Assembly: GCF_900155605.1 (NCBI RefSeq)
Contig: NZ_LT707420.1
Coordinates: forward strand, 93,685 to 157,684
Length of the DNA stretch: 64,000 bases
Reading direction: 5' to 3'
From: Actinomyces marseillensis
Lineage (GTDB): Bacteria; Actinomycetota; Actinomycetes; Actinomycetales; Actinomycetaceae
Shown: positions 1-64,000 of the stretch, in pieces
How positions within the stretch are numbered: the stretch's first letter is position 1
Layout of the letters: every line of letters begins with the position of its first letter
Position numbers and translations under genes: made by a program
Notes under the pieces: generated by a model
Seen by the model: the letters and a program-made list of their open reading frames with translations, nothing else
Databases searched by the model: none
Told to the model about the DNA's origin: nothing

Positions 1-1
1 G

Positions 2-1135
2 GCCAAGGCACTGAAGGCCCAGGGACGCCCCGTCGTTGGTTTCGGTGCGGGCGAACCTGATTTCGCCACCCCCGATTACATTGTCGAGGCCGCCGTCAAG
101 GCCGCGCGCAACCCCGCGATGCACCGCTACACGCCCGCCTCGGGGCTTCCCGCTCTCAAGGAAGCAATCGCTCGCAAGACTCTACGCGATTCTGGATACG
201 AAGTTAACCCGGACCAGGTTTTGGTGACCAACGGAGGAAAGCAGGCGGTTTTCCAAGCCTTCGCATCGCTGCTGAACCCCGGGGACGAGGCCATCCTCCC
301 GACCCCCTACTGGACCACCTACCCCGAGGTGATCAAGCTCGCCGGGGCGACTCCCGTTGAGGTTTTCGCGGGCGCCGACCAGGACTACAAGGTCACCGTC
401 GACCAGCTCGAGGCCGCACGCACGCCTCGCACGAAGGTCCTCCTCATGTGCTCGCCGTCCAACCCGACGGGAAGCGTCTACACTCGCGAGGAGATCCGTT
501 CGATCGGGCAGTGGGCACTCAAGCACGGTGTGTGGGTGATCACCGATGAGATCTACGAGCACCTGCTCTACGACGGTGCACAAAGCGCGCACATCGTTGC
601 CGAGGTTCCCGAACTTGCCGACCAGACCATCGTGTTGAACGGTGTTGCGAAGACCTATGCGATGACCGGTTGGCGTGTGGGTTGGATGATTGGTCCTCGT
701 GATATCATTCGCGCTGCGACGTCCTTCCAATCGCACCTGACTTCAAATGTCAACAATATTGCTCAGTGTGCGGCAATTGCTGCCCTCAACGGGCCGCTGG
801 ATGTGGTTGAGCATATGCGCGAGGCTTTCGATCGCCGCCGTCAGACCATGGTGAAGATGCTTCGCGAGATCGACGGACTCGAGGTCCCAACTCCGCGTGG
901 AGCCTTCTACGCCTACCCCAGCGTGAGAGGGCTTCTTGGCCGTTCAATTCGCGGCAAGGTTCCGACGACCTCTTCAGAGTTGGCAGATCTGATCCTCGAT
1001 GAGGTTGAGGTCGCAGTTGTCCCGGGCGAAGCCTTCGGCCCCTCGGGCTTCATTCGCCTCTCCTACGCTTTGGCCGATGACGATTTGGTCGAGGGCGTGG
1101 GACGAATTCAGGAGCTTCTCTCCGAGGCTCGCTGA
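2..1135 (+). CDS. Pyridoxal-phosphate aminotransferase, class I/II (aspartate aminotransferase-like), 5' end missing
   Basis: Moves an amino group between an amino acid and a 2-oxo acid using pyridoxal phosphate; cytoplasmic. The frame is open from base 2, so the start lies before the window. Fold-type I landmarks are visible: GAGEPDF near the N terminus, SNPTGSVY in the middle, an [13 protein letters not shown] block, and [13 protein letters not shown], whose lysine should form the Schiff base. The C terminus ends [10 protein letters not shown]. This matches prokaryotic aspartate aminotransferases of the AspB/AspC-like group. The exact substrate cannot be read from sequence; aromatic or prephenate aminotransferase activity is possible. 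A terminator hairpin follows directly. Part of its 3' end is present again at 2351-2533 as a fragment created by a tandem duplication. Confidence 0.9.
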
Positions 1136-1154
1136 CTCAGGGTTCCACTATGAA

Positions 1155-1195
1155 ATCCCGCGCGGTAGGCACATTGCTAGCCGTGCGGGATTTTT
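1155..1195 (+). terminator. Rho-independent terminator of the aminotransferase gene
   Basis: An 11-base stem (1155-1165 with 1181-1191, one G-T pair) is followed by a T-rich run at 1191-1196. It lies about 20 bases after the aminotransferase stop. A diverged copy sits at 2557-2595, as expected if both came from one duplicated segment. Confidence 0.8.
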
Positions 1196-1252
1196 CTTAC
1201 TCTTCGTCAAGTCACACCCCAATATCGCTACCCAAATGACGCCTTGAGCTGT

Positions 1253-1264
1253 CACAATTGACAT
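1253..1264 (+). promoter_or_regulatory. Probable -10 element giving a leaderless mRNA for the first hydrolase
   Basis: CACAAT at 1253-1258 ends six bases before the ATG at 1265, and no Shine-Dalgarno sequence precedes the ATG. The second hydrolase copy keeps the same arrangement with the better hexamer TACAAT. No convincing -35 is visible, although the block CGCTACCCAAA is conserved in both copies. Confidence 0.45.
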
Positions 1265-2074
1265 ATGGACCTTTCGACGCGGCGAACACACCTCGACCAA
1301 CCCAATGGACACGTCCTTGTCGCCCACGGTTATGGCGAGCATTCGGGACGTTTTGAAGGGCTGATCAATGCGCTTCTCCAGGCTGGCTACGATGTGTCAA
1401 CCTACGACCACTACGGCCACGGCACTTCCCCAGGTCCTCGCGCCCAGGTCGACGTCGGTGCGTTGATCAAGGACCACATCAGTGCTCGCCAAGAAGTTTT
1501 GGCCGATTCCCGTTTCAATGAGCTCATTCTTTTCGGGCATTCAATGGGGGGTCTCATCACTGCGGCCTCGGCTTTGATCTCACAGCGAGGCATTCGCTGT
1601 ATGGTCCTCACTGGTCCCGCTTTCATCCCGCTTCCTCAGCTTCCCGCGCCGGTGGTTGGCGGCCTCGGGAAACTCGCTCGCTACCTGCCGGGAGTGCAGA
1701 TTCCGGCGGCCCAGTCCACGCCCGAGCACTCTTTGCTTTCGCGCGATCCCAGCGTTCAGGAAGCTTTCGATGCCGATCCACTCAACTACCATGGCGCTCC
1801 CCCGCTTCTGACGGCCTCGACCATGGTGATTCAAGGCAAGAAGGCACTCGAGCACGCGGATCGCCTGACCTGCCCCACGCTGATTTTCCACGGTGGCGCC
1901 GATGAGCTCACCTCGCCAGAGGGCTCTGCAGAATTTGTTGCACGCGTGCTCGAAGCTCACCCCGGTGCGGATATTCACCTGCGTGTCATTGACGGGGCCT
2001 GCCACGAGGTTCTCAACGAGCCTGAGAAGGCCATGGTCCTGCGCGACTTGCTCCTGTGGGTCGAGAAGCACTGA
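1265..2074 (+). CDS. Alpha/beta hydrolase (monoacylglycerol lipase / S33 'serine aminopeptidase' type), copy 1
   Basis: Predicted cytoplasmic serine hydrolase of 269 residues, a typical length for Hydrolase_4/monoglyceride lipase-like proteins. Visible features are the early HVLVAHGYGEHSGRF strand and oxyanion-loop region, the nucleophile elbow GHSMGG near residue 92, GGADELTSP carrying the likely catalytic Asp, and a late CHEVLNEP carrying the likely His. There is no signal peptide or membrane segment. The substrate is unknown; acylglycerol or lysophospholipid hydrolysis is what relatives do. The ATG is chosen because both copies begin MD..TRRT. A second intact copy lies at 2665-3474. The stop overlaps the start of a broken deaminase copy in a TGATG arrangement. 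Confidence 0.85.
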   Translation: MDLSTRRTHLDQPNGHVLVAHGYGEHSGRFEGLINALLQAGYDVSTYDHYGHGTSPGPRAQVDVGALIKDHISARQEVLADSRFNELILFGHSMGGLITAASALISQRGIRCMVLTGPAFIPLPQLPAPVVGGLGKLARYLPGVQIPAAQSTPEHSLLSRDPSVQEAFDADPLNYHGAPPLLTASTMVIQGKKALEHADRLTCPTLIFHGGADELTSPEGSAEFVARVLEAHPGADIHLRVIDGACHEVLNEPEKAMVLRDLLLWVEKH

Positions 2075-2357
2075 TGGAGCAGCGTCAAGCATCTCGCCAG
2101 CTTTCGTTAACGGTTCCAGCACCGACTCCCCCCGGGCGTCGGCCGCTGTCTACTCTGCCAAAAGCGCACCTGCATCTGCACTTCACGGGTGCCATGCGGC
2201 CCACCACGATGGTGGAGATGGCGCGCACGCAGGGAGTGCGCCTCCCCCTCACCTCCTGCACATCGACGCGGCCTCTATGCCGGCCGACGGGCGCGGGTGG
2301 TTCCGTTTCCAGCGCGCCTACGACTCGGCGCGTCACCTCGTGCGCTCCGAGGCCGCG
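2074..2357 (+). pseudogene. Truncated, frameshifted adenosine deaminase 5' fragment
   Basis: The frame beginning ATG at 2074 (TGATG overlap with the hydrolase stop) matches the N terminus of the intact deaminase at 3456-4565, including [17 protein letters not shown]. After GVRLP, near 2245, one C is missing from a C run. The match then continues in another frame as [18 protein letters not shown] and onward to RSEAA, where it stops at the duplication junction. It lacks the later metal-binding and catalytic parts and cannot encode an active enzyme. It preserves an ATG start that the intact gene has lost. Confidence 0.9.
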
Positions 2358-2533
2358 TGGCCAACACGTCGGGCGAGCTCGCCGACCTGATCCTCGACGA
2401 GGTCGAGGTCGCGGCGGTCCCGGGCGAGGCCTTCGGCCCCTCCGGCTTCCTGCGCTTCTCCTACGCCCTGGCCGACGATGACCTCGTCGAAGGCGTTGGT
2501 CGTATCCAAGAACTCCTGTCAGAAGCCCGATAG
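2351..2533 (+). pseudogene. Aminotransferase 3'-end remnant
   Basis: The frame through 2351-2533 encodes a copy of the last 60 residues of the first aminotransferase ([14 protein letters not shown] to [10 protein letters not shown]), ending TAG. It has no start of its own and is joined to the broken deaminase fragment. Its codons are more G/C-ending than those of the intact gene, suggesting it derives from a different allele. The protein match is nearly intact, so its decay is recent, or the block was moved in. Confidence 0.9.
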
Positions 2534-2556
2534 ACCAATTACATGCGACTGAAGTT

Positions 2557-2595
2557 CCACGCGGTGAGTACTTTTGTGCCACCGCGCGGGCTTTT
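2557..2595 (+). terminator. Degenerate terminator hairpin (duplicated copy)
   Basis: A ten-base stem (2557-2566 with 2580-2589, one G-T pair) is followed by CTTTTATG. It corresponds to the hairpin at 1155-1195, but its T run is shorter. Confidence 0.6.
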
Positions 2596-2652
2596 ATGAA
2601 CGCGCTGTCAAAAAGTGTGCAGTAGCGCTACCCAAAGCATATCCCGAGCTGT

Positions 2653-2664
2653 TACAATCGACAC
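2653..2664 (+). promoter_or_regulatory. Probable -10 element giving a leaderless mRNA for the second hydrolase
   Basis: TACAAT at 2653-2658 matches the -10 consensus at five of six bases and ends six bases before the ATG at 2665. No Shine-Dalgarno sequence is present. The arrangement is conserved with the first copy at 1253-1264. Confidence 0.5.
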
Positions 2665-3474
2665 ATGGACATCGCGACGCGGCGAACACAACTCGACCAA
2701 CCCAATGGACATGTCCTTGTCGCCCACGGTTATGCTGAGCATTCGGGACGTTTTGAAGGTCTGATCAATGCACTTCTCCAGGCTGGCTACGATGTGTCAA
2801 CCTACGACCACTATGGTCATGGCACTTCCCCAGGCCCTCGCGCCAAGGTCGATGTCGGTCTGCTGATCAAGGACCACATCGCTGCTCGCCAACAGGCTCT
2901 TCACAATTCACGCTGCGATGAATTGATCCTCTTTGGGCATTCAATGGGTGGTTTGATTAGCGCTGCTTCTGCGCTGATCTACCGCAAGGATCTGCGATGC
3001 ATGGTCCTCACTGGACCCGCTTTTATTCCACTCCTCGAGATTCCTAAGCCCGTGGTTGGCAGACTTGGGAAACTGGCTCGCTATTTGCCGGGAGTACAGG
3101 CTCCGGCGGCACAGTCCATGCCCGAACATTCCGTACTTTCGCATGATCCCAGCGTCCAAGAAGCTTTCGACGCCGATCCCCTCAACTACCACGGCGCTCC
3201 CCCGCGTCTGACGCTCTCGACCATGGTGATTCAGGGCAAGAAGGCGCTCGAGCACGCGGATCGCCTGACCTGCCCCACGCTGATTTTCCACGGCAGCGCC
3301 GATGAGCTCACCTCGCTGGAGGGTTCTGCAGAGTTTGTTGAGCGTGTACGTCATGCGCATCCCGACGCAGATATTGACCTGCGTGTCATCGATGGGGCCT
3401 ACCACGAAGTCTTGAATGAGCCTGAGAAGGATATGATCCTACGCGACCTGCTCCTGTGGCTCGAGAAGCACTGA
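2665..3474 (+). CDS. Alpha/beta hydrolase (monoacylglycerol lipase / S33 type), copy 2
   Basis: This is the duplicate of the hydrolase at 1265-2074, also 269 residues and gap-free against it, differing at roughly 41 positions. The catalytic features are kept: GHSMGG nucleophile elbow, SADELTS for Asp, and YHEVLNEP for His. Changes cluster at surface-like stretches (for example SQRGIR against YRKDLR), so both copies look functional and could differ in substrate range. It is followed with a 19-base overlap by the adenosine deaminase gene, so the two are probably translationally coupled. Function beyond serine hydrolase is not visible. Confidence 0.85.
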   Translation: MDIATRRTQLDQPNGHVLVAHGYAEHSGRFEGLINALLQAGYDVSTYDHYGHGTSPGPRAKVDVGLLIKDHIAARQQALHNSRCDELILFGHSMGGLISAASALIYRKDLRCMVLTGPAFIPLLEIPKPVVGRLGKLARYLPGVQAPAAQSMPEHSVLSHDPSVQEAFDADPLNYHGAPPRLTLSTMVIQGKKALEHADRLTCPTLIFHGSADELTSLEGSAEFVERVRHAHPDADIDLRVIDGAYHEVLNEPEKDMILRDLLLWLEKH

Positions 3475-4565
3475 TAGGATCGACCTCTATTCCTCGCCAG
3501 CCTTCTCTTACCGTTCCAGCGCCGACTCCCCTTGGGCGACGACCGCTGTCCACGCTCCCCAAGGCGCACCTGCACCTGCACTTCACGGGTGCGATGCGTC
3601 CACAAACGCTGGTGGATATGGCGCAGGAAAAAGGCACCCGCCTTCCTCCTCACCTGTTGGACTTGGACCCCTTAACCGTGCCCGCGGACGCCCGCGGTTG
3701 GTTCCGTTTCCAGCGCTCCTACGATGCCGCGCGAGCTTTGGTGCGATCCGAAGCCGCAATGCGGCGGATCGTTGCCGAGGCCGCGGAAGATGATGCGGCC
3801 GAAGGCTCGCGTCGCCTCGAGATGCAGGTCGATCCCACGTCTTATGCACCTTGGGTTGGCGGGATTACGCCAGCTTTGGAGATCATCATTGACGAGGCGA
3901 TTGCTGCAGGGAAGCGCACGGGCGTTGAAGTTGCACTGATCGTTGCGGCCTCGCGAATTCGTCATCCTCTTGACGCGCGCACGCTTGCTCGTCTGGCAGT
4001 TCAGTATGCCGGCGATGGCCCCGGACAGGTTGTGGGCTTTGGCCTGTCCAATGATGAGCGCGTTGGCGATACCTCGGCTTTTGCTCCTGCCTTCCGCATT
4101 GCCCGTGATGGCGGTTTGGCCTCGGTTCCTCACGGCGGGGAGCTTTTGGGCCCGGAATCTGTGATGAATGTTGTTTCAGCCCTACACCCGACGCGTTTGG
4201 GTCACGGCGTGCGCACCAGTGAAGATCCCGATTTGCTGCGGCGTTTGATTGATGCAGATATTTCCTTCGAAGTGTGTCCGACCTCGAATATTCACCTGGG
4301 GGTCTTCCGGGATTTCGCATCGGTTCCACTCATGCGCTTTATCGAGGCCGGCGCGCGCGTTGCTCTTTCAGCTGACGACCCCTTGTTGTTCCATTCGCGT
4401 GTGGTTGCCCAGTACGAGGCCGCGCGCGATGTTTTCGGGCTCTCTGACGTTCAGCTGGCAGATTTGGCCCGTCAGTCGATTGATGCTTCCTTGGCCAGCG
4501 AGGCTTCGAAACGCGTGTGGAAAGCGGAAATCGATCAGTGGCTCGCGGCCCCGCCCAAGGCCTAA
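3456..4565 (+). CDS. add: Adenosine deaminase family protein
   Basis: Hydrolyses adenosine (or a related aminopurine nucleoside) to inosine and ammonia for purine salvage; cytoplasmic, zinc-dependent. The 369-residue frame shows the family landmarks: HLHLHFTG near residue 40 (HxH metal ligands), a VPHGGE motif with the proton-shuttling Glu, RLGHGVR, CPTSNIHLGV, and SADDPLLF with paired Asp. The start is GTG at 3456, inside the end of the hydrolase gene. The paralogous fragment at 2074 keeps an ATG where this copy reads ATA, so this gene has probably lost its better start. The substrate could instead be adenine or another aminopurine; family assignment is firm, exact substrate less so. Confidence 0.85.
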   Translation: MAREALIGSTSIPRQPSLTVPAPTPLGRRPLSTLPKAHLHLHFTGAMRPQTLVDMAQEKGTRLPPHLLDLDPLTVPADARGWFRFQRSYDAARALVRSEAAMRRIVAEAAEDDAAEGSRRLEMQVDPTSYAPWVGGITPALEIIIDEAIAAGKRTGVEVALIVAASRIRHPLDARTLARLAVQYAGDGPGQVVGFGLSNDERVGDTSAFAPAFRIARDGGLASVPHGGELLGPESVMNVVSALHPTRLGHGVRTSEDPDLLRRLIDADISFEVCPTSNIHLGVFRDFASVPLMRFIEAGARVALSADDPLLFHSRVVAQYEAARDVFGLSDVQLADLARQSIDASLASEASKRVWKAEIDQWLAAPPKA

Positions 4566-4574
4566 ATATCTCTC

Positions 4575-4610
4575 TTCACCAATAGTGCATGCGTGCACTA
4601 TCATACGCTT
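4575..4610 (+). promoter_or_regulatory. Promoter with overlapping inverted-repeat operator for the HTH-nucleotidyltransferase gene
   Basis: A -35-like TTCACC (4575-4580) and -10-like TATCAT (4599-4604) are 18 bases apart. The ATG at 4611 lies six bases after the -10, so the mRNA is probably leaderless. A perfect inverted repeat, ATAGTGCA (4582-4589) and TGCACTAT (4594-4601) with a four-base spacer, fills the spacer and covers part of the -10. Because the first product has a helix-turn-helix domain, autorepression is the simplest reading. Confidence 0.6.
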
Positions 4611-5081
4611 ATGACGCGTTTTAATCGGGAGGACGCACCATTGCTTGTGCGCGAAGCACGCGCTGATGCTTCCCTCACACAGGCTGAACTTGCGGGGATG
4701 ACCGGGATGAGCCAGTCAACCCTCGCACAGATCGAGGCTGGGAAACGTGCTGTATCCGCCGAGCTTTTAGAGAGAATCCTTCGCGCTGCCGACTATCGTC
4801 CTTCCGTACCCCTAGCCCGCTACGCGCCCTCCATCAGCCGCTATGCCATGAAACGGGGCCTCGATTCCCTCCGCGTCTTTGGCTCCGTCGCTCAGGGAAC
4901 GGACGGCTTTGAATCGGATATTGATCTGATCGGTACTCCCACCCGCGAGCTGTCACTGTTTGAGCTGGCAGATATCGCCTCGTTTACAAGCGAACTCACG
5001 GGATTTCCTACCGAAGTCTATGCGGATACACAAGTACCCGAAGCTCTGCGGAACATCATTGACGAGGCGGTGCCACTGTGA
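4611..5081 (+). CDS. Helix-turn-helix / minimal nucleotidyltransferase fusion protein (MntA-like antitoxin candidate)
   Basis: A 156-residue protein with two parts. Residues about 10-65 form an XRE-type helix-turn-helix (LTQAELAGMTGMSQSTLAQI, then EAGKR). Residues about 80-150 form a minimal nucleotidyltransferase carrying GSVAQGTDGFESDIDL, an exact GSx10DxD motif. In MntA-HepT modules such enzymes add AMP to a conserved tyrosine of a HEPN ribonuclease and silence it. The gene overlaps the HEPN-like gene by four bases (GTGA). ATG 4611 is preferred over an upstream GTG at 4593 because the GTG sits inside the operator. Many MntA proteins lack a DNA-binding domain, so the fusion suggests combined transcriptional and enzymatic control. 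It is inferred to be an antitoxin; it could also be a stand-alone regulator. Confidence 0.75.
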   Translation: MTRFNREDAPLLVREARADASLTQAELAGMTGMSQSTLAQIEAGKRAVSAELLERILRAADYRPSVPLARYAPSISRYAMKRGLDSLRVFGSVAQGTDGFESDIDLIGTPTRELSLFELADIASFTSELTGFPTEVYADTQVPEALRNIIDEAVPL

Positions 5082-5476
5082 GCGAGCCTGCGTCTTTCAT
5101 GCCTCGGCCACGCGCGCCAAAAAGACAAACACCTAGCTTCGACGTTGATAACTTCTTACGTGAACTTGATGTCATCACCCGACGCGTCGAACGGGTTGCT
5201 GCTGTCTCTGCCGAGGCCTTCAACGCCGATTGCCCCGAATACGACTCGGCGTGCATGGTGATCATCCGACTGGCCGGTTTCCTGGAGCGTGAGGAATACG
5301 CGCCATACATGAAGACCCTCACCTTGGTCGAGAAGCGCACGCTGCGGACGGCTCGGAACATCGCGGCGCGTTCGGGGTACCAAAGCATGGATGACAAACT
5401 CCTGTGGACGGCCGTTACCCGCAATGTTCCCGATATGATCGAACGCCTGCGCACCGCGGTTCAGGCAGATAGATAA
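5078..5476 (+). CDS. HEPN-fold (HepT/DUF86-like) protein, toxin candidate with altered active-site motif
   Basis: A 132-residue protein translated from a GTG that overlaps the preceding stop. The C-terminal part, YQSMDDKLLWTAVTRNVPDM, resembles the end of HepT/DUF86 proteins, and the protein is predicted mostly helical. In HepT toxins the ribonuclease site is RNxxxHxY (Rx4H plus a tyrosine that is AMPylated). Here the matching region reads RNIAARSGY: the histidine position is Arg and the tyrosine is one residue later. It may therefore be catalytically inactive, use another residue, or belong to a divergent subgroup. The pairing with the nucleotidyltransferase gene supports the family call more than sequence identity alone does. 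Confidence 0.65.
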   Translation: MSEPASFMPRPRAPKRQTPSFDVDNFLRELDVITRRVERVAAVSAEAFNADCPEYDSACMVIIRLAGFLEREEYAPYMKTLTLVEKRTLRTARNIAARSGYQSMDDKLLWTAVTRNVPDMIERLRTAVQADR

Positions 5477-5528
5477 CAGCCGCGCGGATAAATAATTAGC
5501 CGGTTCACAAGGTTGACAAAGATCCGCG

Positions 5529-6617
5529 TTACCACTCAATGCCGATGGCAACAGGCTCAGGAACAAGAGTCACGCCATAGGCGTCAAACACACGCCCGCG
5601 CACAGCGCGCGCCAAGGCCTCGATGTCTGCACCGCTTGCGCCCCCGCGGTTCGTCAGCGCGAGTACGTGCTTGGTCGACAAGGATGCGCGAGGCGGGTCG
5701 CCGGCCTCTAGAAGATGGAAACCCTTGGAACAGCCCGCGTGGTCAATGAGCCAAGCGGCGCTGGTTTTCACGAGCCCCTCCCCCGCCGGGAAACGAGGCG
5801 CCTCTTCTGGGAGTGCAGCAGCCACGGCCTCGGGGAGGATGGGGTTCGTGAAGAAAGATCCCGCGCTCCACGTGTCGTGGTCCTCAGGGTTTAAGACCAT
5901 TCCCTTCCCCGCGCGCAGCTCAAGCACGGTCGAGCGGACCAGGGAAGCCTTGGCACGCTCCCCAGCTTCCACTCCGAGGCGCCGCGCAAGTTCGGAGTAC
6001 ATGACGGGCGCACTCAGGGATGAGCGCTCGAGGCGGAAGTCGACGCTCAACACGACCCAACGCCCCGTCGGCCCCCACACGCGGCCGGGAAGACCGGGCT
6101 GACCGATACTGTGCTTGATCGCGGAGGAACGGTAGGCAAAACCTAGCTCTGAGGGAAGAAGCCGGACGATGCGCTGCTCGAGGCGGTCGTAAGCCTCGAC
6201 GCTGTGAATTGTTTCAGCAACCTCATGTCCGTAGGCGCCCACGTTCTGTACCGGGGACGCTCCCGCGCTTCCGGGGATCCCCGACAAGGCCTCGATACCG
6301 GACAAGTGCTCGTCGACGCTCCACGCAACAAAGTCATCCCAGACCGTGCCGGCCCACACGCGGACGATCACCGAATCAGCCGCGTCTTCTTCAACGATCC
6401 GTGCAATCTCTGCGCCCGGGCGCACGGCGACGACTGTTCCGCCAAAAGGATCATCCGAGGCAAGCAGATTCGATCCACCGCCCAGGACTAGAAGCTGGCG
6501 CTGCTCCTCATCAGCCGCGCGAACGGCAGCAACCAATTCCTCACTGGAAGTCGCGCGCACAAGGCGAGAAACCTCTCCGCCCACGCGAAAGGTCGTCAAT
6601 TCAGCAAGAGTCGTCAT
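5529..6617 (-). CDS. murB: UDP-N-acetylenolpyruvoylglucosamine reductase
   Basis: Reduces UDP-GlcNAc-enolpyruvate to UDP-MurNAc with NADPH, the second committed step of peptidoglycan precursor synthesis; cytoplasmic flavoprotein. The 362-residue protein begins with TTFRVGGEVSRLV, then LGGGSNLLASD (FAD-binding loop), GIPGSAGASPVQNVGAYG, and GSFFTNPI, whose Ser is the expected general acid of MurB. The extra segment between FAD-binding and substrate domains fits a type I MurB. The ATG at 6617 follows the MFS gene by ten bases, so the two are probably cotranscribed. It converges on the HEPN-like gene with about 50 bases between the stops. Confidence 0.95.
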   Translation of the reverse strand: MTTLAELTTFRVGGEVSRLVRATSSEELVAAVRAADEEQRQLLVLGGGSNLLASDDPFGGTVVAVRPGAEIARIVEEDAADSVIVRVWAGTVWDDFVAWSVDEHLSGIEALSGIPGSAGASPVQNVGAYGHEVAETIHSVEAYDRLEQRIVRLLPSELGFAYRSSAIKHSIGQPGLPGRVWGPTGRWVVLSVDFRLERSSLSAPVMYSELARRLGVEAGERAKASLVRSTVLELRAGKGMVLNPEDHDTWSAGSFFTNPILPEAVAAALPEEAPRFPAGEGLVKTSAAWLIDHAGCSKGFHLLEAGDPPRASLSTKHVLALTNRGGASGADIEALARAVRGRVFDAYGVTLVPEPVAIGIEW

Positions 6618-6626
6618 GACTCAAGA

Positions 6627-7877
6627 TTAGTCGTCAAGAGGTGCAACGGCTCGCACGCGCCCCCGCTGGTCCGGAACCTGACCGGCCAACACGATAGCCA
6701 GACACACCGGGAGCACGACGAAAACGAGCGCACGGTGGTAGCCAACGTGATCCGCAATAAGACCTAAAATCGGCGGTCCGATGAGCGCCGAACCATAATT
6801 CACGGTCGAGAGGACCGACACTCGCGCAGGCGTCATGACGGGATCAACGCTCAGGGCGGAAATACCCAGAGGGAACACCAAGGACGCACCGATACCCCAC
6901 AAGGCAACACCGACAAGCGCAAGAATATGATGTGGCGCAAAGGCAACAAGCGTCAGGCCGATGATCGCGCAGCCCATGGTCAATCGGAGCAGATGCGGCG
7001 CCCCAAAACGCCTCTCCAAACGCGGGGATCCGAAACGCATGATCGTCATCATCAGCAAGAAGAAGGCAAAGATTGCCGACGCGGAAGAAGTCGCAAAACC
7101 ATAGCCATCGACCATCGACAGGTTCAGCCAGTCGTTAGCGGCGCCTTCCAGGAGTCCGCCACTCATCACCATGAGCGCAATCAGAACCGTGCGACGCTCG
7201 CGCCAAGCCAAGCGGGTCAAGCCCTTCTTCGCATTGCCTGCCGAGGCCTCCTCCCCTTCGCCCACGAGGCTATCCTTTGCGGGTTCAAGAGCGGCGACCT
7301 CGTCTTGGCTGAGGTAGAAACCAATGGAAACACCGCAGACAATAAGCTCGAGAGCAGCCAGACCGTATAGGTGCGCTCCGAGTGGAACTCCGACTCGCGA
7401 GGCAAGCGCTCCAAGTAATGCACCGCCGAGCATGCCGACCGCGTACATCGCTTGAATCACTGGAACGACAAGGCGCCTCACAGCAGCTTGGACCAAACCA
7501 GCCTCGATGTTCATGCTCGATCCCCACAGGCCCGCCCCGGCAGACATGAAAACAAGGGAACCGGTGAAGAGCACGAGAGAATTCGCGAGCGTTCCCGTCG
7601 CTGCTCCGACAATGCCCAATGCCCAAATGAATACGCCGATTCGCCCAGCCCACCGTGCACCGATCTTCATGACGATCGGACCCGAAGTGGGAAGGGTCAA
7701 CAAAGAACCCAGGGAGGCAATCAGCAGCATCATGCCGATGGTTCCCGGGGTCAATCCCAGGTGATCACGCACATCGGGTAGACGTGAGAGCCACGCTGAG
7801 GTTGCAAAACCTAAGCCTGCGTAGACCACAAAGGTTGCACGAAGGGCACTGTGAGCAGGCGATGAGGGAATAGACAC
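6627..7877 (-). CDS. Major facilitator superfamily transporter (YbjJ-like)
   Basis: A 416-residue membrane protein with about twelve hydrophobic segments split by a charged central loop (around the stretch SLVGEGEEASAGNAKK), the usual MFS layout. The N-terminal block (GFATSAWLSRLPDVRDHLGL) resembles the YbjJ/inner-membrane MFS group of unknown substrate. Two starts are possible: TTG at 7886 and GTG at 7877. I prefer GTG 7877 because a promoter with TAAAAT at 7886-7891 would start the mRNA at that GTG and would overlap the TTG. It is followed ten bases later by murB. The substrate cannot be told. Confidence 0.85.
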   Translation of the reverse strand: MSIPSSPAHSALRATFVVYAGLGFATSAWLSRLPDVRDHLGLTPGTIGMMLLIASLGSLLTLPTSGPIVMKIGARWAGRIGVFIWALGIVGAATGTLANSLVLFTGSLVFMSAGAGLWGSSMNIEAGLVQAAVRRLVVPVIQAMYAVGMLGGALLGALASRVGVPLGAHLYGLAALELIVCGVSIGFYLSQDEVAALEPAKDSLVGEGEEASAGNAKKGLTRLAWRERRTVLIALMVMSGGLLEGAANDWLNLSMVDGYGFATSSASAIFAFFLLMMTIMRFGSPRLERRFGAPHLLRLTMGCAIIGLTLVAFAPHHILALVGVALWGIGASLVFPLGISALSVDPVMTPARVSVLSTVNYGSALIGPPILGLIADHVGYHRALVFVVLPVCLAIVLAGQVPDQRGRVRAVAPLDD

Positions 7878-7885
7878 GGTTCGCA

Positions 7886-7914
7886 ATTTTACTCGCCGAT
7901 AGGCCCGTGGTTAA
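7886..7914 (-). promoter_or_regulatory. Probable promoter of the MFS-murB operon (leaderless)
   Basis: Reading the minus strand, TTAACC (7914-7909) and TAAAAT (7891-7886) are 17 bases apart. The GTG at 7877 begins eight bases after the -10. There is no clear Shine-Dalgarno sequence. The promoter starts immediately after the terminator of the sialic acid operon. Confidence 0.5.
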
Positions 7915-7918
7915 AGGC

Positions 7919-7961
7919 CGCAAAAAGAGGTGTCCGTGTGAAATAGCTCCACACGGACACC
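7919..7961 (-). terminator. Terminator of the sialic acid operon
   Basis: A perfect 12-base stem (7929-7940 with 7950-7961, nine-base loop) is followed on the minus strand by a T run (7926-7922). It lies about 20 bases after the nanE stop. Confidence 0.9.
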
Positions 7962-7982
7962 GATTGATATTCGAAAGAAAAG

Positions 7983-8657
7983 CTAGTCTTCGACGGCGGC
8001 CTTAAACCAACCGGTAACCGACGTCGGATGAGTAATCGCGGTACCCACGATCACTGCGAAAGCACCGAGTTTCATGGCAGCTGCAGCATGCTCCGGAGTG
8101 TGAATACGCCCTTCACAGATCACGGGCACACCTGGGAATGCCTGAACTGTCTGCTCGAGAAGTTCTAAGTCAGGGCCATCGGTCTTCGGGCGATCTCCGG
8201 TGTAGCCAGCAAGAGTCGTTGAAACAATATCGACACCGGCATCAACAGCCCGCTGCGCATCTTCAAAAGAACCACAGTCAGCCATCACTAGTGTCTCTTC
8301 TTCGCGCAAAGCCGCAACGGTTTCAGCAAAGCTGCGACCATCAAGGCGCGGACGACCCGTCGCATCAAGAGCCACGATATCGGCACCGGCCATGACGCAG
8401 GCGCGCGCGTGACGCAGCGAAGGGGTGATGTAGACGCCTTCGTGCCCTTCCTTCCACAGACCAATCACCGGGACATCGACACGTCCCTTGATCGCGGAGA
8501 TATCCGACAGTCCCTGACAACGGATCGCCGCAGCGCCGCCGATTTCAGCGGCACGCGCAATCTGAGCCATAGTCTCGGGGTGGCGCATGGGCTCCCCCGG
8601 GTAAGCCTGAACGGAAACGATGAGCTTTCCTTTAAGACCGGCAATAAGCGGATGCAT
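7983..8657 (-). CDS. nanE: N-acetylmannosamine-6-phosphate 2-epimerase
   Basis: Converts ManNAc-6-P to GlcNAc-6-P, the last dedicated step of sialic acid breakdown; cytoplasmic TIM barrel. The 224-residue protein has the NanE blocks KGKLIVSVQAYPGEPM, GAAAIRCQG, PVIGLWKEGHEG and CEGRIHTPEHAAAAM near the C terminus. An AGGAG Shine-Dalgarno sequence lies seven bases before the ATG. It is the last gene of the operon, following the ROK kinase by nine bases. Its product feeds the GlcNAc-6-P deacetylase/deaminase pathway, which is not in this window. Confidence 0.95.
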   Translation of the reverse strand: MHPLIAGLKGKLIVSVQAYPGEPMRHPETMAQIARAAEIGGAAAIRCQGLSDISAIKGRVDVPVIGLWKEGHEGVYITPSLRHARACVMAGADIVALDATGRPRLDGRSFAETVAALREEETLVMADCGSFEDAQRAVDAGVDIVSTTLAGYTGDRPKTDGPDLELLEQTVQAFPGVPVICEGRIHTPEHAAAAMKLGAFAVIVGTAITHPTSVTGWFKAAVED

Positions 8658-8666
8658 GGTGAACTC

Positions 8667-9587
8667 CTATGCGTTGAGGAAGAAAGAAACAGCCCCGAGC
8701 AGCGGTGCATTGCCACCAAGGGAACCAACAAGAATGGGGGTCGTCGCAACGGGCGTCATCGCGCTGGCTGAAAAACCTTCGTTCAGACCATCCCACCAGA
8801 TATCCCCCGAGCGAGTCATCGAACCGGAGATAATGACGACGGCGGGATCCATACAGTTCACTAACGAGGCCGTGGCCTCGCCAAGGGCGTACGCGGAGCG
8901 CGCGAAGCACGCTTGTGCAAGGGGGTCGCCAGAATCGGCGAGCTCTTGGAGTGCGCGTCCGCCGTCAACTTCCGGCTTGTCTTGAGGACGCAGCGAGTTA
9001 TACCAGGCGGTAATTCCCGACCCGGAGCAGAAAGACTCGATGTGTCCCAGGCGCCCACACGAACAGACCATATCGGGTGCGAAATGGTGGTGAACGTGGC
9101 CCACATGTCCCGCAATGCCGCGAGAACCGAAGGCAACACGACCGTCTTCGACGAAGGCGCCGCCGATCCCCGTTCCCACGGCGATAGATAGAACGCTGCG
9201 ATAGGGCCGCCCTGCACCCAAGGTGGCCTCTCCAAGCCCGTGCGCGTGCACATCGTTGAGGACACGAACCGGGAGCTGCGTGTGCGCGGAAAGGAGGTCA
9301 CCGAGTTTGGTCCCCGCCCAACCGGGCATGATGTCCGTTGCAGACACGATCGTACCGGTCGCGGGATCGACAACTCCGGCGCTCGCAACTGCGATACCCG
9401 CAATCGCCGGGTGCGACTCGATCAGCTCCGAGGCCAGTGTGCAGATTCGCGCAGCAACATCGGCGCCGCCCTTGGCGGCCAAGGTAGGGATTGAGCCACG
9501 TTCGGTAACGGTGAAGCTGTCTTCGGCCTCGACAATACCCCAACCGATCTTCGTTCCACCGATATCAAGAGCAAGGAGCGTAGTCAT
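8667..9587 (-). CDS. nanK: ROK family kinase, N-acetylmannosamine kinase
   Basis: Phosphorylates ManNAc to ManNAc-6-P with ATP, between the lyase and the epimerase steps. The 306-residue protein begins LLALDIGGTKIGWG (phosphate-binding loop), has DVHAHGLGEA, GTGIGGAFV, and a zinc-site region CSCGRLGHIES in which the usual third Cys is His. Substrate assignment rests on its place between nanA and nanE; by sequence alone it is only a ROK sugar kinase. GGAG precedes the ATG by seven bases. A large stem-loop (9623-9690) separates it from nanA. Confidence 0.88.
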   Translation of the reverse strand: MTTLLALDIGGTKIGWGIVEAEDSFTVTERGSIPTLAAKGGADVAARICTLASELIESHPAIAGIAVASAGVVDPATGTIVSATDIMPGWAGTKLGDLLSAHTQLPVRVLNDVHAHGLGEATLGAGRPYRSVLSIAVGTGIGGAFVEDGRVAFGSRGIAGHVGHVHHHFAPDMVCSCGRLGHIESFCSGSGITAWYNSLRPQDKPEVDGGRALQELADSGDPLAQACFARSAYALGEATASLVNCMDPAVVIISGSMTRSGDIWWDGLNEGFSASAMTPVATTPILVGSLGGNAPLLGAVSFFLNA

Positions 9588-9622
9588 GAAAATTCTCCAA
9601 AAGGCAACGGAAGAGAAGACTA

Positions 9623-9690
9623 ATCAGCGAGGCCAAGGCGGGCGCACGCTCGCGCGTACGCGAGAGGAGGGCCACCTCGGCCTCGCTGAT
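9623..9690 (-). other. Intercistronic stem-loop between nanA and nanK
   Basis: Perfect 12-base arms (9623-9634 with 9679-9690) enclose a GC-rich interior that can form a smaller hairpin from CTCGCG and CGCGAG. No T run follows, so it is not a simple terminator. It fills almost all of the 105 bases between the nanA stop and the nanK start. An RNA-stability or processing element is the likely role; this is inference. Confidence 0.6.
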
Positions 9691-9692
9691 GA

Positions 9693-10610
9693 TCAGGAGA
9701 GCAGACCGGCCTCACGAAGGACGGAGGCGACATGCTCAACGTTTGCACCCTCAAGAGCCTTCACGGGGCGAGGCATCTCGGGGGAATCAAAAACACCAAG
9801 GAGGTGCAGAGCAGCCTTGAAAGCACCAACGCCAGCGCCGAAGCCCTGAACGCCACTGACCTGGACGATGCGCATGAGGTCCGCGAGGCGGTCCTGTTCA
9901 GTGCGCACGGCTTCCCAGTCACCGCGCTCGAAGGCCTGCCACTGACGGACGTAGCCCTCGGGGTCAACGTTCGCCAGACCGGGGACGGAACCATCCGCAC
10001 CCGACATGTAGGCGCCGTCAACAACCACTTCGTGGCCGGTCAGCAGCTGCAGCGGGTGGCCAGCGGCCTCGTTCGCGCGAGAAAGCCAGCGGAAGCCCAC
10101 ATCGTCACCCGAAGAGTCCTTCACGCCGTCAAGGACGCCGTCCTTGCCCAGGCGAAGAACAAGGTCGTTCTGCAGCTTGGTGTGCACGCACACGGGGATG
10201 TCGTAGGCCCACAGCTCAAGGTTGGTGTTCTCCTTGAGGATGCGGAAGTGCTTCTCGATCTCAGCCTGGCCGCCCAGTGCGTAGAAAGGAGCGGTTGCGA
10301 CCACACCACGTGCACCGCCGATTTCCTCGACAGCCTTGATGTTCTCAATGACACGCTCAGTTTCGGTGTCGATGACGCCGACTAGGAGCGGGACGCGGCC
10401 GTCGACGATGCGAACAACCTCGCGCTGGATCTGCTGACGACGCTCGGAGGTCGAGAAAGCGACCTCACCGGTTGAGCCGGAGACGAAGAGGCCGTTAAGC
10501 CCCGCGCCAATCATGCGATTGATATGACGCTCCAGCGACACAACATCCAGCTCGCCGTCCTTCAGCGGGATAGCAAGGGGCGGGACAACGCCACGAATCT
10601 GCGAAGTCAT
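9693..10610 (-). CDS. nanA: N-acetylneuraminate lyase (DapA/NanA superfamily)
   Basis: Predicted to split N-acetylneuraminate into ManNAc and pyruvate through a Schiff base; cytoplasmic. The 305-residue DapA-family protein has LFVSGSTGEVAFS near the N terminus (the G-S/T-T-G-E motif), a YALGGQAEIEKHF segment with the family Tyr region, and GVLDGVKDSSGDD with the Schiff-base Lys. The family alone could be dihydrodipicolinate synthase or another pyruvate aldolase. The operon with nanK and nanE makes the sialic acid lyase role much more likely. The ATG overlaps the preceding ATPase gene stop by one base. Confidence 0.85.
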   Translation of the reverse strand: MTSQIRGVVPPLAIPLKDGELDVVSLERHINRMIGAGLNGLFVSGSTGEVAFSTSERRQQIQREVVRIVDGRVPLLVGVIDTETERVIENIKAVEEIGGARGVVATAPFYALGGQAEIEKHFRILKENTNLELWAYDIPVCVHTKLQNDLVLRLGKDGVLDGVKDSSGDDVGFRWLSRANEAAGHPLQLLTGHEVVVDGAYMSGADGSVPGLANVDPEGYVRQWQAFERGDWEAVRTEQDRLADLMRIVQVSGVQGFGAGVGAFKAALHLLGVFDSPEMPRPVKALEGANVEHVASVLREAGLLS

Positions 10611-11470
10611 CAGTTCTCTCCTTCGAGTGTTGGGTGCAGCAGTGAGGGCGCAGCCCCCAGCAGCTTGCGGGTGTAGGGATCCTTCGGGTCAGCAAGCAGT
10701 TGCGCAGCAGGCCCTTCTTCAACGACCTTCCCACCGTTCATGACGGCGATGCGGTCCGAAACGTAACGAACCGTCTGAATGTCGTGTGAGATGAAGACCA
10801 TCGCCAAGCCCAGTTCACTCTTGAGGTCCGTGAGCAGGTTCAGGATCTGTGCGCGCACCGAAACGTCCAGTGCGCTCGTGGGCTCGTCAGCGATGATCGC
10901 ATCGGGGCCGATGGACAGTGCGCGAGCAATTGCAACGCGCTGACGCTGACCGCCGGAGAGCTGACCCGGGAGTGCATCCAAGGCGCTTGAAGGTAGACCC
11001 ACCAAAGAGATCAGTTCTTGCACGCGCTTGGCGCGCGAGGCCTCGTCACCAATACCGTGCACGCGCAGCGGATCAGCGAGCTGATCGGCAACGTGCATAC
11101 GCGGGTTCAGCGCGGTCGCCGGATCTTGGAAGACCACCGAGACGACGCGTCCGATGCGCCTACGCGCATCTGCGCCACGCTTTGTGACTTCCTCACCGTT
11201 GAAGAACACCTTGCCCTTCGTCGCCATCTGCAATCCGCACATGACGTTCGCGGTCGTGGACTTGCCACAGCCCGATTCGCCGACGATACCCAGCGTCTGT
11301 CCGCGCTCAATGCGCATGTTGACACCGCGAACCGCGTGCACCTTGTGGGGGCGGAACAGTGAGCCAGTGCGGGAGTTGAAGGTCACCTCAACGTCTTTGA
11401 GCTCGATGATCGGAGGTTCGGGTGTAGCGATCACCGTCTCAGTTTCGACAATCAGAGTTTCGGTACTCAT
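10610..11470 (-). CDS. ABC transporter ATP-binding protein (oligopeptide-family, sialic acid uptake)
   Basis: A 286-residue ATPase that should energise the importer encoded just upstream. Visible motifs: Walker [10 protein letters not shown], signature LSGGQRQR, Walker B AIIADEPTSALD, a switch His in FISHDIQTVRYV, and the oligopeptide-type C-terminal extension (DPKDPYTRKLL). It is the DppF/OppF-like partner of the ATPase domain fused to the permease next door. It starts with an ATG overlapping the previous stop by one base, and GGAGG lies upstream. In Corynebacterium a comparable gene of the sialic acid transporter is known as siaI; I infer the same role from context. Confidence 0.88.
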   Translation of the reverse strand: MSTETLIVETETVIATPEPPIIELKDVEVTFNSRTGSLFRPHKVHAVRGVNMRIERGQTLGIVGESGCGKSTTANVMCGLQMATKGKVFFNGEEVTKRGADARRRIGRVVSVVFQDPATALNPRMHVADQLADPLRVHGIGDEASRAKRVQELISLVGLPSSALDALPGQLSGGQRQRVAIARALSIGPDAIIADEPTSALDVSVRAQILNLLTDLKSELGLAMVFISHDIQTVRYVSDRIAVMNGGKVVEEGPAAQLLADPKDPYTRKLLGAAPSLLHPTLEGEN

Positions 11471-13524
11471 CAGTTTTCCTCCTGACCTTCTTCGATGACG
11501 ACGGTCTCGCTTACGACAAGAACCTCCTCGCGAGGCGGCAGTGCCGCATACACGTGCTCGGGGCCAACCTCGGTGAGGACCGGACGGATGTCGAGGCCGT
11601 AGTCGGGGTGCGAGGAACGAGGAGCGAAGCGGTCGCCCTTCGGGAAATCTCGAGGCGAGGGAACAGTTCCGGGAACCTGGTGGAGGCGTCCGGATCCGGC
11701 TTCGATCGAAAGCACTGCGCCCAGCAGGCCGCGAGTGTACTCGTGGGTCGGGTGCTTGAGCAGTTCCTTGGTCGGCGCCTGCTCGATGACCTGACCGGCG
11801 TACATGACGGTGATCTTGTGAGCCACCTCGGCGACAAGCGCCAAATCGTGGGAGACGAAGATCATTGCGAAGCCGAGCTTCTCACGCAGCTCGTTGAGCA
11901 GGTCGATGACCTGCTTTTGAACGGTCACGTCCAGAGCGGTGGTCGGTTCGTCCGCGATGATGAGCTTCGGGTCGCGGGTCAGAGCCATAGCGATGAGAAC
12001 GCGCTGACGCTGGCCGCCGGAAAGCTCGTGCGGGTAGGACTCGAGGGTGCGCTTGGGATCCAGGCCCACCAGTTCGAGGAGTTCCTCTGCGCTGCGGGTT
12101 CCGCCGCGCTTGGTCAGCTGCTTCATCTGTGCCTTGATGAGCATGGCCGGGTTCAGCGAGGAAAGCGCATCCTGGTAGATCATTGCCATTTCGTGGCCCA
12201 GAAGCGCACGACGCTCTTCAGGCTTCATCTCCAGGAGGTTCTTGCCTTCGTAGAGAATTTCGCCGGTGATCTCTGCCTTGGGATCGATCAAGCCCATGAT
12301 GGTCAGAGCCGTGATCGACTTACCACAGCCGGACTCACCGACAAGACCCATGGTTTCGCCAGCGCGAACCTTGAAGGATACGTGATCGACAACGTTGACA
12401 TCACCGTGGCGCTCGAACTTGATGCACAGATCCTTGACCTCCAGGAGGGGCTCTCCGGTGAAGTCATCGTCGAAACGGTCGGTGCGCTTACCTTCGACAG
12501 ATTCCAGATCGTCGAGGCGTGCCTGCAGGGATTCTGCCTGCTCGGCGTAGGCGCGGCGAGGATCGAGAAGGATACGGTCGGCTTCGCGCTCAGAGTTCTT
12601 GTCGACCTGGGCAACAGCTGCCGTGGAGGGAGCCGCGACCATCGCGTCCGTGATGCCTTCCGAGAGGATGTTCAAACACAAGACGGTGATCATGATGAAC
12701 AGGCCGGGGAAGAAGGCAGTCCACCAGTAGCCCAGCAGGACCGAGAGGTAGGACGAGGCCTCGGACAAGATATTGCCCCAGGTGGGAACCATGGTTGCAG
12801 GAAGGCCTGAACCGATGAAGGTCAGCGAGGCCTCGAGGATGATCGCATCTGCGACCAAAACCGTGGCGAAGACCAGAACCGGAGCAGCAGTGTTACGCAT
12901 GACGTGCTTGATGAGGATCCACGGTGCACGGGCACCGGAGACGATCACTGCACGCACGTAGTCTTCACCGTATGCGGCCATCACGTTTGCGCGAACAATA
13001 CGTGCCAGCTGCGGGATGTAGACGAATGCGATCGAGAAGATAATGACGAAGACAATGCCCATCTTGTTGTCGGACTGGGCAAGTGTGCGTCCGAAGACCA
13101 GAACCGTAACAGCCGCCATTGCGATACCGGGGACAGCCATGATGATGTCCAGGATGCGCATGATGGTCTCGGAGATGGCCTTGCGCGTCACAGCTGCGAT
13201 CGATCCGATGATGGCGCCGAAGAAGAGCGCGATCACGGTTGAGCACAGGCCGATGAGCAGCGAGTAGCGACCACCGAAGAGGACGCGAGAAAGAATGTCT
13301 CGACCCGCGTGGTCAGTACCAAAGAGGTGAGCCGACGACGGCCCCTGCCACGGCGTATCGATGAATTCGGGCGAATAGGGTGCCACGAAGGGCGCGAGGA
13401 TTGATACAAGAACGACCAGTGCCAAAACACCGATTGCGATCTTGGATCCCAAAGACATCGCGCTGATGCGTGAGAAATGCGCACCCTTCGCGGTGACCTT
13501 TGCGAGTTTTGCTTTTTGGTTCAT
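11470..13524 (-). CDS. Fused ABC permease and ATPase (sialic acid importer)
   Basis: A 684-residue fusion. Residues 1-300 are a DppC/OppC-like permease: a transmembrane start, the segment [20 protein letters not shown], and about six hydrophobic helices. A charged linker (about 305-355) then leads to a complete ATPase domain with [16 protein letters not shown] and [12 protein letters not shown], and an oligopeptide-type C terminus ending after [11 protein letters not shown]. Normally these are two proteins; here one chain supplies one permease half and one ATPase half. The same fusion is known for a sialic acid transporter component in Corynebacterium (siaG), from memory. It lies between the DppB-like permease and the second ATPase. 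Clear single reading frame, no sign of sequencing error. Confidence 0.9.
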
Positions 13525-13527
13525 GAC

Positions 13528-14484
13528 TCACACCGACCTAATACGCGGGTTGATGAGCAGGTAGAGCATGTCAACGATGATGTTGACGATGATGAAGGCG
13601 ATTGCGACGACCAAGGCGCCACCTTGCACCAGGGTCACCCAGTTCTCTTGGATGCCCTTGAGGAGCACGAGCTTACCCATGCCATCAATGGCGAAGATGA
13701 TTTCAATGACGACGGCACCACCCATGAGGTAGCCGATACGCAGACCGAGAACAGTCACGGGAGTGATGAGCGCATTGCGCAAAACGTTGCGGGCAACGAC
13801 AACACGCTTGGGAATGCCTGCACCGATTGCGGTACGGACGTAGTCGCGGTCGAGTTCCTCAACCATTGAGGTACGCACGACGCGGGTCATTTGTCCGATC
13901 ACAGGGACAGCCAGTGCGATAGCGGGAAGAAGTAATCGGAGGAACCAACCCGCGGGATCGACGCCGAATGCAGGAATAGGACCGGAAACCGGGATGGAAC
14001 CACCGACGAAAGCCAAGACCAGCAGCGCTGCCAGCCAGAAGGAAGGGGTACCAATGCAGATCACCGAGATCACGCGGATCAGCTGATCGGGCCAGCGATC
14101 GCGGTAGAGGGCAGCAATGACGCCGAGGGGGAAAGCGATAACGACTGCGAACAACAGACCCAAGAAGGTGAGTTGAAGGGTGACAGGCAGCGCCTGCGCG
14201 ACCAGATCACTCACGTGGTAATCCGTGCCGGTTGCGTACAGACCGAGATCACCGTGAAGCATGTTCCACAGATACGTTCCGTATTGGGTGAAGAAGGGCT
14301 CGTTGAGTCCGCGTTCAACGCGGTACGCTTCGAGAGCTTCGGGAGTGGCTGTCTCGCCCAGTGCCGAGTAGGCGGGGTCAATGGGAGACAGCGACATGAT
14401 GAAGAAGACGAGGAATGACACGCCGACCACCATGATCGGCAGCGCCACCAGTCGTCGCGCGATAAGGCGCAGAAGGTTATTCAC
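13528..14484 (-). CDS. ABC transporter permease, DppB-like (sialic acid importer)
   Basis: A 318-residue inner-membrane permease with six hydrophobic segments and the OppB/DppB N terminus (RRLVALPIMVVGVSFLVFF). The conserved cytoplasmic EAA-type loop is near DYVRTAIGAGIPKRVV. It starts at GTG 14484 with GGAGG seven bases upstream and ends three bases before the fused permease-ATPase. Together the two permease halves form the membrane channel. It is separated from the binding-protein gene by a strong hairpin. Substrate assignment is from operon context. Confidence 0.88.
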   Translation of the reverse strand: MNNLLRLIARRLVALPIMVVGVSFLVFFIMSLSPIDPAYSALGETATPEALEAYRVERGLNEPFFTQYGTYLWNMLHGDLGLYATGTDYHVSDLVAQALPVTLQLTFLGLLFAVVIAFPLGVIAALYRDRWPDQLIRVISVICIGTPSFWLAALLVLAFVGGSIPVSGPIPAFGVDPAGWFLRLLLPAIALAVPVIGQMTRVVRTSMVEELDRDYVRTAIGAGIPKRVVVARNVLRNALITPVTVLGLRIGYLMGGAVVIEIIFAIDGMGKLVLLKGIQENWVTLVQGGALVVAIAFIIVNIIVDMLYLLINPRIRSV

Positions 14485-14521
14485 TGCTAGACCTCCATGT
14501 CAAGCGGAATTGAGCAAAATG

Positions 14522-14579
14522 AAGGAGGGGTGGGGTCCCACTGTGGCATGAGGCCAAGGTGGGCATCCCACCCCTCCTT
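14522..14579 (-). terminator. Intra-operon hairpin after the binding-protein gene
   Basis: A perfect 13-base stem (14522-14534 with 14567-14579) encloses a loop that can itself pair. It lies between the stop of the binding protein and the start of the permease, with no T run on the permease side. Partial termination or mRNA stabilisation would give more binding protein than permease; this role is inferred. The glycan transporter at 51409-51442 has the same arrangement. Confidence 0.7.
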
Positions 14580-14601
14580 TCGTCGAAAGCCTGCTAGGGC
14601 T

Positions 14602-16173
14602 TTACTTCGCGCTTACTCCAAGCAGCTGCAGGCCGGTGGAGGAAATCGCCTTGAATCCGTCAACCTTCTTGGGGTTGGAGGCGGTGATCATGTTGCGGAA
14701 GACCAGCGGGTAGATCACGGTCTGCTCGGCGAGCAGATCCTGAACCTCGCCCCACTTAGCCTTGGCAGCATCACCGTCGAGCTGAACGGCCTCATCCATG
14801 AGGCCCTGCAGCTTCTTGAAGGATTCGGGATCCGAAACCTGCCAGCCGTCACGCTTCTTGGTCCACACGTTGTCACCGTTCCACCAGGAAACGATGATGC
14901 CGGGGTCGGTGCCGAAGACCGAGGGGTCACCGGGGGCCAGAACGACATCGTAGGTCGGGTTGTCAACATCGGTCACGGTCGAGTAGAGAGCCGAGGAAGC
15001 CATCTGCTGGTGGTTGACCTTCAGGCCCAGTGCCTCGAGATCGGACTTGATCTGGGGAACCAGGGAGAGAACCCACGGGTGGTCCGTCGTCACCAGGTTG
15101 ACCGTCATATCGGAAGCGCCAGCATCGGCAAGCAGCTTCTTGGCTGCGTCCTTGTCGTAGGACAGGTCGGTTGCGGGCTTCTTGTAGGCCGGGTTTGCTT
15201 CGGGCAGGAAGGACTTGGCTTCCACAGCCTGACCATTCAGAGCCGAAGAGATCAGCTTCTGCTTGTCGATGGCCTTGATGAATGCGCGGCGCACCTCAGG
15301 CTTGTCGAAAGGAGCCTTCTGGGTGTTGAACATCATGAAGGGGTTGCCGTAGCCGGGCTTGGCTTCGACGTTCCAGCCTGCTGCCTTGAGCTGATCCTGC
15401 GCTGCGGCGGGAACGGCTTCCATCACGTCAATGCTGCCACCGAGGGCGGCGGACAGGCGTGCTGCGTCATCCTTGAGGGCGCTCCACTTGAGGGTGGCTG
15501 CCTTCGCGGGGGTCTTGCCGTTGTAGTGCTCGTTGGGAACAGCGGTGATTTCGGTCGCCGAGATTGCCTCGTACTTGTAGGGGCCGGTGCCAACGGGCTT
15601 GGCCTTGAGTGCGTCTTCGCTCATGCCCGAGGGAACGACGTGAACGTTGACGAAGCGCTCCTTCAGGTTGGAGAAGGGGTACTTCAGCTTGACGGTGACG
15701 GTCTTGTCATCCTTCGCGGAAACGGAATCCACGAAGGTGAAGAACTGACGGAAGATGGACTTGTCGCCAGTGGTGCGCTCGTAGGAGCTCACAACGTCTG
15801 CTGCCTTGACATCGGTGCCGTCAGAGAACTTGGCTCCGTCGCGCAGGGCAATCTCGTACTCGGTGTCGGAGACCTTCACGGGGTCACCGGCAGCCAGCGC
15901 GGGGCTGACCGAGTAGTCGGACATGTCGAAGCGGTACAGGCCTTCGAGGACCTGCCAGTTTGCGCCCATGCCGAGTGCCGAGGTGGTGATCGGGCTGTAG
16001 TCAGTGGTCTCGTAGGCGGAACCCACGGTGATGGTGCCCTTGGGTGCGCCTGAGTCTGAGCTACTGCTGCTGGTTGATGGTGAAGTGGAAGATCCGCCGC
16101 CACAGGCGGTCAGGACCATGGTTGCCGCTGCTGCCATTGCAGCACCGGTTGCGAAGTGTTTGCGCATACGCAT
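14602..16173 (-). CDS. Sialic acid ABC transporter substrate-binding lipoprotein (family 5 solute-binding protein)
   Basis: A 523-residue secreted lipoprotein. It has a basic N terminus (MRMRKH), a hydrophobic stretch and the lipobox LTAC, then a Ser-rich tether. The mature part is of the peptide/oligopeptide-binding family (GTITVGSAYETTDYSP; a PVGTGPYKYEAI motif). Family 5 proteins bind peptides, nickel, or, in SatA/SiaE-type systems, sialic acid; the operon with nanA, nanK and nanE points to sialic acid. The ATG at 16173 is chosen because AGGAG lies seven bases upstream, whereas the ATG at 16188 overlaps that Shine-Dalgarno sequence. A promoter and operator lie at 16236-16264. Confidence 0.88.
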   Translation of the reverse strand: MRMRKHFATGAAMAAAATMVLTACGGGSSTSPSTSSSSSDSGAPKGTITVGSAYETTDYSPITTSALGMGANWQVLEGLYRFDMSDYSVSPALAAGDPVKVSDTEYEIALRDGAKFSDGTDVKAADVVSSYERTTGDKSIFRQFFTFVDSVSAKDDKTVTVKLKYPFSNLKERFVNVHVVPSGMSEDALKAKPVGTGPYKYEAISATEITAVPNEHYNGKTPAKAATLKWSALKDDAARLSAALGGSIDVMEAVPAAAQDQLKAAGWNVEAKPGYGNPFMMFNTQKAPFDKPEVRRAFIKAIDKQKLISSALNGQAVEAKSFLPEANPAYKKPATDLSYDKDAAKKLLADAGASDMTVNLVTTDHPWVLSLVPQIKSDLEALGLKVNHQQMASSALYSTVTDVDNPTYDVVLAPGDPSVFGTDPGIIVSWWNGDNVWTKKRDGWQVSDPESFKKLQGLMDEAVQLDGDAAKAKWGEVQDLLAEQTVIYPLVFRNMITASNPKKVDGFKAISSTGLQLLGVSAK

Positions 16174-16235
16174 GTTCTCGCTCCTCATCTTCGAGAAATG
16201 GGATGTGCGGTCCGTGAATCACGTCCGCTGAAGCA

Positions 16236-16264
16236 AGCATATGTTGTCTGACAAATTTTCGCAA
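16236..16264 (-). promoter_or_regulatory. Promoter and palindromic operator of the sialic acid transport operon
   Basis: On the minus strand TTGCGA (16264-16259) and TATGCT (16241-16236) are exactly 17 bases apart. The spacer contains the palindrome TTGTCTGACAA (16244-16254), so a bound protein would block RNA polymerase. The same nine-base core, TGTCTGACA, occurs upstream of the binding-protein gene of the other glycan cluster at 52877-52885. A FadR-type GntR repressor is plausible, but no regulator gene lies in the window. Confidence 0.6.
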
Positions 16265-16323
16265 GGGGTAAAACAACATTCGTCAAAATACTCCGAAGAG
16301 GTGCGCAAACACTCACAGAGAGC

Positions 16324-17358
16324 TCAGGAAACAGCTGCCTCACTCAGGCGCAGAACCGCCTCCCACACACCGCAATCGCGCTCAAAGACAACCACGGCCT
16401 CGTCCCCGGAGCGCAAGGCATCACTGTAGCCAAAGCCCCCGATCCCAAGAGAGGCAACACACTCCGCACGCACCGCACCTTCCCACGGAGGCGTCAGGCG
16501 AAGGACCGCGCCGCGTTCGCGCGCCGAAAGCGAATGGGGGTGGACAAAGAGATCCCCCATTGCCTTCGCGTTGCACCCGGGGTCCTCACACTCCCACAGC
16601 TGCCCGCCAGCCCAGCTGCGGCCATCCCCCCAGGCGAGGTAGCGCCCACCTGCGCCTCGTCCTTCAAATCCTTGGAGGCGGCAATTCGCAACAACGCGGC
16701 CATCCCACACGGTGAGCGTTGTTTCGTCGAGCAGAATGTCCTCAGGACCCACAAGGGGATCTGAAATCCATTCAATACTCCCCGCTCGAAGGGCAACAAC
16801 TCGAATATGAGTCTCCTTCCCAACGCGCACAACATAAGGAATCAATACTGCGCCATCGAAACTCACTGTTGACCCAGAGGTCGCGAAGAGCGCATCCGCC
16901 CCACTCTCCCGGTAAAGCTCATCCGTCAGATCCGTCACACGCAGATCCTCCGGGCCGCTCCCCCACGCAAGAATCGTCTGGAGACGCTCACCATCGGCAC
17001 GCGAATCCATGTATCCCACTCGACCACGAGTCGAAGCGCAAGCCAAGTGCAGAAGACCGTCGCAATCGATCCCCACACATGCATCAGAGGTAATCGCAGG
17101 AAGGGCAAGAGGAAGATCGCGCGGAGCCAACCACTCCCCTGCCGCAGTGCGTTCCATCCAGTGAATTTTGTTCGGGTTGGGCAGGTCCGAGGCCATAGTG
17201 AGCCCGTTGAAGTCCGATCCATTTCCCGAGGCTGGGGCTGGGCGTTCGTCATAGAAGAGAATTATGCGCCCGCTGGCCACAGTAACAATCGCCGGAATAC
17301 GCACCTCACCCGAGCCGATAGGGGCAAGAATCTGACGGGGTTCACCACGAGTAGTCAT
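16324..17358 (-). CDS. Sialidase family protein, predicted cytoplasmic
   Basis: A 344-residue beta-propeller-like protein with sialidase signatures: VRIPAIVTVASGRIILFYDE near the N terminus (the RIP arginine), an acidic loop GNGSDFNGL, LDETTLTVWDGRVVANCR (Glu plus second Arg), an ARERGAVLRLTPP segment (candidate third Arg), and GFGYSDAL carrying the likely catalytic Tyr. Classical SxDxGxTW Asp boxes are not obvious. There is no signal peptide or anchor, so it would act on sialylated sugars after import. The ATG at 17358 is favoured over an upstream ATG at 17397 because homology begins after it and a -10 element lies just ahead. It heads the sialic acid cluster. Confidence 0.78.
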   Translation of the reverse strand: MTTRGEPRQILAPIGSGEVRIPAIVTVASGRIILFYDERPAPASGNGSDFNGLTMASDLPNPNKIHWMERTAAGEWLAPRDLPLALPAITSDACVGIDCDGLLHLACASTRGRVGYMDSRADGERLQTILAWGSGPEDLRVTDLTDELYRESGADALFATSGSTVSFDGAVLIPYVVRVGKETHIRVVALRAGSIEWISDPLVGPEDILLDETTLTVWDGRVVANCRLQGFEGRGAGGRYLAWGDGRSWAGGQLWECEDPGCNAKAMGDLFVHPHSLSARERGAVLRLTPPWEGAVRAECVASLGIGGFGYSDALRSGDEAVVVFERDCGVWEAVLRLSEAAVS

Positions 17359-17365
17359 AGGCGAA

Positions 17366-17394
17366 AGAATAAAACACCAACGCCCCCGGGATAA
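17366..17394 (-). promoter_or_regulatory. Probable promoter of the sialidase gene (leaderless)
   Basis: Minus-strand TATTCT (17371-17366) lies seven bases before the ATG at 17358, with a weak -35, TTATCC (17394-17389), 17 bases further up. There is no Shine-Dalgarno sequence. Confidence 0.4.
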
Positions 17395-17395
17395 C

Positions 17396-17427
17396 AAAAA
17401 TCCCCGAGGACCTTACGTTCCTCGGGG
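17396..17427 (-). terminator. Terminator of rpmG
   Basis: A perfect nine-base stem (17402-17410 with 17419-17427) is followed on the minus strand by ATTTTTGTT. It lies 15 bases after the rpmG stop. Confidence 0.9.
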
Positions 17428-17441
17428 TTAGCGCGACGCCG

Positions 17442-17612
17442 TCAGCGGGTCTCGCGGTGAAGCGTAGACTTGCGGCAACGCGGGCAGAACTTCTGCAGTT
17501 CAAGACGATCCGGCGTGTTACGACGGTTCTTCTTGGTGATGTAGTTGCGCTCCTTGCACTCCGAGCATGCCAGAGTGATCTTGGGGCGAACGTCCTGAGA
17601 CTTGCTTGCCAC
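17442..17612 (-). CDS. rpmG: 50S ribosomal protein L33
   Basis: A 56-residue ribosomal protein of the large subunit. The translation from GTG at 17612 reads [20 protein letters not shown] and continues with [17 protein letters not shown] and [15 protein letters not shown]. It carries two CxxC pairs, so it is the zinc-binding (C+) form. AGGGG lies about eight bases before the GTG. It is followed by a terminator and preceded by three tRNA genes on the same strand. Some actinobacteria also keep a zinc-free paralog for zinc limitation; none is in the window. Confidence 0.95.
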
Positions 17613-17667
17613 GGTGATTCCCCTTTTGCTTTTGCTTATGTCGGCGTGCGACTCTTCGTTGGTCTGG

Positions 17668-17741
17668 TAGCGGGGGCGGGGCTCGAACCCGCGACCTCAC
17701 GATTATGAGTCGTGCGCTCTGACCAGCTGAGCTACCCCGCC
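17668..17741 (-). tRNA. tRNA-Met (CAT), elongator
   Basis: The minus strand folds into a full cloverleaf: acceptor GGCGGGG with CCCCGCT (last pair G-T), D arm GCTCAGCTGGTCAGAGC, anticodon stem CACGA/TCGTG around loop CTCATAA, and T loop TTCGAGC. The CAT anticodon with this acceptor is typical of actinobacterial elongator tRNA-Met. CCA is not encoded. Confidence 0.92.
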
Positions 17742-17770
17742 GCAGCGGCTGCGGCTGTAGCCGCGACCTG

Positions 17771-17843
17771 AGCCCCGAAAGGGAATCGAACCCTTGACCT
17801 TCTCCTTACCATGGAGACGCTCTGCCGACTGAGCTATCGGGGC
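17771..17843 (-). tRNA. tRNA-Thr (GGT)
   Basis: The minus strand folds into a cloverleaf: acceptor GCCCCGA/TCGGGGC, D arm GCTCAGTCGGCAGAGC, anticodon stem TCTCC/GGAGA around ATGGTAA (anticodon GGT), and T loop TTCGATT. CCA is not encoded. Confidence 0.93.
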
Positions 17844-17928
17844 AACGCCGAGAAGCCTAACTCAAAATGGAACCACAATGCAATTCCTGTGATTGAGAAT
17901 GACATCACAACGAGTCTCGAAGAGACCG

Positions 17929-18010
17929 TGGCAGGTGAGGGATTCGAACCCCCGAAGCACGAAGCGTCTGATTTACAGTCAGATCCATTTGGCCGCTCTG
18001 GAAACCTGCC
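17929..18010 (-). tRNA. tRNA-Tyr (GTA)
   Basis: The minus strand folds into a class II tRNA with a long variable arm: acceptor GGCAGGT/ACCTGCC, anticodon stem TCTGA/TCAGA around CTGTAAA (anticodon GTA), and T loop TTCGAAT. It is 82 bases long without CCA. Confidence 0.93.
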
Positions 18011-18113
18011 ATACGCCGAAAAAATCGGTGCTGTGGAAGAATAGCAGAATGACCCGGCACTGCGCCAATCAAAGTGACCGAAGTGCGCCACAACGCACAA
18101 AGAAAGGATGATC

Positions 18114-18617
18114 ATGGCAGATTCATCGTTTGACATCGTTTCCAAATTGGACCGCCAGGAAGTCGATAATGCGGTCAATCAAGCCGCAAAAGAGGTCTCA
18201 ACTCGCTACGATTTCCGCAATGTTGACGCTTCGATTCGGCTGGTTGGTGACGCCATCGAAATGGAGGCGAACACCCCTGAGCGCGTCATGGCTATCGTCG
18301 ACGTCTTGCAGACAAAGCTTATTCGCCGCGGAGTTTCACTTAAAGCGCTTGATCTCAAGGATCGTGAGCCTAAGGCACAGGGCAAGATCTACCGCCTCGT
18401 TGCCCCTCTGCGCGAAGGGATCGAGCAGGATGTTGCGAAGAAGATCACAAAACTGATTCGCGACGAGGGCCCCAAGGGAGTGAAGGCACAGATCCAAGGA
18501 GATGAAATCCGCGTTTCCTCCAAGTCACGCGATGACCTTCAGGCAGTGATCGCCCTTCTCAAGGGCCCTTCCGGAGAAAAGCTTGACGTAGCCCTTCAGT
18601 TCGTCAATTATCGCTAA
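18114..18617 (+). CDS. yajQ: YajQ family nucleotide-binding protein
   Basis: A 167-residue cytoplasmic protein of the YajQ/UPF0234 family, whose members bind nucleotides or RNA and, in some species, cyclic di-GMP. Recognised from the start ([20 protein letters not shown]), the STRYDFRN block and the C terminus [21 protein letters not shown]. The ATG at 18114 is chosen over ATG 18108 because AAAGGA sits at a proper distance only from the former. It is a lone gene, divergent from the tRNA cluster and ending at a large hairpin. Its cellular role here is unknown. Confidence 0.92.
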
Positions 18618-18640
18618 GACTCTTCGAATACTCGTATAGC

Positions 18641-18677
18641 TGTGGGGGCATCTAGCACTGCGCTAGATGCCCCCACA
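18641..18677. terminator. Long hairpin between convergent yajQ and htpX
   Basis: A perfect 16-base stem (18641-18656 with 18662-18677) has a five-base loop. No T run follows on either strand, so if it terminates transcription it does so by stem strength or with Rho. Its place between two convergent genes suggests a bidirectional stop. Confidence 0.65.
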
Positions 18678-18753
18678 TACGTCTATTCAGTTGCCGCGCA
18701 AGCTTACGCGGCTCAGCTTGATCAGCTTTACTGACACTGAACAAAGCTTGGCA

Positions 18754-19635
18754 TTAGTAACCGGCAATCTGCTCGAGACGTGCGATTCTCTGATCCATCG
18801 GCGGGTGCGTCGAGAAGAGATTACGAATTCCCCCTCCCCTGAAGGGATTGGCAATCATCATCGCCGAAACATTCTGCGTCTGCGGGGTGGGCGCAAGCGG
18901 ATACTGTGAGTTTCCACTCTCAAGCTTCTTCAATGCAGAAGCGAGCGCCAGCGGGTCTTGCGTCAGAAGAGCACCGTCTTCATCGGCGTCAAATTCGCGC
19001 GTACGCGAGAGAGAAAACTGGATGAGTGTCGCAGCAAAAGGCGCAACCAAGGCAAGGACGAGCGAGCCAATCACTGCCAGTCCCCCGCCCTCACGATCAC
19101 GGCGATTTCCCCCACCGAAGAACATGAGGAACTGAGCAATCGAGGTCACCACGCCCGCCATCGCAGCCGCAACGGAGGAAGTCAGAATGTCGCGGTTGTA
19201 GACATGCATGAGCTCATGTCCCAACACTCCGCGCAACTCACGCTCGTTGAGCAGCTGCAAGATCCCTTCCGTGCAGCACACCGCAGCATTTGCCGGGTTA
19301 CGTCCTGTCGCAAAAGCATTGGGAGTCATGGTCGGCGCGACCCACAGCGTCGGCATTGGCTGTCCAGCCGTTTGAGAAAGCTCGCGGACAATGCGATACA
19401 TCGCCGGTTGCTGAGCTTCGGTAACCGGGTAGGCGTTCATCGAACGCAGGGCCATGGTCGCTGAATTCCAATAGGACCATGCCGTCTGAAGCAAGCCGAT
19501 TCCTGCGAAGATGAAAATCCACACCGCGCGGCCGGTTCCATAGGCGATGCCCGAGCCGATGAGCAAGAGCAGGGCCCACATTCCCCCGAGGAGCAGGGCG
19601 GTCTTGAAACCGTTGTGATAGTGACGCGTGCGCAT
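18754..19635 (-). CDS. htpX: Protease HtpX (M48 membrane metalloprotease)
   Basis: A 293-residue membrane zinc protease thought to degrade misfolded membrane proteins. Two hydrophobic segments lie at residues about 10-55. HELMH (HExxH zinc site) follows at about 140, two further hydrophobic stretches at about 155-215, and a downstream EFDADEDGA block with the third zinc ligand Glu. The C terminus FSTHPPMDQRIARLEQ is typical. A perfect AAAGGAGG Shine-Dalgarno sequence precedes the ATG. It starts 25 bases after the ferredoxin reductase stop, so the two share a transcript. Confidence 0.94.
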   Translation of the reverse strand: MRTRHYHNGFKTALLLGGMWALLLLIGSGIAYGTGRAVWIFIFAGIGLLQTAWSYWNSATMALRSMNAYPVTEAQQPAMYRIVRELSQTAGQPMPTLWVAPTMTPNAFATGRNPANAAVCCTEGILQLLNERELRGVLGHELMHVYNRDILTSSVAAAMAGVVTSIAQFLMFFGGGNRRDREGGGLAVIGSLVLALVAPFAATLIQFSLSRTREFDADEDGALLTQDPLALASALKKLESGNSQYPLAPTPQTQNVSAMMIANPFRGGGIRNLFSTHPPMDQRIARLEQIAGY

Positions 19636-19660
19636 AATCCTCCTTTGTGCGGCTTAAGCG

Positions 19661-21163
19661 CTAGATGCGACTGGGCCCCGAGTAATCCTCGAAACGCTCG
19701 GGAGCAGAAGGAACACCCATCTCCCCCATCTGACCAATGAGATCCTCGTGGACCTGGTCCTTACCCAAAGACACATCGGTCATCGCGCGACGCGAGACAA
19801 CCTTGATACGTTCACGCCCACCACGGCCACCGGGAAGCTCACCGTACTTCTCACCCAGCGCGGCCTCGTAAGCGTCAAGAAGCTCCCATCCCTCCCAGGT
19901 GGTGAACTCCACGCCACGCTCACGAAGCAGAGCAACCATGGCCTCGTGACCAACCTCGGAAGAAGTTGCGTGCAGGCGACCTGCCTCCGCGTCCTCGACG
20001 AGGTGAGAAATAGTCTGTTGAGCATCCGACTTCGTCGAACCGATCAGGCCGACAGGGCCACGCCTAATCCAACCGGTCGCGTACACGCCCTGAACCACCG
20101 GAGCATCGGGATCTTGTGTTGTGTCCGAATCAATCACGCGTCCCTCGACGTTGGGGACAACGCCTGCGCGCTTGTCAAAAGGCAGTCCTGGGACCGGCGA
20201 AGAATAGTAGCCAATCGCGCGATAAACCGCCTGAACGGGCCAGGTCGTGATAACACCGGTTCCGCGTACGGAGCCGTCCCCCGTGAGCTCAGTGCGCTCG
20301 GTACGAATTGCACTGACGTTTCCATCCTCATCGGCAAGGATCTCAACCGGCGACTGGAAAAGGTGAATGTGGATGCGGCGCGAAGCAGTGTGCGATTCGG
20401 GATCTTCCATCGCGTAGTTGGTCAAGGTCTTGACGACCTGACGCTGCTGGTTCGAGGCCCGCAGGGCTTCCTCAGAGCCCTCATCGAAGTCGAAATCGTC
20501 CTCAGAGACAATGATGTCAACATCGGGAACATGTCCCAATTCACGTAGTTCAAGCGGGGTGAACTTTACCTGCGCAGGGCCGCGGCGACCAAAAACATGC
20601 ACATCCGTAACCGGGTTTTCAGCCAAGCCCTTGGCGACGTTTTCAGGGATCTCAGTGACCAGCATGTCCTCAACGTGCTTGGCCAAGACGCGCGAAACAT
20701 CCAGTGCAACGTTTCCGACGCCCAGCACGGCAACGGACTTTGCTTCAAGAGGCCACGTACGGGGGTAATCCGGATGTCCGTCATACCAAGAGACGAAATC
20801 GGCAGCACCGTAGGACTGCGGAAGATCAACGCCCGGAATGTTCAGCGGAGCATCGCGATCAGCGCCCGTGGCAATGATGATCGCATCGTAGTGGGCGTGG
20901 AGATCCTCGATGGTGATGTCGCGACCTACCTCAACGTTTCCAAGCAGACGAATATCGCCGCGCTGAAGAATCTTGTAGAGGGCGACGATAATCTGCTTGA
21001 TTCGCGGGTGGTCCGGGGCAACGCCGTAGCGCACCAAGCCGTAGGGGGCGGGGAGCCGTTCGAACAGATCGATATTCACATCCAAACCGGACTTGGACAG
21101 AATGTCAGATGCATAAATGCCCGCAGGGCCTGCGCCGATAACGGCAACGTTGTAGGTGCTCAC
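19661..21163 (-). CDS. FAD-dependent ferredoxin/adrenodoxin-type NADP+ reductase (FprA-like)
   Basis: Transfers electrons between NADPH and ferredoxin; cytoplasmic flavoprotein of 500 residues. It has YNVAVIGAGPAGIYASDIL (FAD Rossmann motif), PYGLVRYGVAPDHP, VLGVGNVALDVSRVL (NADP-binding glycine motif), and YATGWIRRGPVGLIG near the C terminus, all typical of the adrenodoxin reductase-like FprA group of actinobacteria. The start is GTG at 21163. It lies downstream of the polyprenyl synthase gene with a gap of about 90 bases, so it may be the tail of the nuo transcription unit or have its own promoter. Confidence 0.9.
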   Translation of the reverse strand: MSTYNVAVIGAGPAGIYASDILSKSGLDVNIDLFERLPAPYGLVRYGVAPDHPRIKQIIVALYKILQRGDIRLLGNVEVGRDITIEDLHAHYDAIIIATGADRDAPLNIPGVDLPQSYGAADFVSWYDGHPDYPRTWPLEAKSVAVLGVGNVALDVSRVLAKHVEDMLVTEIPENVAKGLAENPVTDVHVFGRRGPAQVKFTPLELRELGHVPDVDIIVSEDDFDFDEGSEEALRASNQQRQVVKTLTNYAMEDPESHTASRRIHIHLFQSPVEILADEDGNVSAIRTERTELTGDGSVRGTGVITTWPVQAVYRAIGYYSSPVPGLPFDKRAGVVPNVEGRVIDSDTTQDPDAPVVQGVYATGWIRRGPVGLIGSTKSDAQQTISHLVEDAEAGRLHATSSEVGHEAMVALLRERGVEFTTWEGWELLDAYEAALGEKYGELPGGRGGRERIKVVSRRAMTDVSLGKDQVHEDLIGQMGEMGVPSAPERFEDYSGPSRI

Positions 21164-21254
21164 GCGTGATCCTCTTCTCCGGCTACGCCCACGCGCAGCC
21201 CCTTATCCTGCTCCAATCCTACAATCACACGACCTCGGGAGCAGCCGAGAGGAC

Positions 21255-22265
21255 TTAGGCGACGCGATCGACCATCAAGTGCGCGAAGGCAATAAGCGCC
21301 TGCTTTGCTTCACCCTCGGGAAGATCGGCGATGCATTCCAGTGCGCTTTCGCACCACTCATGAGCAAGCTTACGGGTCTGGGTGACGACCTGATGCCCAC
21401 GCAGCCGCGCAACCACAGCAGCCAAAGCCTCGTCCGAGGACAAATCCCCACCCAGCATCGACAAGATCTTCTGACCTTCGGGATCCAGATTGCCATTGGA
21501 CTGCGCGCGGCGAAGCAGCAGCACGGGAAGGGTATCCACGCCTTCGCGAAGATCCGTTCCCGGGGTCTTTCCCGACTGTCCTTCGGCGGGCCCAAGATCG
21601 ATCACATCATCTGCGATCTGGAAGGCAACGCCCAGGCGTTCTCCGAACTGCGTGAGCGCTTCGATGGTCACTTGATCCGCGCCAGCGTGCATCGCACCGA
21701 AGGCCGCAGCCGATGCCACCAAGGAACCAGTCTTGTCGGCAAGAACCTGGATATAGAAAGTCAGGGGATCATCGCCCTCTTCAGGACCGAAAGTCTCATT
21801 GAGCTGGCCCATGCACAGGCGCTCGAAAGTGATGGCGTGGTGGCGAACCGTTTCATCACCCAAAGTCGCGATCATCGCAGAAGCTCGAGCGAAAAGAATA
21901 TCGCCGGCCAAGATCGCGCGGTTATTCCCCCACAGATGCTGAGCCGAGGGAACTCCGCGACGAGTCGGGGCAGAATCCATGACATCGTCGTGGTAGAGCG
22001 ATGCCAAGTGCGTGAGTTCAATGCCCGTTGCTGCGGTGAGGACCTCATCGCTCAGAGCGCGCTGGGGGTCGCCGAATTGCGCTGCAACCAGCGTGAGCAA
22101 GGGACGCATGCGCTTGCCACCGGCCTGAGCCAAATGACTGGTGAGTTCAGTGACCAAGTCCCTGGAATCACTGACGGAACGGTGCAAACGGTCCTCAACG
22201 GCCTCGAGGCCCGGAAGAATTCGGGCCTCGAGATCAGGAACGTGTAAATCGATTACGGCGCTCAC
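21255..22265 (-). CDS. Long-chain polyprenyl diphosphate synthase (menaquinone side chain)
   Basis: A 336-residue trans-isoprenyl diphosphate synthase that extends farnesyl or geranylgeranyl diphosphate with isopentenyl diphosphate. Both aspartate-rich motifs are visible: LYHDDVMD (first DDxxD) at about residue 95 and FQIADDVIDLG (second) at about 220. Also present: GGKRMRPLLTLV and a C-terminal RLRGHQVVTQTRKLA. The GTG start at 22265 overlaps the nuoN stop (GTGA). Position at the end of nuo and near men genes suggests it makes the menaquinone tail (hepta- to decaprenyl); the chain length cannot be told from sequence here. Similar to GrcC/IspB-type enzymes. Confidence 0.88.
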   Translation of the reverse strand: MSAVIDLHVPDLEARILPGLEAVEDRLHRSVSDSRDLVTELTSHLAQAGGKRMRPLLTLVAAQFGDPQRALSDEVLTAATGIELTHLASLYHDDVMDSAPTRRGVPSAQHLWGNNRAILAGDILFARASAMIATLGDETVRHHAITFERLCMGQLNETFGPEEGDDPLTFYIQVLADKTGSLVASAAAFGAMHAGADQVTIEALTQFGERLGVAFQIADDVIDLGPAEGQSGKTPGTDLREGVDTLPVLLLRRAQSNGNLDPEGQKILSMLGGDLSSDEALAAVVARLRGHQVVTQTRKLAHEWCESALECIADLPEGEAKQALIAFAHLMVDRVA

Positions 22266-23833
22266 GGGAGAAGCACAACCACCTGATTGAGTAGAGACAG
22301 AACCGGACTCGGGAAGAGTCCAAGGGCAATCGTACCCACAGCACACACGGTGATCGCAACACCAGCGAAACCTTCAGAGCGAACGACCTCGACGTCCTCA
22401 CGCGGCTGCATGAAGAACATCACGCGAACCAGACGGAAGTAGAAGAAGGCCGTGACAGCCGAGCAGGCAAGCGCAAGCGCGACCAGCCAGACGTATCCAC
22501 CCGCGAAAGCATCCGAGAAGACGACGAACTTCGCAATGAAGCCGCCCGTGAAAGGAATACCCGCAAAGGAAAGCAGGAAGATCAGCATTGCCGAGGCCAA
22601 GCCGGGGTTGGTCTTCCCCAGTCCCGCCCAGCGGCGCAGATCCGTCACTTCGCCGCCGATATTTCCCTCGCTGTCACTGGAACGAACCAGGGTGATCACG
22701 CCGAAGGCTCCAACGGTCGCCACCGCGTAGGCCAAGACATAGAAGAGTACGTGACCAGCTGAGTAGCGCACCAGCGAGAGAATACCCAAGAGGATGAAGC
22801 CCGCGTGAGCGATCGACGAGTAGGCAAGCATGCGCTTGACGTCCATTTGCACGAGGCCTGCGAAAGTTCCAACCAGCATGGTCAAGACAACGACAACGAT
22901 CATGATCGGAATCAGGCTCCACTGCAGGGGAGCTGCCACAACCTGGAAGAAACGAAGCATTGCGCCGAAGGCTGCGAGCTTAACCGCGGCAGCCATGAAG
23001 CCCGTCACGGGAGTTGGAGCACCGGTGTAAACATCGGGAGTCCACGCGTGGAAGGGAGCTGCGCCAACCTTGAAGAGCAAGCCGACCATCACCATGACAG
23101 TGCCCATCAGCAAGAGCACGTGCATTCCAGCCGTCTGCGGGGTCGGGGTAGCTGCATCGGAGATGATGAGCGAACCGGAGTAACCGTAGAGGAAAGCTGA
23201 ACCCATGAGCATGAAGCCCGAGGAGAACGCACCAAGAATGAAGTACTTCAGCGCAGCTTCCTGCGAGAGCTGACGACGCCGACGCGCGGTCGCAGCCAGG
23301 ATGTACAGAGGAAGAGACATCACTTCCAGAGCAACGAAAAGTGCAATATAGGAATTCGCTGCCGGGAAGATCATCATGCCGCCGGTCGAGAAAAGAACCA
23401 GAGCAAACATTTCAGAACGCTGGTAACCCTTCGCGTCCGAGCGCTCCTCATCAGAGGAACCGGGGCGGTCCGAAGGCTGTCCGGCAAAGGCGCCGTCGCC
23501 GGCCTCGGAACGATCAGCAATGACGAGGACCGCGAAGAAGGCAATCAGGACAAGAATGCCCTGCGCGGCGATCGTCAAAGGATCGTCAATGTACTCCCCC
23601 AGTGACGAGGGGGTCACTGTGACCACTGCCCAGCGCATGACCAGGGCAACCGCCGAAGCAATGAGTGCAACAAGAGCGATTCCGATGACACTCGAGCGGC
23701 GCGCACGCACCGGCACGAAAGACTCAGCGAGAACCGCGAGGATACCGCCACCAAGGACGCACAGGATGGGCGCAAGTGCAGCCCAGGAAATCTCGGGGAC
23801 CGTGAACGTCACGGCTGTTGCCACAGAATTCAC
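22262..23833 (-). CDS. nuoN: NADH-quinone oxidoreductase subunit N
   Basis: An antiporter-like membrane subunit of complex I, 523 residues with about fourteen hydrophobic segments. It has the proton-channel Lys in LLFKVGAAPFHAWTPDVYTGA, the broken-helix region GFMAAAVKLAAF, and MLAYSSIAHAGF. A charged insert (about 120-140, RSEAGDGAFAGQPSDRPG) is longer than in E. coli. The GTG start overlaps the nuoM stop by four bases. It moves protons in concert with NuoL and NuoM. Confidence 0.96.
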   Translation of the reverse strand: MNSVATAVTFTVPEISWAALAPILCVLGGGILAVLAESFVPVRARRSSVIGIALVALIASAVALVMRWAVVTVTPSSLGEYIDDPLTIAAQGILVLIAFFAVLVIADRSEAGDGAFAGQPSDRPGSSDEERSDAKGYQRSEMFALVLFSTGGMMIFPAANSYIALFVALEVMSLPLYILAATARRRRQLSQEAALKYFILGAFSSGFMLMGSAFLYGYSGSLIISDAATPTPQTAGMHVLLLMGTVMVMVGLLFKVGAAPFHAWTPDVYTGAPTPVTGFMAAAVKLAAFGAMLRFFQVVAAPLQWSLIPIMIVVVVLTMLVGTFAGLVQMDVKRMLAYSSIAHAGFILLGILSLVRYSAGHVLFYVLAYAVATVGAFGVITLVRSSDSEGNIGGEVTDLRRWAGLGKTNPGLASAMLIFLLSFAGIPFTGGFIAKFVVFSDAFAGGYVWLVALALACSAVTAFFYFRLVRVMFFMQPREDVEVVRSEGFAGVAITVCAVGTIALGLFPSPVLSLLNQVVVLLP

Positions 23834-25386
23834 TGTGCGCTCCCTTCACTCAAAATTGCACTTGCAGCGGTCATCAGCTGTTCGCCCTGCGTCGCAATCG
23901 GCGTCAGAGCGGAAACCAACGGCGCCGCCCAGATGCCCAAGACGAGCATCGCAATGACTAGCGGGGTCATAACGGTCTTCTCGCGTGCGTTCAGATCAGC
24001 AATCTGATCCTTTCCAGCTCGCGGCGGGCCGGTGAAGACTCGCTGGTAAGGCATCAGCATGTACAGCGCGGCCAGAATCACGCCGAGTACTGCGAAGAGC
24101 GCGAGCATCGTCGAGACCTTCCACGTTCCCATGAGAACCAGGTACTCGGGGACGAATCCGGACAGGCCGGGAAGCGCGACTGAAGCCAGACCCGAGAAGA
24201 GCCACAAGCCTGCCAGGACCGGGCTCACGCGCTGCATACCGCCGTACTCGCGCATGTCTTGGGTGCCGCCTCGTGCGGAAAGCCAACCGGAAAGGAGGAA
24301 CATCGCTGCGATCGACACACCGTGAGCGACCATGTAAACCATGGCGCCGGTCAGTGCGATCTGCGAGCCGATGAAGATACCGAGGACCATGAAGCCGAAG
24401 TGCGAGACCGAGGTGTAGGACACCAGACGCATGATGTCGTTTTGTCCGATGGCAGCCAGGCCACCCCACAAAATCGAGGCCACCGCGAAGCCGCAGATCC
24501 ACCACTGTAGGCTGGCCGCTCCGAGCGGGAACAAGCGCAAGCACAGGGTGATCATGCCGAAGGTTCCGACCTTATCGAGAACGCCAACAAGGAGCACCGA
24601 GGTGCCCGGGCGAGCATTCTGAGCAGTATCGGGAAGCCAGGTGTGAACCGGGACCATGGGGGCCTTAATCGCAAAGGCAATGAAGAAGGTCAGGAAGAGA
24701 CCGACCTGAATTCCCACAGGGAGATTCACCGTCCCCGAAGCCAGCATATCGAGGCGGAAGAGGGTATCTCCGCGGCGAGCAGCCAGCGCCCAGATGGCAA
24801 CGAGGCCACCGAGCATCACCAGACCACCGGCCAGAGAGAAGAGAAGGAACTTCATCGCAGCACGCTGACGAGCCTTCTTTTCGCCGACTCCGTAACGACC
24901 GATCATGACGAAGAGCGGAACGAGCATTCCTTCGAAGGCCAGGTAGAAGAGCAGGACATCGGAAGCCGCAAAGATCAGCACCATGAATGCTTCAAGAAGC
25001 AGCACCCATCCGAAATAAGCCCCTGCCTTTGCCTCGTCTTCATCGTCGTTCCAAGCGGCCAGCACGACCAGGGGAACCAAGGCGACGGCAAGAAGAATCA
25101 TGACCGCACCCAGTGCATTCACGGCCACCGCCCAACTCAGGCCCATCTGGGGAATCCAGGAGTAGGCCTCGGAAAGCTGATAGGTGGAGGAAGACGACCA
25201 ATCGAAGGCGCTGACAAACGCCACGATGGCCGCGGCAAGTTCACACACCGACAAGATCAGGGCGAAGGTACGCCCGGCGCGACGCAGGGCGGGGATCATC
25301 GCGAGCATCAAGGCACCCAGCGCGGGAAGTGCGACAAGAATCGACAGCCACGGAAGTGGCGCGCTGGTCATTTGAGAAATCTGCAT
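23830..25386 (-). CDS. nuoM: NADH-quinone oxidoreductase subunit M
   Basis: A 518-residue antiporter-like membrane subunit of complex I. Key segments: the antiporter block FAIKAPMVPVHTWLPDTA with the channel Lys, LLVGVLDKVGTFG, and RLVSYTSVSHFGFM. The ATG at 25386 has GAGGAAG ten bases upstream, which overlaps the nuoL stop; longer upstream versions of the frame lie inside nuoL and are rejected. It is coupled to nuoN. Confidence 0.96.
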   Translation of the reverse strand: MQISQMTSAPLPWLSILVALPALGALMLAMIPALRRAGRTFALILSVCELAAAIVAFVSAFDWSSSSTYQLSEAYSWIPQMGLSWAVAVNALGAVMILLAVALVPLVVLAAWNDDEDEAKAGAYFGWVLLLEAFMVLIFAASDVLLFYLAFEGMLVPLFVMIGRYGVGEKKARQRAAMKFLLFSLAGGLVMLGGLVAIWALAARRGDTLFRLDMLASGTVNLPVGIQVGLFLTFFIAFAIKAPMVPVHTWLPDTAQNARPGTSVLLVGVLDKVGTFGMITLCLRLFPLGAASLQWWICGFAVASILWGGLAAIGQNDIMRLVSYTSVSHFGFMVLGIFIGSQIALTGAMVYMVAHGVSIAAMFLLSGWLSARGGTQDMREYGGMQRVSPVLAGLWLFSGLASVALPGLSGFVPEYLVLMGTWKVSTMLALFAVLGVILAALYMLMPYQRVFTGPPRAGKDQIADLNAREKTVMTPLVIAMLVLGIWAAPLVSALTPIATQGEQLMTAASAILSEGSAQ

Positions 25387-25399
25387 AACTCTTACTTCC

Positions 25400-27376
25400 T
25401 CACAGCGTGAATGCCAAGACGGCGGCCAGGGCAAGGACTACCCCGCCAAGAATGTAGGAGGCATAGGTGCGCACGCGTCCGGACTGGGTAGCACCCACCG
25501 CGCGTCCAGCACCCGTTGATGCCTTTTCCACCACGTGAACGATGCCGTCAATCGCCTTGTCATCGCCAAGAGTTGCGGCCTTAACCAGAGCAATACCCGG
25601 AGTCATGAAGAGTGCCTCATTCACCGAATCCTGGTAGAGATCCTGGCGAGCAGCACGCGTGAGCGCATTACCCGCAGGAATTGCGGTGGGAACCTCACGA
25701 CGTCCGTACATCATCCACGCAAGGCCAGCGCCCGCAAGCACCAGAAGCAAGGTGACGACCTGAATTGCGATTTCTGGGGCAACGGGATGAGCGTGCTCAA
25801 CCTCGCCCAGCGAAGGCTGGAGCCACGTCGTAAAAGCGTTTCCGATTGAGAGAACTCCACCGATAGCGGCGGCCGCGATCGCCAGAATGATCATCGGGAC
25901 GGTCATCAAAGGAGAGGATTCGTGCGGATGCACGCCCGAGCCTTCAGCTTCGGTCGTCCAACGAGCGGTGCCGTGGAAGGTCATAAAGAACAGTCGCGAC
26001 ATGTAGAAGGCGGTGATTCCAGCGCCGACCATGGTCACGATACCGAAGACCCAACCGGCCCAGACGGCCTCGTGGCCCGCAAAGGTGGTAGCCCCGAAAG
26101 CCGCTTCGATGATCTTGTCCTTGGAGAAGAAGCCCGAGAAGGGCGGGACGCCCAAGATCGCAAGCCAGCCGAATGCGAAGGTGATCCACGTGACCTTCAT
26201 GGCGGTGCGCAGTGCGCCGAAGCGACGCATATTGACTTGGTCGTTCATGCCGTGCATCACCGAACCCGCGCCAAGGAACATGAGGGCCTTGAAGAAGCCG
26301 TGGGTGAAGAGGTGGAAGATCGCAAAGGCCCAACCGATGGGACCAAGACCTGCGCCGAGCATCATGTAGCCGATCTGGCTCATAGTGGATGCTGCGAGCA
26401 CCTTCTTCATATCGTCCTTCGCGCAGCCGACGATCGCGCCGAAGAGCAGTGTGATTGCACCGACGATAACAACCGCGGTCGCAGCAACGGGCGAAGCCTG
26501 GAAGATCGCACCCGAGCGAACAATGAGATAGACACCGGCGGTGACCATCGTTGCCGCGTGGATAAGCGCGGACACGGGGGTCGGGCCAGCCATTGCATCG
26601 CCGAGCCACGCCTGCAGCGGGAACTGAGCGGACTTACCGCAGGCACCCACCAAGAGGAAGAAACCAATGATGGTTGCTTGCACCGGCGAGATCGAGACGA
26701 CCATCGAGTTGACCTTATCCATGTTGACGGTCGAGAAGTTCGCGACCATTGCCATCATGGCGATGAGCAGGCCCATATCGCCCACTCGGTTCATGACGAA
26801 GGCCTTCTTTGCAGCAACCGCATTGGCAGGAACGTGGTTCCAGAAACCGATGAGAAGGTACGAGGCCAAGCCCACTCCTTCCCAGCCGACGAAGAGACCC
26901 GCGTAGGAGTCCGCCAGAACCAGGATGAGCATCGCGGCGATGAAGAGGTTGAGGTAGGCGAAGAAGCGACGACGATCCGTGTCGTGCTCCATGTACGCGA
27001 TCGCGTAGACGTGGATGAGAGACCCAACGAAGGTGACCAGCATGACGAAGGTCATCGACAGCGGGTCGAGCATCAATCCGAAGTCAACGGAGAAGTCTCC
27101 CGCGGGAATCCACGAGAACAGGGGAAGCGCGATTCGCTGTCCTTGAGCGGGGAGGGAGAGCATTGTGGCGATAACCGCCACGCCCACCGCGAAGGCGGCC
27201 CATGATGCCACGGTTGCCAGCAGGTGACCCCAGCGATCTGAGCGGCGTCCCAGCACAAGAAGAATCGCACTGGAGGCAGCTGGAATTGCGATCATCAGCC
27301 AAGCCCAGGAGAAGACTCCCGTAGCCTCGACTGGAGCTGCGGCTTGGGCCACAGCATTCAGCAGTGTAAAGGTCAT
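25400..27376 (-). CDS. nuoL: NADH-quinone oxidoreductase subunit L
   Basis: A 658-residue antiporter-like subunit of complex I with the long lateral helix at the C-terminal end (ending YASYILGGVVLALAAVLAFTL). Conserved parts: VGWEGVGLASYLLIGFWNH, KSAQFPLQAWLGDAMAGPTPVSALIHAATMV with channel residues, and AASTMSQIGYMMLGAG. It begins at ATG 27376, thirteen bases after the nuoK stop. Confidence 0.97.
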   Translation of the reverse strand: MTFTLLNAVAQAAAPVEATGVFSWAWLMIAIPAASSAILLVLGRRSDRWGHLLATVASWAAFAVGVAVIATMLSLPAQGQRIALPLFSWIPAGDFSVDFGLMLDPLSMTFVMLVTFVGSLIHVYAIAYMEHDTDRRRFFAYLNLFIAAMLILVLADSYAGLFVGWEGVGLASYLLIGFWNHVPANAVAAKKAFVMNRVGDMGLLIAMMAMVANFSTVNMDKVNSMVVSISPVQATIIGFFLLVGACGKSAQFPLQAWLGDAMAGPTPVSALIHAATMVTAGVYLIVRSGAIFQASPVAATAVVIVGAITLLFGAIVGCAKDDMKKVLAASTMSQIGYMMLGAGLGPIGWAFAIFHLFTHGFFKALMFLGAGSVMHGMNDQVNMRRFGALRTAMKVTWITFAFGWLAILGVPPFSGFFSKDKIIEAAFGATTFAGHEAVWAGWVFGIVTMVGAGITAFYMSRLFFMTFHGTARWTTEAEGSGVHPHESSPLMTVPMIILAIAAAAIGGVLSIGNAFTTWLQPSLGEVEHAHPVAPEIAIQVVTLLLVLAGAGLAWMMYGRREVPTAIPAGNALTRAARQDLYQDSVNEALFMTPGIALVKAATLGDDKAIDGIVHVVEKASTGAGRAVGATQSGRVRTYASYILGGVVLALAAVLAFTL

Positions 27377-27389
27377 TCCGGCTTACTCC

Positions 27390-27689
27390 TCAGTTCTTCA
27401 GAAGATCGAGGTCGTCAACGTTGGTGGTAACGCGTGACTTAAAGATGGACACAACGATTGCCAGTCCGACCACGACTTCAGCTGCAGCAACAACCATGAC
27501 GAAGAAGGCCATGATTTCTCCACTGACGTTTCCGTGGATTCGCGCGAAGGTTACGAAGGCAAGATTGGCGGAGTTGAGCATGAGCTCGACTCCCATCAAG
27601 GAGATCACTGCGCTGCGACGGACCAGAACAATCGCTGCACCGATCGCAAAGAGGATCCCCGAGAGCACGAGGTAGGCTGCAAGGCTCAT
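27390..27689 (-). CDS. nuoK: NADH-quinone oxidoreductase subunit K
   Basis: A 99-residue complex I membrane subunit with three hydrophobic helices. The conserved helix glutamate regions are visible in [15 protein letters not shown] and [13 protein letters not shown]. Its length equals that of the E. coli protein. The start overlaps the nuoJ stop (ATGA). Confidence 0.97.
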
Positions 27690-28633
27690 TCTTCTTCCTT
27701 CCCTTCTTCACTGCTATCGCTGGCAAGGGGCTGGTTCAAGCCACTCGGGGCGGGCGCACCGGGCATACCCCAAGCCTGCGAACGCTGACGAGTCTGCGGG
27801 TGTGTGGGATCGAAGATCGTGTCCTCAAGAGCGCCGCTCTTGGCAAGCGCCAGAGACTGCGCGACCTCGGGTTCGACCTGCCCAATGACACGCTCCAAGC
27901 CGCGCACGCGCAAGACCCTGGGGACCGAGGCTTCGACTGGGCCGTGCGTTTCGCCGGAGATCGCGGGAACATCGACCGCGTTGGAGTGCGCGTACACACC
28001 GGGGGCGGGAAGCTGACCGATCCTGCGTCCCGAGGCCTTAAAGGCGCGCATCTTCGCTTCTGCGGTTGTGCGTTGGGTGAGGACCGGGCCGAGCTGATCG
28101 GAGTGAGTGAGCAGCATCGCGCCGATGGCCGCGGTGATGAGCAAGATTCCCGCAAGTTCCATTGAGAACCAGTAGCGCGAGAACAGCGTCGCTGCCAAGT
28201 CGGTGATCGGAGCGTTCGAGTAGGGCTCAGAGCTCAAGGAATCAGAGGAGCCCGTTGCACGCGAGCGGGCAACAGCTCCGATAACGACAGCTGCCAAGCC
28301 CAGAGCGATGAGCACCGAGGTGATGATGCGTCCGCGCGATTGCTGCGCGTAATTGTCGGATGCTCCCAGACCAATCATCATGATGACGAAGAGGAAGAGA
28401 ACCATAATGGCGCCGGTGTAAACGACAACCTGGACAGTTCCCAAGAAAGCTGCTCCGTGCATCAGGTAGAGGACGGCCAAGCCGAGCATGACTCCGACCA
28501 TGCAAATCGCACAGTGGACGGCTTTCTTAAAGAAGAGCACTCCCAAGGCGCAGGCAATCATGAACACTGCCACGCAGCCAAAGAGGATCGCCTCCCCTGT
28601 TGATGCCATTTCGGGCCAATTCATGAGGGTCAT
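27686..28633 (-). CDS. nuoJ: NADH-quinone oxidoreductase subunit J
   Basis: A membrane subunit of complex I, 315 residues. The first 175 residues hold five hydrophobic helices with [18 protein letters not shown], the conserved pi-bulge region. The remainder is a hydrophilic extension of about 130 residues, ending in an acidic run, that the E. coli protein (about 184 residues) lacks. Extended NuoJ proteins occur in actinobacteria. The start overlaps the nuoI stop (ATGA). Confidence 0.95.
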
Positions 28634-29289
28634 GACTGACGTGCCTCCTCGTAGACGGGACGTGCAGTAGCAAGGGAAGGATCTTCGGGGCGGCGCTCGC
28701 GCACCCAGTCGATCTGCATCTGCGTGGGGCCGTGGACTTCGCCTCGGTAATAGTCACCGTCGGAGAGTCCTTCGACCTGAGGGTGAGGAGGCTGAAGCAT
28801 TCCCTCGGAGAGGGGAACTAGGAGCTGGTCCTTCTCGTAGATATCGTCTGCGCGAGTGTATTCGGCCAGCTCGAAGTCATGACCCATTGTGAGCGCTCGA
28901 GTCGGGCAGGCCTCGATGCAATAACCGCAGAAAATGCAACGCAGATAGTTGATCTGGTAGACGCGGCCGTAGCGTTCCCCGGGACTGTACTGTTCCTCGG
29001 GAGTGTTGGATGCGGCCTCGACGTAGATCGCATCCGCGGGGCACGCCCACGCACACAATTCGCAACCGACGCACTTTTCGAGGCCGTCGGCGTAGCGATT
29101 GAGCTGGTGGCGTCCGTGGAAACGCGGTTCGACGAAGGGGCCCTCGAAGGGGTACTGCTCAGTAACGGTCGGGCGGAAGAAGGAGGACAGGGTCACTCCG
29201 TACCCGGCGAAGGGCGCGAAGAACTGACCGATCGGCCCCTTGGGATCCTGCTCGTAGCGCAAGTTCTCGCTTTGGTTCTGCTCAGTCAT
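28630..29289 (-). CDS. nuoI: NADH-quinone oxidoreductase subunit I
   Basis: A peripheral-arm subunit of complex I, 219 residues, carrying the two 4Fe-4S clusters N6a and N6b. The ligands are in [12 protein letters not shown] and [12 protein letters not shown]. It has an N-terminal membrane-associated helix and a hydrophilic C-terminal tail. The start overlaps the nuoH stop by eight bases. Confidence 0.97.
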
Positions 29290-30601
29290 TCGTCTCCTCC
29301 ATTACTGCGTTGACCACGCGCGAAGCGCGCGGCGAGGGCGGGAGCTTTTGTCCGGGCAGCGGAGGCACCGGGAAGCCGTCGGCCATCGGATCGAAGTTCT
29401 CCAGGCGTGCGCGTGCTTCTTCTTCCTTCGCGGCTTCCTTGCGGGCATCAGCCGAATCTGCGAACCACATGATGATCAGCGCGACAACGAAGATGCCGGC
29501 GACCGCGCCGATGAGCTGAGGCAGGGTGAGGGAGACCCACTGAGTCACGGCGCGAATGATGGCGACCATGACGAGCCACGCCAAGGAAATCGGGATGAGG
29601 CGCTTCCAGCCCAGCTGCATAAATTGGTCGTAGCGGAAACGCAGGAGGGTGCTTCGTGTCCAGATCATGAGGATCATGAAGAACCACATCTTGAGGAAGA
29701 ACCACAGCATGCCGAACCAGCCGCTATTGAGGAACTCGATGTGCGACAGCGGCCACGGAGCGTGCCATCCGCCGAAGAACATGGTCGTTGCCACCGCTGA
29801 AACGTTGAACATGTTGACGTATTCAGACAGGTAGAACCAACCGAACTTCATTGAGGAGTACTCGGTCATGTGACCGGCGACCAATTCACCTTCAGCTTCG
29901 GGAAGGTCGAAGGGAAGACGGTTCACTTCGCCGACCATCGAGATCAGGTAGATGACGAAGGCCGGTGCTAAGGGCAGGAACCACCAGGTTTGCGCCTGGG
30001 ATGCAACGATCTGCGAAGTCGACATCGAACCGGCCATGAGGAAGACCGCAACCAGGGACATTCCCATCGACAGTTCGTATGAGATCACCTGTGCTGAGGA
30101 ACGCACCGCACCGTAGAGCGGAAGCGTTGAGGACGCGGACCAACCACCCAGAACGATGCCGTACAAGCCCAGCGAAGAAATCGCAAGGATGTACAGGGCA
30201 GCGACCGGCATATCTGCTAGCTGCAGGGGCGTTGAGTGGCCGAAAACCGAAACATTCGGACCCATCGGAATGACGGCGAAGATACTGAAGGCTGCGAATG
30301 CGGAGACCGAAGGCGCAAGCAGGTAGATGAACTTCTCGGACTTGCGCGTCCACATGTCTTCCTTGAAGAGCAGCTTCACGGCGTCGGCAATTGCTTGGAA
30401 CAAGCCGAAGGGACCGGCGACATTCGGGCCGGGACGAGTCTGCATGCGTCCGATCGTTCGACGTTCAACCCACAGTGCGAGCAAAACGTTGAGGATCAGG
30501 AAAACAATGATGAAAACGGCCTTGAGGACTGTCAACCACCAGGTTTCCTGCGAAAAATCCGCGGGAGAATAGTTGGGAACTTCCATGGGGATCATGTTCA
30601 T
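29282..30601 (-). CDS. nuoH: NADH-quinone oxidoreductase subunit H
   Basis: A 439-residue membrane subunit that forms the quinone-entry channel with NuoB and NuoD. Conserved stretches: [41 protein letters not shown], and [13 protein letters not shown]. The C-terminal tail (about 50 residues, with a [14 protein letters not shown] run) is longer than in E. coli. The ATG at 30601 overlaps the nuoG stop and has a GGGGGAGG Shine-Dalgarno sequence; longer versions of the frame are inside nuoG. Confidence 0.96.
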
Positions 30602-33162
30602 CGGGCCACCTCCCCCTTTGCGCTCAGGGTGACAGAAGAACCGAAGTTCCCCAGTGATTCGTGGACGAGGGAGCCTTGGGAGCACTCGGGCACCCAGACG
30701 ACTCCTTCCGGAAGATCAGCAAATTGCAGGGGAAGTGTCACGCTTCCGCGCGGGCTGCTCAGTGTGAGCAGTTCCCCTTCGTCGAGGCCGAGGCCCGCTA
30801 CCGTCGCGCGTGCCGCGAAGACGACGGGGCGGCGTGCGCTTCCAGCCAGCATGTGTGCGCCATCTTGCAGGCGACCAGCATCGAGCATCGGCTTATGGGT
30901 GGCGAGGAGTGCCTGTCCCTGTGCGAGCTCAACGAGCGGCGAGTCTTGAGCAGGAGCGAATTCTTCGCGCTCACCCCTCCAGTTCATGAGCGGGTTGACC
31001 TGGTCGTAAAGGCTCACCAGATCGGAAAGACCAAGATCCACGCCGAATTCGCGAGCAAGAGCATCGAAAACAAGGCGGTCGGTCTGTGCACGAGAAGCGA
31101 TTGCCTGACCGAAGGGACGCAGGCGTCCTTCCCAGTTGATGAAAGTGCCGTTCTTTTCAAGCGGCGGTGCGACCGGCAAGATCACATCAGCGCGATCGGT
31201 CACCTCGCTGCGACGAACTTCAAGGCTCACCAAGAAATCAACCTGATCAAGCGCCTTTCGCGCAGCGGCCGGATCGTCGAAATCGCGCAGGTCAACGCCA
31301 CCGACGACGAGGGCCTTCAAGCGGCCGTCAGTTGCAGCTTCCAGCATCTGCGAAGCGTCGAGTCCGCGAGTTGCGGGGATTTCGCCCCACGCAAGGCTCT
31401 CACGCGCATCTGCGCTGGACGCCGGACGACCAAAGGGCAGGAGTCCGGGAAGAAGACCGGCCTCGAGGCCACCGCGTTCACCCGCACGACGAGGCACCCA
31501 CTGGATGCGTGCCTTGCAGCGCTGGGCGAGACGGACAACTTCGCTGAGAAGTCCGGGGGTGCGGCTGGCTCGTTCACCAACGAGGATGACTCCACCCTCG
31601 AGGCGCCCAGCGAGCTCGGCGTATTCGCCTTCGGGAGCGATCGCTGCAGCAACCTCGACCTCGGTACCCGGAGCGCAACGCAGCAGCTCTCCAGAAAGCT
31701 TGGCGAGGCCTCGGGAAGTCATGGGGGCCAAAGAAGCAACGCGGAGCTTGCCCTTGCGAGTGGCCTTACGCATCCGCAGGAAGAGCGCGCCGCACTCGTC
31801 CTCGGGCTCAAGCCCAACCAGGAGGACCTGGCCGGCACTCTCAAGCTGCGAGTAAGTGACGCCCAAACCACTGCCTGCCACGTGGGCGGCAAGGAATGAA
31901 CGCTCTTCTTCACTGTGGCTTCGCGAACGCATGTCGATGGAATCAGATCCCACGACGGTGCGTGCGAACTTCGACCATGCCCAGGCATCTTCAAAGCTCA
32001 GGCGACCGCCGGGAAGGAAACCAACCTGATCACCGGAAAGGCCGGCAAGTGCGCGGTGGACACGGTCCAAGGCATCCGACCACGAGGTCGGGACAAGCTG
32101 ACCGTTCTCGCGAACGAAAGGAGTATTAAGGCGCTGGGCGCCCGACCACCTGAAGGCAAAACGGTCCTTGTCGGTGATCCACTCTTCGTTGACCTCGGGA
32201 TCATTTCCGGCGAGGCGTCGCAGAACTTCACCACGGCGAATATCCACGCGGATCGCACTACCGGAAGCATCGTGCTCGGTTACCGAAGCGGTAGATACCA
32301 AGTCGAAGGGGCGTGCGCGGAAGCGGTAATCATTAGAGGTCAGAGCGCCAACCGGGCAGATCTGGATGATATTTCCCGAGAAGTACGAGGCGAATGCGCG
32401 GCCCGAAACATCACGATCATTGGGGGCAAGATCGCCCTCATTGAGGGAACCGATAATGCCTTCTTGACCGTAAGGGCCCGAAATTCCCGCCTGGACGTTG
32501 TCCTTTTCCTGCGGGTTGAAGTAATCCAAGACCGCGGTATCGAAGGAGCCGACCTGCTCACCCATGAAGTGATGATGCTCGGTCGGCGCTGTGCCGCCGC
32601 CTCGTCCCTGAAGATCCAGGAACACGTCGCCCGCGATTTCCTTACCGAAGCGCACGCAGCGCTGGCACAGGATGCAGCGCTCGCGATCGAGCAGGATCTG
32701 CGAGGTCAGCTTCAGGGGCTTGCGGTAGGTGCGCTTTGCGTCGATGAAACGCGAGCTCTCACGGCCTTCGCTCATTGCTTGGTTCTGCAGGGGGCATTCG
32801 CCGCCCTTATCGCAGATCGGGCAATCAAGCGGGTGGTTGATCAGCAGGAATTCCATCACGCCTTCCTGGGCGCGACGGGCAACCTCGGAGGTGTGCTGGG
32901 TCTTGACGACCATGCCGGGGGTGACAGTCTGAGCACACGAAGGCTGAGGCTTGGGCATGAAACGCAGCTCGCCCGTATTGCGATCGGGCATTCCGACCTC
33001 AACCAAGCACTGACGGCATGCGGCGACGGGCTCAAGCAGCGGGTGATCACAGAACCGCGGGATACGGATTCCGGCCTTCTCGGCCGCGCGGATCACCAGG
33101 GTGCCTGCGGGAACGTCCAATTCGACGTCGTCGATTGTGACCTTTACTAGGTTCTCGCTCAT
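30598..33162 (-). CDS. nuoG: NADH-quinone oxidoreductase subunit G
   Basis: An 854-residue peripheral-arm subunit. The N-terminal ferredoxin-like part has CDHPLLEPVAACRQCLVEV (2Fe-2S), the HxxxCxxC region LINHPLDCPICDKGGECPLQ, and a two-cluster part DRERCILCQRCVRF. It is followed by a molybdopterin-oxidoreductase-like domain without obvious cofactor residues. The electrons pass from NuoF through its clusters to NuoI. The start overlaps the nuoF stop (ATGA). Confidence 0.96.
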   Translation of the reverse strand: MSENLVKVTIDDVELDVPAGTLVIRAAEKAGIRIPRFCDHPLLEPVAACRQCLVEVGMPDRNTGELRFMPKPQPSCAQTVTPGMVVKTQHTSEVARRAQEGVMEFLLINHPLDCPICDKGGECPLQNQAMSEGRESSRFIDAKRTYRKPLKLTSQILLDRERCILCQRCVRFGKEIAGDVFLDLQGRGGGTAPTEHHHFMGEQVGSFDTAVLDYFNPQEKDNVQAGISGPYGQEGIIGSLNEGDLAPNDRDVSGRAFASYFSGNIIQICPVGALTSNDYRFRARPFDLVSTASVTEHDASGSAIRVDIRRGEVLRRLAGNDPEVNEEWITDKDRFAFRWSGAQRLNTPFVRENGQLVPTSWSDALDRVHRALAGLSGDQVGFLPGGRLSFEDAWAWSKFARTVVGSDSIDMRSRSHSEEERSFLAAHVAGSGLGVTYSQLESAGQVLLVGLEPEDECGALFLRMRKATRKGKLRVASLAPMTSRGLAKLSGELLRCAPGTEVEVAAAIAPEGEYAELAGRLEGGVILVGERASRTPGLLSEVVRLAQRCKARIQWVPRRAGERGGLEAGLLPGLLPFGRPASSADARESLAWGEIPATRGLDASQMLEAATDGRLKALVVGGVDLRDFDDPAAARKALDQVDFLVSLEVRRSEVTDRADVILPVAPPLEKNGTFINWEGRLRPFGQAIASRAQTDRLVFDALAREFGVDLGLSDLVSLYDQVNPLMNWRGEREEFAPAQDSPLVELAQGQALLATHKPMLDAGRLQDGAHMLAGSARRPVVFAARATVAGLGLDEGELLTLSSPRGSVTLPLQFADLPEGVVWVPECSQGSLVHESLGNFGSSVTLSAKGEVAR

Positions 33163-34454
33163 CGAACTCCTCCCTTGGCAAAGTTGCTCGAGGCCTCGTA
33201 GGGGAACAATTCGCGCGCGGGCGTCGTCAGCCCGGCCTCGAATTCTTCGCGGAACTTCTTAATTCCCGACATGATCGGGGTTGCTGCCGCATCGCCCAGG
33301 GCGCAGAAGCTTCGGCCAAAAATGTTGTGTGCGATCTCGTCCAACAGATCGATATCGCCTTCCTGGCCCTTTCCAGCCTCAAGGCGGAGCATGATCTGCT
33401 TAAGCCAGTAGGTTCCTTCACGACAGGGCGTGCACTTACCACAGGATTCGTGCTGGTAGAACTCAATCCAGCGGGTGATCACGCGAACCACAGAGGTTGT
33501 TTCATCGAAGACCTGAAGGGCTCGGGTACCGAGCATTGAACCGGCAGCACCGACGGACTCGTAATCCAAAGGAGTGTCCAGTTCTGCTTCAGTGAAGATC
33601 GGGGTCGAGGAACCACCGGGAGTCCAGAACTTCAGCTGGTGTCCTTCGCGAATACCGCCGGCAAGCTCGATGAGCTCGCGCATGGTGATTCCGAAGGGAG
33701 CTTCAAATTGGCCCGGGTTCTTCACGTGACCTGAGATCGAGAACAGACCGTGTCCCTTGGACTTTTCCGTTCCCATCGAGGCGTACCACTGCGCGGAGTT
33801 TTGGAAAATTCCCGCCACCTGGCTGATCGACTCAACGTTATTAATAACGGTCGGGCGAGCGTACAGACCCGCAACAGCCGGGAAGGGGGGCTTGAGACGC
33901 GGGTGACCGCGGAAGCCTTCCAAAGAATCCAGAAGAGCCGTTTCTTCACCACAGATGTATGCGCCGGCGCCGGCGTGAGCGGTGATGCGCAGATCGCCCA
34001 GAAGCCCGGCTTCAGTGGCTTCCTTCACCGCATTCATCAGGCGGCGGTAGACGTGAACGACTTCGCCGCGCAGGTAGACGAAAGCGTGGTTGCAATTGAT
34101 GGCGCGCGAGGTGATCGCAATACCTTCAATCAGTACGTGAGGGTTCGCCATAATTGTCGGGATGTCCTTACAGGTTCCCGGTTCCGATTCATCGGCGTTG
34201 ACCACCAGGTAACGAGGAAGACCGTCATCGGGCGGAAGGAAGGACCACTTGAGGCCCGTGGGGAATCCAGCGCCACCACGGCCTCGCAAGCCAGAGGCCT
34301 TCACTGTCTCAACGATCTCGGCGGGCTCCATGGTCTTAGCCTTCTTCAGGCCCTCATAGCCGCCTCGGCTCAGGTAAGACTCCAAAGTCCACGAGCGATC
34401 GCTTCCCCATCCGCGGGTCAGAATCGGGGTCAGTGCCACGGTTGCTTCACTCAC
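33159..34454 (-). CDS. nuoF: NADH-quinone oxidoreductase subunit F
   Basis: The NADH-oxidising subunit, 431 residues. The FMN/NADH region is seen in GLRGRGGAGFPTGLKW, NADESEPGTCKD and GAGAYICGEETALLDSLEG. The N3 4Fe-4S cluster ligands are in ESCGKCTPCREGT with a downstream Cys in RSFCALGDAA. The GTG start at 34454 overlaps the nuoE stop by eight bases; upstream extensions lie inside nuoE. Confidence 0.97.
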   Translation of the reverse strand: MSEATVALTPILTRGWGSDRSWTLESYLSRGGYEGLKKAKTMEPAEIVETVKASGLRGRGGAGFPTGLKWSFLPPDDGLPRYLVVNADESEPGTCKDIPTIMANPHVLIEGIAITSRAINCNHAFVYLRGEVVHVYRRLMNAVKEATEAGLLGDLRITAHAGAGAYICGEETALLDSLEGFRGHPRLKPPFPAVAGLYARPTVINNVESISQVAGIFQNSAQWYASMGTEKSKGHGLFSISGHVKNPGQFEAPFGITMRELIELAGGIREGHQLKFWTPGGSSTPIFTEAELDTPLDYESVGAAGSMLGTRALQVFDETTSVVRVITRWIEFYQHESCGKCTPCREGTYWLKQIMLRLEAGKGQEGDIDLLDEIAHNIFGRSFCALGDAAATPIMSGIKKFREEFEAGLTTPARELFPYEASSNFAKGGVR

Positions 34455-35145
34455 CGTCCGTCTCCTTTCCTTCTTCCGCGGGAACATCAGCCGGAGCGCT
34501 CCAGCCGCGTTCTTCAGCGATCCTCAGTCCCAGTGTCGAGGCCTCGCCTGCGCTGGGTCCTTCGTGTTCGTGTCCGTCAAGGAAGCCGGCAAGAACGTGC
34601 TCGGTTTCCTTGAAGGTCGGTAGCACAGCACTTCCGCGCGTGGGGTGCAGGGGCTTACCGGCCTCGATGTCATCGATGAGGGCACACGCCGACTCAGGGG
34701 TCTGGTTGTCGAAGAATTCCCAGTTCACCATGACGACGGGCGCGTAATCGCAGGCCGCGTTACATTCGAGGCGTTCAAGGGTGATGGTTCCGGCCTCGTT
34801 AGTTTCATCGGTTCCGACGCCGACCTTTTCGCTGACGGCCTCCCAGATTTCATCGCCGCCCATGACAGCGCACAGGGCATTGGTGCACACGCCAACGAGG
34901 TATTCGCCGGTGGGGTGACGCTTGTACTGGGTGTAGAAGGTGGCAACTGCCGAAACTTCCGCACGGGTGATGCCCAGAAGCTCGGCGCACAGTGCGATTC
35001 CGTTGGCGCTCACGTAGCCGTCTTCAGACTGGACCAGGTGAAGCATGGGAAGCAGTGCGGAGCGAGAGTGGCCCTGCGGGTAGCGCGCGATGATTTCGCG
35101 TGCCTCGCCTGCTAGGCGCTCATAGGTTTCCACGGGATAGCTCAT
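34447..35145 (-). CDS. nuoE: NADH-quinone oxidoreductase subunit E
   Basis: A thioredoxin-fold subunit with a 2Fe-2S cluster (N1a); ligands in [10 protein letters not shown] and [11 protein letters not shown]. At 232 residues it is longer than E. coli NuoE (166) because of a C-terminal tail rich in Glu and Gly. The start overlaps the nuoD stop (ATGA). Confidence 0.96.
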
Positions 35146-36491
35146 CGATCAACGCCTCCCAGAACGGGGTCGATAGTGGCCAGTGAAACAACGACATCGG
35201 CGAGCTGTCCGCCTTCCGTCATCATGGCCAGAGACTGCAGATTTGCGAATGAAGGGTCGCGGAAGTGTGCGCGGAAGGGGCGGGTTCCACCAGCAGAGAC
35301 CAGGTGGACACCCAAGATGCCCTTGGCGTGTTCGACGGTCTGGTAGACCTGACCGGCGGGGACCTTGAAGCCTTCGGTGACCAGCTTGAAGTGGTGAATC
35401 AGGGATTCCATCGAGCTTCCCATGACCTTCGCGATGTGTTCCGCGGAGTTACCCTGGCCGTCCGTTGCGACCGAGAGCTGTGCGGGCCACTTGATGTGCG
35501 GGTCAGAAACCATAACGGGCTGGCCTTCGGTTTCTTCGAGGCGGCGCAGGACCTGCTCGACGATGCGCAGAGACTGGTAGCACTCGTCGAAGCGGACGCG
35601 CACGCGGTTATAGGCATCATTCGAGTCATAGGTCGGGACATCGAATTCGAAGTTCTCGTAACCGCAGTAGGGCTGGTCCTTACGCAAGTCTTGAGGCAGA
35701 CCCGCTGCTCGCAGGGAGGGGCCGGTCAATCCCAGGGCCATCATCGCGGAAAGGGGCATGTAGCCGACGCCAATGAAACGCTGCTTAAAAATGGGGTTAG
35801 CCAAAACCAGATCCTGAAGCTCGCCGATGTCGTGGCGGACCTTGGGGAGCTTCTCGCGGATATAGGGAACCATGCCGCTGGGCAGGTCCTGAGCAATTCC
35901 ACCGGGGCGCACGAATGCGTGATTCATACGAAGACCAGTGATGCGCTCGAAGATTCGCAGGATTTCTTCGCGGCCCCTGAATGCGATGGTCATCATCGTC
36001 GTCGCGCCCAGCTCGTTACCACCGGTGCCGATAGCAACGATGTGCGAGGCAATACGGTTGAGCTCCATGAGGAGAATACGAACCAAGTTCGCACGCTCGG
36101 GAACATCATTCGTAATGCCAAGAAGTTTTTCGACCGCCAAGCAGTAGCCGACTTCCTGGAAGAAGGGAGCGACGTAGTCCATGCGGGTGCACAGTGTCAC
36201 GCCCTGTGTCCAGGTGCGGTATTCCATGGTCTTTTCAATACCCGTGTGCAGGTATCCGGTATCGACTCGAGTTTCACGAACGGTTTCGCCATCCAGCTCG
36301 AGGATCAGGCGAAGAACGCCGTGGGTTGAGGGGTGAACGGGACCCATGTTGAGAACGACGCGCTCGTGGTTGATGCGCTCAATCTCGGCGATGACGTCAT
36401 CCCAGTCGCCGCCTTGAGCCAGGACCTCGGGGACATCTTCAATGTCCAGGCCCGCACTTGATGCTGCCGCATGCAGTGAAGGAGTAGTCAT
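35142..36491 (-). CDS. nuoD: NADH-quinone oxidoreductase subunit D
   Basis: The 49-kDa-type quinone-site subunit, 449 residues. Conserved elements: [44 protein letters not shown] and [13 protein letters not shown]. It binds next to NuoB at the quinone cavity. The start overlaps the nuoC stop (TAATG). Confidence 0.97.
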
Positions 36492-37186
36492 TAGTTGTAC
36501 GACCTCCGGGTGTCGGCAGGGGCATTGACTGCGCCCTTGAATTCCACGGGAATACCACCCAAGGGGTAGTCCTTGCGTTGGGGGTGCCCTACCCAGTCAT
36601 CGGGAAGAGCGGTGCGCGTCAGCGAGGGGTGCCCATCGAAGACGATGCCCATCAGGTCCCAAGTCTCACGTTCTTGCCAGTCGTTCGCCGGGTAGATATC
36701 GACGATCGAGGGAATGTGCGGATCCGCGTCCGGGCAGGTGACTTCCAAGCGAATCATGCGATTGTGCGTGATTGACATGAAGGGGTAAATGGCGTGAAGC
36801 TCGCGGCCGCGATCTTCGGGGTAGTTCACGCCGTTGGTTCCCAAGCACATTTCGAAACGCAGATCTTGGTCATCGCGCAGATAGCGCGCAACGCGGCGAA
36901 TGTGCTCGCGCGGAATGAAGATGCTGAGTTCACCGTGTTCGATGACGACCTTTTCGATGACATCGGTGACGACCAATCCATCGGCTTCGATGAGTTCCTC
37001 GAGGACATCAACGATCTGGTCGAAGTAGGAACCGTAGGGACGAGTGGCGGCCGGGGCGCTCACAGCAACGGTTTCGAGCTCAGAAAAGCCCGTGGTATCG
37101 CCCTGGTCGGCAACACCGAACATTCCCTGGCGGCTCTTGATCACCGAGGGTTCTGCTGCGCCAAAACGGCTAATTTCTTCGCTCAT
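36491..37186 (-). CDS. nuoC: NADH-quinone oxidoreductase subunit C
   Basis: The 30-kDa-type peripheral subunit, 231 residues. It is recognised from [38 protein letters not shown] and [11 protein letters not shown]. The first 45 residues form a variable N-terminal extension. It is not fused to NuoD, unlike the E. coli protein. The start overlaps the nuoB stop (ATGA). Confidence 0.96.
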
Positions 37187-37737
37187 GCCAGCAATCCCTT
37201 CATGTCGTGAGTGGGGGTTGCCGCAAGCGCTGCAGCCTCAGCCTTGCGTGCGATTTCGCGACGGTGCGCCCCCAGCGGCTCGCTACCGATCTGCTCACGC
37301 AGGGTGAGGATTGCGTGAATCAGCGCCTCGGGACGAGGCGGGCAGCCGGGAAGGTACACATCGACGGGAACAATGTGATCGCATCCCTGGACGACGGCGT
37401 AGTTATTGAACATGCCGCCCGAAGATGCGCAAGCTCCCATGGAGATGACCCACTTCGGGTCAGCCATTGAGTCATAGACACGGCGAATAACCGGGGCCAT
37501 CTTATGGGAGACTCGTCCGGAGACGATCATGAGGTCGGAGTGACGCGGCGAAGCGCGGAAAACTTCCAGGCCGAAACGCGACATGTCGAAACGCGGAGTT
37601 CCGGCTGCCATCATTTCAATTGCGCAGCACGCCAAGCCCATGGTGACCGGCCACTGGCTGTGCTTTCGAGCAAGACCGAGGATTTTCTCCATGCTTGCCA
37701 GGGCAATGCCTGCAGGCAGGCTCTCTTCAATTCCCAT
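37183..37737 (-). CDS. nuoB: NADH-quinone oxidoreductase subunit B
   Basis: A 184-residue subunit holding the N2 4Fe-4S cluster that passes electrons to quinone. Ligand motifs [20 protein letters not shown] and [11 protein letters not shown] are intact. It follows nuoA by 15 bases. Confidence 0.97.
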
Positions 37738-37752
37738 TGTTTTCCTCTTACC

Positions 37753-38124
37753 TCAGTAATCCAGTCCGCCGCGGCGCCATTCGTAGATATAGGGGACGGT
37801 GATCACCGCGATGAAGGTCAGCATGGCGACCAATCCGAAGAGTCCCAGCTGGTTGAAGCTGACGGCCCACGGGTACATGAACACCACTTCGATGTCGAAG
37901 ACAATAAATGTCATAGCGACCAGGTAGTAGCGAACGGGGAAACGTCCGCGTTCCAGGTGCTGTTCGGTGGGGTCGATACCGCATTCGTAGTTGTCGGCCT
38001 TCGTCCGGTTCTTTCGCGTTGGCCCCAGAATTGCGGATGCGCCCAGCCCGCCAAGTGCAAGGACCATGGCGGCTGCGGCCATGATCAGCAGCGGAACATA
38101 GGGATTGGTCATCGTTCCTCCCAC
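37753..38124 (-). CDS. nuoA: NADH-quinone oxidoreductase subunit A
   Basis: A 123-residue membrane subunit with three hydrophobic helices and the conserved loop NYECGIDPTEQHLERGRFPVR. It is the first of the 14 nuo genes and begins 22 bases after the geranylgeranyl-reductase-like gene, so they form one operon. Confidence 0.97.
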   Translation of the reverse strand: MGGTMTNPYVPLLIMAAAAMVLALGGLGASAILGPTRKNRTKADNYECGIDPTEQHLERGRFPVRYYLVAMTFIVFDIEVVFMYPWAVSFNQLGLFGLVAMLTFIAVITVPYIYEWRRGGLDY

Positions 38125-38146
38125 ATCGGGTGTACCTTCGTGGCCA

Positions 38147-39424
38147 TCATGCTGATGGCACCATCTTGGATAGGGTCGTAATCAGTCGGTCATCGAAATC
38201 GCCGCCTTGGCGTTCGAATCCATCCGACAGAAGCTTGTGAACCAAGGTCATCAGGCGCGGGATGGGCAGACCGTAGGTCGTGCACAGACGCATGATCTTG
38301 GGGTTTTCAATGAGTCGAACAAAGACGCGCCCAAGCTGGTAGTAGCCGCCGTACTCGTTGCGAACTCGCTGCGGGTAGGCACTCATCGCGCGGTCTACTC
38401 CCGCCCGATGAGTACGCGAAAGAGCCTGAGCCATCGCTTCGGCAGCGTAGCGCCCCGCCTTCATCGCAGGTGCGATTCCTTCACCGTTAAAGGGAGAAAC
38501 CATTCCACCGGCATCCCCGACAAGAAGGAATCCGTTGGTGTAGTGAGGCTTGCGGTTCAAGCTCATGGGAAGCGCTGCACTACGGAGCTGCCCGATCTGG
38601 TTTTCGGGGGTGAATCCCCATTCCTCGGGGAGGTTGGCAACCCACTGCTCAAAAACCTGGCGATAGGGCAGGCTTGTTGCACTGGCCGTTGAAGATACCG
38701 ACCCCAGTCCAACGTTGACGATTCCGTCCCCCATGGGGAAAATCCACCCGTATCCGGGCAGAAGATCGGAGTGTCCGGGTTCTCCGGCCCACAGTTCCAG
38801 GTGGGATTCCATCCACTCTTCATTTCCACGAGGGCTACGGAAGTAGGTGCGCGCGGCAACTCCCATGGGGCGCTTGGGGTTCTTTTCAATTCCGAGGCGG
38901 GTGGCGACCTTTGCAGACACTCCCCCGGCGTCGACGACCAGCTTGGCGCGGATGGTCACATCCTGGGTGTTTGCGCCACGGCCTCGGCGCGCGCGGACGC
39001 CGCACACCCGGTGGGCAGAATCTTGGATCACCTCGGTGACGGTCAGTTCTTCTTCGAGGCGAGCTCCCGCACTCTGTGCACGCTGAACCAGCGCGTGGTC
39101 AAGGTCCATGCGCGCGCGCGTCATTCCGTATCCGGGAAGCGAGGCCTGATCGGGCCACTCCATGTGGATTGTGTGGCCGCCTCCAATGACCGTCAGACCG
39201 CGGTTTCGCGTCCAACCAGAAGTATCAACACCCATGAGGATGAGTTCTTGAACGGCAGCGGGAGTCAGGCCATCACCGCAGATCTTGTCACGCGGGAAAC
39301 GCGCCTTGTCGACAAGGAGGACATCAATTCCAAGGGTCGCCAGATGGTAAGCGGTCGATGCACCGCCGGGGCCGGCGCCGACTACGACGACGTCGGCACT
39401 CATGTCCTGGGCCTGCTGGCTCAC
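38147..39424 (-). CDS. Geranylgeranyl reductase family FAD protein (menaquinone side-chain reductase candidate)
   Basis: A 425-residue flavoprotein beginning with DVVVVGAGPGGASTAYHLA (FAD-binding), followed by DKICGDGLTPAAVQELILMG, MGVAARTYFRSPRGNEEW, and LVGDAGGMVSPFNGEGIAPAM. These match the geranylgeranyl reductase family. In actinobacteria, MenJ of this family reduces one double bond of the menaquinone tail, which suits its position at the head of nuo; other isoprenoid substrates are possible. The GTG at 39424 is preferred because AGGAGG lies five bases upstream. ATG 39403 and ATG 39445 are weaker alternatives. Confidence 0.82.
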   Translation of the reverse strand: MSQQAQDMSADVVVVGAGPGGASTAYHLATLGIDVLLVDKARFPRDKICGDGLTPAAVQELILMGVDTSGWTRNRGLTVIGGGHTIHMEWPDQASLPGYGMTRARMDLDHALVQRAQSAGARLEEELTVTEVIQDSAHRVCGVRARRGRGANTQDVTIRAKLVVDAGGVSAKVATRLGIEKNPKRPMGVAARTYFRSPRGNEEWMESHLELWAGEPGHSDLLPGYGWIFPMGDGIVNVGLGSVSSTASATSLPYRQVFEQWVANLPEEWGFTPENQIGQLRSAALPMSLNRKPHYTNGFLLVGDAGGMVSPFNGEGIAPAMKAGRYAAEAMAQALSRTHRAGVDRAMSAYPQRVRNEYGGYYQLGRVFVRLIENPKIMRLCTTYGLPIPRLMTLVHKLLSDGFERQGGDFDDRLITTLSKMVPSA

Positions 39425-39749
39425 CACTCCTCCTGAACGCTCCATAAAGCACCTGAATGTAATCAGGGTCCATTAGACGACGATAGTCACAGCGTCCACA
39501 AAGGGCTGAAGAACGCCAAAAAGTCCGTGAGCACAACACTTTGGGGCCGTGAGCGAGCGCACACCCTTATTTAATTTACGCACATGCACGTTGCGTTAAT
39601 GATCCGAAGAGATAGATCGGGAGAAAACTGCACTTTCTCGCAGCTCTTGAGAGCACGTCCAGTTGCGACTCAGGAGTCTCCAATCACCTGCTCTCCGCCG
39701 CAGATTCCCCCAGTTCTTTTCCAGCCAAAAACCGCAGATCACGCGGTCT
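39425..39749. other. Intergenic region upstream of the menaquinone reductase/nuo operon
   Basis: About 325 bases with no supported gene. It contains an AT-rich tract (39567-39580), a short hairpin GAGAAA/TTTCTC (39621-39626 and 39634-39639), a second small hairpin GCTCT/AGAGC (39643-39654) and, at its right end, the terminator of the oxidoreductase gene. The nuo promoter must lie here or just inside it, but I could not pick a convincing -35/-10 pair. Confidence 0.6.
39727..39747 (-). terminator. Terminator of the Gfo/Idh/MocA oxidoreductase gene
   Basis: On the minus strand ACCGC and GCGGT form a five-base stem with a seven-base loop, followed by TTTTT (39731-39727). It lies just after the stop at 39750. 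Confidence 0.55.
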
Positions 39750-40934
39750 TCACCGGTGGCCTCGCTCTTGATTGCCCTCAAAATAGGCAGCAATGTGCGG
39801 GGCCACCCGTGGTACATCGAAGGGAATATTGCCCTCGCGTAGCGACTTCGTTGCAAGGACCCCTGCAGCAACGGCCTCACGCGCGCCCAAAGGTGTCGTA
39901 TCTGTTTGATCTCCGTGAGCAACAAAACGCAAGAATTCGTCCATTGTTGCAACGTCAGCATCATCGTGACCACGAGCATCACCTCGGATCGGAATTTCAA
40001 TGTCGCCTTGAGGTTCCCAGCGACTCCGGTGCTTCCACACCCGCACCACTCCTCCGTCACCGTCGCCGAAGTTCTCTGCGCGTCCTCGGGTTCCAATGAC
40101 GGTGTAGTTTCTCCAGTAATCCGGAGTGAAGTGGCACTGCTCGTAGGAAATCATGGTTCCTGAGACCTGTCTCATCATGAACATCGAGAGGTCTTCAACG
40201 TCAATGACGGGGTTGAGTCCCGTGAGGGATTCCGGCGGCCAGTTTTCATAGGAAAACCAGTCACTCATGACGCGATCGCGGCGCTGGCCACTGCGATCTG
40301 TGAGTTTTCCGTAGACCATGAGGTCCCCCATTCCGACGACCCGCTCGGGGACAGAATCGGAGAGCCAATTCATGACATCGATGTCATGGGCAGCTTTCTG
40401 GAGCAGCAGCCCTGTCGTACGGCTACGATCAGCGTGCCAATCCTTGAAGTAGTAGTCGCCGCCGTTTCCCACGAAGTGCCGGCACCAGATTGCACGGACC
40501 TCGCCGATCAACCCATCGCGAATAACTTGGCGCAGGATTCGGACAACGGCCATGTGGCGCATATTGTGTCCAACATAGAGCGGAGTCCTGGTTCGAAACG
40601 CGGTCTCAAGCACGCGATCGGCACCCTCAATGGTGATGGCGATGGGCTTTTCTAAGTAGACTCCAACCCCGGCTTCGAGCAGTTGGCATGTGATGTCTTC
40701 GTGCGTGTCATCGGGGCTGGTGACAATTGCCGCATCGATTCCCAAGCGAAGAAGCTCTTCCAGACTCTCTACCCACGGATGATCGCCAAGAATCTCACGA
40801 GCGCGCTCGCGCATTGCGGGGTTGGGATCACAACCGCCGACGAACTCAGCAGGCACTGTGGAATCCTGACAGTTCTTGGCGATGGTGCATCGCGCTCCCA
40901 ATCCGATGATTCCGATGCGCAGTGGTGTGGACAT
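39750..40934 (-). CDS. Gfo/Idh/MocA family oxidoreductase
   Basis: A 394-residue NAD(P)-dependent sugar or cyclitol dehydrogenase-like protein. It has a Rossmann start (LRIGIIGLGARC), then VTSPDDTHEDI and the EKPI motif (VYLEKPIAITIEGAD), whose Lys is conserved in the family. LLLQKAAHDIDVMNWL follows, with the family His in the catalytic region. Substrate unknown; relatives act on inositol, glycosides or amino sugars. The ATG at 40934 is chosen because GGAGCC lies just upstream. It is isolated between menG and the nuo leader, with its own terminator. It might serve the glycan pathways nearby, but the sequence does not show this. Confidence 0.85.
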   Translation of the reverse strand: MSTPLRIGIIGLGARCTIAKNCQDSTVPAEFVGGCDPNPAMRERAREILGDHPWVESLEELLRLGIDAAIVTSPDDTHEDITCQLLEAGVGVYLEKPIAITIEGADRVLETAFRTRTPLYVGHNMRHMAVVRILRQVIRDGLIGEVRAIWCRHFVGNGGDYYFKDWHADRSRTTGLLLQKAAHDIDVMNWLSDSVPERVVGMGDLMVYGKLTDRSGQRRDRVMSDWFSYENWPPESLTGLNPVIDVEDLSMFMMRQVSGTMISYEQCHFTPDYWRNYTVIGTRGRAENFGDGDGGVVRVWKHRSRWEPQGDIEIPIRGDARGHDDADVATMDEFLRFVAHGDQTDTTPLGAREAVAAGVLATKSLREGNIPFDVPRVAPHIAAYFEGNQERGHR

Positions 40935-41057
40935 GAAGGCTCCATTCACACAGTCTTCTTCGACTCCCCCATTATGCGCTCCGCGTGAGGGCCCATAAAA
41001 GGATCCGGCCGCCTGCAGTCCACACTCTGCAAACGACCGGAAGTCTTCCGCGCCCCT

Positions 41058-41774
41058 CTAGGCCTTGGTGGCTCGATGAAGCGCAACAATGCCACCTGTG
41101 AGGTAGCGGTAGTGCACATCGCTCCACCCGGCCTCGGCAATCAAGGCTGCAACTTCGGGTGCACCCGGCCAGTCAAGGATCGACTCAGCCAAGTAGTCGT
41201 AGGCAACATCGTCTGAGGACGCAAGGCGCGCAACCAGCGGCATCACATACTGGAGGTGCAGCGAGTAGCCCGCGCGTAGGAGCGCCGATGTTGGCGTTGA
41301 AAACTCGCAGACAAGCAAACGCCCACCCGGACGCGTCACGCGAGACATTTCTTCCAAGGCGCGCTTCGGATCGGGTACATTTCGCAGCCCGTAGGAAATT
41401 GTGACCGCGTCAAAAGTATTGTCCTCGAAGGGAAGATTCATGGCATCGCCCTGAACAAAATCAACCTCGGGGTGGCGAGCGCGTCCCACTTCAATCATTC
41501 CGGCCGAGAGATCGCATGCCACAACGCGAGCACCACTGCGCGCGATCGCCACCGATGACGCACCGGTCCCAGCGGCAAGGTCCAAAATGTAGTCGGAGGG
41601 CTTGGGTTTGAGTGCCGCGGTCAGCGCCTTCATCCACACAAAATTCATCCCGCCACTGAGCAGAGCGTTCATCACGTCGTAGCGCTGGGAGACGTCGTCG
41701 AACATCGCAGCTACTTCGTCTTGAGACTTTCCAAGATCGGCGCGGCGCGGCTGAGAGGAAGTGTGTGCACTCAT
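41058..41774 (-). CDS. menG: Demethylmenaquinone methyltransferase
   Basis: The last head-group step of menaquinone synthesis: S-adenosylmethionine-dependent C-methylation of demethylmenaquinone. The 238-residue UbiE-family protein shows FDDVSQRYDVMNALLSGGMN, LDLAAGTGASSVAI (SAM-binding), GDAMNLPFEDNTFDAVTISYGLRN, and RPGGRLLVCEFSTP. Since ubiquinone genes are absent, the menaquinone role is preferred. It is divergent from menF with about 75 bases between the starts. Confidence 0.95.
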   Translation of the reverse strand: MSAHTSSQPRRADLGKSQDEVAAMFDDVSQRYDVMNALLSGGMNFVWMKALTAALKPKPSDYILDLAAGTGASSVAIARSGARVVACDLSAGMIEVGRARHPEVDFVQGDAMNLPFEDNTFDAVTISYGLRNVPDPKRALEEMSRVTRPGGRLLVCEFSTPTSALLRAGYSLHLQYVMPLVARLASSDDVAYDYLAESILDWPGAPEVAALIAEAGWSDVHYRYLTGGIVALHRATKA

Positions 41775-41838
41775 GTATCTATTTTCCCATTTGTGCGTGT
41801 TTTAGGCACACTCAATCGCTCATCGACGCCCAGGGAAT

Positions 41839-41850
41839 TAGCATTGACTC
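41839..41850 (+). promoter_or_regulatory. Probable -10 element of menF (leaderless)
   Basis: TAGCAT at 41839-41844 lies six bases before the ATG at 41851, with no Shine-Dalgarno sequence between. No clear -35 is seen. Confidence 0.35.
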
Positions 41851-43137
41851 ATGCCCTCTCGACATTTCTCGACGATCCCGACGCTGTATTGCTGGGTTGA
41901 TCTTCTTGACCCTTCCAGCGAGTATGGGCGCACGTCGATCTTCTCTTTGCTTCCCTCTTCCGGAGTATGCGCGTGGATCCGCGACGAGGCCATGGTCGGT
42001 TGGGGGAAAGCCTGGAGCTGGAAGCGGGGGAAGGATCGCCCTCCTCTGGTTGAGGCCGGGGAAAATGCTGCGATCACCGAGGCCGCTCGCGTGTGGGATC
42101 TCCTGCGGGAAAAAGCCCAAGTTCATTGGGGTGAGGGGGCGCGCGTTGCTTGGGGAAAAAGCCTCCCTACTCTTCCCTTTGCCTTTGTATCCTGTGCATT
42201 TGAAGACGATGGTGAGCGTACCCTCATCGTTCCGGAATTGACAGTCATCACCTCCGGTTCGCAGCGCTTTGTCATCGCCGCCTCGACTGACTCTCACGTG
42301 AAACCCGAATTTGCGCCGCCGATACGCCAGCACACGCTTCCTTCACATGTCGAGCAGTGCCCCGGCGCGATGAGCGAGGACCAGTGGCGCGGGGCTGTTG
42401 ACGAGGTGATCGATGCGCTGCGTAATGAAGAGGCCGCAAAAGTTGTGATGGCGCGCGACCTTACAATCAGCAGCGACGGCGAAATTAACGAGGCTGCCCT
42501 CGTTGAGAGTCTTCATGAGCGCTACCCGCAAACCTGGACTTTTTCCGTTGACGGATTGATCGGCGCAACCCCGGAAATGTTGGTTTCCTTGAAAGACGGG
42601 CACCTCCACTCGCGGGTCCTAGCAGGAAGCTGCCGTCCCGAAGATGCGGAAAAGCTCCCGCTATCTTTGAAAGATCGCTCCGAACATCTTTTCGCCCTTG
42701 AATCGGTTGTCGCAGCTCTTCTGCCCATTGCCCAGGACGTACGCGCACCCGCACGTCCCGAGGTCCTCGTGCTCCCCAATATCGCTCACTTGTGTTCCGA
42801 TGTTGACGCATCTTTTCCCGAAGGCTCTGTTCTCGATGCTGTCGCACAGTTGCATCCAACGGCTGCGGTATGCGGCACCCCCCTTGATGATGCTCTCGAT
42901 CTCATTCACGCTCACGAGCGCATCGAACGAGGCCGTTACTCGGGGCCTGTGGGCTGGATTGACGGCGCCGGTAATGGCGAGTTTGGGATTGCTCTTCGTT
43001 GCGGTCAACTTGAAGATCACGGCCGCACCTTGCGAGTCTTCGCCGGCTGCGGAATCATGCCAGATTCCCTTTCGAGCAGCGAATTTGAAGAGACTCAGAC
43101 CAAGATGCGGCCGATTCTTGAGGTTTTAGGCGTCTAG
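41851..43137 (+). CDS. menF: Isochorismate synthase
   Basis: Converts chorismate to isochorismate, the entry to menaquinone synthesis. The 428-residue chorismate-binding protein has EEAAKVVMARDLTI, TWTFSVDGLIGATPEMLVSL, SRVLAGSCRPEDAE, HLCSDVDASFPEGSVLDAVAQLHPTAAVCGTP, and YSGPVGWIDGAGNGEFGIALRC with the C-terminal metal-binding Glu region. Distinguishing it from salicylate or anthranilate-type paralogs rests partly on the surrounding men genes. The stop is one base away from the convergent htrA stop, so there is no room for a terminator between them. Confidence 0.92.
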   Translation: MPSRHFSTIPTLYCWVDLLDPSSEYGRTSIFSLLPSSGVCAWIRDEAMVGWGKAWSWKRGKDRPPLVEAGENAAITEAARVWDLLREKAQVHWGEGARVAWGKSLPTLPFAFVSCAFEDDGERTLIVPELTVITSGSQRFVIAASTDSHVKPEFAPPIRQHTLPSHVEQCPGAMSEDQWRGAVDEVIDALRNEEAAKVVMARDLTISSDGEINEAALVESLHERYPQTWTFSVDGLIGATPEMLVSLKDGHLHSRVLAGSCRPEDAEKLPLSLKDRSEHLFALESVVAALLPIAQDVRAPARPEVLVLPNIAHLCSDVDASFPEGSVLDAVAQLHPTAAVCGTPLDDALDLIHAHERIERGRYSGPVGWIDGAGNGEFGIALRCGQLEDHGRTLRVFAGCGIMPDSLSSSEFEETQTKMRPILEVLGV

Positions 43138-43138
43138 C

Positions 43139-44515
43139 CTAGTTCTCCGACTGGAGTTTTACGCGGACGGTGTTCTCAACGCCGTCACGCACGTAGGTCA
43201 CCTTGACTTCCTGGCCACCCATGTAGCGCCTCACGTATCCAACCAGGGATTGCGCCGATGAAACAGTGTTGTCGTCAACAGCCGTGATGACGTCCCCGGC
43301 CCTCAATCCAGCGGCTTCTGCGCCCGAGCCCTGAGTCACTGCGGAGATCTGCGCTCCCGCGCGAGTATCGTTTCCAACTCGCGCAGCACCCGTCGTAATG
43401 GAAACTCCCAGCCGGGCGTGGTCGACCGTGCCATTTTGGATGAGCTGATTGACAACGGAAACGACCAGGTCCGAGGGAATCGCAAAGCCCAGACCAATCG
43501 ATCCCGCTTGAGAACTCGACGACGAGGACAGCGAGGCAATCGAGGAGTTAATTCCGATCACCTGCCCGTGCTCGTTAAAGAGAGGACCGCCAGAGTTACC
43601 GGGGTTGATCGAGGCGTCGACCTGAATTGCGTTCGTCGTCACCGCCTGGTTGTTTTGCTGTTGAAGCTGATTGAAGGGGTCTTTCGAATTGCCCTGGTCA
43701 TTCGATTCGGAGGCCTGCACCTGAACGGGACGGTTGAGCGCCGAGATAATTCCAGTCGTTACGGTATTTGATAGGCCCAGGGGTGAACCGATCGCCATGA
43801 CGGGCTGACCGACCTTGAGGTCGGAAGATTGACCGAATTGCGCGGCGACCAGATCCGAAGGCGGGTTGACCAGGCGAATCACTGCGAGGTCTGTGCTTTG
43901 GTCAGTTCCAACGATTTTTGCTTCGTAGATTCGCCCGTCGGTCAGGGTGACTTGGATTCTTCCGCTTCCGTCGACGACCGAGGAGATGACGTGGTAGTTG
44001 GTGACGATGTTGCCGGAGGAATCAACGATCGCGCCTGATCCGACGCCGGAAGAGTTTTGCCCAGAGACGTTGATTGTCACGACCGCGGGAGACACGGTTG
44101 CCGAAACCGCCTCCCAATCGACCGCAGTTCCAGCAGAGTTTGCTTGTGCAGGGGCGGAAGTCTGGCTGACCAAGGGGGTGGTAACAGAGGAACGCAGATT
44201 CTGGCCAAGTACCAGGGTTCCGCCGGTTGCCATTCCGATACTGCAGACCATCGCGAGGAACAGGGCTCCCCAGCCCGGGCCGCGCTTGACCGGAGCGGGC
44301 GCAACGGCAACCGGTGCCGCTTCTACGGTCTCTGCGTCAGTTTCCTCTGCCGAGGCGACCGGCGCACTCTGCGTGAAGCTTGCGTCGCCAGCAGCCGGAG
44401 TTGCAGGAGCCGGAAGGACAGGGCTAGGAGTTTCCGAGGCGCTTTGCTCGGGTGTTTCATTCATCTGCGGTTGGAAGCGTGCACCGTCTTCGGGTGTGTT
44501 TTCGTCAGGATTCAT
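43139..44515 (-). CDS. Membrane-anchored serine protease of the HtrA/DegP family with PDZ domain
   Basis: A 458-residue protein for extracytoplasmic protein quality control. The N-terminal 75 residues are Ala/Pro/Glu-rich and cytoplasmic. One transmembrane helix follows (WGALFLAMVCSIGMATGGTLVLG), then a trypsin-like domain: TNYHVISSV (His), STDLAVIRL (Asp) and INPGNSGGPLF (Ser). A PDZ domain occupies about residues 355-450 (AGLRAGDVITAVDDNTVSSAQ). Gln/Asn-rich insert QDNQGNSKDPFNQLQQQNNQ-like residues lie in the protease domain at about 270-290. Two other HtrA-type genes are common in actinobacteria; which one this is cannot be said. Confidence 0.92.
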   Translation of the reverse strand: MNPDENTPEDGARFQPQMNETPEQSASETPSPVLPAPATPAAGDASFTQSAPVASAEETDAETVEAAPVAVAPAPVKRGPGWGALFLAMVCSIGMATGGTLVLGQNLRSSVTTPLVSQTSAPAQANSAGTAVDWEAVSATVSPAVVTINVSGQNSSGVGSGAIVDSSGNIVTNYHVISSVVDGSGRIQVTLTDGRIYEAKIVGTDQSTDLAVIRLVNPPSDLVAAQFGQSSDLKVGQPVMAIGSPLGLSNTVTTGIISALNRPVQVQASESNDQGNSKDPFNQLQQQNNQAVTTNAIQVDASINPGNSGGPLFNEHGQVIGINSSIASLSSSSSSQAGSIGLGFAIPSDLVVSVVNQLIQNGTVDHARLGVSITTGAARVGNDTRAGAQISAVTQGSGAEAAGLRAGDVITAVDDNTVSSAQSLVGYVRRYMGGQEVKVTYVRDGVENTVRVKLQSEN

Positions 44516-44558
44516 CGCCGACCCATTTCAATCGTTATCAATTTGTTACATTAGCATG

Positions 44559-46265
44559 CTACAAGGATCGCAGATGCGCAATATCTTTCGTCGGTCGCGA
44601 AATAGGAAGATGAAGAATCTCTAGTCCTTCAACTTGCGAAGCGAGGATCTCTCGAAGCTGGGTAAGCGAGGAAATAGTGCGGGTTTTTACGCCGTATGCC
44701 GCGCCAAGTGCGGAGATATCCGCACGCTGTGAGACCCCGAAATAACGCTCGTACACTCCCGCAGATGCTGTGCGCCCATGCTCGAGGCTCTCAAAGATCG
44801 AACCACCGGAATCATCAAGAACAATTACTCGAAGAGGCGGAAACTTCTCACCGCGAGGCAGCCCCAAACCAGAGGCATCGTGCAAGAAAGTCAGGTCCCC
44901 CATCACCGCAGTCACCCCCGAGTAATCTGCACCTTCAAGGCGCGCGCACGCGCTCGCCCATCCAAGAGCGGTCGAGGTATTGCCATCGATTCCCGCCAGC
45001 CCTCGATTCGACCAGACCTGAGTAGGGCCGCTGGCGTTTTCGTGGCGGTACGCGATGAGGTCAGCGATACGAACCGGGTTGGAAGCCCCGAGGAAAACCC
45101 TTGGACACAGCTGCCACACCATATCCATCACACCAAGCGCGCTCGGAGTATCCCCATAAGAGGCAATGATCTCCTCAATCCCCGCGCGAACTTCTTTCAC
45201 GCGTTCACGCAGCGCCTCAAGTAGGGGAAGTTGGCGGGCCTCGTCCACACAATCATTGTCATGAAGAGATGGCACAACACATGATGCACTTCCGTGCAGA
45301 TCGGGCCACTCACCGTAGGAAGCAACAACCACAACTCGTTTACCCGAGGCGCACACAGCCTGAACCGGACGCGACAAGGTCGGACGCCCCGTCACAATAA
45401 TCTGCTCAAAGCATCCCGTGACCTCTTCATCACCAAGAAGCGTCTGCTGGAAAGGAATACGTACATCTTCAGGAACACCGGTCACCATTGGCTCGGCAAA
45501 AACCGGAACCCGCGAGCGAGCGGCCCACTCAAGCACTGCTTCCTCAGCTCCCTGTCCCGCAATGACGACAGTCGCTCGCGCTGGATCAAGAATGTTCTCA
45601 CTGAGGGGATCGCGAAAAAATTGCGCGGGATAGACCGCTCCCTCAGCGCGCCGGTTTCCTTCATGGGCCTCGCACACACTCTCGGTCTGGAAATCTTCGG
45701 GAACCAGCGGATCACGGAATTCACAATTGATATGAACGGGGCCAGGAGTACCGCTCGGCGCGCCTGCGCTTGCCGCAAGCGCGCGGCACATGCGATCAGG
45801 GACACTCCCCAGTTCTTCTCTCGCGGTCGAGAAGTTCCACTCCCCCACGACGTGAGGCGAGAAAAGTCCCTGCTGCGTCATAGTTTGCGAGGCCCCAACT
45901 CCGTGCAGGTCGACGGGGCGATCGGCGCTGATGGCCAGCAGTGGGACGCGGGAGTAGTGGGCCTCGACAATCGCGGGATAGAGCTCGGCAACTGCACTTC
46001 CCGAGGTCGTGATGACGCAGGCGCGCGCAGGGCCTCGTCGCTGCGAAGCACTCGCATCAAGGTTCAATCCCAAGGCGAAGAAGGCAGCGGAGCGTTCGTC
46101 GAGCCTGACGTGAACTCGAATCGGGCTCTTTGCCTGCGCTTCTAGGCACGCAAGAGCATAGGCGAAAGGAGCATTTCGCGATCCAGGACAGTACACGAAG
46201 TCGCGGACTCCGCCCGCGATGAGGGAGTCAATGATGCCGTGCGCTAGAGCTTGTGATGGGAACAT
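44559..46265 (-). CDS. menD: 2-succinyl-5-enolpyruvyl-6-hydroxy-3-cyclohexene-1-carboxylate synthase
   Basis: A thiamine diphosphate enzyme joining isochorismate and 2-oxoglutarate, the first committed menaquinone step. The 568-residue protein has DFVYCPGSRNAPFAYAL, RLDERSAAFFALGL (the catalytic Glu region), ACVITTSGSAVAELYPAIVEAH, IDGNTSTALGWASA, and the ThDP motif GDLTFLHDASGL with the expected Asp. ATG 46265 is chosen; an ATG at 46337 lies inside menC. It begins eleven bases after the menC stop and a palindrome TAGCATGCTA overlaps its stop. Confidence 0.95.
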   Translation of the reverse strand: MFPSQALAHGIIDSLIAGGVRDFVYCPGSRNAPFAYALACLEAQAKSPIRVHVRLDERSAAFFALGLNLDASASQRRGPARACVITTSGSAVAELYPAIVEAHYSRVPLLAISADRPVDLHGVGASQTMTQQGLFSPHVVGEWNFSTAREELGSVPDRMCRALAASAGAPSGTPGPVHINCEFRDPLVPEDFQTESVCEAHEGNRRAEGAVYPAQFFRDPLSENILDPARATVVIAGQGAEEAVLEWAARSRVPVFAEPMVTGVPEDVRIPFQQTLLGDEEVTGCFEQIIVTGRPTLSRPVQAVCASGKRVVVVASYGEWPDLHGSASCVVPSLHDNDCVDEARQLPLLEALRERVKEVRAGIEEIIASYGDTPSALGVMDMVWQLCPRVFLGASNPVRIADLIAYRHENASGPTQVWSNRGLAGIDGNTSTALGWASACARLEGADYSGVTAVMGDLTFLHDASGLGLPRGEKFPPLRVIVLDDSGGSIFESLEHGRTASAGVYERYFGVSQRADISALGAAYGVKTRTISSLTQLREILASQVEGLEILHLPISRPTKDIAHLRSL

Positions 46266-46275
46266 GTCTTTTCTT

Positions 46276-47337
46276 CTAGTGATAGTGCGCCATTTCAGTA
46301 ATGCGCTCAGCCCAGGACTGAGTAAGAGAGCTGTCAATAGGTGCTTCGCTCACCAAAGCTTCGTTCAAGGAAAGTTCGGATGGAATCATGCACCCGTCGT
46401 GGATGAGCGCGGGGGTGAGCGCGGTGTCTGCTGCAAGCAGATTAGCCGTCCCCAGCCCACACGGCCGTGGTGCCTGATCCAGAGCACATGCCACTCGCGC
46501 CGCATAATCCAAGCCGAAGCTGGTCTCGAGTGCCGAAGAGATCACCACTGGCATGGGGAGTTCTTCAACAAGGAGAGTAACCGCACGTCCTCCGCCTAGG
46601 GGCGCGATCTTAATGACGGCCACATCCGCTGCTTCTAGACGCGCGACGTTGAGGGGGTCTTCCGCGCGACGAATCGATTCATCTGCAGCGATGGGAACGT
46701 CTTGTTTTCGTCGCACCCATGCGAGGTCTTCAACTGCCATGCAGGGTTGTTCAACGTACTCAAGTCCGCCCACTGCCCCGGCTGCACGATTCAAACGCGC
46801 AATCCACGTCAGGGCATTCTCCCGGTCCCATGCCCCATTGGCATCGACACGCACCCGTGCGGATGACCCGTGTCGTTCAGCTAACGCCTCGGCGACTGCC
46901 TCAACGCGCCTGCAATCACGCTCAAGATCGGAACGCGCATCGGCGACCTTCACTTTCGCACTCGTCCACTGAGGAGCATCGAGTATCCTCTGGCGCGCAG
47001 CATCGGCTGCGATCACCGGAATCGTCACATTGAGGGGGACCCGTGATCGACGAGGCCGCGGCGAGGCAATGCGCGCAGCCTCCAATGCGCTGGCAAGCCA
47101 AACAGCAGATTCCTGGGGGTCGTAATCCCAAAACGGAGCACACTCTCCCCAGCCCTCTTCGCCATGGATGAGAAGGCCTTCGCGCACATCAATCCCTCGA
47201 AAACGCACACGCATAGGGATTGAATAGACGAGCACTCGATCAATCCCGTCGAGTACGCGTCGCGCGTCGGAAGGTAGTTGCTCAAGAGAGAGTTCGTGCA
47301 GACGGAGAGGCGAAGCATCCGCATGCGTCTTCTCCAC
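46276..47337 (-). CDS. menC: o-Succinylbenzoate synthase
   Basis: An enolase-superfamily dehydratase of menaquinone synthesis, 353 residues. Visible catalytic parts: a KVKVAD motif with the catalytic Lys, RVDANGAWDRENAL (metal Asp), EYVEQPC (metal Glu), and AADESIRR (metal Asp) with a downstream KIAPLGG (second Lys). The start is GTG at 47337 with AAGGG upstream. It begins only eleven bases after the GH42 beta-galactosidase stop, so it is likely transcribed from the glycan operon. Confidence 0.93.
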   Translation of the reverse strand: MEKTHADASPLRLHELSLEQLPSDARRVLDGIDRVLVYSIPMRVRFRGIDVREGLLIHGEEGWGECAPFWDYDPQESAVWLASALEAARIASPRPRRSRVPLNVTIPVIAADAARQRILDAPQWTSAKVKVADARSDLERDCRRVEAVAEALAERHGSSARVRVDANGAWDRENALTWIARLNRAAGAVGGLEYVEQPCMAVEDLAWVRRKQDVPIAADESIRRAEDPLNVARLEAADVAVIKIAPLGGGRAVTLLVEELPMPVVISSALETSFGLDYAARVACALDQAPRPCGLGTANLLAADTALTPALIHDGCMIPSELSLNEALVSEAPIDSSLTQSWAERITEMAHYH

Positions 47338-47348
47338 TATGCGATCCC

Positions 47349-49508
47349 TTATCTCTCAACGACTAATGCTGAACGCGGAGCCAGGACCACGTGTCCCGTG
47401 CATTCACTTCCGCTGAGAAGATCTTTGCCCACAATCCCGCTCAGTTCAACTGCACGATCGGAATGGTTGAGGAGGAAGAGGAAGCCCTCGCGTTCCTGTG
47501 CCTCAACTCCTCGAGGAAGATCGGGGAACACGGGGAGAATTCGCGCGTAGCTCGCCCACATGCGTACAAGGACCGATCGCGAAAGTGCATCGAAATCGGC
47601 TGCGGCATACCACACCGAGCCCTGACCAACTCGGTTTCGGCTCAGTGCGCACGCTCCCGCTAGGTCAACTCCGCCGCCTCGGCCATCAAAGTAGGCCACG
47701 CACTCAACGCCGGCCGAGGAATTTCCTTCGCCGAGGCCTCGCCACTCATGTTCGCCCACGGGCACGATCTTTTCGGCCCAGCGTCCCGAGCGCAGGTCTT
47801 TGGCAGCGTCTCCAACCAGCTCGATGGTTCGCTTGAGAGCCTCGTTGTCGGTATCGATTCCGCACCAGTTCAGGGCAGCGGGAGTTTCTACGGCACCGGA
47901 AATCCTGTAAGCAGTGCTCTCGCGAGCATCGTAAGTGCGCCCCTGAGAGGGGCCGGTCAAGGTCGAGTGTTCGACAACCTTCACTCCGGTAAGGTCTGCA
48001 AGAGAGCCCAAGTACCCGCCCAAAATAGCGCCGCACTGGCTGTCCACAACGGCGCTCGGGGCGGTGATAACTACCTGCGAGCCGCGCTCGGCGGCAATGC
48101 GCAACGAGTGCGCCATATTGGAGTAGTCGATAAAGACTGCCGGCACAACAATGAGATCGTAGGAAGTGAAGTCGTTATCAACGCCCACAACATCGGTCGC
48201 AATTCCTGCTTCCCACAGGCTTTGATGCCAGGCTCGAGCAGGACCAAAGAATCCCCATGAGTCAAGACCGTTTTCACTGTTGATCGGCCCCAAGGCGAAG
48301 CCCCTGGCCCATTCGCTTTCCCAGTCGATGACGACAGCGGCGCGGGACGTCATACGTGAGCCTGCGACGGGCGACAGGCGCTTGAGAGCCTGTCCGGTTT
48401 CTACGACGTCCCTCCAGATCGGCGAGTTCTCACCCGAATGCGGGACCATTCCAGAGTGGAAGGTCTCCGAGCCTTTTGCGGATTGACGCCACTGGAATTG
48501 GAGGATTCCATCCGCACCGTGCGCCATGCGAGCAATGGACCACAGAAGGAATTGTCCGGGCCGCTTTGGGGAGTTCTGGGGACGCCACTGGACGGCACCG
48601 GGGGCTTGCTCCATGAGCAGCCAGGGGCTTCCCCCAGACAGGCCTCGCATGACGTCTCCCTGCCAAGCGATCTCGTGCGCACCTTGGGGGTCCGCAGGGT
48701 CCGGGTAGGAATCATCAGAGATCACATCAAGGCATGGTGCCCACGCGCGATAGTTGACGAAGGGGAAAGTCCCCATGAAGTTCGTGGTGATCGGGCGATC
48801 GCTGTAGCGACGGATTACGTCGCGCTCGTGAATCATCAGGTTTCGTAGCGCCCAGTCACTGAAACGACGCCAATCGAGCATCTGCGACGGGTTGTGGAAA
48901 GTCGGCATCGCACGCGGGGGCTGAATCTGCGCAATATCGGTGTAAGTCTGGGACCAAAATGCCGTTCCCCAGGCGTGATTGATCGCTTCGATAGTGCCGT
49001 AGCGCTCCAGCAGCCACTGACGGAAAGCTTGCGCAGATTCCTCGTCGAAGCTCTCCCAGGTATGGCAGCCATATTCGTTGGAAATGTGCCACATGACGAC
49101 GCCCGGGTGATCGCCGAAACGACGAGCCATGGCCTCGGTCAGCGCACAGGCCTTTTGGGAGAAAAGCGCGCTAGAAGGGTTGTACTGTTGGCGCGATCCA
49201 AAGCCCAAGCGCACGCCTCGAGAATCGACGGGAAGTGTCTGGGGATAGCGCTGCGCCATCCAGGCCGGAGGGGAAGCAGTCCCATTGGCCAGATCCACGC
49301 TAATGCCGGCATTGTGGAGCTGGTCAATGAGGTCTGCTAGCCAATCGAGGTCGTAGTGACCTTCTTCGGGTTCAAGGGATGCCCACGAGAAGATTCCCAG
49401 AGATATCAGAGTGACTCCGGCCTCGACCATGCGTTCAATGTCGCACAGGTTGGTCTCGCGGTCCCACTGTTCAGGGTTCCAATCGCCCCCGTAGGCAATC
49501 CCTTCCAT
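47349..49508 (-). CDS. Beta-galactosidase, glycoside hydrolase family 42, cytoplasmic
   Basis: Removes terminal beta-galactose from oligosaccharides. The 719-residue protein starts MEGIAYGGDWNPEQW, has TLISLGIFSWASLEPEEG, ISNEYGCH (acid/base Glu) and WLLMEQAPG (nucleophile Glu), the hallmarks of GH42. There is no signal peptide. ATG 49508 is preferred to an upstream start at 49646, which would lie inside the permease gene; AAAGGA is upstream. GH42 enzymes of bifidobacteria often act on beta-1,3/1,6-galactosides of milk or mucin type, consistent with its place behind the sugar importer. Confidence 0.93.
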   Translation of the reverse strand: MEGIAYGGDWNPEQWDRETNLCDIERMVEAGVTLISLGIFSWASLEPEEGHYDLDWLADLIDQLHNAGISVDLANGTASPPAWMAQRYPQTLPVDSRGVRLGFGSRQQYNPSSALFSQKACALTEAMARRFGDHPGVVMWHISNEYGCHTWESFDEESAQAFRQWLLERYGTIEAINHAWGTAFWSQTYTDIAQIQPPRAMPTFHNPSQMLDWRRFSDWALRNLMIHERDVIRRYSDRPITTNFMGTFPFVNYRAWAPCLDVISDDSYPDPADPQGAHEIAWQGDVMRGLSGGSPWLLMEQAPGAVQWRPQNSPKRPGQFLLWSIARMAHGADGILQFQWRQSAKGSETFHSGMVPHSGENSPIWRDVVETGQALKRLSPVAGSRMTSRAAVVIDWESEWARGFALGPINSENGLDSWGFFGPARAWHQSLWEAGIATDVVGVDNDFTSYDLIVVPAVFIDYSNMAHSLRIAAERGSQVVITAPSAVVDSQCGAILGGYLGSLADLTGVKVVEHSTLTGPSQGRTYDARESTAYRISGAVETPAALNWCGIDTDNEALKRTIELVGDAAKDLRSGRWAEKIVPVGEHEWRGLGEGNSSAGVECVAYFDGRGGGVDLAGACALSRNRVGQGSVWYAAADFDALSRSVLVRMWASYARILPVFPDLPRGVEAQEREGFLFLLNHSDRAVELSGIVGKDLLSGSECTGHVVLAPRSALVVER

Positions 49509-49521
49509 TCTCGCGTCCTTT

Positions 49522-50430
49522 CTATCCCTTGACGGAGCCGGCAGCCAGGCCCGATTGCCAGTACTTCTGCAAGCCAAGGAATAGCACGATGAGCGGCAAA
49601 ACGCCCAAGAGCGCGCCCAGCATGACTGCGCCCTTTTGAGGAGCAAAGTAACTCATCATTCCGTACAAGCCCAAAGTGACAGGCTTGAGTTCGGGAGTGG
49701 ATACCATCATCAAGGGCAAGAGGAAGTTGTTCCAGGTTGCCACGAAGATGAAGAGGAAGATCGTCACCATTGCCGGCGCCAGTAGACGCAAGACAATCGT
49801 GAAAAAGACTCGAGCTTCTGAGGCCCCATCGATGCGCGCGGCCTCGATGAGCTCTGTCGGAACCGAAGAATCCGCATAGACCCGGCCAAGGAACACACCG
49901 AAGGGAGACACACAGCTGGGAATGAGGATCGCCCAGACCGTATCGGTCAGACCCAGGTTATGGAAGACCACGTACAGAGGAATCGTGAGCAGGGCGACCG
50001 GCATCAGCAGTCCGGCCATAATCAAAGCCATCGAGACATTACGTCCCGGGAAAACAAACTTTGCCATCGCGTATCCTGCGGCAACCGAGATCAGGGTTCC
50101 AATGACGCCAGCAGTCGTTGAATAGAAGAGGGAGTTGAGCACCCAGCGCCAGAAGAGGCCTTGAGTCCAGCCCATAAGCTTCGTGTAGTTGTCCGCCAGC
50201 TCAAAGTGACCAAACCAGAAGCCATTAGTAGAAACGAGATCTGCGTTCGACTTCGTTGCCGAGAACATCACCCAGATGATCGGCAGGATGAAGTAAACCA
50301 TGGTGATCGTCAGCGCAACGATGGTGGCGATCCGAGCAAGCTTCTTGGGAGCAAGGGTGCGCGGGGGCATTCCTTCAATCGAAACGCGGTATTCGCGTCC
50401 GTCAGGCAGTGTGCGAGTGGGAGTTGTCAT
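49522..50430 (-). CDS. Sugar ABC transporter permease (MalG type)
   Basis: A 302-residue inner-membrane permease of the carbohydrate uptake-1 family, six hydrophobic segments. The EAA loop is ELIEAARIDGASEARVFFTIVLRLLAPA. Its ATG at 50430 overlaps the partner permease stop by four bases. Starts further up lie inside the partner gene. No ATPase gene is in the cluster, as in many actinobacterial systems that share one MsiK-like ATPase. Confidence 0.92.
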   Translation of the reverse strand: MTTPTRTLPDGREYRVSIEGMPPRTLAPKKLARIATIVALTITMVYFILPIIWVMFSATKSNADLVSTNGFWFGHFELADNYTKLMGWTQGLFWRWVLNSLFYSTTAGVIGTLISVAAGYAMAKFVFPGRNVSMALIMAGLLMPVALLTIPLYVVFHNLGLTDTVWAILIPSCVSPFGVFLGRVYADSSVPTELIEAARIDGASEARVFFTIVLRLLAPAMVTIFLFIFVATWNNFLLPLMMVSTPELKPVTLGLYGMMSYFAPQKGAVMLGALLGVLPLIVLFLGLQKYWQSGLAAGSVKG

Positions 50431-51359
50431 CGCAGAGTCTTCCTTTGCAAGAGCGCGTAGATCACGGCAAGTCCGCCAGCAACCAGTGCCATCACGATTG
50501 AGATTGCCGAGGCCGGGCCATCGCCACCGGGCGAGATAGTTCCGAACATGGTGTTGTAGGCCATCATCATCGGCGTGTAGGCATTGCCCATCCACCCATT
50601 TGCAGACTGCATAACTGCGGGTTCATTGAAGAGCTGAATTGTGCCGATGATGGAGAGCAAGACTGCCAGGAGGGCAGCTCCGGAGACCATAGGGATCTTA
50701 ATTTGGCGCACAATCTGCCAAGAGGAAGCGCCGTCGAGACGTGCGGCCTCGTACAGCTCATGGGGCACTGCTTGCAGCGCTGCCAGGAAGATCAGCATGT
50801 TGTAACCGGTGTAGGTCCACGTCGTCATATTTGCCATCGAGGCGAGGATTGGGGCGCCTGCGGCCATGAAGTCAATGTGGATTCCAAGGGAATCAAAGAA
50901 CTTAACGATCGGGGAAAGCTCAGGGGTGTAGATGTAGAGCCAGACCATTGCGGCAACAATGCCGGGGATTGCAAATGGCAGGAAGTAGCTCAGTCGGAAG
51001 ACACCAACGCGACGGATCAGGAATGAGTCCAAAACAAGAGCCAGAACAAGAGCCGAGATGATCATGATCGGGATCTGGAAGGCCGCATAAACAACGACTC
51101 GCCCCATGCCGGACCAGAATTGTCCGGACGTGATCACCATGGTGAAGTTTTCGAGGCCGACGAATTGATTTTTAAGTTCGCCGCCGCCGTACAGGCCTCC
51201 GCCACTTGCGACCTGACGGAAGAAGGACTGGTAGATTGCCACACAAATCGGAACGGCAAAAACCAAGAGGAACATAATGAAGAATGGGGCCATGAAGGCC
51301 CATCCGGTACGCGCATCGTGCCGCTCTCTGATACGCCGGTTTTGAATGTCTGACTGCAT
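50427..51359 (-). CDS. Sugar ABC transporter permease (MalF type)
   Basis: A 310-residue permease partner with hydrophobic segments from residue 20 onward and the EAA loop ELYEAARLDGASSWQIVRQIKIPM. It begins at ATG 51359, about 100 bases after the binding-protein gene; a hairpin fills part of the gap. With the MalG-type partner it forms the membrane channel for the glycan importer. Confidence 0.92.
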   Translation of the reverse strand: MQSDIQNRRIRERHDARTGWAFMAPFFIMFLLVFAVPICVAIYQSFFRQVASGGGLYGGGELKNQFVGLENFTMVITSGQFWSGMGRVVVYAAFQIPIMIISALVLALVLDSFLIRRVGVFRLSYFLPFAIPGIVAAMVWLYIYTPELSPIVKFFDSLGIHIDFMAAGAPILASMANMTTWTYTGYNMLIFLAALQAVPHELYEAARLDGASSWQIVRQIKIPMVSGAALLAVLLSIIGTIQLFNEPAVMQSANGWMGNAYTPMMMAYNTMFGTISPGGDGPASAISIVMALVAGGLAVIYALLQRKTLR

Positions 51360-51408
51360 GTATCAATCACCCTCGATTGCTGGCAGATTGTGGACTTTAA
51401 ACACGGTA

Positions 51409-51442
51409 GGGGTGTGGTTCCTCAGCGGAGAAACCACACCCC
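51409..51442 (-). terminator. Intra-operon hairpin between binding-protein and permease genes
   Basis: A perfect 11-base stem (51409-51419 with 51432-51442) lies just after the binding-protein stop. The minus strand beyond it has only a weak T run. Partial termination or 3'-end protection would raise binding-protein levels over permeases; the sialic acid operon has the same layout at 14522-14579. Confidence 0.7.
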
Positions 51443-51457
51443 CTCCGCGATTAGCGC

Positions 51458-52786
51458 TTACTCAGCGACGGGAAGGTTTCCGTCCTTGAGCGCCTTCACG
51501 GACTGCGTCTGAGCAGCCTTGAAGATGTCGATCACCTTGCCGGAGCCATCACCAGCTGCGGTTGCAGCCTTGGCCATGGGATCGCCGAGGGTCGAGAAGA
51601 AGGGGATGTAGGGGAAGTCGGGGGCCAGGTTGGCGTTTGCCTTCGACAGTTCAGCGAAGACATCCTGTCCACCGTAGAATTCCTTGACCGAATCCGGGGT
51701 CTTCATGGTGCCGGTCGTGGTTGCAACGACCAGGCCCTGGGAGACCAGAGCGTCAACCTGGGTGTTCAGCCAGTTGTTGAACTCCATGGCGCCCTTGGGG
51801 TTCGAGCAGCCCTTCATGACTGCAACGCCGGAACCGCCGTCGGGGCCGGTCAGCGCGCCCTTGCCGAAGTCAGGGAGCTGAGCAACTGCCCATTCACCCT
51901 TGTTGTCGGTCTTCTCCAGATCACCGGAGATGAGCGGTGCTTCCCATGCGGCACCGATGCTGCCGATCAGGGTCTTGTCGGTCAGAGCCTTTGTGAAGGA
52001 ATCTCCCCAGCGCTCTGCGACGAGAGTGGTCTTGTCATCGAGCATCGACTGCCAGAAGTCTGCCACGGTCTTGGCGGACGCATCGTCGATCTTGACGGTC
52101 CACTTATCGTTTTCAGCCTTGTACCAAACACCGCCTGCTGCAGCTGCCTGAGCGGACAGGCTGTAGCGCGACTCGTCAGCCTCGAAAGCAGAGATGTACT
52201 TGCCCTTAGCTGCTGCGATCTTGGCAGCGGCCTTGAACTCTTCGAGGTTGGTGGGAACCTTGATTCCCAGCTTCTCGAACTCAGCCTTGTTGTAGTAGTA
52301 AACAAGCGGGCCGGTGTCCTGGGGCAGGCCGTAGTACTTTCCACCCACGCCAACCTGCGAGAAGGCGCCAGCGGAGTAGTTGGCCTTGTACTCGTTGGCG
52401 TACTGGGTAACGTCTTCCAGCAGGCCCTTGGTGAACATCTCGGGGATTTCTGCATAGCCTAGCTGCGCCAAGCAAGGTCCGGAACCGGCCTTGACGTCGG
52501 TCTCGAGCTTCTTGATCATTTCGTTGGCCTTGCCATCGAACTTGACCGCCTCAACCGGGGTGTCAGGGTGCTCCTTGTTCCACTGCTCAGCGAGAGCCGA
52601 GATCTTGGTCATTCCCTCACCGTCCGGCAGACGGTGCAGGTAGGTGATGGTCGCTGCCTTATCAGCAGATGCCGAAGAGCTTGCGGTGCTGTCAGTCTTC
52701 GCGCCCGAACCCGAGCACGCAGTCAAACCCATCGCAGCAACTGACATGAGCGCAACAACGCTCATGGAGCGGCGTGACATGTGCAT
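51458..52786 (-). CDS. Extracellular sugar-binding lipoprotein (glycan ABC transporter)
   Basis: A 442-residue family 1 solute-binding lipoprotein. It has a short basic start (MHMSRRS), a hydrophobic stretch and the lipobox GLTAC followed by a Ser/Ala tether. The mature part has ITYLHRLPDGEGMTKISALAEQWNKEHP and GLPQDTGPLVYYYNKAEFEKLG, as in oligosaccharide-binding proteins. ATG 52786 is chosen since GGAGAGGG lies about eight bases ahead; ATG 52843 has none. The likely ligand, from context, is galacto-N-biose or lacto-N-biose; the bound sugar is not visible in the sequence. Confidence 0.9.
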   Translation of the reverse strand: MHMSRRSMSVVALMSVAAMGLTACSGSGAKTDSTASSSASADKAATITYLHRLPDGEGMTKISALAEQWNKEHPDTPVEAVKFDGKANEMIKKLETDVKAGSGPCLAQLGYAEIPEMFTKGLLEDVTQYANEYKANYSAGAFSQVGVGGKYYGLPQDTGPLVYYYNKAEFEKLGIKVPTNLEEFKAAAKIAAAKGKYISAFEADESRYSLSAQAAAAGGVWYKAENDKWTVKIDDASAKTVADFWQSMLDDKTTLVAERWGDSFTKALTDKTLIGSIGAAWEAPLISGDLEKTDNKGEWAVAQLPDFGKGALTGPDGGSGVAVMKGCSNPKGAMEFNNWLNTQVDALVSQGLVVATTTGTMKTPDSVKEFYGGQDVFAELSKANANLAPDFPYIPFFSTLGDPMAKAATAAGDGSGKVIDIFKAAQTQSVKALKDGNLPVAE

Positions 52787-52821
52787 GTTATTCCCTCTCC
52801 GTTGTGGGACGTTTACAAAGT

Positions 52822-52885
52822 TGACACCTTTTGTCAGCTTCATCCATTGCTCTCTTATGCTAACTCACAGAGAAGATGTCTGACA
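52822..52885 (-). promoter_or_regulatory. Regulatory region of the glycan transporter operon
   Basis: Upstream of the binding-protein start there is TGTCTGACA (52877-52885), the same core as in the sialic acid promoter at 16244-16254. A second inverted repeat, TGACA(5 bases)TGTCA, lies at 52822-52836. A possible -10, TAGCAT on the minus strand, lies between them (about 52860-52855). A common repressor for both glycan clusters is the simplest reading but is unproven. Confidence 0.45.
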
Positions 52886-52931
52886 CATTTTTAACCTGTG
52901 ACTATGCAATTAGTTGATTACGATTTGATAA

Positions 52932-55232
52932 CTAAAGAAGCTGACCTTTTCCCCAGTCAACCCAGCGTCCTTCACCTGCAGCCAATTCAACGAGGATTTG
53001 TCCGCCCTGGCCAGAAATCTCACTCGAACGGGGGGCATCTGCATCGTTATAAACGAATGCGAGTGCTGATTCTGGATACCAAGCAACTTCAACATCCGGG
53101 TTCGACGAGCACAGAACGCACTCCCACTGATCCTCAGCATGGGCTGCCCACATGATGGCGCGGTGAAGCAAACGACTATTCGCAGTCGACCATGTCAGAC
53201 CCGCAAGATAGACGCCGCGTCCGCCGCAGAAGTCATGAGCCGAAGCACGAACACTGCCGTGATCCATCACCAAAACGTCAGTTGCAGAGTCGGTAACGAC
53301 AACATCACCGGGATCTTCACCAAAGATGTAGTCCCCATCCAGATCAGCGGTGATGAAGTGCTCGCTCACCGGCTCCTCGTAGTGATCCTTGGACAGCGAC
53401 CACGAGATCTCCTGATCGACGCCCAAAACGTCAGAGAGCGCGAAGATGCTTCCGCGGCAGATTCCTCCGCGATCAGCATTTCCCTGCGTCCCTACCGAGG
53501 CCGTGGGCTGGCCAATACCAATGAAACCGCCACCGCGAGCAACGAAGCGTCGTAACGCGTCTTGGAGACGAAGATCCTCCCAGACATGCCCACCTGAGAA
53601 GGAAGTGTTGGCCGCGCCCGCATTAATGACGACATCCACGTCTTCGAGCGCCTTCATCCCACCTTCAATCACCTCGTCGAAGGACATGAAACGCACATCA
53701 AAGGGCAAGCCAGCAAGGGCTTCAATCACCCCGAGGTAGGTGTGAATCTGCTTGTACCACAGGGCGTGGGCGACCATGTGGGTCTGCCAAGTACGCAACT
53801 TACCCCACGCATTCAAGACGGCAACGCGCACGGGTGCACATGCAGGCTTCTCCCCTCCCGTGGCCTCGTGAAGGGAACGGAACTCTCCAAGGATTTCCTC
53901 CACGCGGTCGATGAACTCGGGGAACTTGAGTGCCAAGGAAAGGTAACCGCCGTAGCCCATGCGGTCTAGGGGACTGCGGACAATAGCGCGGCGAGCGGTG
54001 CGCCACGATTCATTGGCCTCGCCCAGGGGATCACCGCCCTCACGGAAGACATCGGGGAAGAAGTAGGGAAGGAAGCGCCCCTCGGTGTAGCGCACACCGG
54101 GGATATCGGAAATCATGCGGCAGGTCGCGGCCGAGCCGACAGATCCAACAACCGCATCCATCTTGATCGAGGGGAAATAAGGACCGTAGGGCTCCATGCC
54201 GATCCAGTTATCGCCAAGGAACATCATGGCCTCGCGGCCCTCCTCGTGGACCTGACGAACCAGTTCACCGGCCTTTTGGGCAACTCGCTTGGAAGTGAAA
54301 TCGATCCAGTCTTTGAAGACCGGAGTGGGAGTGCGGAAAGGACAGTTGTACCAGCCGCCATCAACGAAATCCTCGGGGGTCAGCGCGTAGCCGTATTCCT
54401 CTTCAAACTCTTCCATTGCCGGAATCGAAACCGAGGCGGAGTAGCCGAACCAATCGACGTAGCGTTCACGGCCTCGGGAGTCAAAGGCCAAAGTGAAGTG
54501 ATAGAAGAAGGTCGTGAAACGAACCACGTCCACCTGGGGGTTGGCTTTAAGCCAGATCGCCAAGGCATCCTTGACATGCTCCCAGGTGCGCGGGAAGGCC
54601 ACGTCGAAGGGACGTTCTTTGACGCGTCCCTCCTCAAGCGCCCAGTCGTTCGTCAAATAGTTGTACATCTGGGTCGAATCCCAAACTTGCACTGCGAAGA
54701 AGCTCACGGTGTAGACGTGGAAAGGCTTGGGGGAATGAATCGTAACAACGGCGCTTCCGGCGTTCTTGGGCAGGTCCCCGACGATCGGGACGGGATCGAC
54801 GATCGGCTGGGCCGGAACATCCTCAACGCTCCACTGTGAAGGATCGACAACCTCACCGCTGGTTCGGTCAATCACCTGCCACCAACGTGAGGTATCACAC
54901 TGAGTATCCGGACGGAACTGAGCCTGGAACCAGCCCTCCATCACGTCGATACGCAAAGGGCCATTTTCCGGCGCAGTATGGGCATTTGAGGACAAATATT
55001 GGTGAATGCGTTCGCCTTCACTTTGGTCTGCCCATTCTTCGTCGCCGCGAGCGGGAAAGTACGTGCTGTAAACCTTGGCAAAGGCGCGATCAACCCATTC
55101 GGGCAATTCGGTTCCATCTGAATTACGGACAGCGTCGGCGCCAAGCCGCTCAACGAGGGAGCGAACCTCTTCGTCAATTCCTCGTTCGATAGGGAGAGTC
55201 AGGCGGCCCAGTCGCGTCGTTTTGTCAGTCAT
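52932..55232 (-). CDS. lnpA: 1,3-beta-galactosyl-N-acetylhexosamine phosphorylase (galacto-N-biose/lacto-N-biose phosphorylase, GH112)
   Basis: Splits Gal-beta-1,3-GalNAc (mucin core 1) or Gal-beta-1,3-GlcNAc (milk type) with phosphate to galactose-1-phosphate plus GalNAc or GlcNAc; cytoplasmic. The 766-residue protein begins with GRLTLPIERGIDEEVRSLVE and GADAVRNSDGTELPEW, the start typical of the family, and contains DNWIGMEPYGPYF, a C-terminal FIGIGQPTAS region and a glutamine-amidotransferase-like fold segment. ATG 55232 has GGAG six bases upstream. In Bifidobacterium the gene sits with nahK, galT and galE; here it is instead paired with a tagatose-6-P pathway, which argues for GalNAc as the sugar released. 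Preference between GNB and LNB cannot be read from the sequence. Confidence 0.93.
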   Translation of the reverse strand: MTDKTTRLGRLTLPIERGIDEEVRSLVERLGADAVRNSDGTELPEWVDRAFAKVYSTYFPARGDEEWADQSEGERIHQYLSSNAHTAPENGPLRIDVMEGWFQAQFRPDTQCDTSRWWQVIDRTSGEVVDPSQWSVEDVPAQPIVDPVPIVGDLPKNAGSAVVTIHSPKPFHVYTVSFFAVQVWDSTQMYNYLTNDWALEEGRVKERPFDVAFPRTWEHVKDALAIWLKANPQVDVVRFTTFFYHFTLAFDSRGRERYVDWFGYSASVSIPAMEEFEEEYGYALTPEDFVDGGWYNCPFRTPTPVFKDWIDFTSKRVAQKAGELVRQVHEEGREAMMFLGDNWIGMEPYGPYFPSIKMDAVVGSVGSAATCRMISDIPGVRYTEGRFLPYFFPDVFREGGDPLGEANESWRTARRAIVRSPLDRMGYGGYLSLALKFPEFIDRVEEILGEFRSLHEATGGEKPACAPVRVAVLNAWGKLRTWQTHMVAHALWYKQIHTYLGVIEALAGLPFDVRFMSFDEVIEGGMKALEDVDVVINAGAANTSFSGGHVWEDLRLQDALRRFVARGGGFIGIGQPTASVGTQGNADRGGICRGSIFALSDVLGVDQEISWSLSKDHYEEPVSEHFITADLDGDYIFGEDPGDVVVTDSATDVLVMDHGSVRASAHDFCGGRGVYLAGLTWSTANSRLLHRAIMWAAHAEDQWECVLCSSNPDVEVAWYPESALAFVYNDADAPRSSEISGQGGQILVELAAGEGRWVDWGKGQLL

Positions 55233-55383
55233 TGTCACTCCATTGTGTTGATATCTAGGCTCTTTGCGCGCAGGGAACAACTTTGCGGACTTTTTCAGGC
55301 AGTCCCAAGTTATCTCCTTCTTGGTACGATATTACAAGCACACCGACGTGGTGATGCACATCCTCTACACACTGGAGACACCG

Positions 55384-56256
55384 ATGTCCCTTACCTCAGA
55401 AGAAATTAACAGCCAGCCCGAGCTGTGGCGTCGAGTTTGCGAAGTTCCCACCGATGCTCTTCCCAAAGATGGCGAATCAATTGCGGTGATCGGATGCGGA
55501 ACCTCATGGTTCATCGCCCAGGCCTACACCGTTGCTCGTGAGCGCCAGGGCAAGGGACTCTCGGATGCCTTCACTGCAACCGAATTCCCCTGGGATCGTT
55601 CCTACGATCGAGTCGTCTGCCTGTCGCGTTCAGGCACAACAACCGAAATCATCGACATTCTGCGCGGACTGAAAGAACGCGGTGTTCCCAATGTCTTGAT
55701 CACCGCTGTTGGCAACGGTCCGGCAACCCCCTTTGCTGACAATGAGGTGGTTTTGGACTTCGCAGACGAAGAGTCCGTCGTCCAGACTCGTTTTGCCACC
55801 ACCGCTTTGGCTTACTTCCGCCACAGCCTCGGAGATGATATTGCGAGCGCCGCAGATGACGCTCAGCGCGCACTTGAGTGCGAAATCCCCCAGCGCTGGG
55901 TGGATGCAGAGCAGATCACCTTCCTTGGCACCGCGTGGACCATTGGCCTGGCCAACGAGGCGGGCCTCAAGTTGCGCGAAGCCTCGCAGTCGTGGACCGA
56001 GGTTTACCCCGCCATGGAATACCGCCACGGCCCCATTTCGATCGCACAACCCGGCCGTCTCACCTGGGTTTTCGGCGCGGTTCCCGAAGGAATGGCCGAT
56101 CAGGTTGCTGCAACCGGCGCTGAATTGGTGACCTTCGATGGCGATCCTATGGCTCACCTGGTCGTTGCCCAGCGCCTGGCAGTTGCTCGCGCCGAGGCTC
56201 GAGGCCTGAACCCCGATACTCCGCGCCACCTGACCCGCTCGGTGATCCTCAAGTGA
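55384..56256 (+). CDS. SIS-domain sugar isomerase/deaminase (AgaS-like)
   Basis: A 290-residue double SIS-domain protein: SIAVIGCGTSWFIAQAYTVA and VVCLSRSGTTTEIIDIL in the first domain, ITFLGTAWTIGLANEAGLKLREAS and EYRHGPISIA in the second, as in AgaS and the GlmS isomerase half. AgaS converts galactosamine-6-phosphate to tagatose-6-phosphate with loss of ammonia. The kinases and aldolase that follow fit that role; a glucosamine-6-P deaminase-like role is the alternative. ATG 55384 is chosen because GGAG lies ahead and homology begins there. It starts the plus-strand arm, divergent from lnpA with 151 bases between. Confidence 0.82.
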   Translation: MSLTSEEINSQPELWRRVCEVPTDALPKDGESIAVIGCGTSWFIAQAYTVARERQGKGLSDAFTATEFPWDRSYDRVVCLSRSGTTTEIIDILRGLKERGVPNVLITAVGNGPATPFADNEVVLDFADEESVVQTRFATTALAYFRHSLGDDIASAADDAQRALECEIPQRWVDAEQITFLGTAWTIGLANEAGLKLREASQSWTEVYPAMEYRHGPISIAQPGRLTWVFGAVPEGMADQVAATGAELVTFDGDPMAHLVVAQRLAVARAEARGLNPDTPRHLTRSVILK

Positions 56257-57173
56257 ACACTGCGGACCAGCAGCTGGCCATCGGGATCGATGTCGGCGGC
56301 ACCACTATTAAGGGGGTGCTCGCCGACACCCGAGGCAACATCATTGCCACTTCCGAGGCCGTCGCTACTCCGCGCACCGGTGCCGAAGACGTCGTTGCCG
56401 CAGCCGCGCGACTGGCCCGCACTCTGCGCGAGGATTCGCCCGAGGCGCCGGTTGGCGCATGCGTCCCTGGGATTATTGACGAAGAACACGGGATCGGTAT
56501 TTTTTCCGCCAACCTAGGGTGGAAAGATGCCCCACTGAGCGAGATGCTCTCCCAGGCCCTGGGTTCTTTTGTCCCCCTGGGACATGACGTGCGTTCGGGC
56601 GCTTTGGCCGAGGCGCTGTGGGGAGTTCGGTGTTCCTCATGCCTCTACGTTGCGGTGGGGACAGGAATCGCCTCGGGACTTGTCATCAACTCCCATCTGG
56701 CGCCTGGCGCCCCATGGGCAGGAGAAATCGGTCAGATCCCTGTCCCCCACCCGGACAATCCCTCAGAAATGGTCCCCCTCGAGCGCGTCGCCTCAGCTTC
56801 GGGAATTGCGCGACGTGCAATCGAAGCCGGGATCCTTCCCCAGGGCTCGGGCGCGCGCGAGGTCGAAGAACTCGCCAACTCCCATGGGGATTCGTCTCGC
56901 CTCGCCCAAGAGATTCTTTCGACCTCGATGAGCCTTCTGGGTGAGGTTCTGGCAACGGTATGTCACCAGGTTGGGGCGATTCCCGTCGTTCTTGGCGGCG
57001 GACTGTGCCGCGGCGGCTCTCTTGTCTACGATCCACTGCGCAGTGCTCTGGACAAAGGCTGCACCGTGATGCCCGCTCCCCCGGTTCTCACCGCGGCACT
57101 TGGCTCTTCCTCGCAGGCGCTGGGCGCCGCGGCGCTTGCCTTCCAAAGCCACGGAATCGAGGTCGAATCATGA
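56253..57173 (+). CDS. ROK family sugar kinase (candidate GalNAc kinase), without zinc cysteines
   Basis: A 306-residue ROK protein with the phosphate loop AIGIDVGGTTIKGVLAD, DVRSGALAEALWG, VGTGIASGLV, and VVLGGGLCRGG near the C terminus. The zinc motif of typical ROK kinases (CxCGxxGC) is absent; the equivalent stretch reads GQIPVPHPDNPSEM. It starts at GTG 56253, overlapping the agaS-like stop (GTGA). From context it should phosphorylate GalNAc at C6 to feed deacetylation and AgaS. Glucokinase or N-acetylglucosamine kinase activity cannot be excluded. Confidence 0.82.
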   Translation: MNTADQQLAIGIDVGGTTIKGVLADTRGNIIATSEAVATPRTGAEDVVAAAARLARTLREDSPEAPVGACVPGIIDEEHGIGIFSANLGWKDAPLSEMLSQALGSFVPLGHDVRSGALAEALWGVRCSSCLYVAVGTGIASGLVINSHLAPGAPWAGEIGQIPVPHPDNPSEMVPLERVASASGIARRAIEAGILPQGSGAREVEELANSHGDSSRLAQEILSTSMSLLGEVLATVCHQVGAIPVVLGGGLCRGGSLVYDPLRSALDKGCTVMPAPPVLTAALGSSSQALGAAALAFQSHGIEVES

Positions 57174-58096
57174 TCTGGACATTCACACCGAATCCGGCCC
57201 TGGACATTACGTGGCAGGCCCCCGATCAGACTCGGGGACAGGTTCATCGCATTACCGAGTATTCCCAGCGTCCGGGAGGCAAGGGACTGAATGTCTCTCG
57301 CGTTTTGGAGCAGCTTGGTGTACCCAACCATGCGACGGGCTTCCTCGGCGGGACCACGGGACAAGCCATCGCCTCGTTAATGGAGGAAATGACCACTCAG
57401 GTCACGACGCATTGGATCGACGTTCCCGTTCAAACGCGCCGGTCAATCGCCATGATCGACGGCGAAGCGACGGTGTACAACGAGTCAGGTTTTTCGCTTC
57501 CTTCTCAATCCTGGGAAGAGATGCGCGAGCTCTTGAATGCTTCCTTAAGCGCCTCGGATGTTCTGGTTGTTTCCGGTTCTCTTCCCGGGAACACAAGTTT
57601 TGAGTCTCTTGAGCCAATTCTTGAGTCTGCCCGCGAGCGCGGATGCCGGATCATCTTGGACACCTCGGGGCCTTCTTTGGTTCAGTGCGCACACTGGGCT
57701 GATGTTTTAAAGCCCAACCACCACGAGCTCCTCGATGCGACCGGCGCGTCTTCCATTGAGGAAGGGGCACGTACCTTGCTCGAGCTTGGCCCCACATGGG
57801 TGTGTGTCTCACGCGGAGAAGAAGGGATGGACCTTTTCTCCGCCCACAGCCACTGGCATGCCGAGGCGGGCGTTGTCCTTGAAGGAAATCCGACCGGTGC
57901 GGGTGATGCTTGCGTTGCCTCCTTGGCCCGTTCGCTTGCTCAGGCCGGGGATGACCTTGAATCCATCATTTCCACCGCAATTGCCGAGGCCGTCGCTACC
58001 TCGGCCGCCGCAGTGACTATGCCGGTCGCCGGAGAAATCGATTGTCCGCTTCGCGAGGAATTACTCGCACGTATTACCCCCATTCGTTTGTCTTAA
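57170..58096 (+). CDS. PfkB-family hexose-phosphate kinase (tagatose-6-phosphate kinase / 1-phosphofructokinase type)
   Basis: A 308-residue ribokinase-fold enzyme. The start IWTFTPNPALDITWQ and the signature QRPGGKGLNVSRVLEQLG are those of the LacC/FruK group, and NPTGAGDACVASL carries the catalytic Asp. It should phosphorylate tagatose-6-P to tagatose-1,6-bisphosphate (LacC role) or fructose-1-P. The following aldolase and preceding AgaS-like gene favour the tagatose reading. The ATG at 57170 overlaps the ROK stop (ATGA). Upstream extensions of the frame lie within the ROK gene. Confidence 0.88.
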   Translation: MIWTFTPNPALDITWQAPDQTRGQVHRITEYSQRPGGKGLNVSRVLEQLGVPNHATGFLGGTTGQAIASLMEEMTTQVTTHWIDVPVQTRRSIAMIDGEATVYNESGFSLPSQSWEEMRELLNASLSASDVLVVSGSLPGNTSFESLEPILESARERGCRIILDTSGPSLVQCAHWADVLKPNHHELLDATGASSIEEGARTLLELGPTWVCVSRGEEGMDLFSAHSHWHAEAGVVLEGNPTGAGDACVASLARSLAQAGDDLESIISTAIAEAVATSAAAVTMPVAGEIDCPLREELLARITPIRLS

Positions 58097-58118
58097 ATTC
58101 ACAAGAAAGTAGGTCACA

Positions 58119-58955
58119 ATGCTTGCTGATACCGCTGTACTCGCACGCGAGTGCGCCGCGCGCAAGGTTGGCCTTGCCGCTTTCAATGTGGTCCTTCTCG
58201 ACCACGCCGAGGCCTTCGTTCAGGCCGCTGAAAACACCGATCTGCCGCTGGTCCTGCAGCTGTCACAAAACGCAGTGAAGTACCACGGCGGCCGTCTGCG
58301 CCCCCTCGGGCGGGCTCTCCTTGAACTCGCAGAAGCCTCGTCCGCGCAAGTTTCAGTGCACCTGGACCACGCAGAAGACACCAACCTCTGCCGCGAGGCC
58401 ATCGAGCTCGGATTCACCTCGATCATGTACGACGGCTCTAAGCTCCCCGATGCACAAAACCGTGAAACCACCGCTGAAATTACGGCTTTTGCGCACGAGC
58501 ACGGCGTGAGCGTTGAAGCGGAACTCGGCGAGGTGGGCGGCAAGAACGGCGTCCACGATCCTTCTGCACGCACCGATCCCCATGACGCGGCACAGTTTGT
58601 TGCCGACACCGGCGTAGATCTTCTTGCTGTCGCAGTGGGCTCCTCACACGCCATGGCAACTCGTGAGGCGGTCCTCGATAACGACCTGATTTCCGCAATT
58701 CACCAGGCAGTTCCGGTTCCCCTGGTACTTCACGGTTCTTCGGGCGTACCCGACGAAGGCATGGTTCAGGCCATTCGTGCAGGGATGACAAAGATCAACG
58801 TCTCTACACACTTGAATGTTGTCTTCACCGCTGGAGTTCGCGAGATCCTCAACGAGAATCCATCCTTGGTTGATCCGCGCAAGTACGTTGGCCCGGCAAC
58901 TCGTTTGGTTCAAGAAGAAGTTGAGCGCCTCATGCGCTTGTACGCCCAGGTCTAA
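58119..58955 (+). CDS. Class II aldolase, tagatose/fructose-bisphosphate type (GatY/KbaY-like)
   Basis: A 278-residue zinc-dependent class II aldolase. Zinc and substrate residues are in SVHLDHAED (first His motif), a VEAELGEVGG stretch, HAMATREA and LHGSSG (second His region), and KINVSTHLN. It should split tagatose-1,6-bisphosphate to dihydroxyacetone phosphate and glyceraldehyde-3-phosphate. Fructose-bisphosphate is a possible alternative substrate; context favours tagatose. It has AAGAAAG-like Shine-Dalgarno bases ahead of ATG 58119 and lies 22 bases after the kinase. The operon ends at a terminator at 59012. Confidence 0.88.
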   Translation: MLADTAVLARECAARKVGLAAFNVVLLDHAEAFVQAAENTDLPLVLQLSQNAVKYHGGRLRPLGRALLELAEASSAQVSVHLDHAEDTNLCREAIELGFTSIMYDGSKLPDAQNRETTAEITAFAHEHGVSVEAELGEVGGKNGVHDPSARTDPHDAAQFVADTGVDLLAVAVGSSHAMATREAVLDNDLISAIHQAVPVPLVLHGSSGVPDEGMVQAIRAGMTKINVSTHLNVVFTAGVREILNENPSLVDPRKYVGPATRLVQEEVERLMRLYAQV

Positions 58956-59011
58956 TAACTGAGCGCTTTTCCTCGCCGCCCAACGTTTGGAATGCGCGTG
59001 CGGGTGACGAC

Positions 59012-59040
59012 GATGCCCTCCCCAAATCGGGGAGGGCATC
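59012..59040. terminator. Hairpin between convergent aldolase and GH20 genes
   Basis: A perfect 12-base stem (59012-59023 with 59029-59040) with a five-base loop. It sits ten bases before the GH20 stop and about 55 after the aldolase stop, so it likely serves both convergent genes. T runs are weak on both sides. Confidence 0.75.
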
Positions 59041-59049
59041 ACCTTGTTG

Positions 59050-60414
59050 CTACTTGATGTACCAGCCGCGGCCTCGCCACAGCGCCTCAAGACCTGCGAG
59101 ACGCTCGAGGAAGTCCTCCCAGCTTCCACGGGGACCACCAGCCCAGGCGACCTCAGCAAGGCCCGCTAAGCGCGGCAGGAGCATTTCCCACACATCTTTT
59201 TCGCGACGGAGGGTCTCACTCCACAGACAGGCCTCGACGCCTTCGATCCCTTCACGATCCACGCCTTCGCAGATCTTCTCTGGATCCCAATCCCACGCAT
59301 TCTTCAGAGGAAGAATACCGGCCCAGGTGATACCGAGCTTTTGTTCGGGGTATTCCTTCATATCAAAGTAGGCCTTGGGGCCGGGCGACATGATTGCACG
59401 CACGCCGCGCGCAACTGCGCGAGCGATAGAGTCGCCCTCGAGGTCGTCATGCCAGACCTGCACGAGGTCTCCTTCGCCCAGAAGATCCGCTGCTTCCTCC
59501 CATGCCAAAGCGCGCTTGCCCAATGCATGGATGCGTTCAATCTGGCTGCCAACGATGATCGGGTAATCGCCCTCTGCGGTCGAGAAGGACTCATCCCCAC
59601 CGATGTGGATTCCCGCGGGAGAGAAGGGAGCAAGGGTCTGGACGATTGCTTCGAGGAATGCTTGCGTCGCCGGGGCCTTGGTGGACAGCGTTGAAAAGCC
59701 TACTTCTGTGCCCTCATAGAGTGGGGGGCATACGCCGTCGGAGTTAAGACCTTCAATAGCGTGAAGCGCTGCGTTGACGTGCCCCGGGATATCGATCTCG
59801 GGAATAATCGCAATCATCCGCGAGCGCGCTTCTTCGACCAACGTTTGATAGTCCTCGAGGCTGTAGTATCCGCCTTCTTCCCCGCCAACCGCACAATCAG
59901 AAGAGCGCTCGATGAGCTCGGGGAACTGTGGAATTTCAATACGCCAGCCCTGATCGTCACTGAGGTGCAGATGCAAGATATTTAGCCCCAGCTCGCTCAT
60001 CGCATCCATGACACGCACGATCGTGGGAACACCAAAGAAATGGCGAGAGACATCAATATGCAGGCCGCGATGCTTGTATGCGGGGTAGTCAAAAATTTTC
60101 ACAGCGACGGGCTCGTGGTGATGATTGGCGATCGCCAAGGTATTCAGCCTTCTTAGGCCTCGCGAAAGTCCAAGTTCGCTGATCGCACTCACCTGCGCCG
60201 CACCGTTGGACAGGTTCAAGAGGTAGGCCTCGCTGCGCTGCCAGCCGGCTGGGAGCTCGCAGGGGGCGACTGCGGCCTCGAATTCTTCTTCGGTACACAG
60301 GACAACCGAGGGGCTAATTTCTGCCCATGTTGCATCAGCGGGGTGGGGTTGTGCTTCTTCAATGAAGACTGGAAGAGGGACAAGTCCGGGAATTACGGAC
60401 AAAGAGGAGGACAT
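59050..60414 (-). CDS. Beta-N-acetylhexosaminidase, glycoside hydrolase family 20, cytoplasmic
   Basis: Removes terminal beta-GlcNAc or beta-GalNAc from oligosaccharides by substrate-assisted catalysis. The 454-residue protein has HRGLHIDVSRHFFGVPTI, LHLHLSDDQGWRIEI, EIDIPGHVNAALHA, HIGGDES (the catalytic Asp-Glu pair), LAWEEAAD, and AYFDMKEYPEQKLGITWAG. No signal peptide or anchor is visible. ATG 60414 is preferred to the TTG at 60417; GGAG lies upstream. It faces the aldolase arm and probably supplies HexNAc monosaccharides from imported glycans. Confidence 0.92.
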   Translation of the reverse strand: MSSSLSVIPGLVPLPVFIEEAQPHPADATWAEISPSVVLCTEEEFEAAVAPCELPAGWQRSEAYLLNLSNGAAQVSAISELGLSRGLRRLNTLAIANHHHEPVAVKIFDYPAYKHRGLHIDVSRHFFGVPTIVRVMDAMSELGLNILHLHLSDDQGWRIEIPQFPELIERSSDCAVGGEEGGYYSLEDYQTLVEEARSRMIAIIPEIDIPGHVNAALHAIEGLNSDGVCPPLYEGTEVGFSTLSTKAPATQAFLEAIVQTLAPFSPAGIHIGGDESFSTAEGDYPIIVGSQIERIHALGKRALAWEEAADLLGEGDLVQVWHDDLEGDSIARAVARGVRAIMSPGPKAYFDMKEYPEQKLGITWAGILPLKNAWDWDPEKICEGVDREGIEGVEACLWSETLRREKDVWEMLLPRLAGLAEVAWAGGPRGSWEDFLERLAGLEALWRGRGWYIK

Positions 60415-60495
60415 CAATGGGCTCCTTTAGGCGGACGCATAATATGTGAACCCCCCTATCCTAAAACGTGCCGGGACCAAGTGGTAGCGGGTCGG

Positions 60496-60508
60496 TATTC
60501 TTGGCTGT
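60496..60508 (+). promoter_or_regulatory. Probable -10 element of menB (leaderless)
   Basis: TATTCT at 60496-60501 lies seven bases before the ATG at 60509, and no Shine-Dalgarno sequence is present. The -35 is unclear. Confidence 0.4.
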
Positions 60509-61486
60509 ATGAGTGCACTGGATTTTGTTTCTGACACCTTTGACCCCACGCGCTGGCGCGAGGTTGAGGGCTTCGAGCTCACCGATATGACCTACCATCG
60601 GGGGATTTCCCGAGGCCCTATCGACGGCGCCCCCAAAGGCGCGGATCTGCCCGTCGTTCGCATTGCCTTCGATCGTCCTGAAATTCGCAATGCATTCCGC
60701 CCACATACGGTTGATGAACTCTACCGTTGCCTTGATCACGCGCGAATGACCAGTGACGTTGCCGCCGTCATTTTGACGGGGAACGGCCCCTCCCCTCGCG
60801 ACGGCGGCTATTCGTTTTGTTCGGGAGGCGACCAGCGCATCCGCGGCAAGGATGGCTACCGCTATGAAGTTGAGGGAAGCGAGGCCTCGGCACAGGTAGA
60901 AAAGAGAAGGGAACAGATTGATCCCGCGCGGGCGGGAAGACTCCACATCCTCGAGGTTCAACGCCTGATTCGCACGATGCCCAAGGTTGTTATTGCTGCC
61001 ATCCCCGGGTGGGCAGCGGGAGGTGGGCACAGTCTCAATGTCGTTTGTGATCTCTCCCTTGCTTCGCGTGACCATGCGGCCTTCATGCAGACCGATGCAA
61101 ATGTTGGGTCTTTCGATGCCGGTTATGGTTCGGCGCTCTTAGCACGTCAGGTGGGAGATAAACGCGCTCGCGAGATCTTCTTCCTTGCTCGCCGCTACGA
61201 TGCGGATACGGCCGCGCAATGGGGCGTCGTCAACGAAGCGGTTCCCCATGCGCAGCTGGAAGAAACTGCACTCGAGTGGGCTCGCATCATTGCAACAAAA
61301 TCTCCTCAGGCCATCCGAATGTTGAAGTTCGCTTTTAATTTGGCCGATGACGGCTTGGCGGGGCAGCAGGTCTTTGCGGGGGAGGCAACGCGGATGGCCT
61401 ACATGACTGACGAGGCTCAGGAAGGCCGAGATGCTTTCATTGAGCACCGCGAGCCAGATTGGTCCCCCTATCCTTACTATTTCTAA
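60509..61486 (+). CDS. menB: 1,4-Dihydroxy-2-naphthoyl-CoA synthase
   Basis: A crotonase-fold enzyme closing the second ring in menaquinone synthesis. The 325-residue protein has DRPEIRNAFRPHTVDELY, FCSGGDQRIRGKDGYRY (oxyanion loop and the flexible loop typical of MenB), PKVVIAAIPGWAAGGGHSLNVVCDL, TDANVGSFDAGYG with the catalytic Asp, and the MenB-type C-terminal end PYPYYF. It is about 35 residues longer than E. coli MenB because of the N-terminal part and an insert near residue 130. It is far from menC and menD; the glycan block lies between them. Confidence 0.95.
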   Translation: MSALDFVSDTFDPTRWREVEGFELTDMTYHRGISRGPIDGAPKGADLPVVRIAFDRPEIRNAFRPHTVDELYRCLDHARMTSDVAAVILTGNGPSPRDGGYSFCSGGDQRIRGKDGYRYEVEGSEASAQVEKRREQIDPARAGRLHILEVQRLIRTMPKVVIAAIPGWAAGGGHSLNVVCDLSLASRDHAAFMQTDANVGSFDAGYGSALLARQVGDKRAREIFFLARRYDADTAAQWGVVNEAVPHAQLEETALEWARIIATKSPQAIRMLKFAFNLADDGLAGQQVFAGEATRMAYMTDEAQEGRDAFIEHREPDWSPYPYYF

Positions 61487-61586
61487 TAAGACTAATCTTT
61501 CAGTACCTCTTCAGGGTCTGCGAATCTCAGACAGGGGTTGCGATCCATGACATTTTTAGCTGAATTTTAGGGAAAGTCACAGCTCT

Positions 61587-61616
61587 GATACACTCCTGTA
61601 TCCCAAAACCTTGACA
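61587..61616 (+). promoter_or_regulatory. Possible regulatory region of the surface-protein gene
   Basis: The 220 bases before the gene at 61708 hold the inverted repeat GATAC(6 bases)GTATC (61587-61602), an exact TTGACA (61611-61616), and another inverted repeat GTCTG(7 bases)CAGAC at 61516-61532. A well-spaced -10 to go with TTGACA is not evident, so the promoter assignment is tentative. Confidence 0.3.
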
Positions 61617-61707
61617 AACCCTATAAACTAGTACTGCCGTTAACATAAAGTGCGTGTTAGTGGTGCACGCTCCCATCGTGCATTCCACTTAGAACGAAAG
61701 GGCCTAT

Positions 61708-63333
61708 GTGAGAATTCACTTAGGAACGCGATCCTCCCACAGGGCGCCGTCGTATCGACAGGCTCCCCGGGTTTCGCGCGCCCTGATTCTCCTGACATCG
61801 GCAGCAATCGGTTCATCTTTCACGGTCATGTCCCTGCCGTGGGCACCTGCCCTTGCAGATGTGGATCTCTTCCCCTCAACGACCGTCTCAGTAGCTCCGG
61901 GCAATGGGCATATGAGCGCAGACAAGACCGACGAGGTTTACGCTGCCGCTCCTTCAGCTGATTCAACAGAGCCGGCTCAGACTTCGCGTACTGCTTCTAT
62001 CGGGACTTCTTCCGACGCCGTTGTCTTGGACGGGGACTCCGAACTCGGGAGGCGATTCGCGCGTACTCCCTACGAAAAGGCAGAGATCGTTGTCGAAGGC
62101 GCTGAGTTCGCACCCGAAGAAAAGCTCCCAAACCAGACTCCCGCAGTGACTTTGGACGAGCTTGACCCCGAGCCGACCCCTCAGGGCGATCCTTCTATTG
62201 GTGATTTCACCGGTCACGAAGGCCAGACTTGGGCCGAATCCCATGCAATTCCGTCGGCTAATGCGACCTCCATCAAAGAAATCGACGAGCTGAATTCGAT
62301 CCCCACGATTGACTCCAGCCTTTCGACTCCGGAAATTCTCGTCGCTTCGGGTGAGATCCGGACAATGACTTTTGAACTCAGCAATGTCGGTAACGACGTT
62401 CGCGAGCTCGAAATTGAAGGTGTTTTCTCCAGTAAGGCGCCGGGTGCCCAGACCTTGACCTGGACCCTTGAATGCACGACGGATGGCGGAGCAAGCTGCC
62501 CGAACTTCGCTGATGAGCGTTCCGCTGCTTTTACCTCCGATAAGGAAGTTCCTCTCTTCCACTCGGTGGTCAATATGCCTCGGGATTCAAAGATTTCGAT
62601 CGTCGCACGCATTCGCCAGAGCGCGCCCAGCTGCTCGCCAGATTCGTCTAGCGAAACAACGACTAAGTTCCACTGGAAGCGTCTGAGTAGTGACGAATCG
62701 CGCTGGACCGAGCTGGAACTCAGTGGCCAGCTGAGCTGCCCCGCGCCCGTCCCTTCAACGACGCCGACTCCGTCTCCCTCTGCGTCTGTAAGCACGTCAG
62801 CGCCTACACCGACTGCAACTGCTACGCCAACGAAGAAGGCAACCCCCACCGCCTCCCCGAATACGCGCGTTCCAGCAACAGTTTCCCCGACTCATCAGAA
62901 TCCGGGGCGTGTGATCGTCCAGCCCAGGCCTCGTCCGAATACGGACCACCGTACTCCGGCTCCCGCCCGCGTCGTTCGAGTGTATTCACCACAGTCGCCG
63001 AACCGTCCTAGCGCTCAGAATTCTTCGCGAAACAACGGGGCGACTGCGAACCGCTCGCAATCTCCTCAGCAGAACAGCAATCGTGCGGCTCAGCGCAGCA
63101 CCAACGCCCCTATCGCACCGATCAGTCCCGCGACTGCCGCTCCTTCAGCTTCGGCCGCATCTAATTCCACTGATGCCGGCGTAGCAAATCCCCCGTCCAG
63201 CTACGCATTCAACGCCGATGGTCGCCGCGGTGGCCTCATGAGCGATGTTGAAGCCAACAGTGCCGTCGCGGTTGCCGCGCTTCTTGTCACTGCTGCGGCT
63301 GGGGCTCTTGCAACTTTCCACAAGGGAAAGTAA
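61708..63333 (+). CDS. Secreted, Pro/Thr/Ser-rich membrane-tethered surface protein
   Basis: A 541-residue protein of unknown function. An N-terminal signal peptide is likely (basic start, then ALILLTSAAIGSSFTVMSLP, Ala-x-Ala at PALADV). Residues about 210-340 look like a folded domain (TPEILVASGEIRTMTFELSNVG onward, possibly immunoglobulin-like, with Cys pairs near TLECTTDGGASCPNF and SAPSCSPDSSS). Residues about 345-490 form a low-complexity linker of Pro, Thr, Ser, Ala and Asn. One hydrophobic helix (AVAVAALLVTAAAGALATF) and a basic tail (HKGK) end it. No LPxTG motif precedes the helix, so sortase anchoring is not supported. The GTG start has AAAGGG upstream. I do not recognise a family. 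Confidence 0.8.
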   Translation: MRIHLGTRSSHRAPSYRQAPRVSRALILLTSAAIGSSFTVMSLPWAPALADVDLFPSTTVSVAPGNGHMSADKTDEVYAAAPSADSTEPAQTSRTASIGTSSDAVVLDGDSELGRRFARTPYEKAEIVVEGAEFAPEEKLPNQTPAVTLDELDPEPTPQGDPSIGDFTGHEGQTWAESHAIPSANATSIKEIDELNSIPTIDSSLSTPEILVASGEIRTMTFELSNVGNDVRELEIEGVFSSKAPGAQTLTWTLECTTDGGASCPNFADERSAAFTSDKEVPLFHSVVNMPRDSKISIVARIRQSAPSCSPDSSSETTTKFHWKRLSSDESRWTELELSGQLSCPAPVPSTTPTPSPSASVSTSAPTPTATATPTKKATPTASPNTRVPATVSPTHQNPGRVIVQPRPRPNTDHRTPAPARVVRVYSPQSPNRPSAQNSSRNNGATANRSQSPQQNSNRAAQRSTNAPIAPISPATAAPSASAASNSTDAGVANPPSSYAFNADGRRGGLMSDVEANSAVAVAALLVTAAAGALATFHKGK

Positions 63334-63372
63334 CCCAGAAACTTTTCCTCATCCGATCCAGGGGATAAAAAC

Positions 63373-63412
63373 TGCCGTCCACACCTCACCAGAGGCATGG
63401 ACGGCACTGTTT
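63373..63412. terminator. Bidirectional terminator between the surface-protein gene and the last gene
   Basis: A nine-base stem (63373-63381 with 63398-63406) followed by CTGTTTTA on the plus strand. A complementary T run is on the minus strand (63370-63367). It lies between convergent genes and can serve both. Confidence 0.75.
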
Positions 63413-63428
63413 TATCAGTTTCGCAGTC

Positions 63429-64000
63429 TCAGCGACGGTGGAACTTCGATCGCATCACGCGCGCGAGTGCGATCTCAGCAAATGCATCCACAAGCATGGC
63501 CCCGCCAAAGACTCCCGCAAAGATCTTCCATCCAGAGCGAGGCTTGGGGGTTTTCACTGTCGAGACAAGCATGGACGCACCGACAGCCGCCTCCAAGGTG
63601 GCAAGCGTTGAGATGATCCACGGGCGCTCAGAAACGACTGCCATATAGGCCTTTTGAATCGCTGTCTGCGCATCCTCAGTGCTGGTCATCATGATGTCAA
63701 CACTTCGTCCGATCGCATTTGAAATTCCGCGAGCGGCATGCAGGACCGCGCCTTCAACATCGCTTGCTTCGATGGTCCCCGAGAGGAACTCGGCGACGCC
63801 ATGAGGAAGAGCGAGAGCTTGGACGACCCCAGTGATTGCCTCCGCGCCGCGGAGTTCTTGAGCTGCCAGCAGTGCGTCAACATCGGCTCCAGGAACGTGG
63901 GCTGCAATCTCGCGCAATGCGGGACGGTCCCCTACCAGGTCGACGACGGCCGGATCAACGGCCTCGGCAGAGGAAGAACCAACAACGATGCGAACCGTCA
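63429..64000 (-). CDS. Hypothetical protein, possibly membrane-associated, probably truncated by the window end
   Basis: The minus-strand frame is open from the window edge to the stop at 63429. Read back from the edge it starts xTG ACG GTT CGC, so the start codon may begin one base outside the window (protein beginning about TVRIVVGSSSAEAVDP). About 190 residues, Ala- and Val-rich. Two hydrophobic stretches lie near the C terminus (IISTLATLEAAVGASMLVSTV and IFAGVFGGAMLVDAFAEIALA), before a basic tail (RVMRSKFHRR). I do not recognise a family. Confidence 0.55.
   Translation of the reverse strand, partial: TVRIVVGSSSAEAVDPAVVDLVGDRPALREIAAHVPGADVDALLAAQELRGAEAITGVVQALALPHGVAEFLSGTIEASDVEGAVLHAARGISNAIGRSVDIMMTSTEDAQTAIQKAYMAVVSERPWIISTLATLEAAVGASMLVSTVKTPKPRSGWKIFAGVFGGAMLVDAFAEIALARVMRSKFHRR

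Follow-up and report, generated by a model that had tools for sequence, protein, structure and literature searches.

A locus of Actinomyces marseillensis, at positions 47349-60414 of the 64,000-nucleotide stretch of DNA analysed here (the window), raises the question of what follows phosphorolysis of Gal-beta-1,3-HexNAc when the bifidobacterial downstream genes are replaced by others. The Bifidobacterium lnp (GNB/LNB) cluster comprises a binding protein, permeases, LnpA, NahK, GalT and GalE, as described in part in PMC6109692. The locus shares with it a binding protein, which scores 452 bits against 2z8d, a pair of permeases and a GH112 phosphorylase, but has SIS, ROK, PfkB and aldolase genes in place of NahK, GalT and the epimerase. 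The original prediction read this combination as a mucin core-1 catabolon with a complete tagatose-6-phosphate arm. The evidence described below favours, at a probability of roughly 0.7, a route in which an imported disaccharide of the GNB/LNB type is cleaved by GH112 and the GalNAc enters a tagatose route that uses a SIS protein other than AgaS.

Gene content and import

Family-profile scans find every expected gene in the block, each with an open frame. On the minus strand lie genes for a GH42 beta-galactosidase (47349-49511, including the stop codon; PF02449, 465 bits), which matches GH42-type beta-galactosidase structures; two ABC sugar permeases of the PF00528 (BPD_transp_1) family, one of MalG type (49522-50430), which adjoins the binding protein in relatives, and one of MalF type (50427-51359); a GNB/LNB-type solute-binding protein of the SBP_bac_1 family (51458-52843); and the GH112 phosphorylase (52932-55232). 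The sequence of the intergenic region (55233-55383) that divides this arm from the divergent one holds no regulator gene. SIS, ROK, PfkB and class II aldolase genes follow on the plus strand, and then a GH20 beta-N-acetylhexosaminidase gene on the minus strand (59050-60414; PF00728, 229 bits). Starts for GH42 (49511), the distal permease (50430), GH112 (55232), SIS (55384), PfkB (57170) and GH20 (60414) were chosen by visual comparison with the starts of homologues and inspection of the upstream sequence.

The predicted arm of phosphorylase, importer and GH42 is thus present in full, with strong family matches. In a search of solved structures, the binding protein matches 2z8d, the binding protein of a GNB/LNB transporter, with an E-value of 1.7e-134. 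Two further entries, 7vfr and 7vfq, follow at 435 and 433 bits, and the next match scores 98 bits. The phosphorylase exceeds the curated TIGR02336 cut-off (857 versus 560.3 bits) and scores 676 bits against the lacto-N-biose phosphorylase 3wfz. The 2z8d match and the TIGR02336 score support import and phosphorolysis of GNB/LNB, as had been proposed. The binding protein and permeases would import Gal-beta-1,3-HexNAc, and GH112 would use phosphate to convert it to Gal-1-P and GalNAc (or GlcNAc). No signal peptide was seen by eye on GH42 or on GH20, and both enzymes may trim longer oligosaccharides after import.

Proposed phosphorylation and deacetylation of GalNAc

Gene content, family membership and conservation are observed directly, as are additional PFK and aldolase genes; from them we infer every substrate assignment after import. 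The ROK kinase (56253-57173, plus strand; PF00480, 121 bits) would phosphorylate GalNAc. Motif comparison shows that it carries GEIGQ where other ROK proteins have GEIGH, and that the CxCGxxGC motif is absent.

Profile scans find no deacetylase gene in the 47349-60414 block, so the tagatose arm is not complete as had been stated. A NagA-like protein is encoded elsewhere in the genome (L002), unlinked to the cluster, and its score of 196.6 bits falls short of the 225.65 cut-off. This protein could deacetylate the phosphorylated GalNAc to GalN-6-P. One actinomycete NagA accepts GalNAc-6-P (PMC12680351).

A SIS protein distinct from AgaS

GalN-6-P would be deaminated and isomerized to tagatose-6-P by the SIS-domain protein (55384-56253, plus strand; PF01380, 46 bits), a putative amino-sugar-6-phosphate deaminase/isomerase that is not an AgaS orthologue. 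The 'AgaS-like' label it was first given does not hold. It scores 29 bits against TIGR02815, the agaS family model, whose cut-off is 529, and is 23% identical to E. coli AgaS with an E-value of 0.03, values that rule out AgaS. Its scores also fall below the cut-offs of the GlmD (79 versus 580 bits) and NagB_SO3506 (24 versus 430 bits) models. Among its solved relatives, GlcN-6-P deaminases are nearer (2cb0, 95 bits; 1j5x, 78 bits) and AgaS structures farther (3odp, 44 bits; 3i0z, 38 bits; 3c3j, 25 bits). By sequence, the protein belongs to a SIS family of its own, closer to glucosamine-6-phosphate deaminases than to AgaS. NagS, a Streptomyces SIS-domain GlcNAc-6-P dehydratase, was set aside as a candidate because PMC12680351 describes NagS as nearer to MurQ.

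An AlphaFold model of the protein (pLDDT 85.6) matches GlcN-6-P deaminases with Z-scores of 22.9 to 27.4, GlmS with about 25 to 26 and AgaS with 25.3 to 25.8. The SIS-type GlcN-6-P deaminases (archaeal GlmD, TM0813 and NagB-II) share its fold and the Glu and His at the positions of GlmS E488 and H504. The protein differs from them at a position in the C-terminal loop, where Arg replaces Lys, and in the setting of its gene, which clusters with those for a ketose-phosphate-type kinase and for an aldolase. Arg occupies the position equivalent to E. coli GlmS K603 in 100 of 100 SIS loci (95 of them distinct). The five best-matching chains, three titled GlcN-6-P deaminase and two unassigned, have Lys there. 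E. coli AgaS has no Lys at this position, with Gln as aligned or Arg if the gap is shifted.

The PfkB kinase and the aldolase

Tagatose-6-P would then be converted to tagatose-1,6-bisphosphate by the PfkB-family hexose-phosphate kinase (57170-58096, plus strand; PfkB, 133 bits) and cleaved to DHAP and glyceraldehyde-3-P by the class II ketose-bisphosphate aldolase (58119-58955, plus strand; PF01116, 278 bits). Both proteins pass general models, TIGR03168 for the kinase (222 versus 216.4 bits) and TIGR00167 for the aldolase (223 versus 215.6 bits), and both score below the cut-offs of tagatose-specific models. The kinase is below the 1-phosphofructokinase model (213 versus 292 bits) and the LacC model (117 versus 409.55 bits), and its nearest solved relatives are a fructose-1-P kinase (115 bits) and a tagatose-6-P kinase (106 bits). 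Sequence identity of the aldolase is 33-34% with KbaY/GatY of E. coli (E about 1e-44) and 22% with FbaA (E 6e-7); among solved structures, fructose-bisphosphate aldolases come closest, at 176 bits versus 140 for 1gvf AgaY. A limited literature search found no paper on aldolase stereospecificity. Other PFKs are encoded elsewhere in the host genome, and a second class II aldolase gene lies just outside the window.

Fate of galactose 1-phosphate

The locus was predicted to lack the bifidobacterial NahK/GalT arm, and this is borne out. No NahK-type kinase of the APH family occurs among the cluster and neighbouring genes scanned, and a genome search, at the sensitivity applied, detects no GalT. For GalT, PF01087 has no match in the host genome and matches 6 of 14 controls. 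The GalT of L048, used as a query, likewise has no host match; it finds its source genome G195 and G060 and misses five further relatives. The UDPGP family also has no match in the host, a result that does not establish absence, as the controls have none either. An NTP transferase of a Winkia-type cluster, searched with no positive control, finds nothing in the host. Four PF00483 proteins are present, and only one, which is GalU-like (269 bits, cut-off 326.8), is a likely candidate for acting on Gal-1-P. Gal-1-P probably enters metabolism through this UTP-dependent GalU and an epimerase, which is the weakest step of the scheme.

Conservation of the two arms

In 213 Actinomycetaceae genomes scored for both proteins, the SIS family is present in 54, GH112 in 92 and both in 43. 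GH112 accompanies SIS in 43 of 54 genomes, versus 49 of the 159 others (Fisher p 4e-10, with genomes counted as independent and kinship ignored). The whole block is preserved in the same order and with the same flanking genes in L057, L058 and L059, and L056 keeps it with an added DeoR gene. Of 40 GH112 loci retrieved from the family, 20 carry a SIS gene. This retention of gene order, together with the frequency of SIS in GH112 loci, indicates that the arrangement is not due to chance. The cluster is a real, recurring variant of known sugar pathways and not a new type of system. The pairing of a phosphorylase with an Aga-type arm, once thought unusual, is not so within the Actinomycetaceae, and the synteny search suggested with the original prediction finds it conserved, though with a SIS protein that is not AgaS.

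It is very improbable that the two arms are mere neighbours, with GH112 serving one sugar and the SIS-aldolase arm another such as free GalNAc or galactosamine: they do separate (11 of 54 SIS genomes have no GH112, and 49 of 92 GH112 genomes, including L060 of the host genus, have no SIS arm), but no more than 10 kb separates them in 39 of the 43 genomes with both, and GH112 acting on GNB yields GalNAc.

Within 5 kb of the SIS gene in 80 named loci (12 and 10 of which hold less than 5 kb on one or the other side), there is an aldolase in 66, DeoR in 65, PfkB in 46, a NagA-like protein in 30 and ROK in 29. All five are present in eight loci (L093, L105, L123, L129, L137, L138, L139 and L158). 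The family also occurs in DeoR/SIS-ROK-NagA-PfkB-aldolase operons of other Actinomycetota. These operons, and the further PFK and aldolase genes of the host, make the tagatose reading the best supported. An aldolase gene lies within 3 kb of SIS in 13 of 14 SIS genomes of the host genus; the fragmented assembly G172 has a single aldolase in its genome.

APH kinases adjoin GH112 in L047, L048 and L065, and a homologue does so in L060 of the host genus. From family and place, we infer that these are NahK-like. Their attachment to GH112 in other genomes of the family, one of them in the host genus, indicates that the downstream arm is exchangeable. Beyond the family, among 394 genomes drawn evenly from the class, two besides the host have a GH112 match, one of them weak. 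Across the 20 kb surrounding the strong one (L163), no other query protein matches at E 1e-5.

NagB and other roles for the SIS protein

A genome search finds no clear NagB in the host, so the SIS protein may serve GlcN-6-P. The same absence is seen in 18 other SIS genomes. It is unlikely, but worth considering, that the protein has a dual role, converting GalN-6-P to tagatose-6-P and GlcN-6-P to fructose-6-P, such that a single cluster would serve GNB as well as LNB where a genome has no NagB. The host has a NagA-like protein despite having no clear NagB, and the GH112 phosphorylases known from Bifidobacterium longum and Roseburia act on either disaccharide (PMC7335108 and PMC8950772). However, NagB is found beside SIS in 35 of 54 SIS genomes (and in 67 of 159 non-SIS genomes of the family). 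This co-occurrence does not support SIS as a general stand-in for NagB, and suggests that SIS alone is usually insufficient for GlcN-6-P.

The same counts weigh against the quite unlikely case that the protein is a GlcN-6-P deaminase of the GlmD or NagB-II kind, that lacto-N-biose and GlcNAc are the sugars handled by the cluster, and that PfkB and the aldolase merely boost fructose phosphates. The best-scoring models and structures for SIS, which are those of GlcN-6-P deaminases, the fructose-type solved relatives of the kinase and aldolase, and the genomes with no clear NagB would all fit. Yet the GlcN-6-P route ends at fructose-6-P and therefore needs no private kinase and aldolase, which so often accompany SIS, and Arg replaces the GlmS K603-type Lys in every SIS locus.

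We consider it moderately likely that the SIS proteins are an AgaS-independent family of GalN-6-P deaminase/isomerases across Actinomycetota that enables a tagatose route. In Actinomycetaceae this route would be joined to GNB phosphorolysis along with a ROK kinase that lacks the usual zinc-type motif, with NahK and tagatose arms swapped even within a genus. The predicted core-1 catabolon would survive in its import, phosphorolysis and private kinase-aldolase pair, and in the AgaR-like DeoR of related clusters, with AgaS and the complete arm lost and the tagatose step presumptive.

Regulators and operator boxes

The cluster genes of the window include no regulator and no DeoR. Of 20 SIS-bearing loci of the family, 15 contain a DeoR gene resembling the one in L055, and three such DeoR proteins share 31-36% identity with AgaR of E. 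coli. The L055 protein is below the cut-offs of both the AgaR model (172 versus 260 bits) and the haloarchaeal GlpR model (174 versus 300 bits). In 15 loci, TGATTR/YAATCA boxes were counted over the 200 nucleotides preceding SIS. Each of the ten loci that carry a DeoR gene shows 1 to 5 boxes (P < 0.05 in eight), and all five with no DeoR gene have zero; the window has none. The boxes may accompany the DeoR gene, but this association is only suggestive because the motif was derived from the same sequences.

Relation to known pathways

The Aga pathway of Shewanella includes agaK, agaAII and agaS (PMC2996990), and E. coli agaS-kbaY serves as the comparison locus. The scheme proposed here has the logic of the Aga pathway, with a kinase, a deacetylase, a deaminase/isomerase, a ketose-phosphate kinase and a class II aldolase, and related clusters have the AgaR-resembling DeoR regulator. 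It differs in that SIS is not orthologous to AgaS, there is no PTS, the deacetylase is unlinked and the pathway is fed by a phosphorylase. GNB use with a tagatose route has already been described, with other enzymes, in Lacticaseibacillus casei. According to PMC6109692, the gnb cluster of this species serves GNB and LNB, and a pathway figure legend there names GalNAc and tagatose. That cluster employs PTS uptake and the GH35 phospho-beta-galactosidase GnbG, whereas the present locus has an ABC importer with GH112 and GH42.

Ravcheev and Thiele (2017) counted LnbABC-LnbP along with the AgaS/AgaA GalNAc pathway in gut genomes (PMC5583593). They defined AgaS by cd05010; the SIS protein of the window was compared through TIGR02815 and lies far below its cut-off. 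A search of titles and the beginnings of abstracts, mostly of openly available literature, found no paper describing GH112 combined with the SIS arm in Actinomycetaceae.

The proposed pathway offers a prediction for the use of mucin core-1 and type-1 milk sugars by host-associated Actinomycetaceae, and gives a widespread SIS family a proposed function. It would be an instance in nature of a bacterial family that retains one disaccharide phosphorylase and exchanges the amino-sugar pathway downstream of it. If it is correct, the use of GalNAc would go unnoticed in these genomes when annotation relies on AgaS only.

Layout of the cluster

Gene calls and family scans were redone across the block 47349-60414, where the whole gene content of the original prediction, two divergent arms and a GH20, was found again. 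Read in the direction of transcription, the minus strand carries genes for a GH112 phosphorylase, a solute-binding protein, two permeases and a GH42 protein. Divergent from GH112, closely spaced plus-strand genes encode a SIS protein, a ROK kinase, a PfkB kinase and a class II aldolase, after which comes a minus-strand GH20 gene. One flank carries genes for an enolase-superfamily protein and a TPP enzyme, and the other a gene for an enoyl-CoA hydratase family protein; all three are read as men genes. The host genome is 2.0 Mb in size, with a completeness of 99.96%. At 61708-63330, a 541-aa ORF rich in Pro, Ser and Thr and without a Pfam match has an N-terminal signal-like segment and a C-terminal hydrophobic segment, and probably encodes a surface protein. 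At the equivalent position, three other loci (L057 to L059) have ORFs of 541 to 551 aa.

The solute-binding protein matches that of a galacto-N-biose (GNB)/lacto-N-biose (LNB) transporter (2z8d) with 452 bits, followed by 7vfr (435) and 7vfq (433), while every other structure scores at most 98 bits. GH112 scores 857 bits on TIGR02336 (cut-off 560.3) and 676 bits against lacto-N-biose phosphorylase 3wfz. Characterised members of GH112 take GNB, LNB or both, according to two papers (PMC8950772, PMC7335108). In Microbacterium luticocti, a GNB/LNB-like importer (L121, 17971-20846; 55-65% identity) lies a few kb from a SIS arm, at the end of the fetched locus.

Linkage of GH112 and the SIS arm

Among 213 Actinomycetaceae genomes, GH112 has a match in 92 (86 of them over the cut-off) and the SIS protein, counted as present at E below 1e-70, in 54. 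They occur together in 43 genomes, where about 23 would be expected if they were independent (Fisher p 4e-10, ignoring kinship between genomes). Synteny in this family, which the original prediction had proposed checking, is borne out: GH112 and SIS lie less than 10 kb apart in 39 of these 43 genomes and less than 5 kb apart in 34. The four exceptions to 10-kb linkage are G014 (11.8 kb), G126 (20 kb), G130 and G132. Because 11 genomes carry SIS without GH112 and 49 carry GH112 without SIS, the GH112 core and the SIS arm are two modules that are joined often, not always. SIS was present in 20 of 40 fetched GH112 loci, hand-chosen to span the window's genus and most other genera. Of the SIS proteins that the scan found in named loci, that of Actinomyces sp. 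ph3 is closest to the window's (95% identity); those of an Arcanobacterium MAG and Schaalia suimastitidis are each 75% identical.

Identity of the SIS protein and the ROK kinase

The SIS protein had been labelled AgaS-like, an identity that we reject: it scores 29 bits on TIGR02815 (cut-off 529), and E. coli AgaS is 23% identical at E 0.03. In a profile comparison with solved structures, its closest relatives are 2cb0 and 2dec from Pyrococcus (95 and 91 bits) and 1j5x from Thermotoga (78 bits), with 2cb0 and 1j5x titled as glucosamine-6-phosphate deaminases; three AgaS-type structures score 44, 38 and 25 bits. The AlphaFold model (pLDDT 85.6) matches deaminases with Z 22.9 to 27.4, GlmS with about 25 to 26 and AgaS with 25.3 to 25.8. 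Since these ranges are alike, the predicted fold does not decide between the three types. Residues aligned with GlmS E488, K485 and H504 are conserved in 100 of 100 SIS loci (95 distinct), and all 100 have Arg at the position of GlmS Lys603. There the five best-matching chains in the structural comparison have Lys, and E. coli AgaS has Gln as aligned or Arg with a gap shifted. The Arg is a hint, not proof.

ROK kinases were compared using the best match per locus in 48 loci, dropping four named duplicates of counted loci and the unrelated ROK of L047. The 22 Actinomycetaceae loci have GE[IVL]GQ in 21 cases and GELGM in one, and all 22 lack the CxCGxxGC motif, which binds zinc in ROK kinases. 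In 21 loci from other organisms the Gln position holds His in 17, Gln in three and was unread in one. The window's ROK (56253-57173) carries GEIGQ, in line with its family; outside it, the ROKs that neighbour this SIS family mostly have GEIGH and CxCGxxGC.

Substrate of the SIS arm

Which reading of this arm is right turns on one fact alone, the substrate of SIS. We prefer one in which SIS would make tagatose-6-P from GalN-6-P and PfkB and the aldolase would complete the route, because of the SIS neighbourhoods, extra PFK and aldolase genes in the host and DeoR genes resembling AgaR. Searching named genomes with the SIS alignment gave at least 585 relatives. In the best 80 of these, the genes no more than 5 kb away from SIS include an aldolase (66), DeoR regulator (65), PfkB (46), NagA-like deacetylase (30) and ROK (29), counts that include loci with less than 5 kb of sequence on one side (12) or the other (10). 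All five, the genes that a GalNAc pathway should have, are present in eight of the 80, including Longispora (L093), Pseudonocardia (L138) and Curtobacterium (L158). GH112 occurs in the fetched flanks of eight of the 80, all Actinomycetaceae by name, among which we count Mobiluncus, Arcanobacterium and Winkia. In the window's genus, the aldolase is less than 3 kb from SIS in 13 of 14 SIS genomes, the 14th being the fragmented G172.

The host genome has PFKs elsewhere; its second class II aldolase, 344 aa long (G000:C2:158512-159498) and encoded about 0.8 kb past the window end, is probably glycolytic. The genome also carries an unusual double phosphofructokinase, in which one open frame of 765 aa holds two PFK domains (G000:C2:898584-900596). 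Of the 20 family loci that carry SIS, 15 also have a homologue of the DeoR gene of family locus L055. Against E. coli AgaR, three of the encoded proteins show 31, 36 and 33% identity; one scored 172 bits on the NCBIfam AgaR model and 174 on haloarchaeal GlpR, both below cut-off. TGATTR/YAATCA boxes recur upstream of SIS in DeoR-bearing L042, L050, L051, L052, L055, L068, L073 and L074. None is found in the 200 bases upstream of SIS in the window, whose cluster lacks a regulator gene.

Several findings count against the tagatose route. The kinase and aldolase miss the cut-offs of tagatose-specific models, and their nearest solved structures are a fructose-1-P kinase and fructose-bisphosphate aldolases, respectively. 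The NagA-like deacetylase scores below the NagA cut-off and is unlinked to the cluster, so the arm is not 'complete' as originally predicted. Streptomyces coelicolor NagA, however, does act on GalNAc-6-P, about one-tenth as efficiently as on GlcNAc-6-P (PMC12680351). It is possible that SIS acts on GlcN-6-P, or on both substrates, in the window's genome, because NagB appears to be missing: the only PF01182 protein (E 8.8e-24) is taken, by typical E-value, to be 6-phosphogluconolactonase instead. By the same measure NagB is missing in 19 of 54 SIS genomes; however, across the family it is commoner with SIS (35/54) than without (67/159).

Alternative downstream arms

Phosphorolysis by GH112 would leave Gal-1-P to be handled. 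The original prediction placed this arm 'instead of' galT, and in agreement neither a PF01087 profile search nor a query with the GalT of locus L048 found GalT of either type in the window's genome. One of its four PF00483 proteins is GalU-like, and our guess is that this protein and a putative epimerase handle Gal-1-P.

Elsewhere, GH112 of L048 is followed by an APH-family kinase (the family of NahK) and a GalT, whose best NCBIfam match is UDP-glucose--hexose-1-phosphate uridylyltransferase (731 bits, cut-off 865). Kinase and GalT recur together in L047; in L065 the kinase adjoins GH112 and GalT is elsewhere in the genome (G060). Within the window's genus, L060 (G151) retains GH42, importer, GH112 and GH20, while SIS, ROK, PfkB and aldolase are all missing from this GH112 locus and the gene adjoining GH112 (at about 11274) encodes a kinase homologous to that of L048, with 57% identity, an apparent arm swap inside one genus. 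Loci L049, L050 and L051 combine the SIS arm with a DeoR regulator, an NTP transferase and a galactokinase-type GHMP kinase, a set matched by the named Winkia neuii locus L090. In these four loci the latter two genes sit between GH112 and the SIS arm; they are possibly a Gal-1-P route without GalT.

Given these kinase arms and additions, a single importer-phosphorylase core bears differing downstream arms. The window's version is a real, conserved catabolic cluster that assembles known parts in a new variant, its key step assigned to a non-orthologous enzyme.
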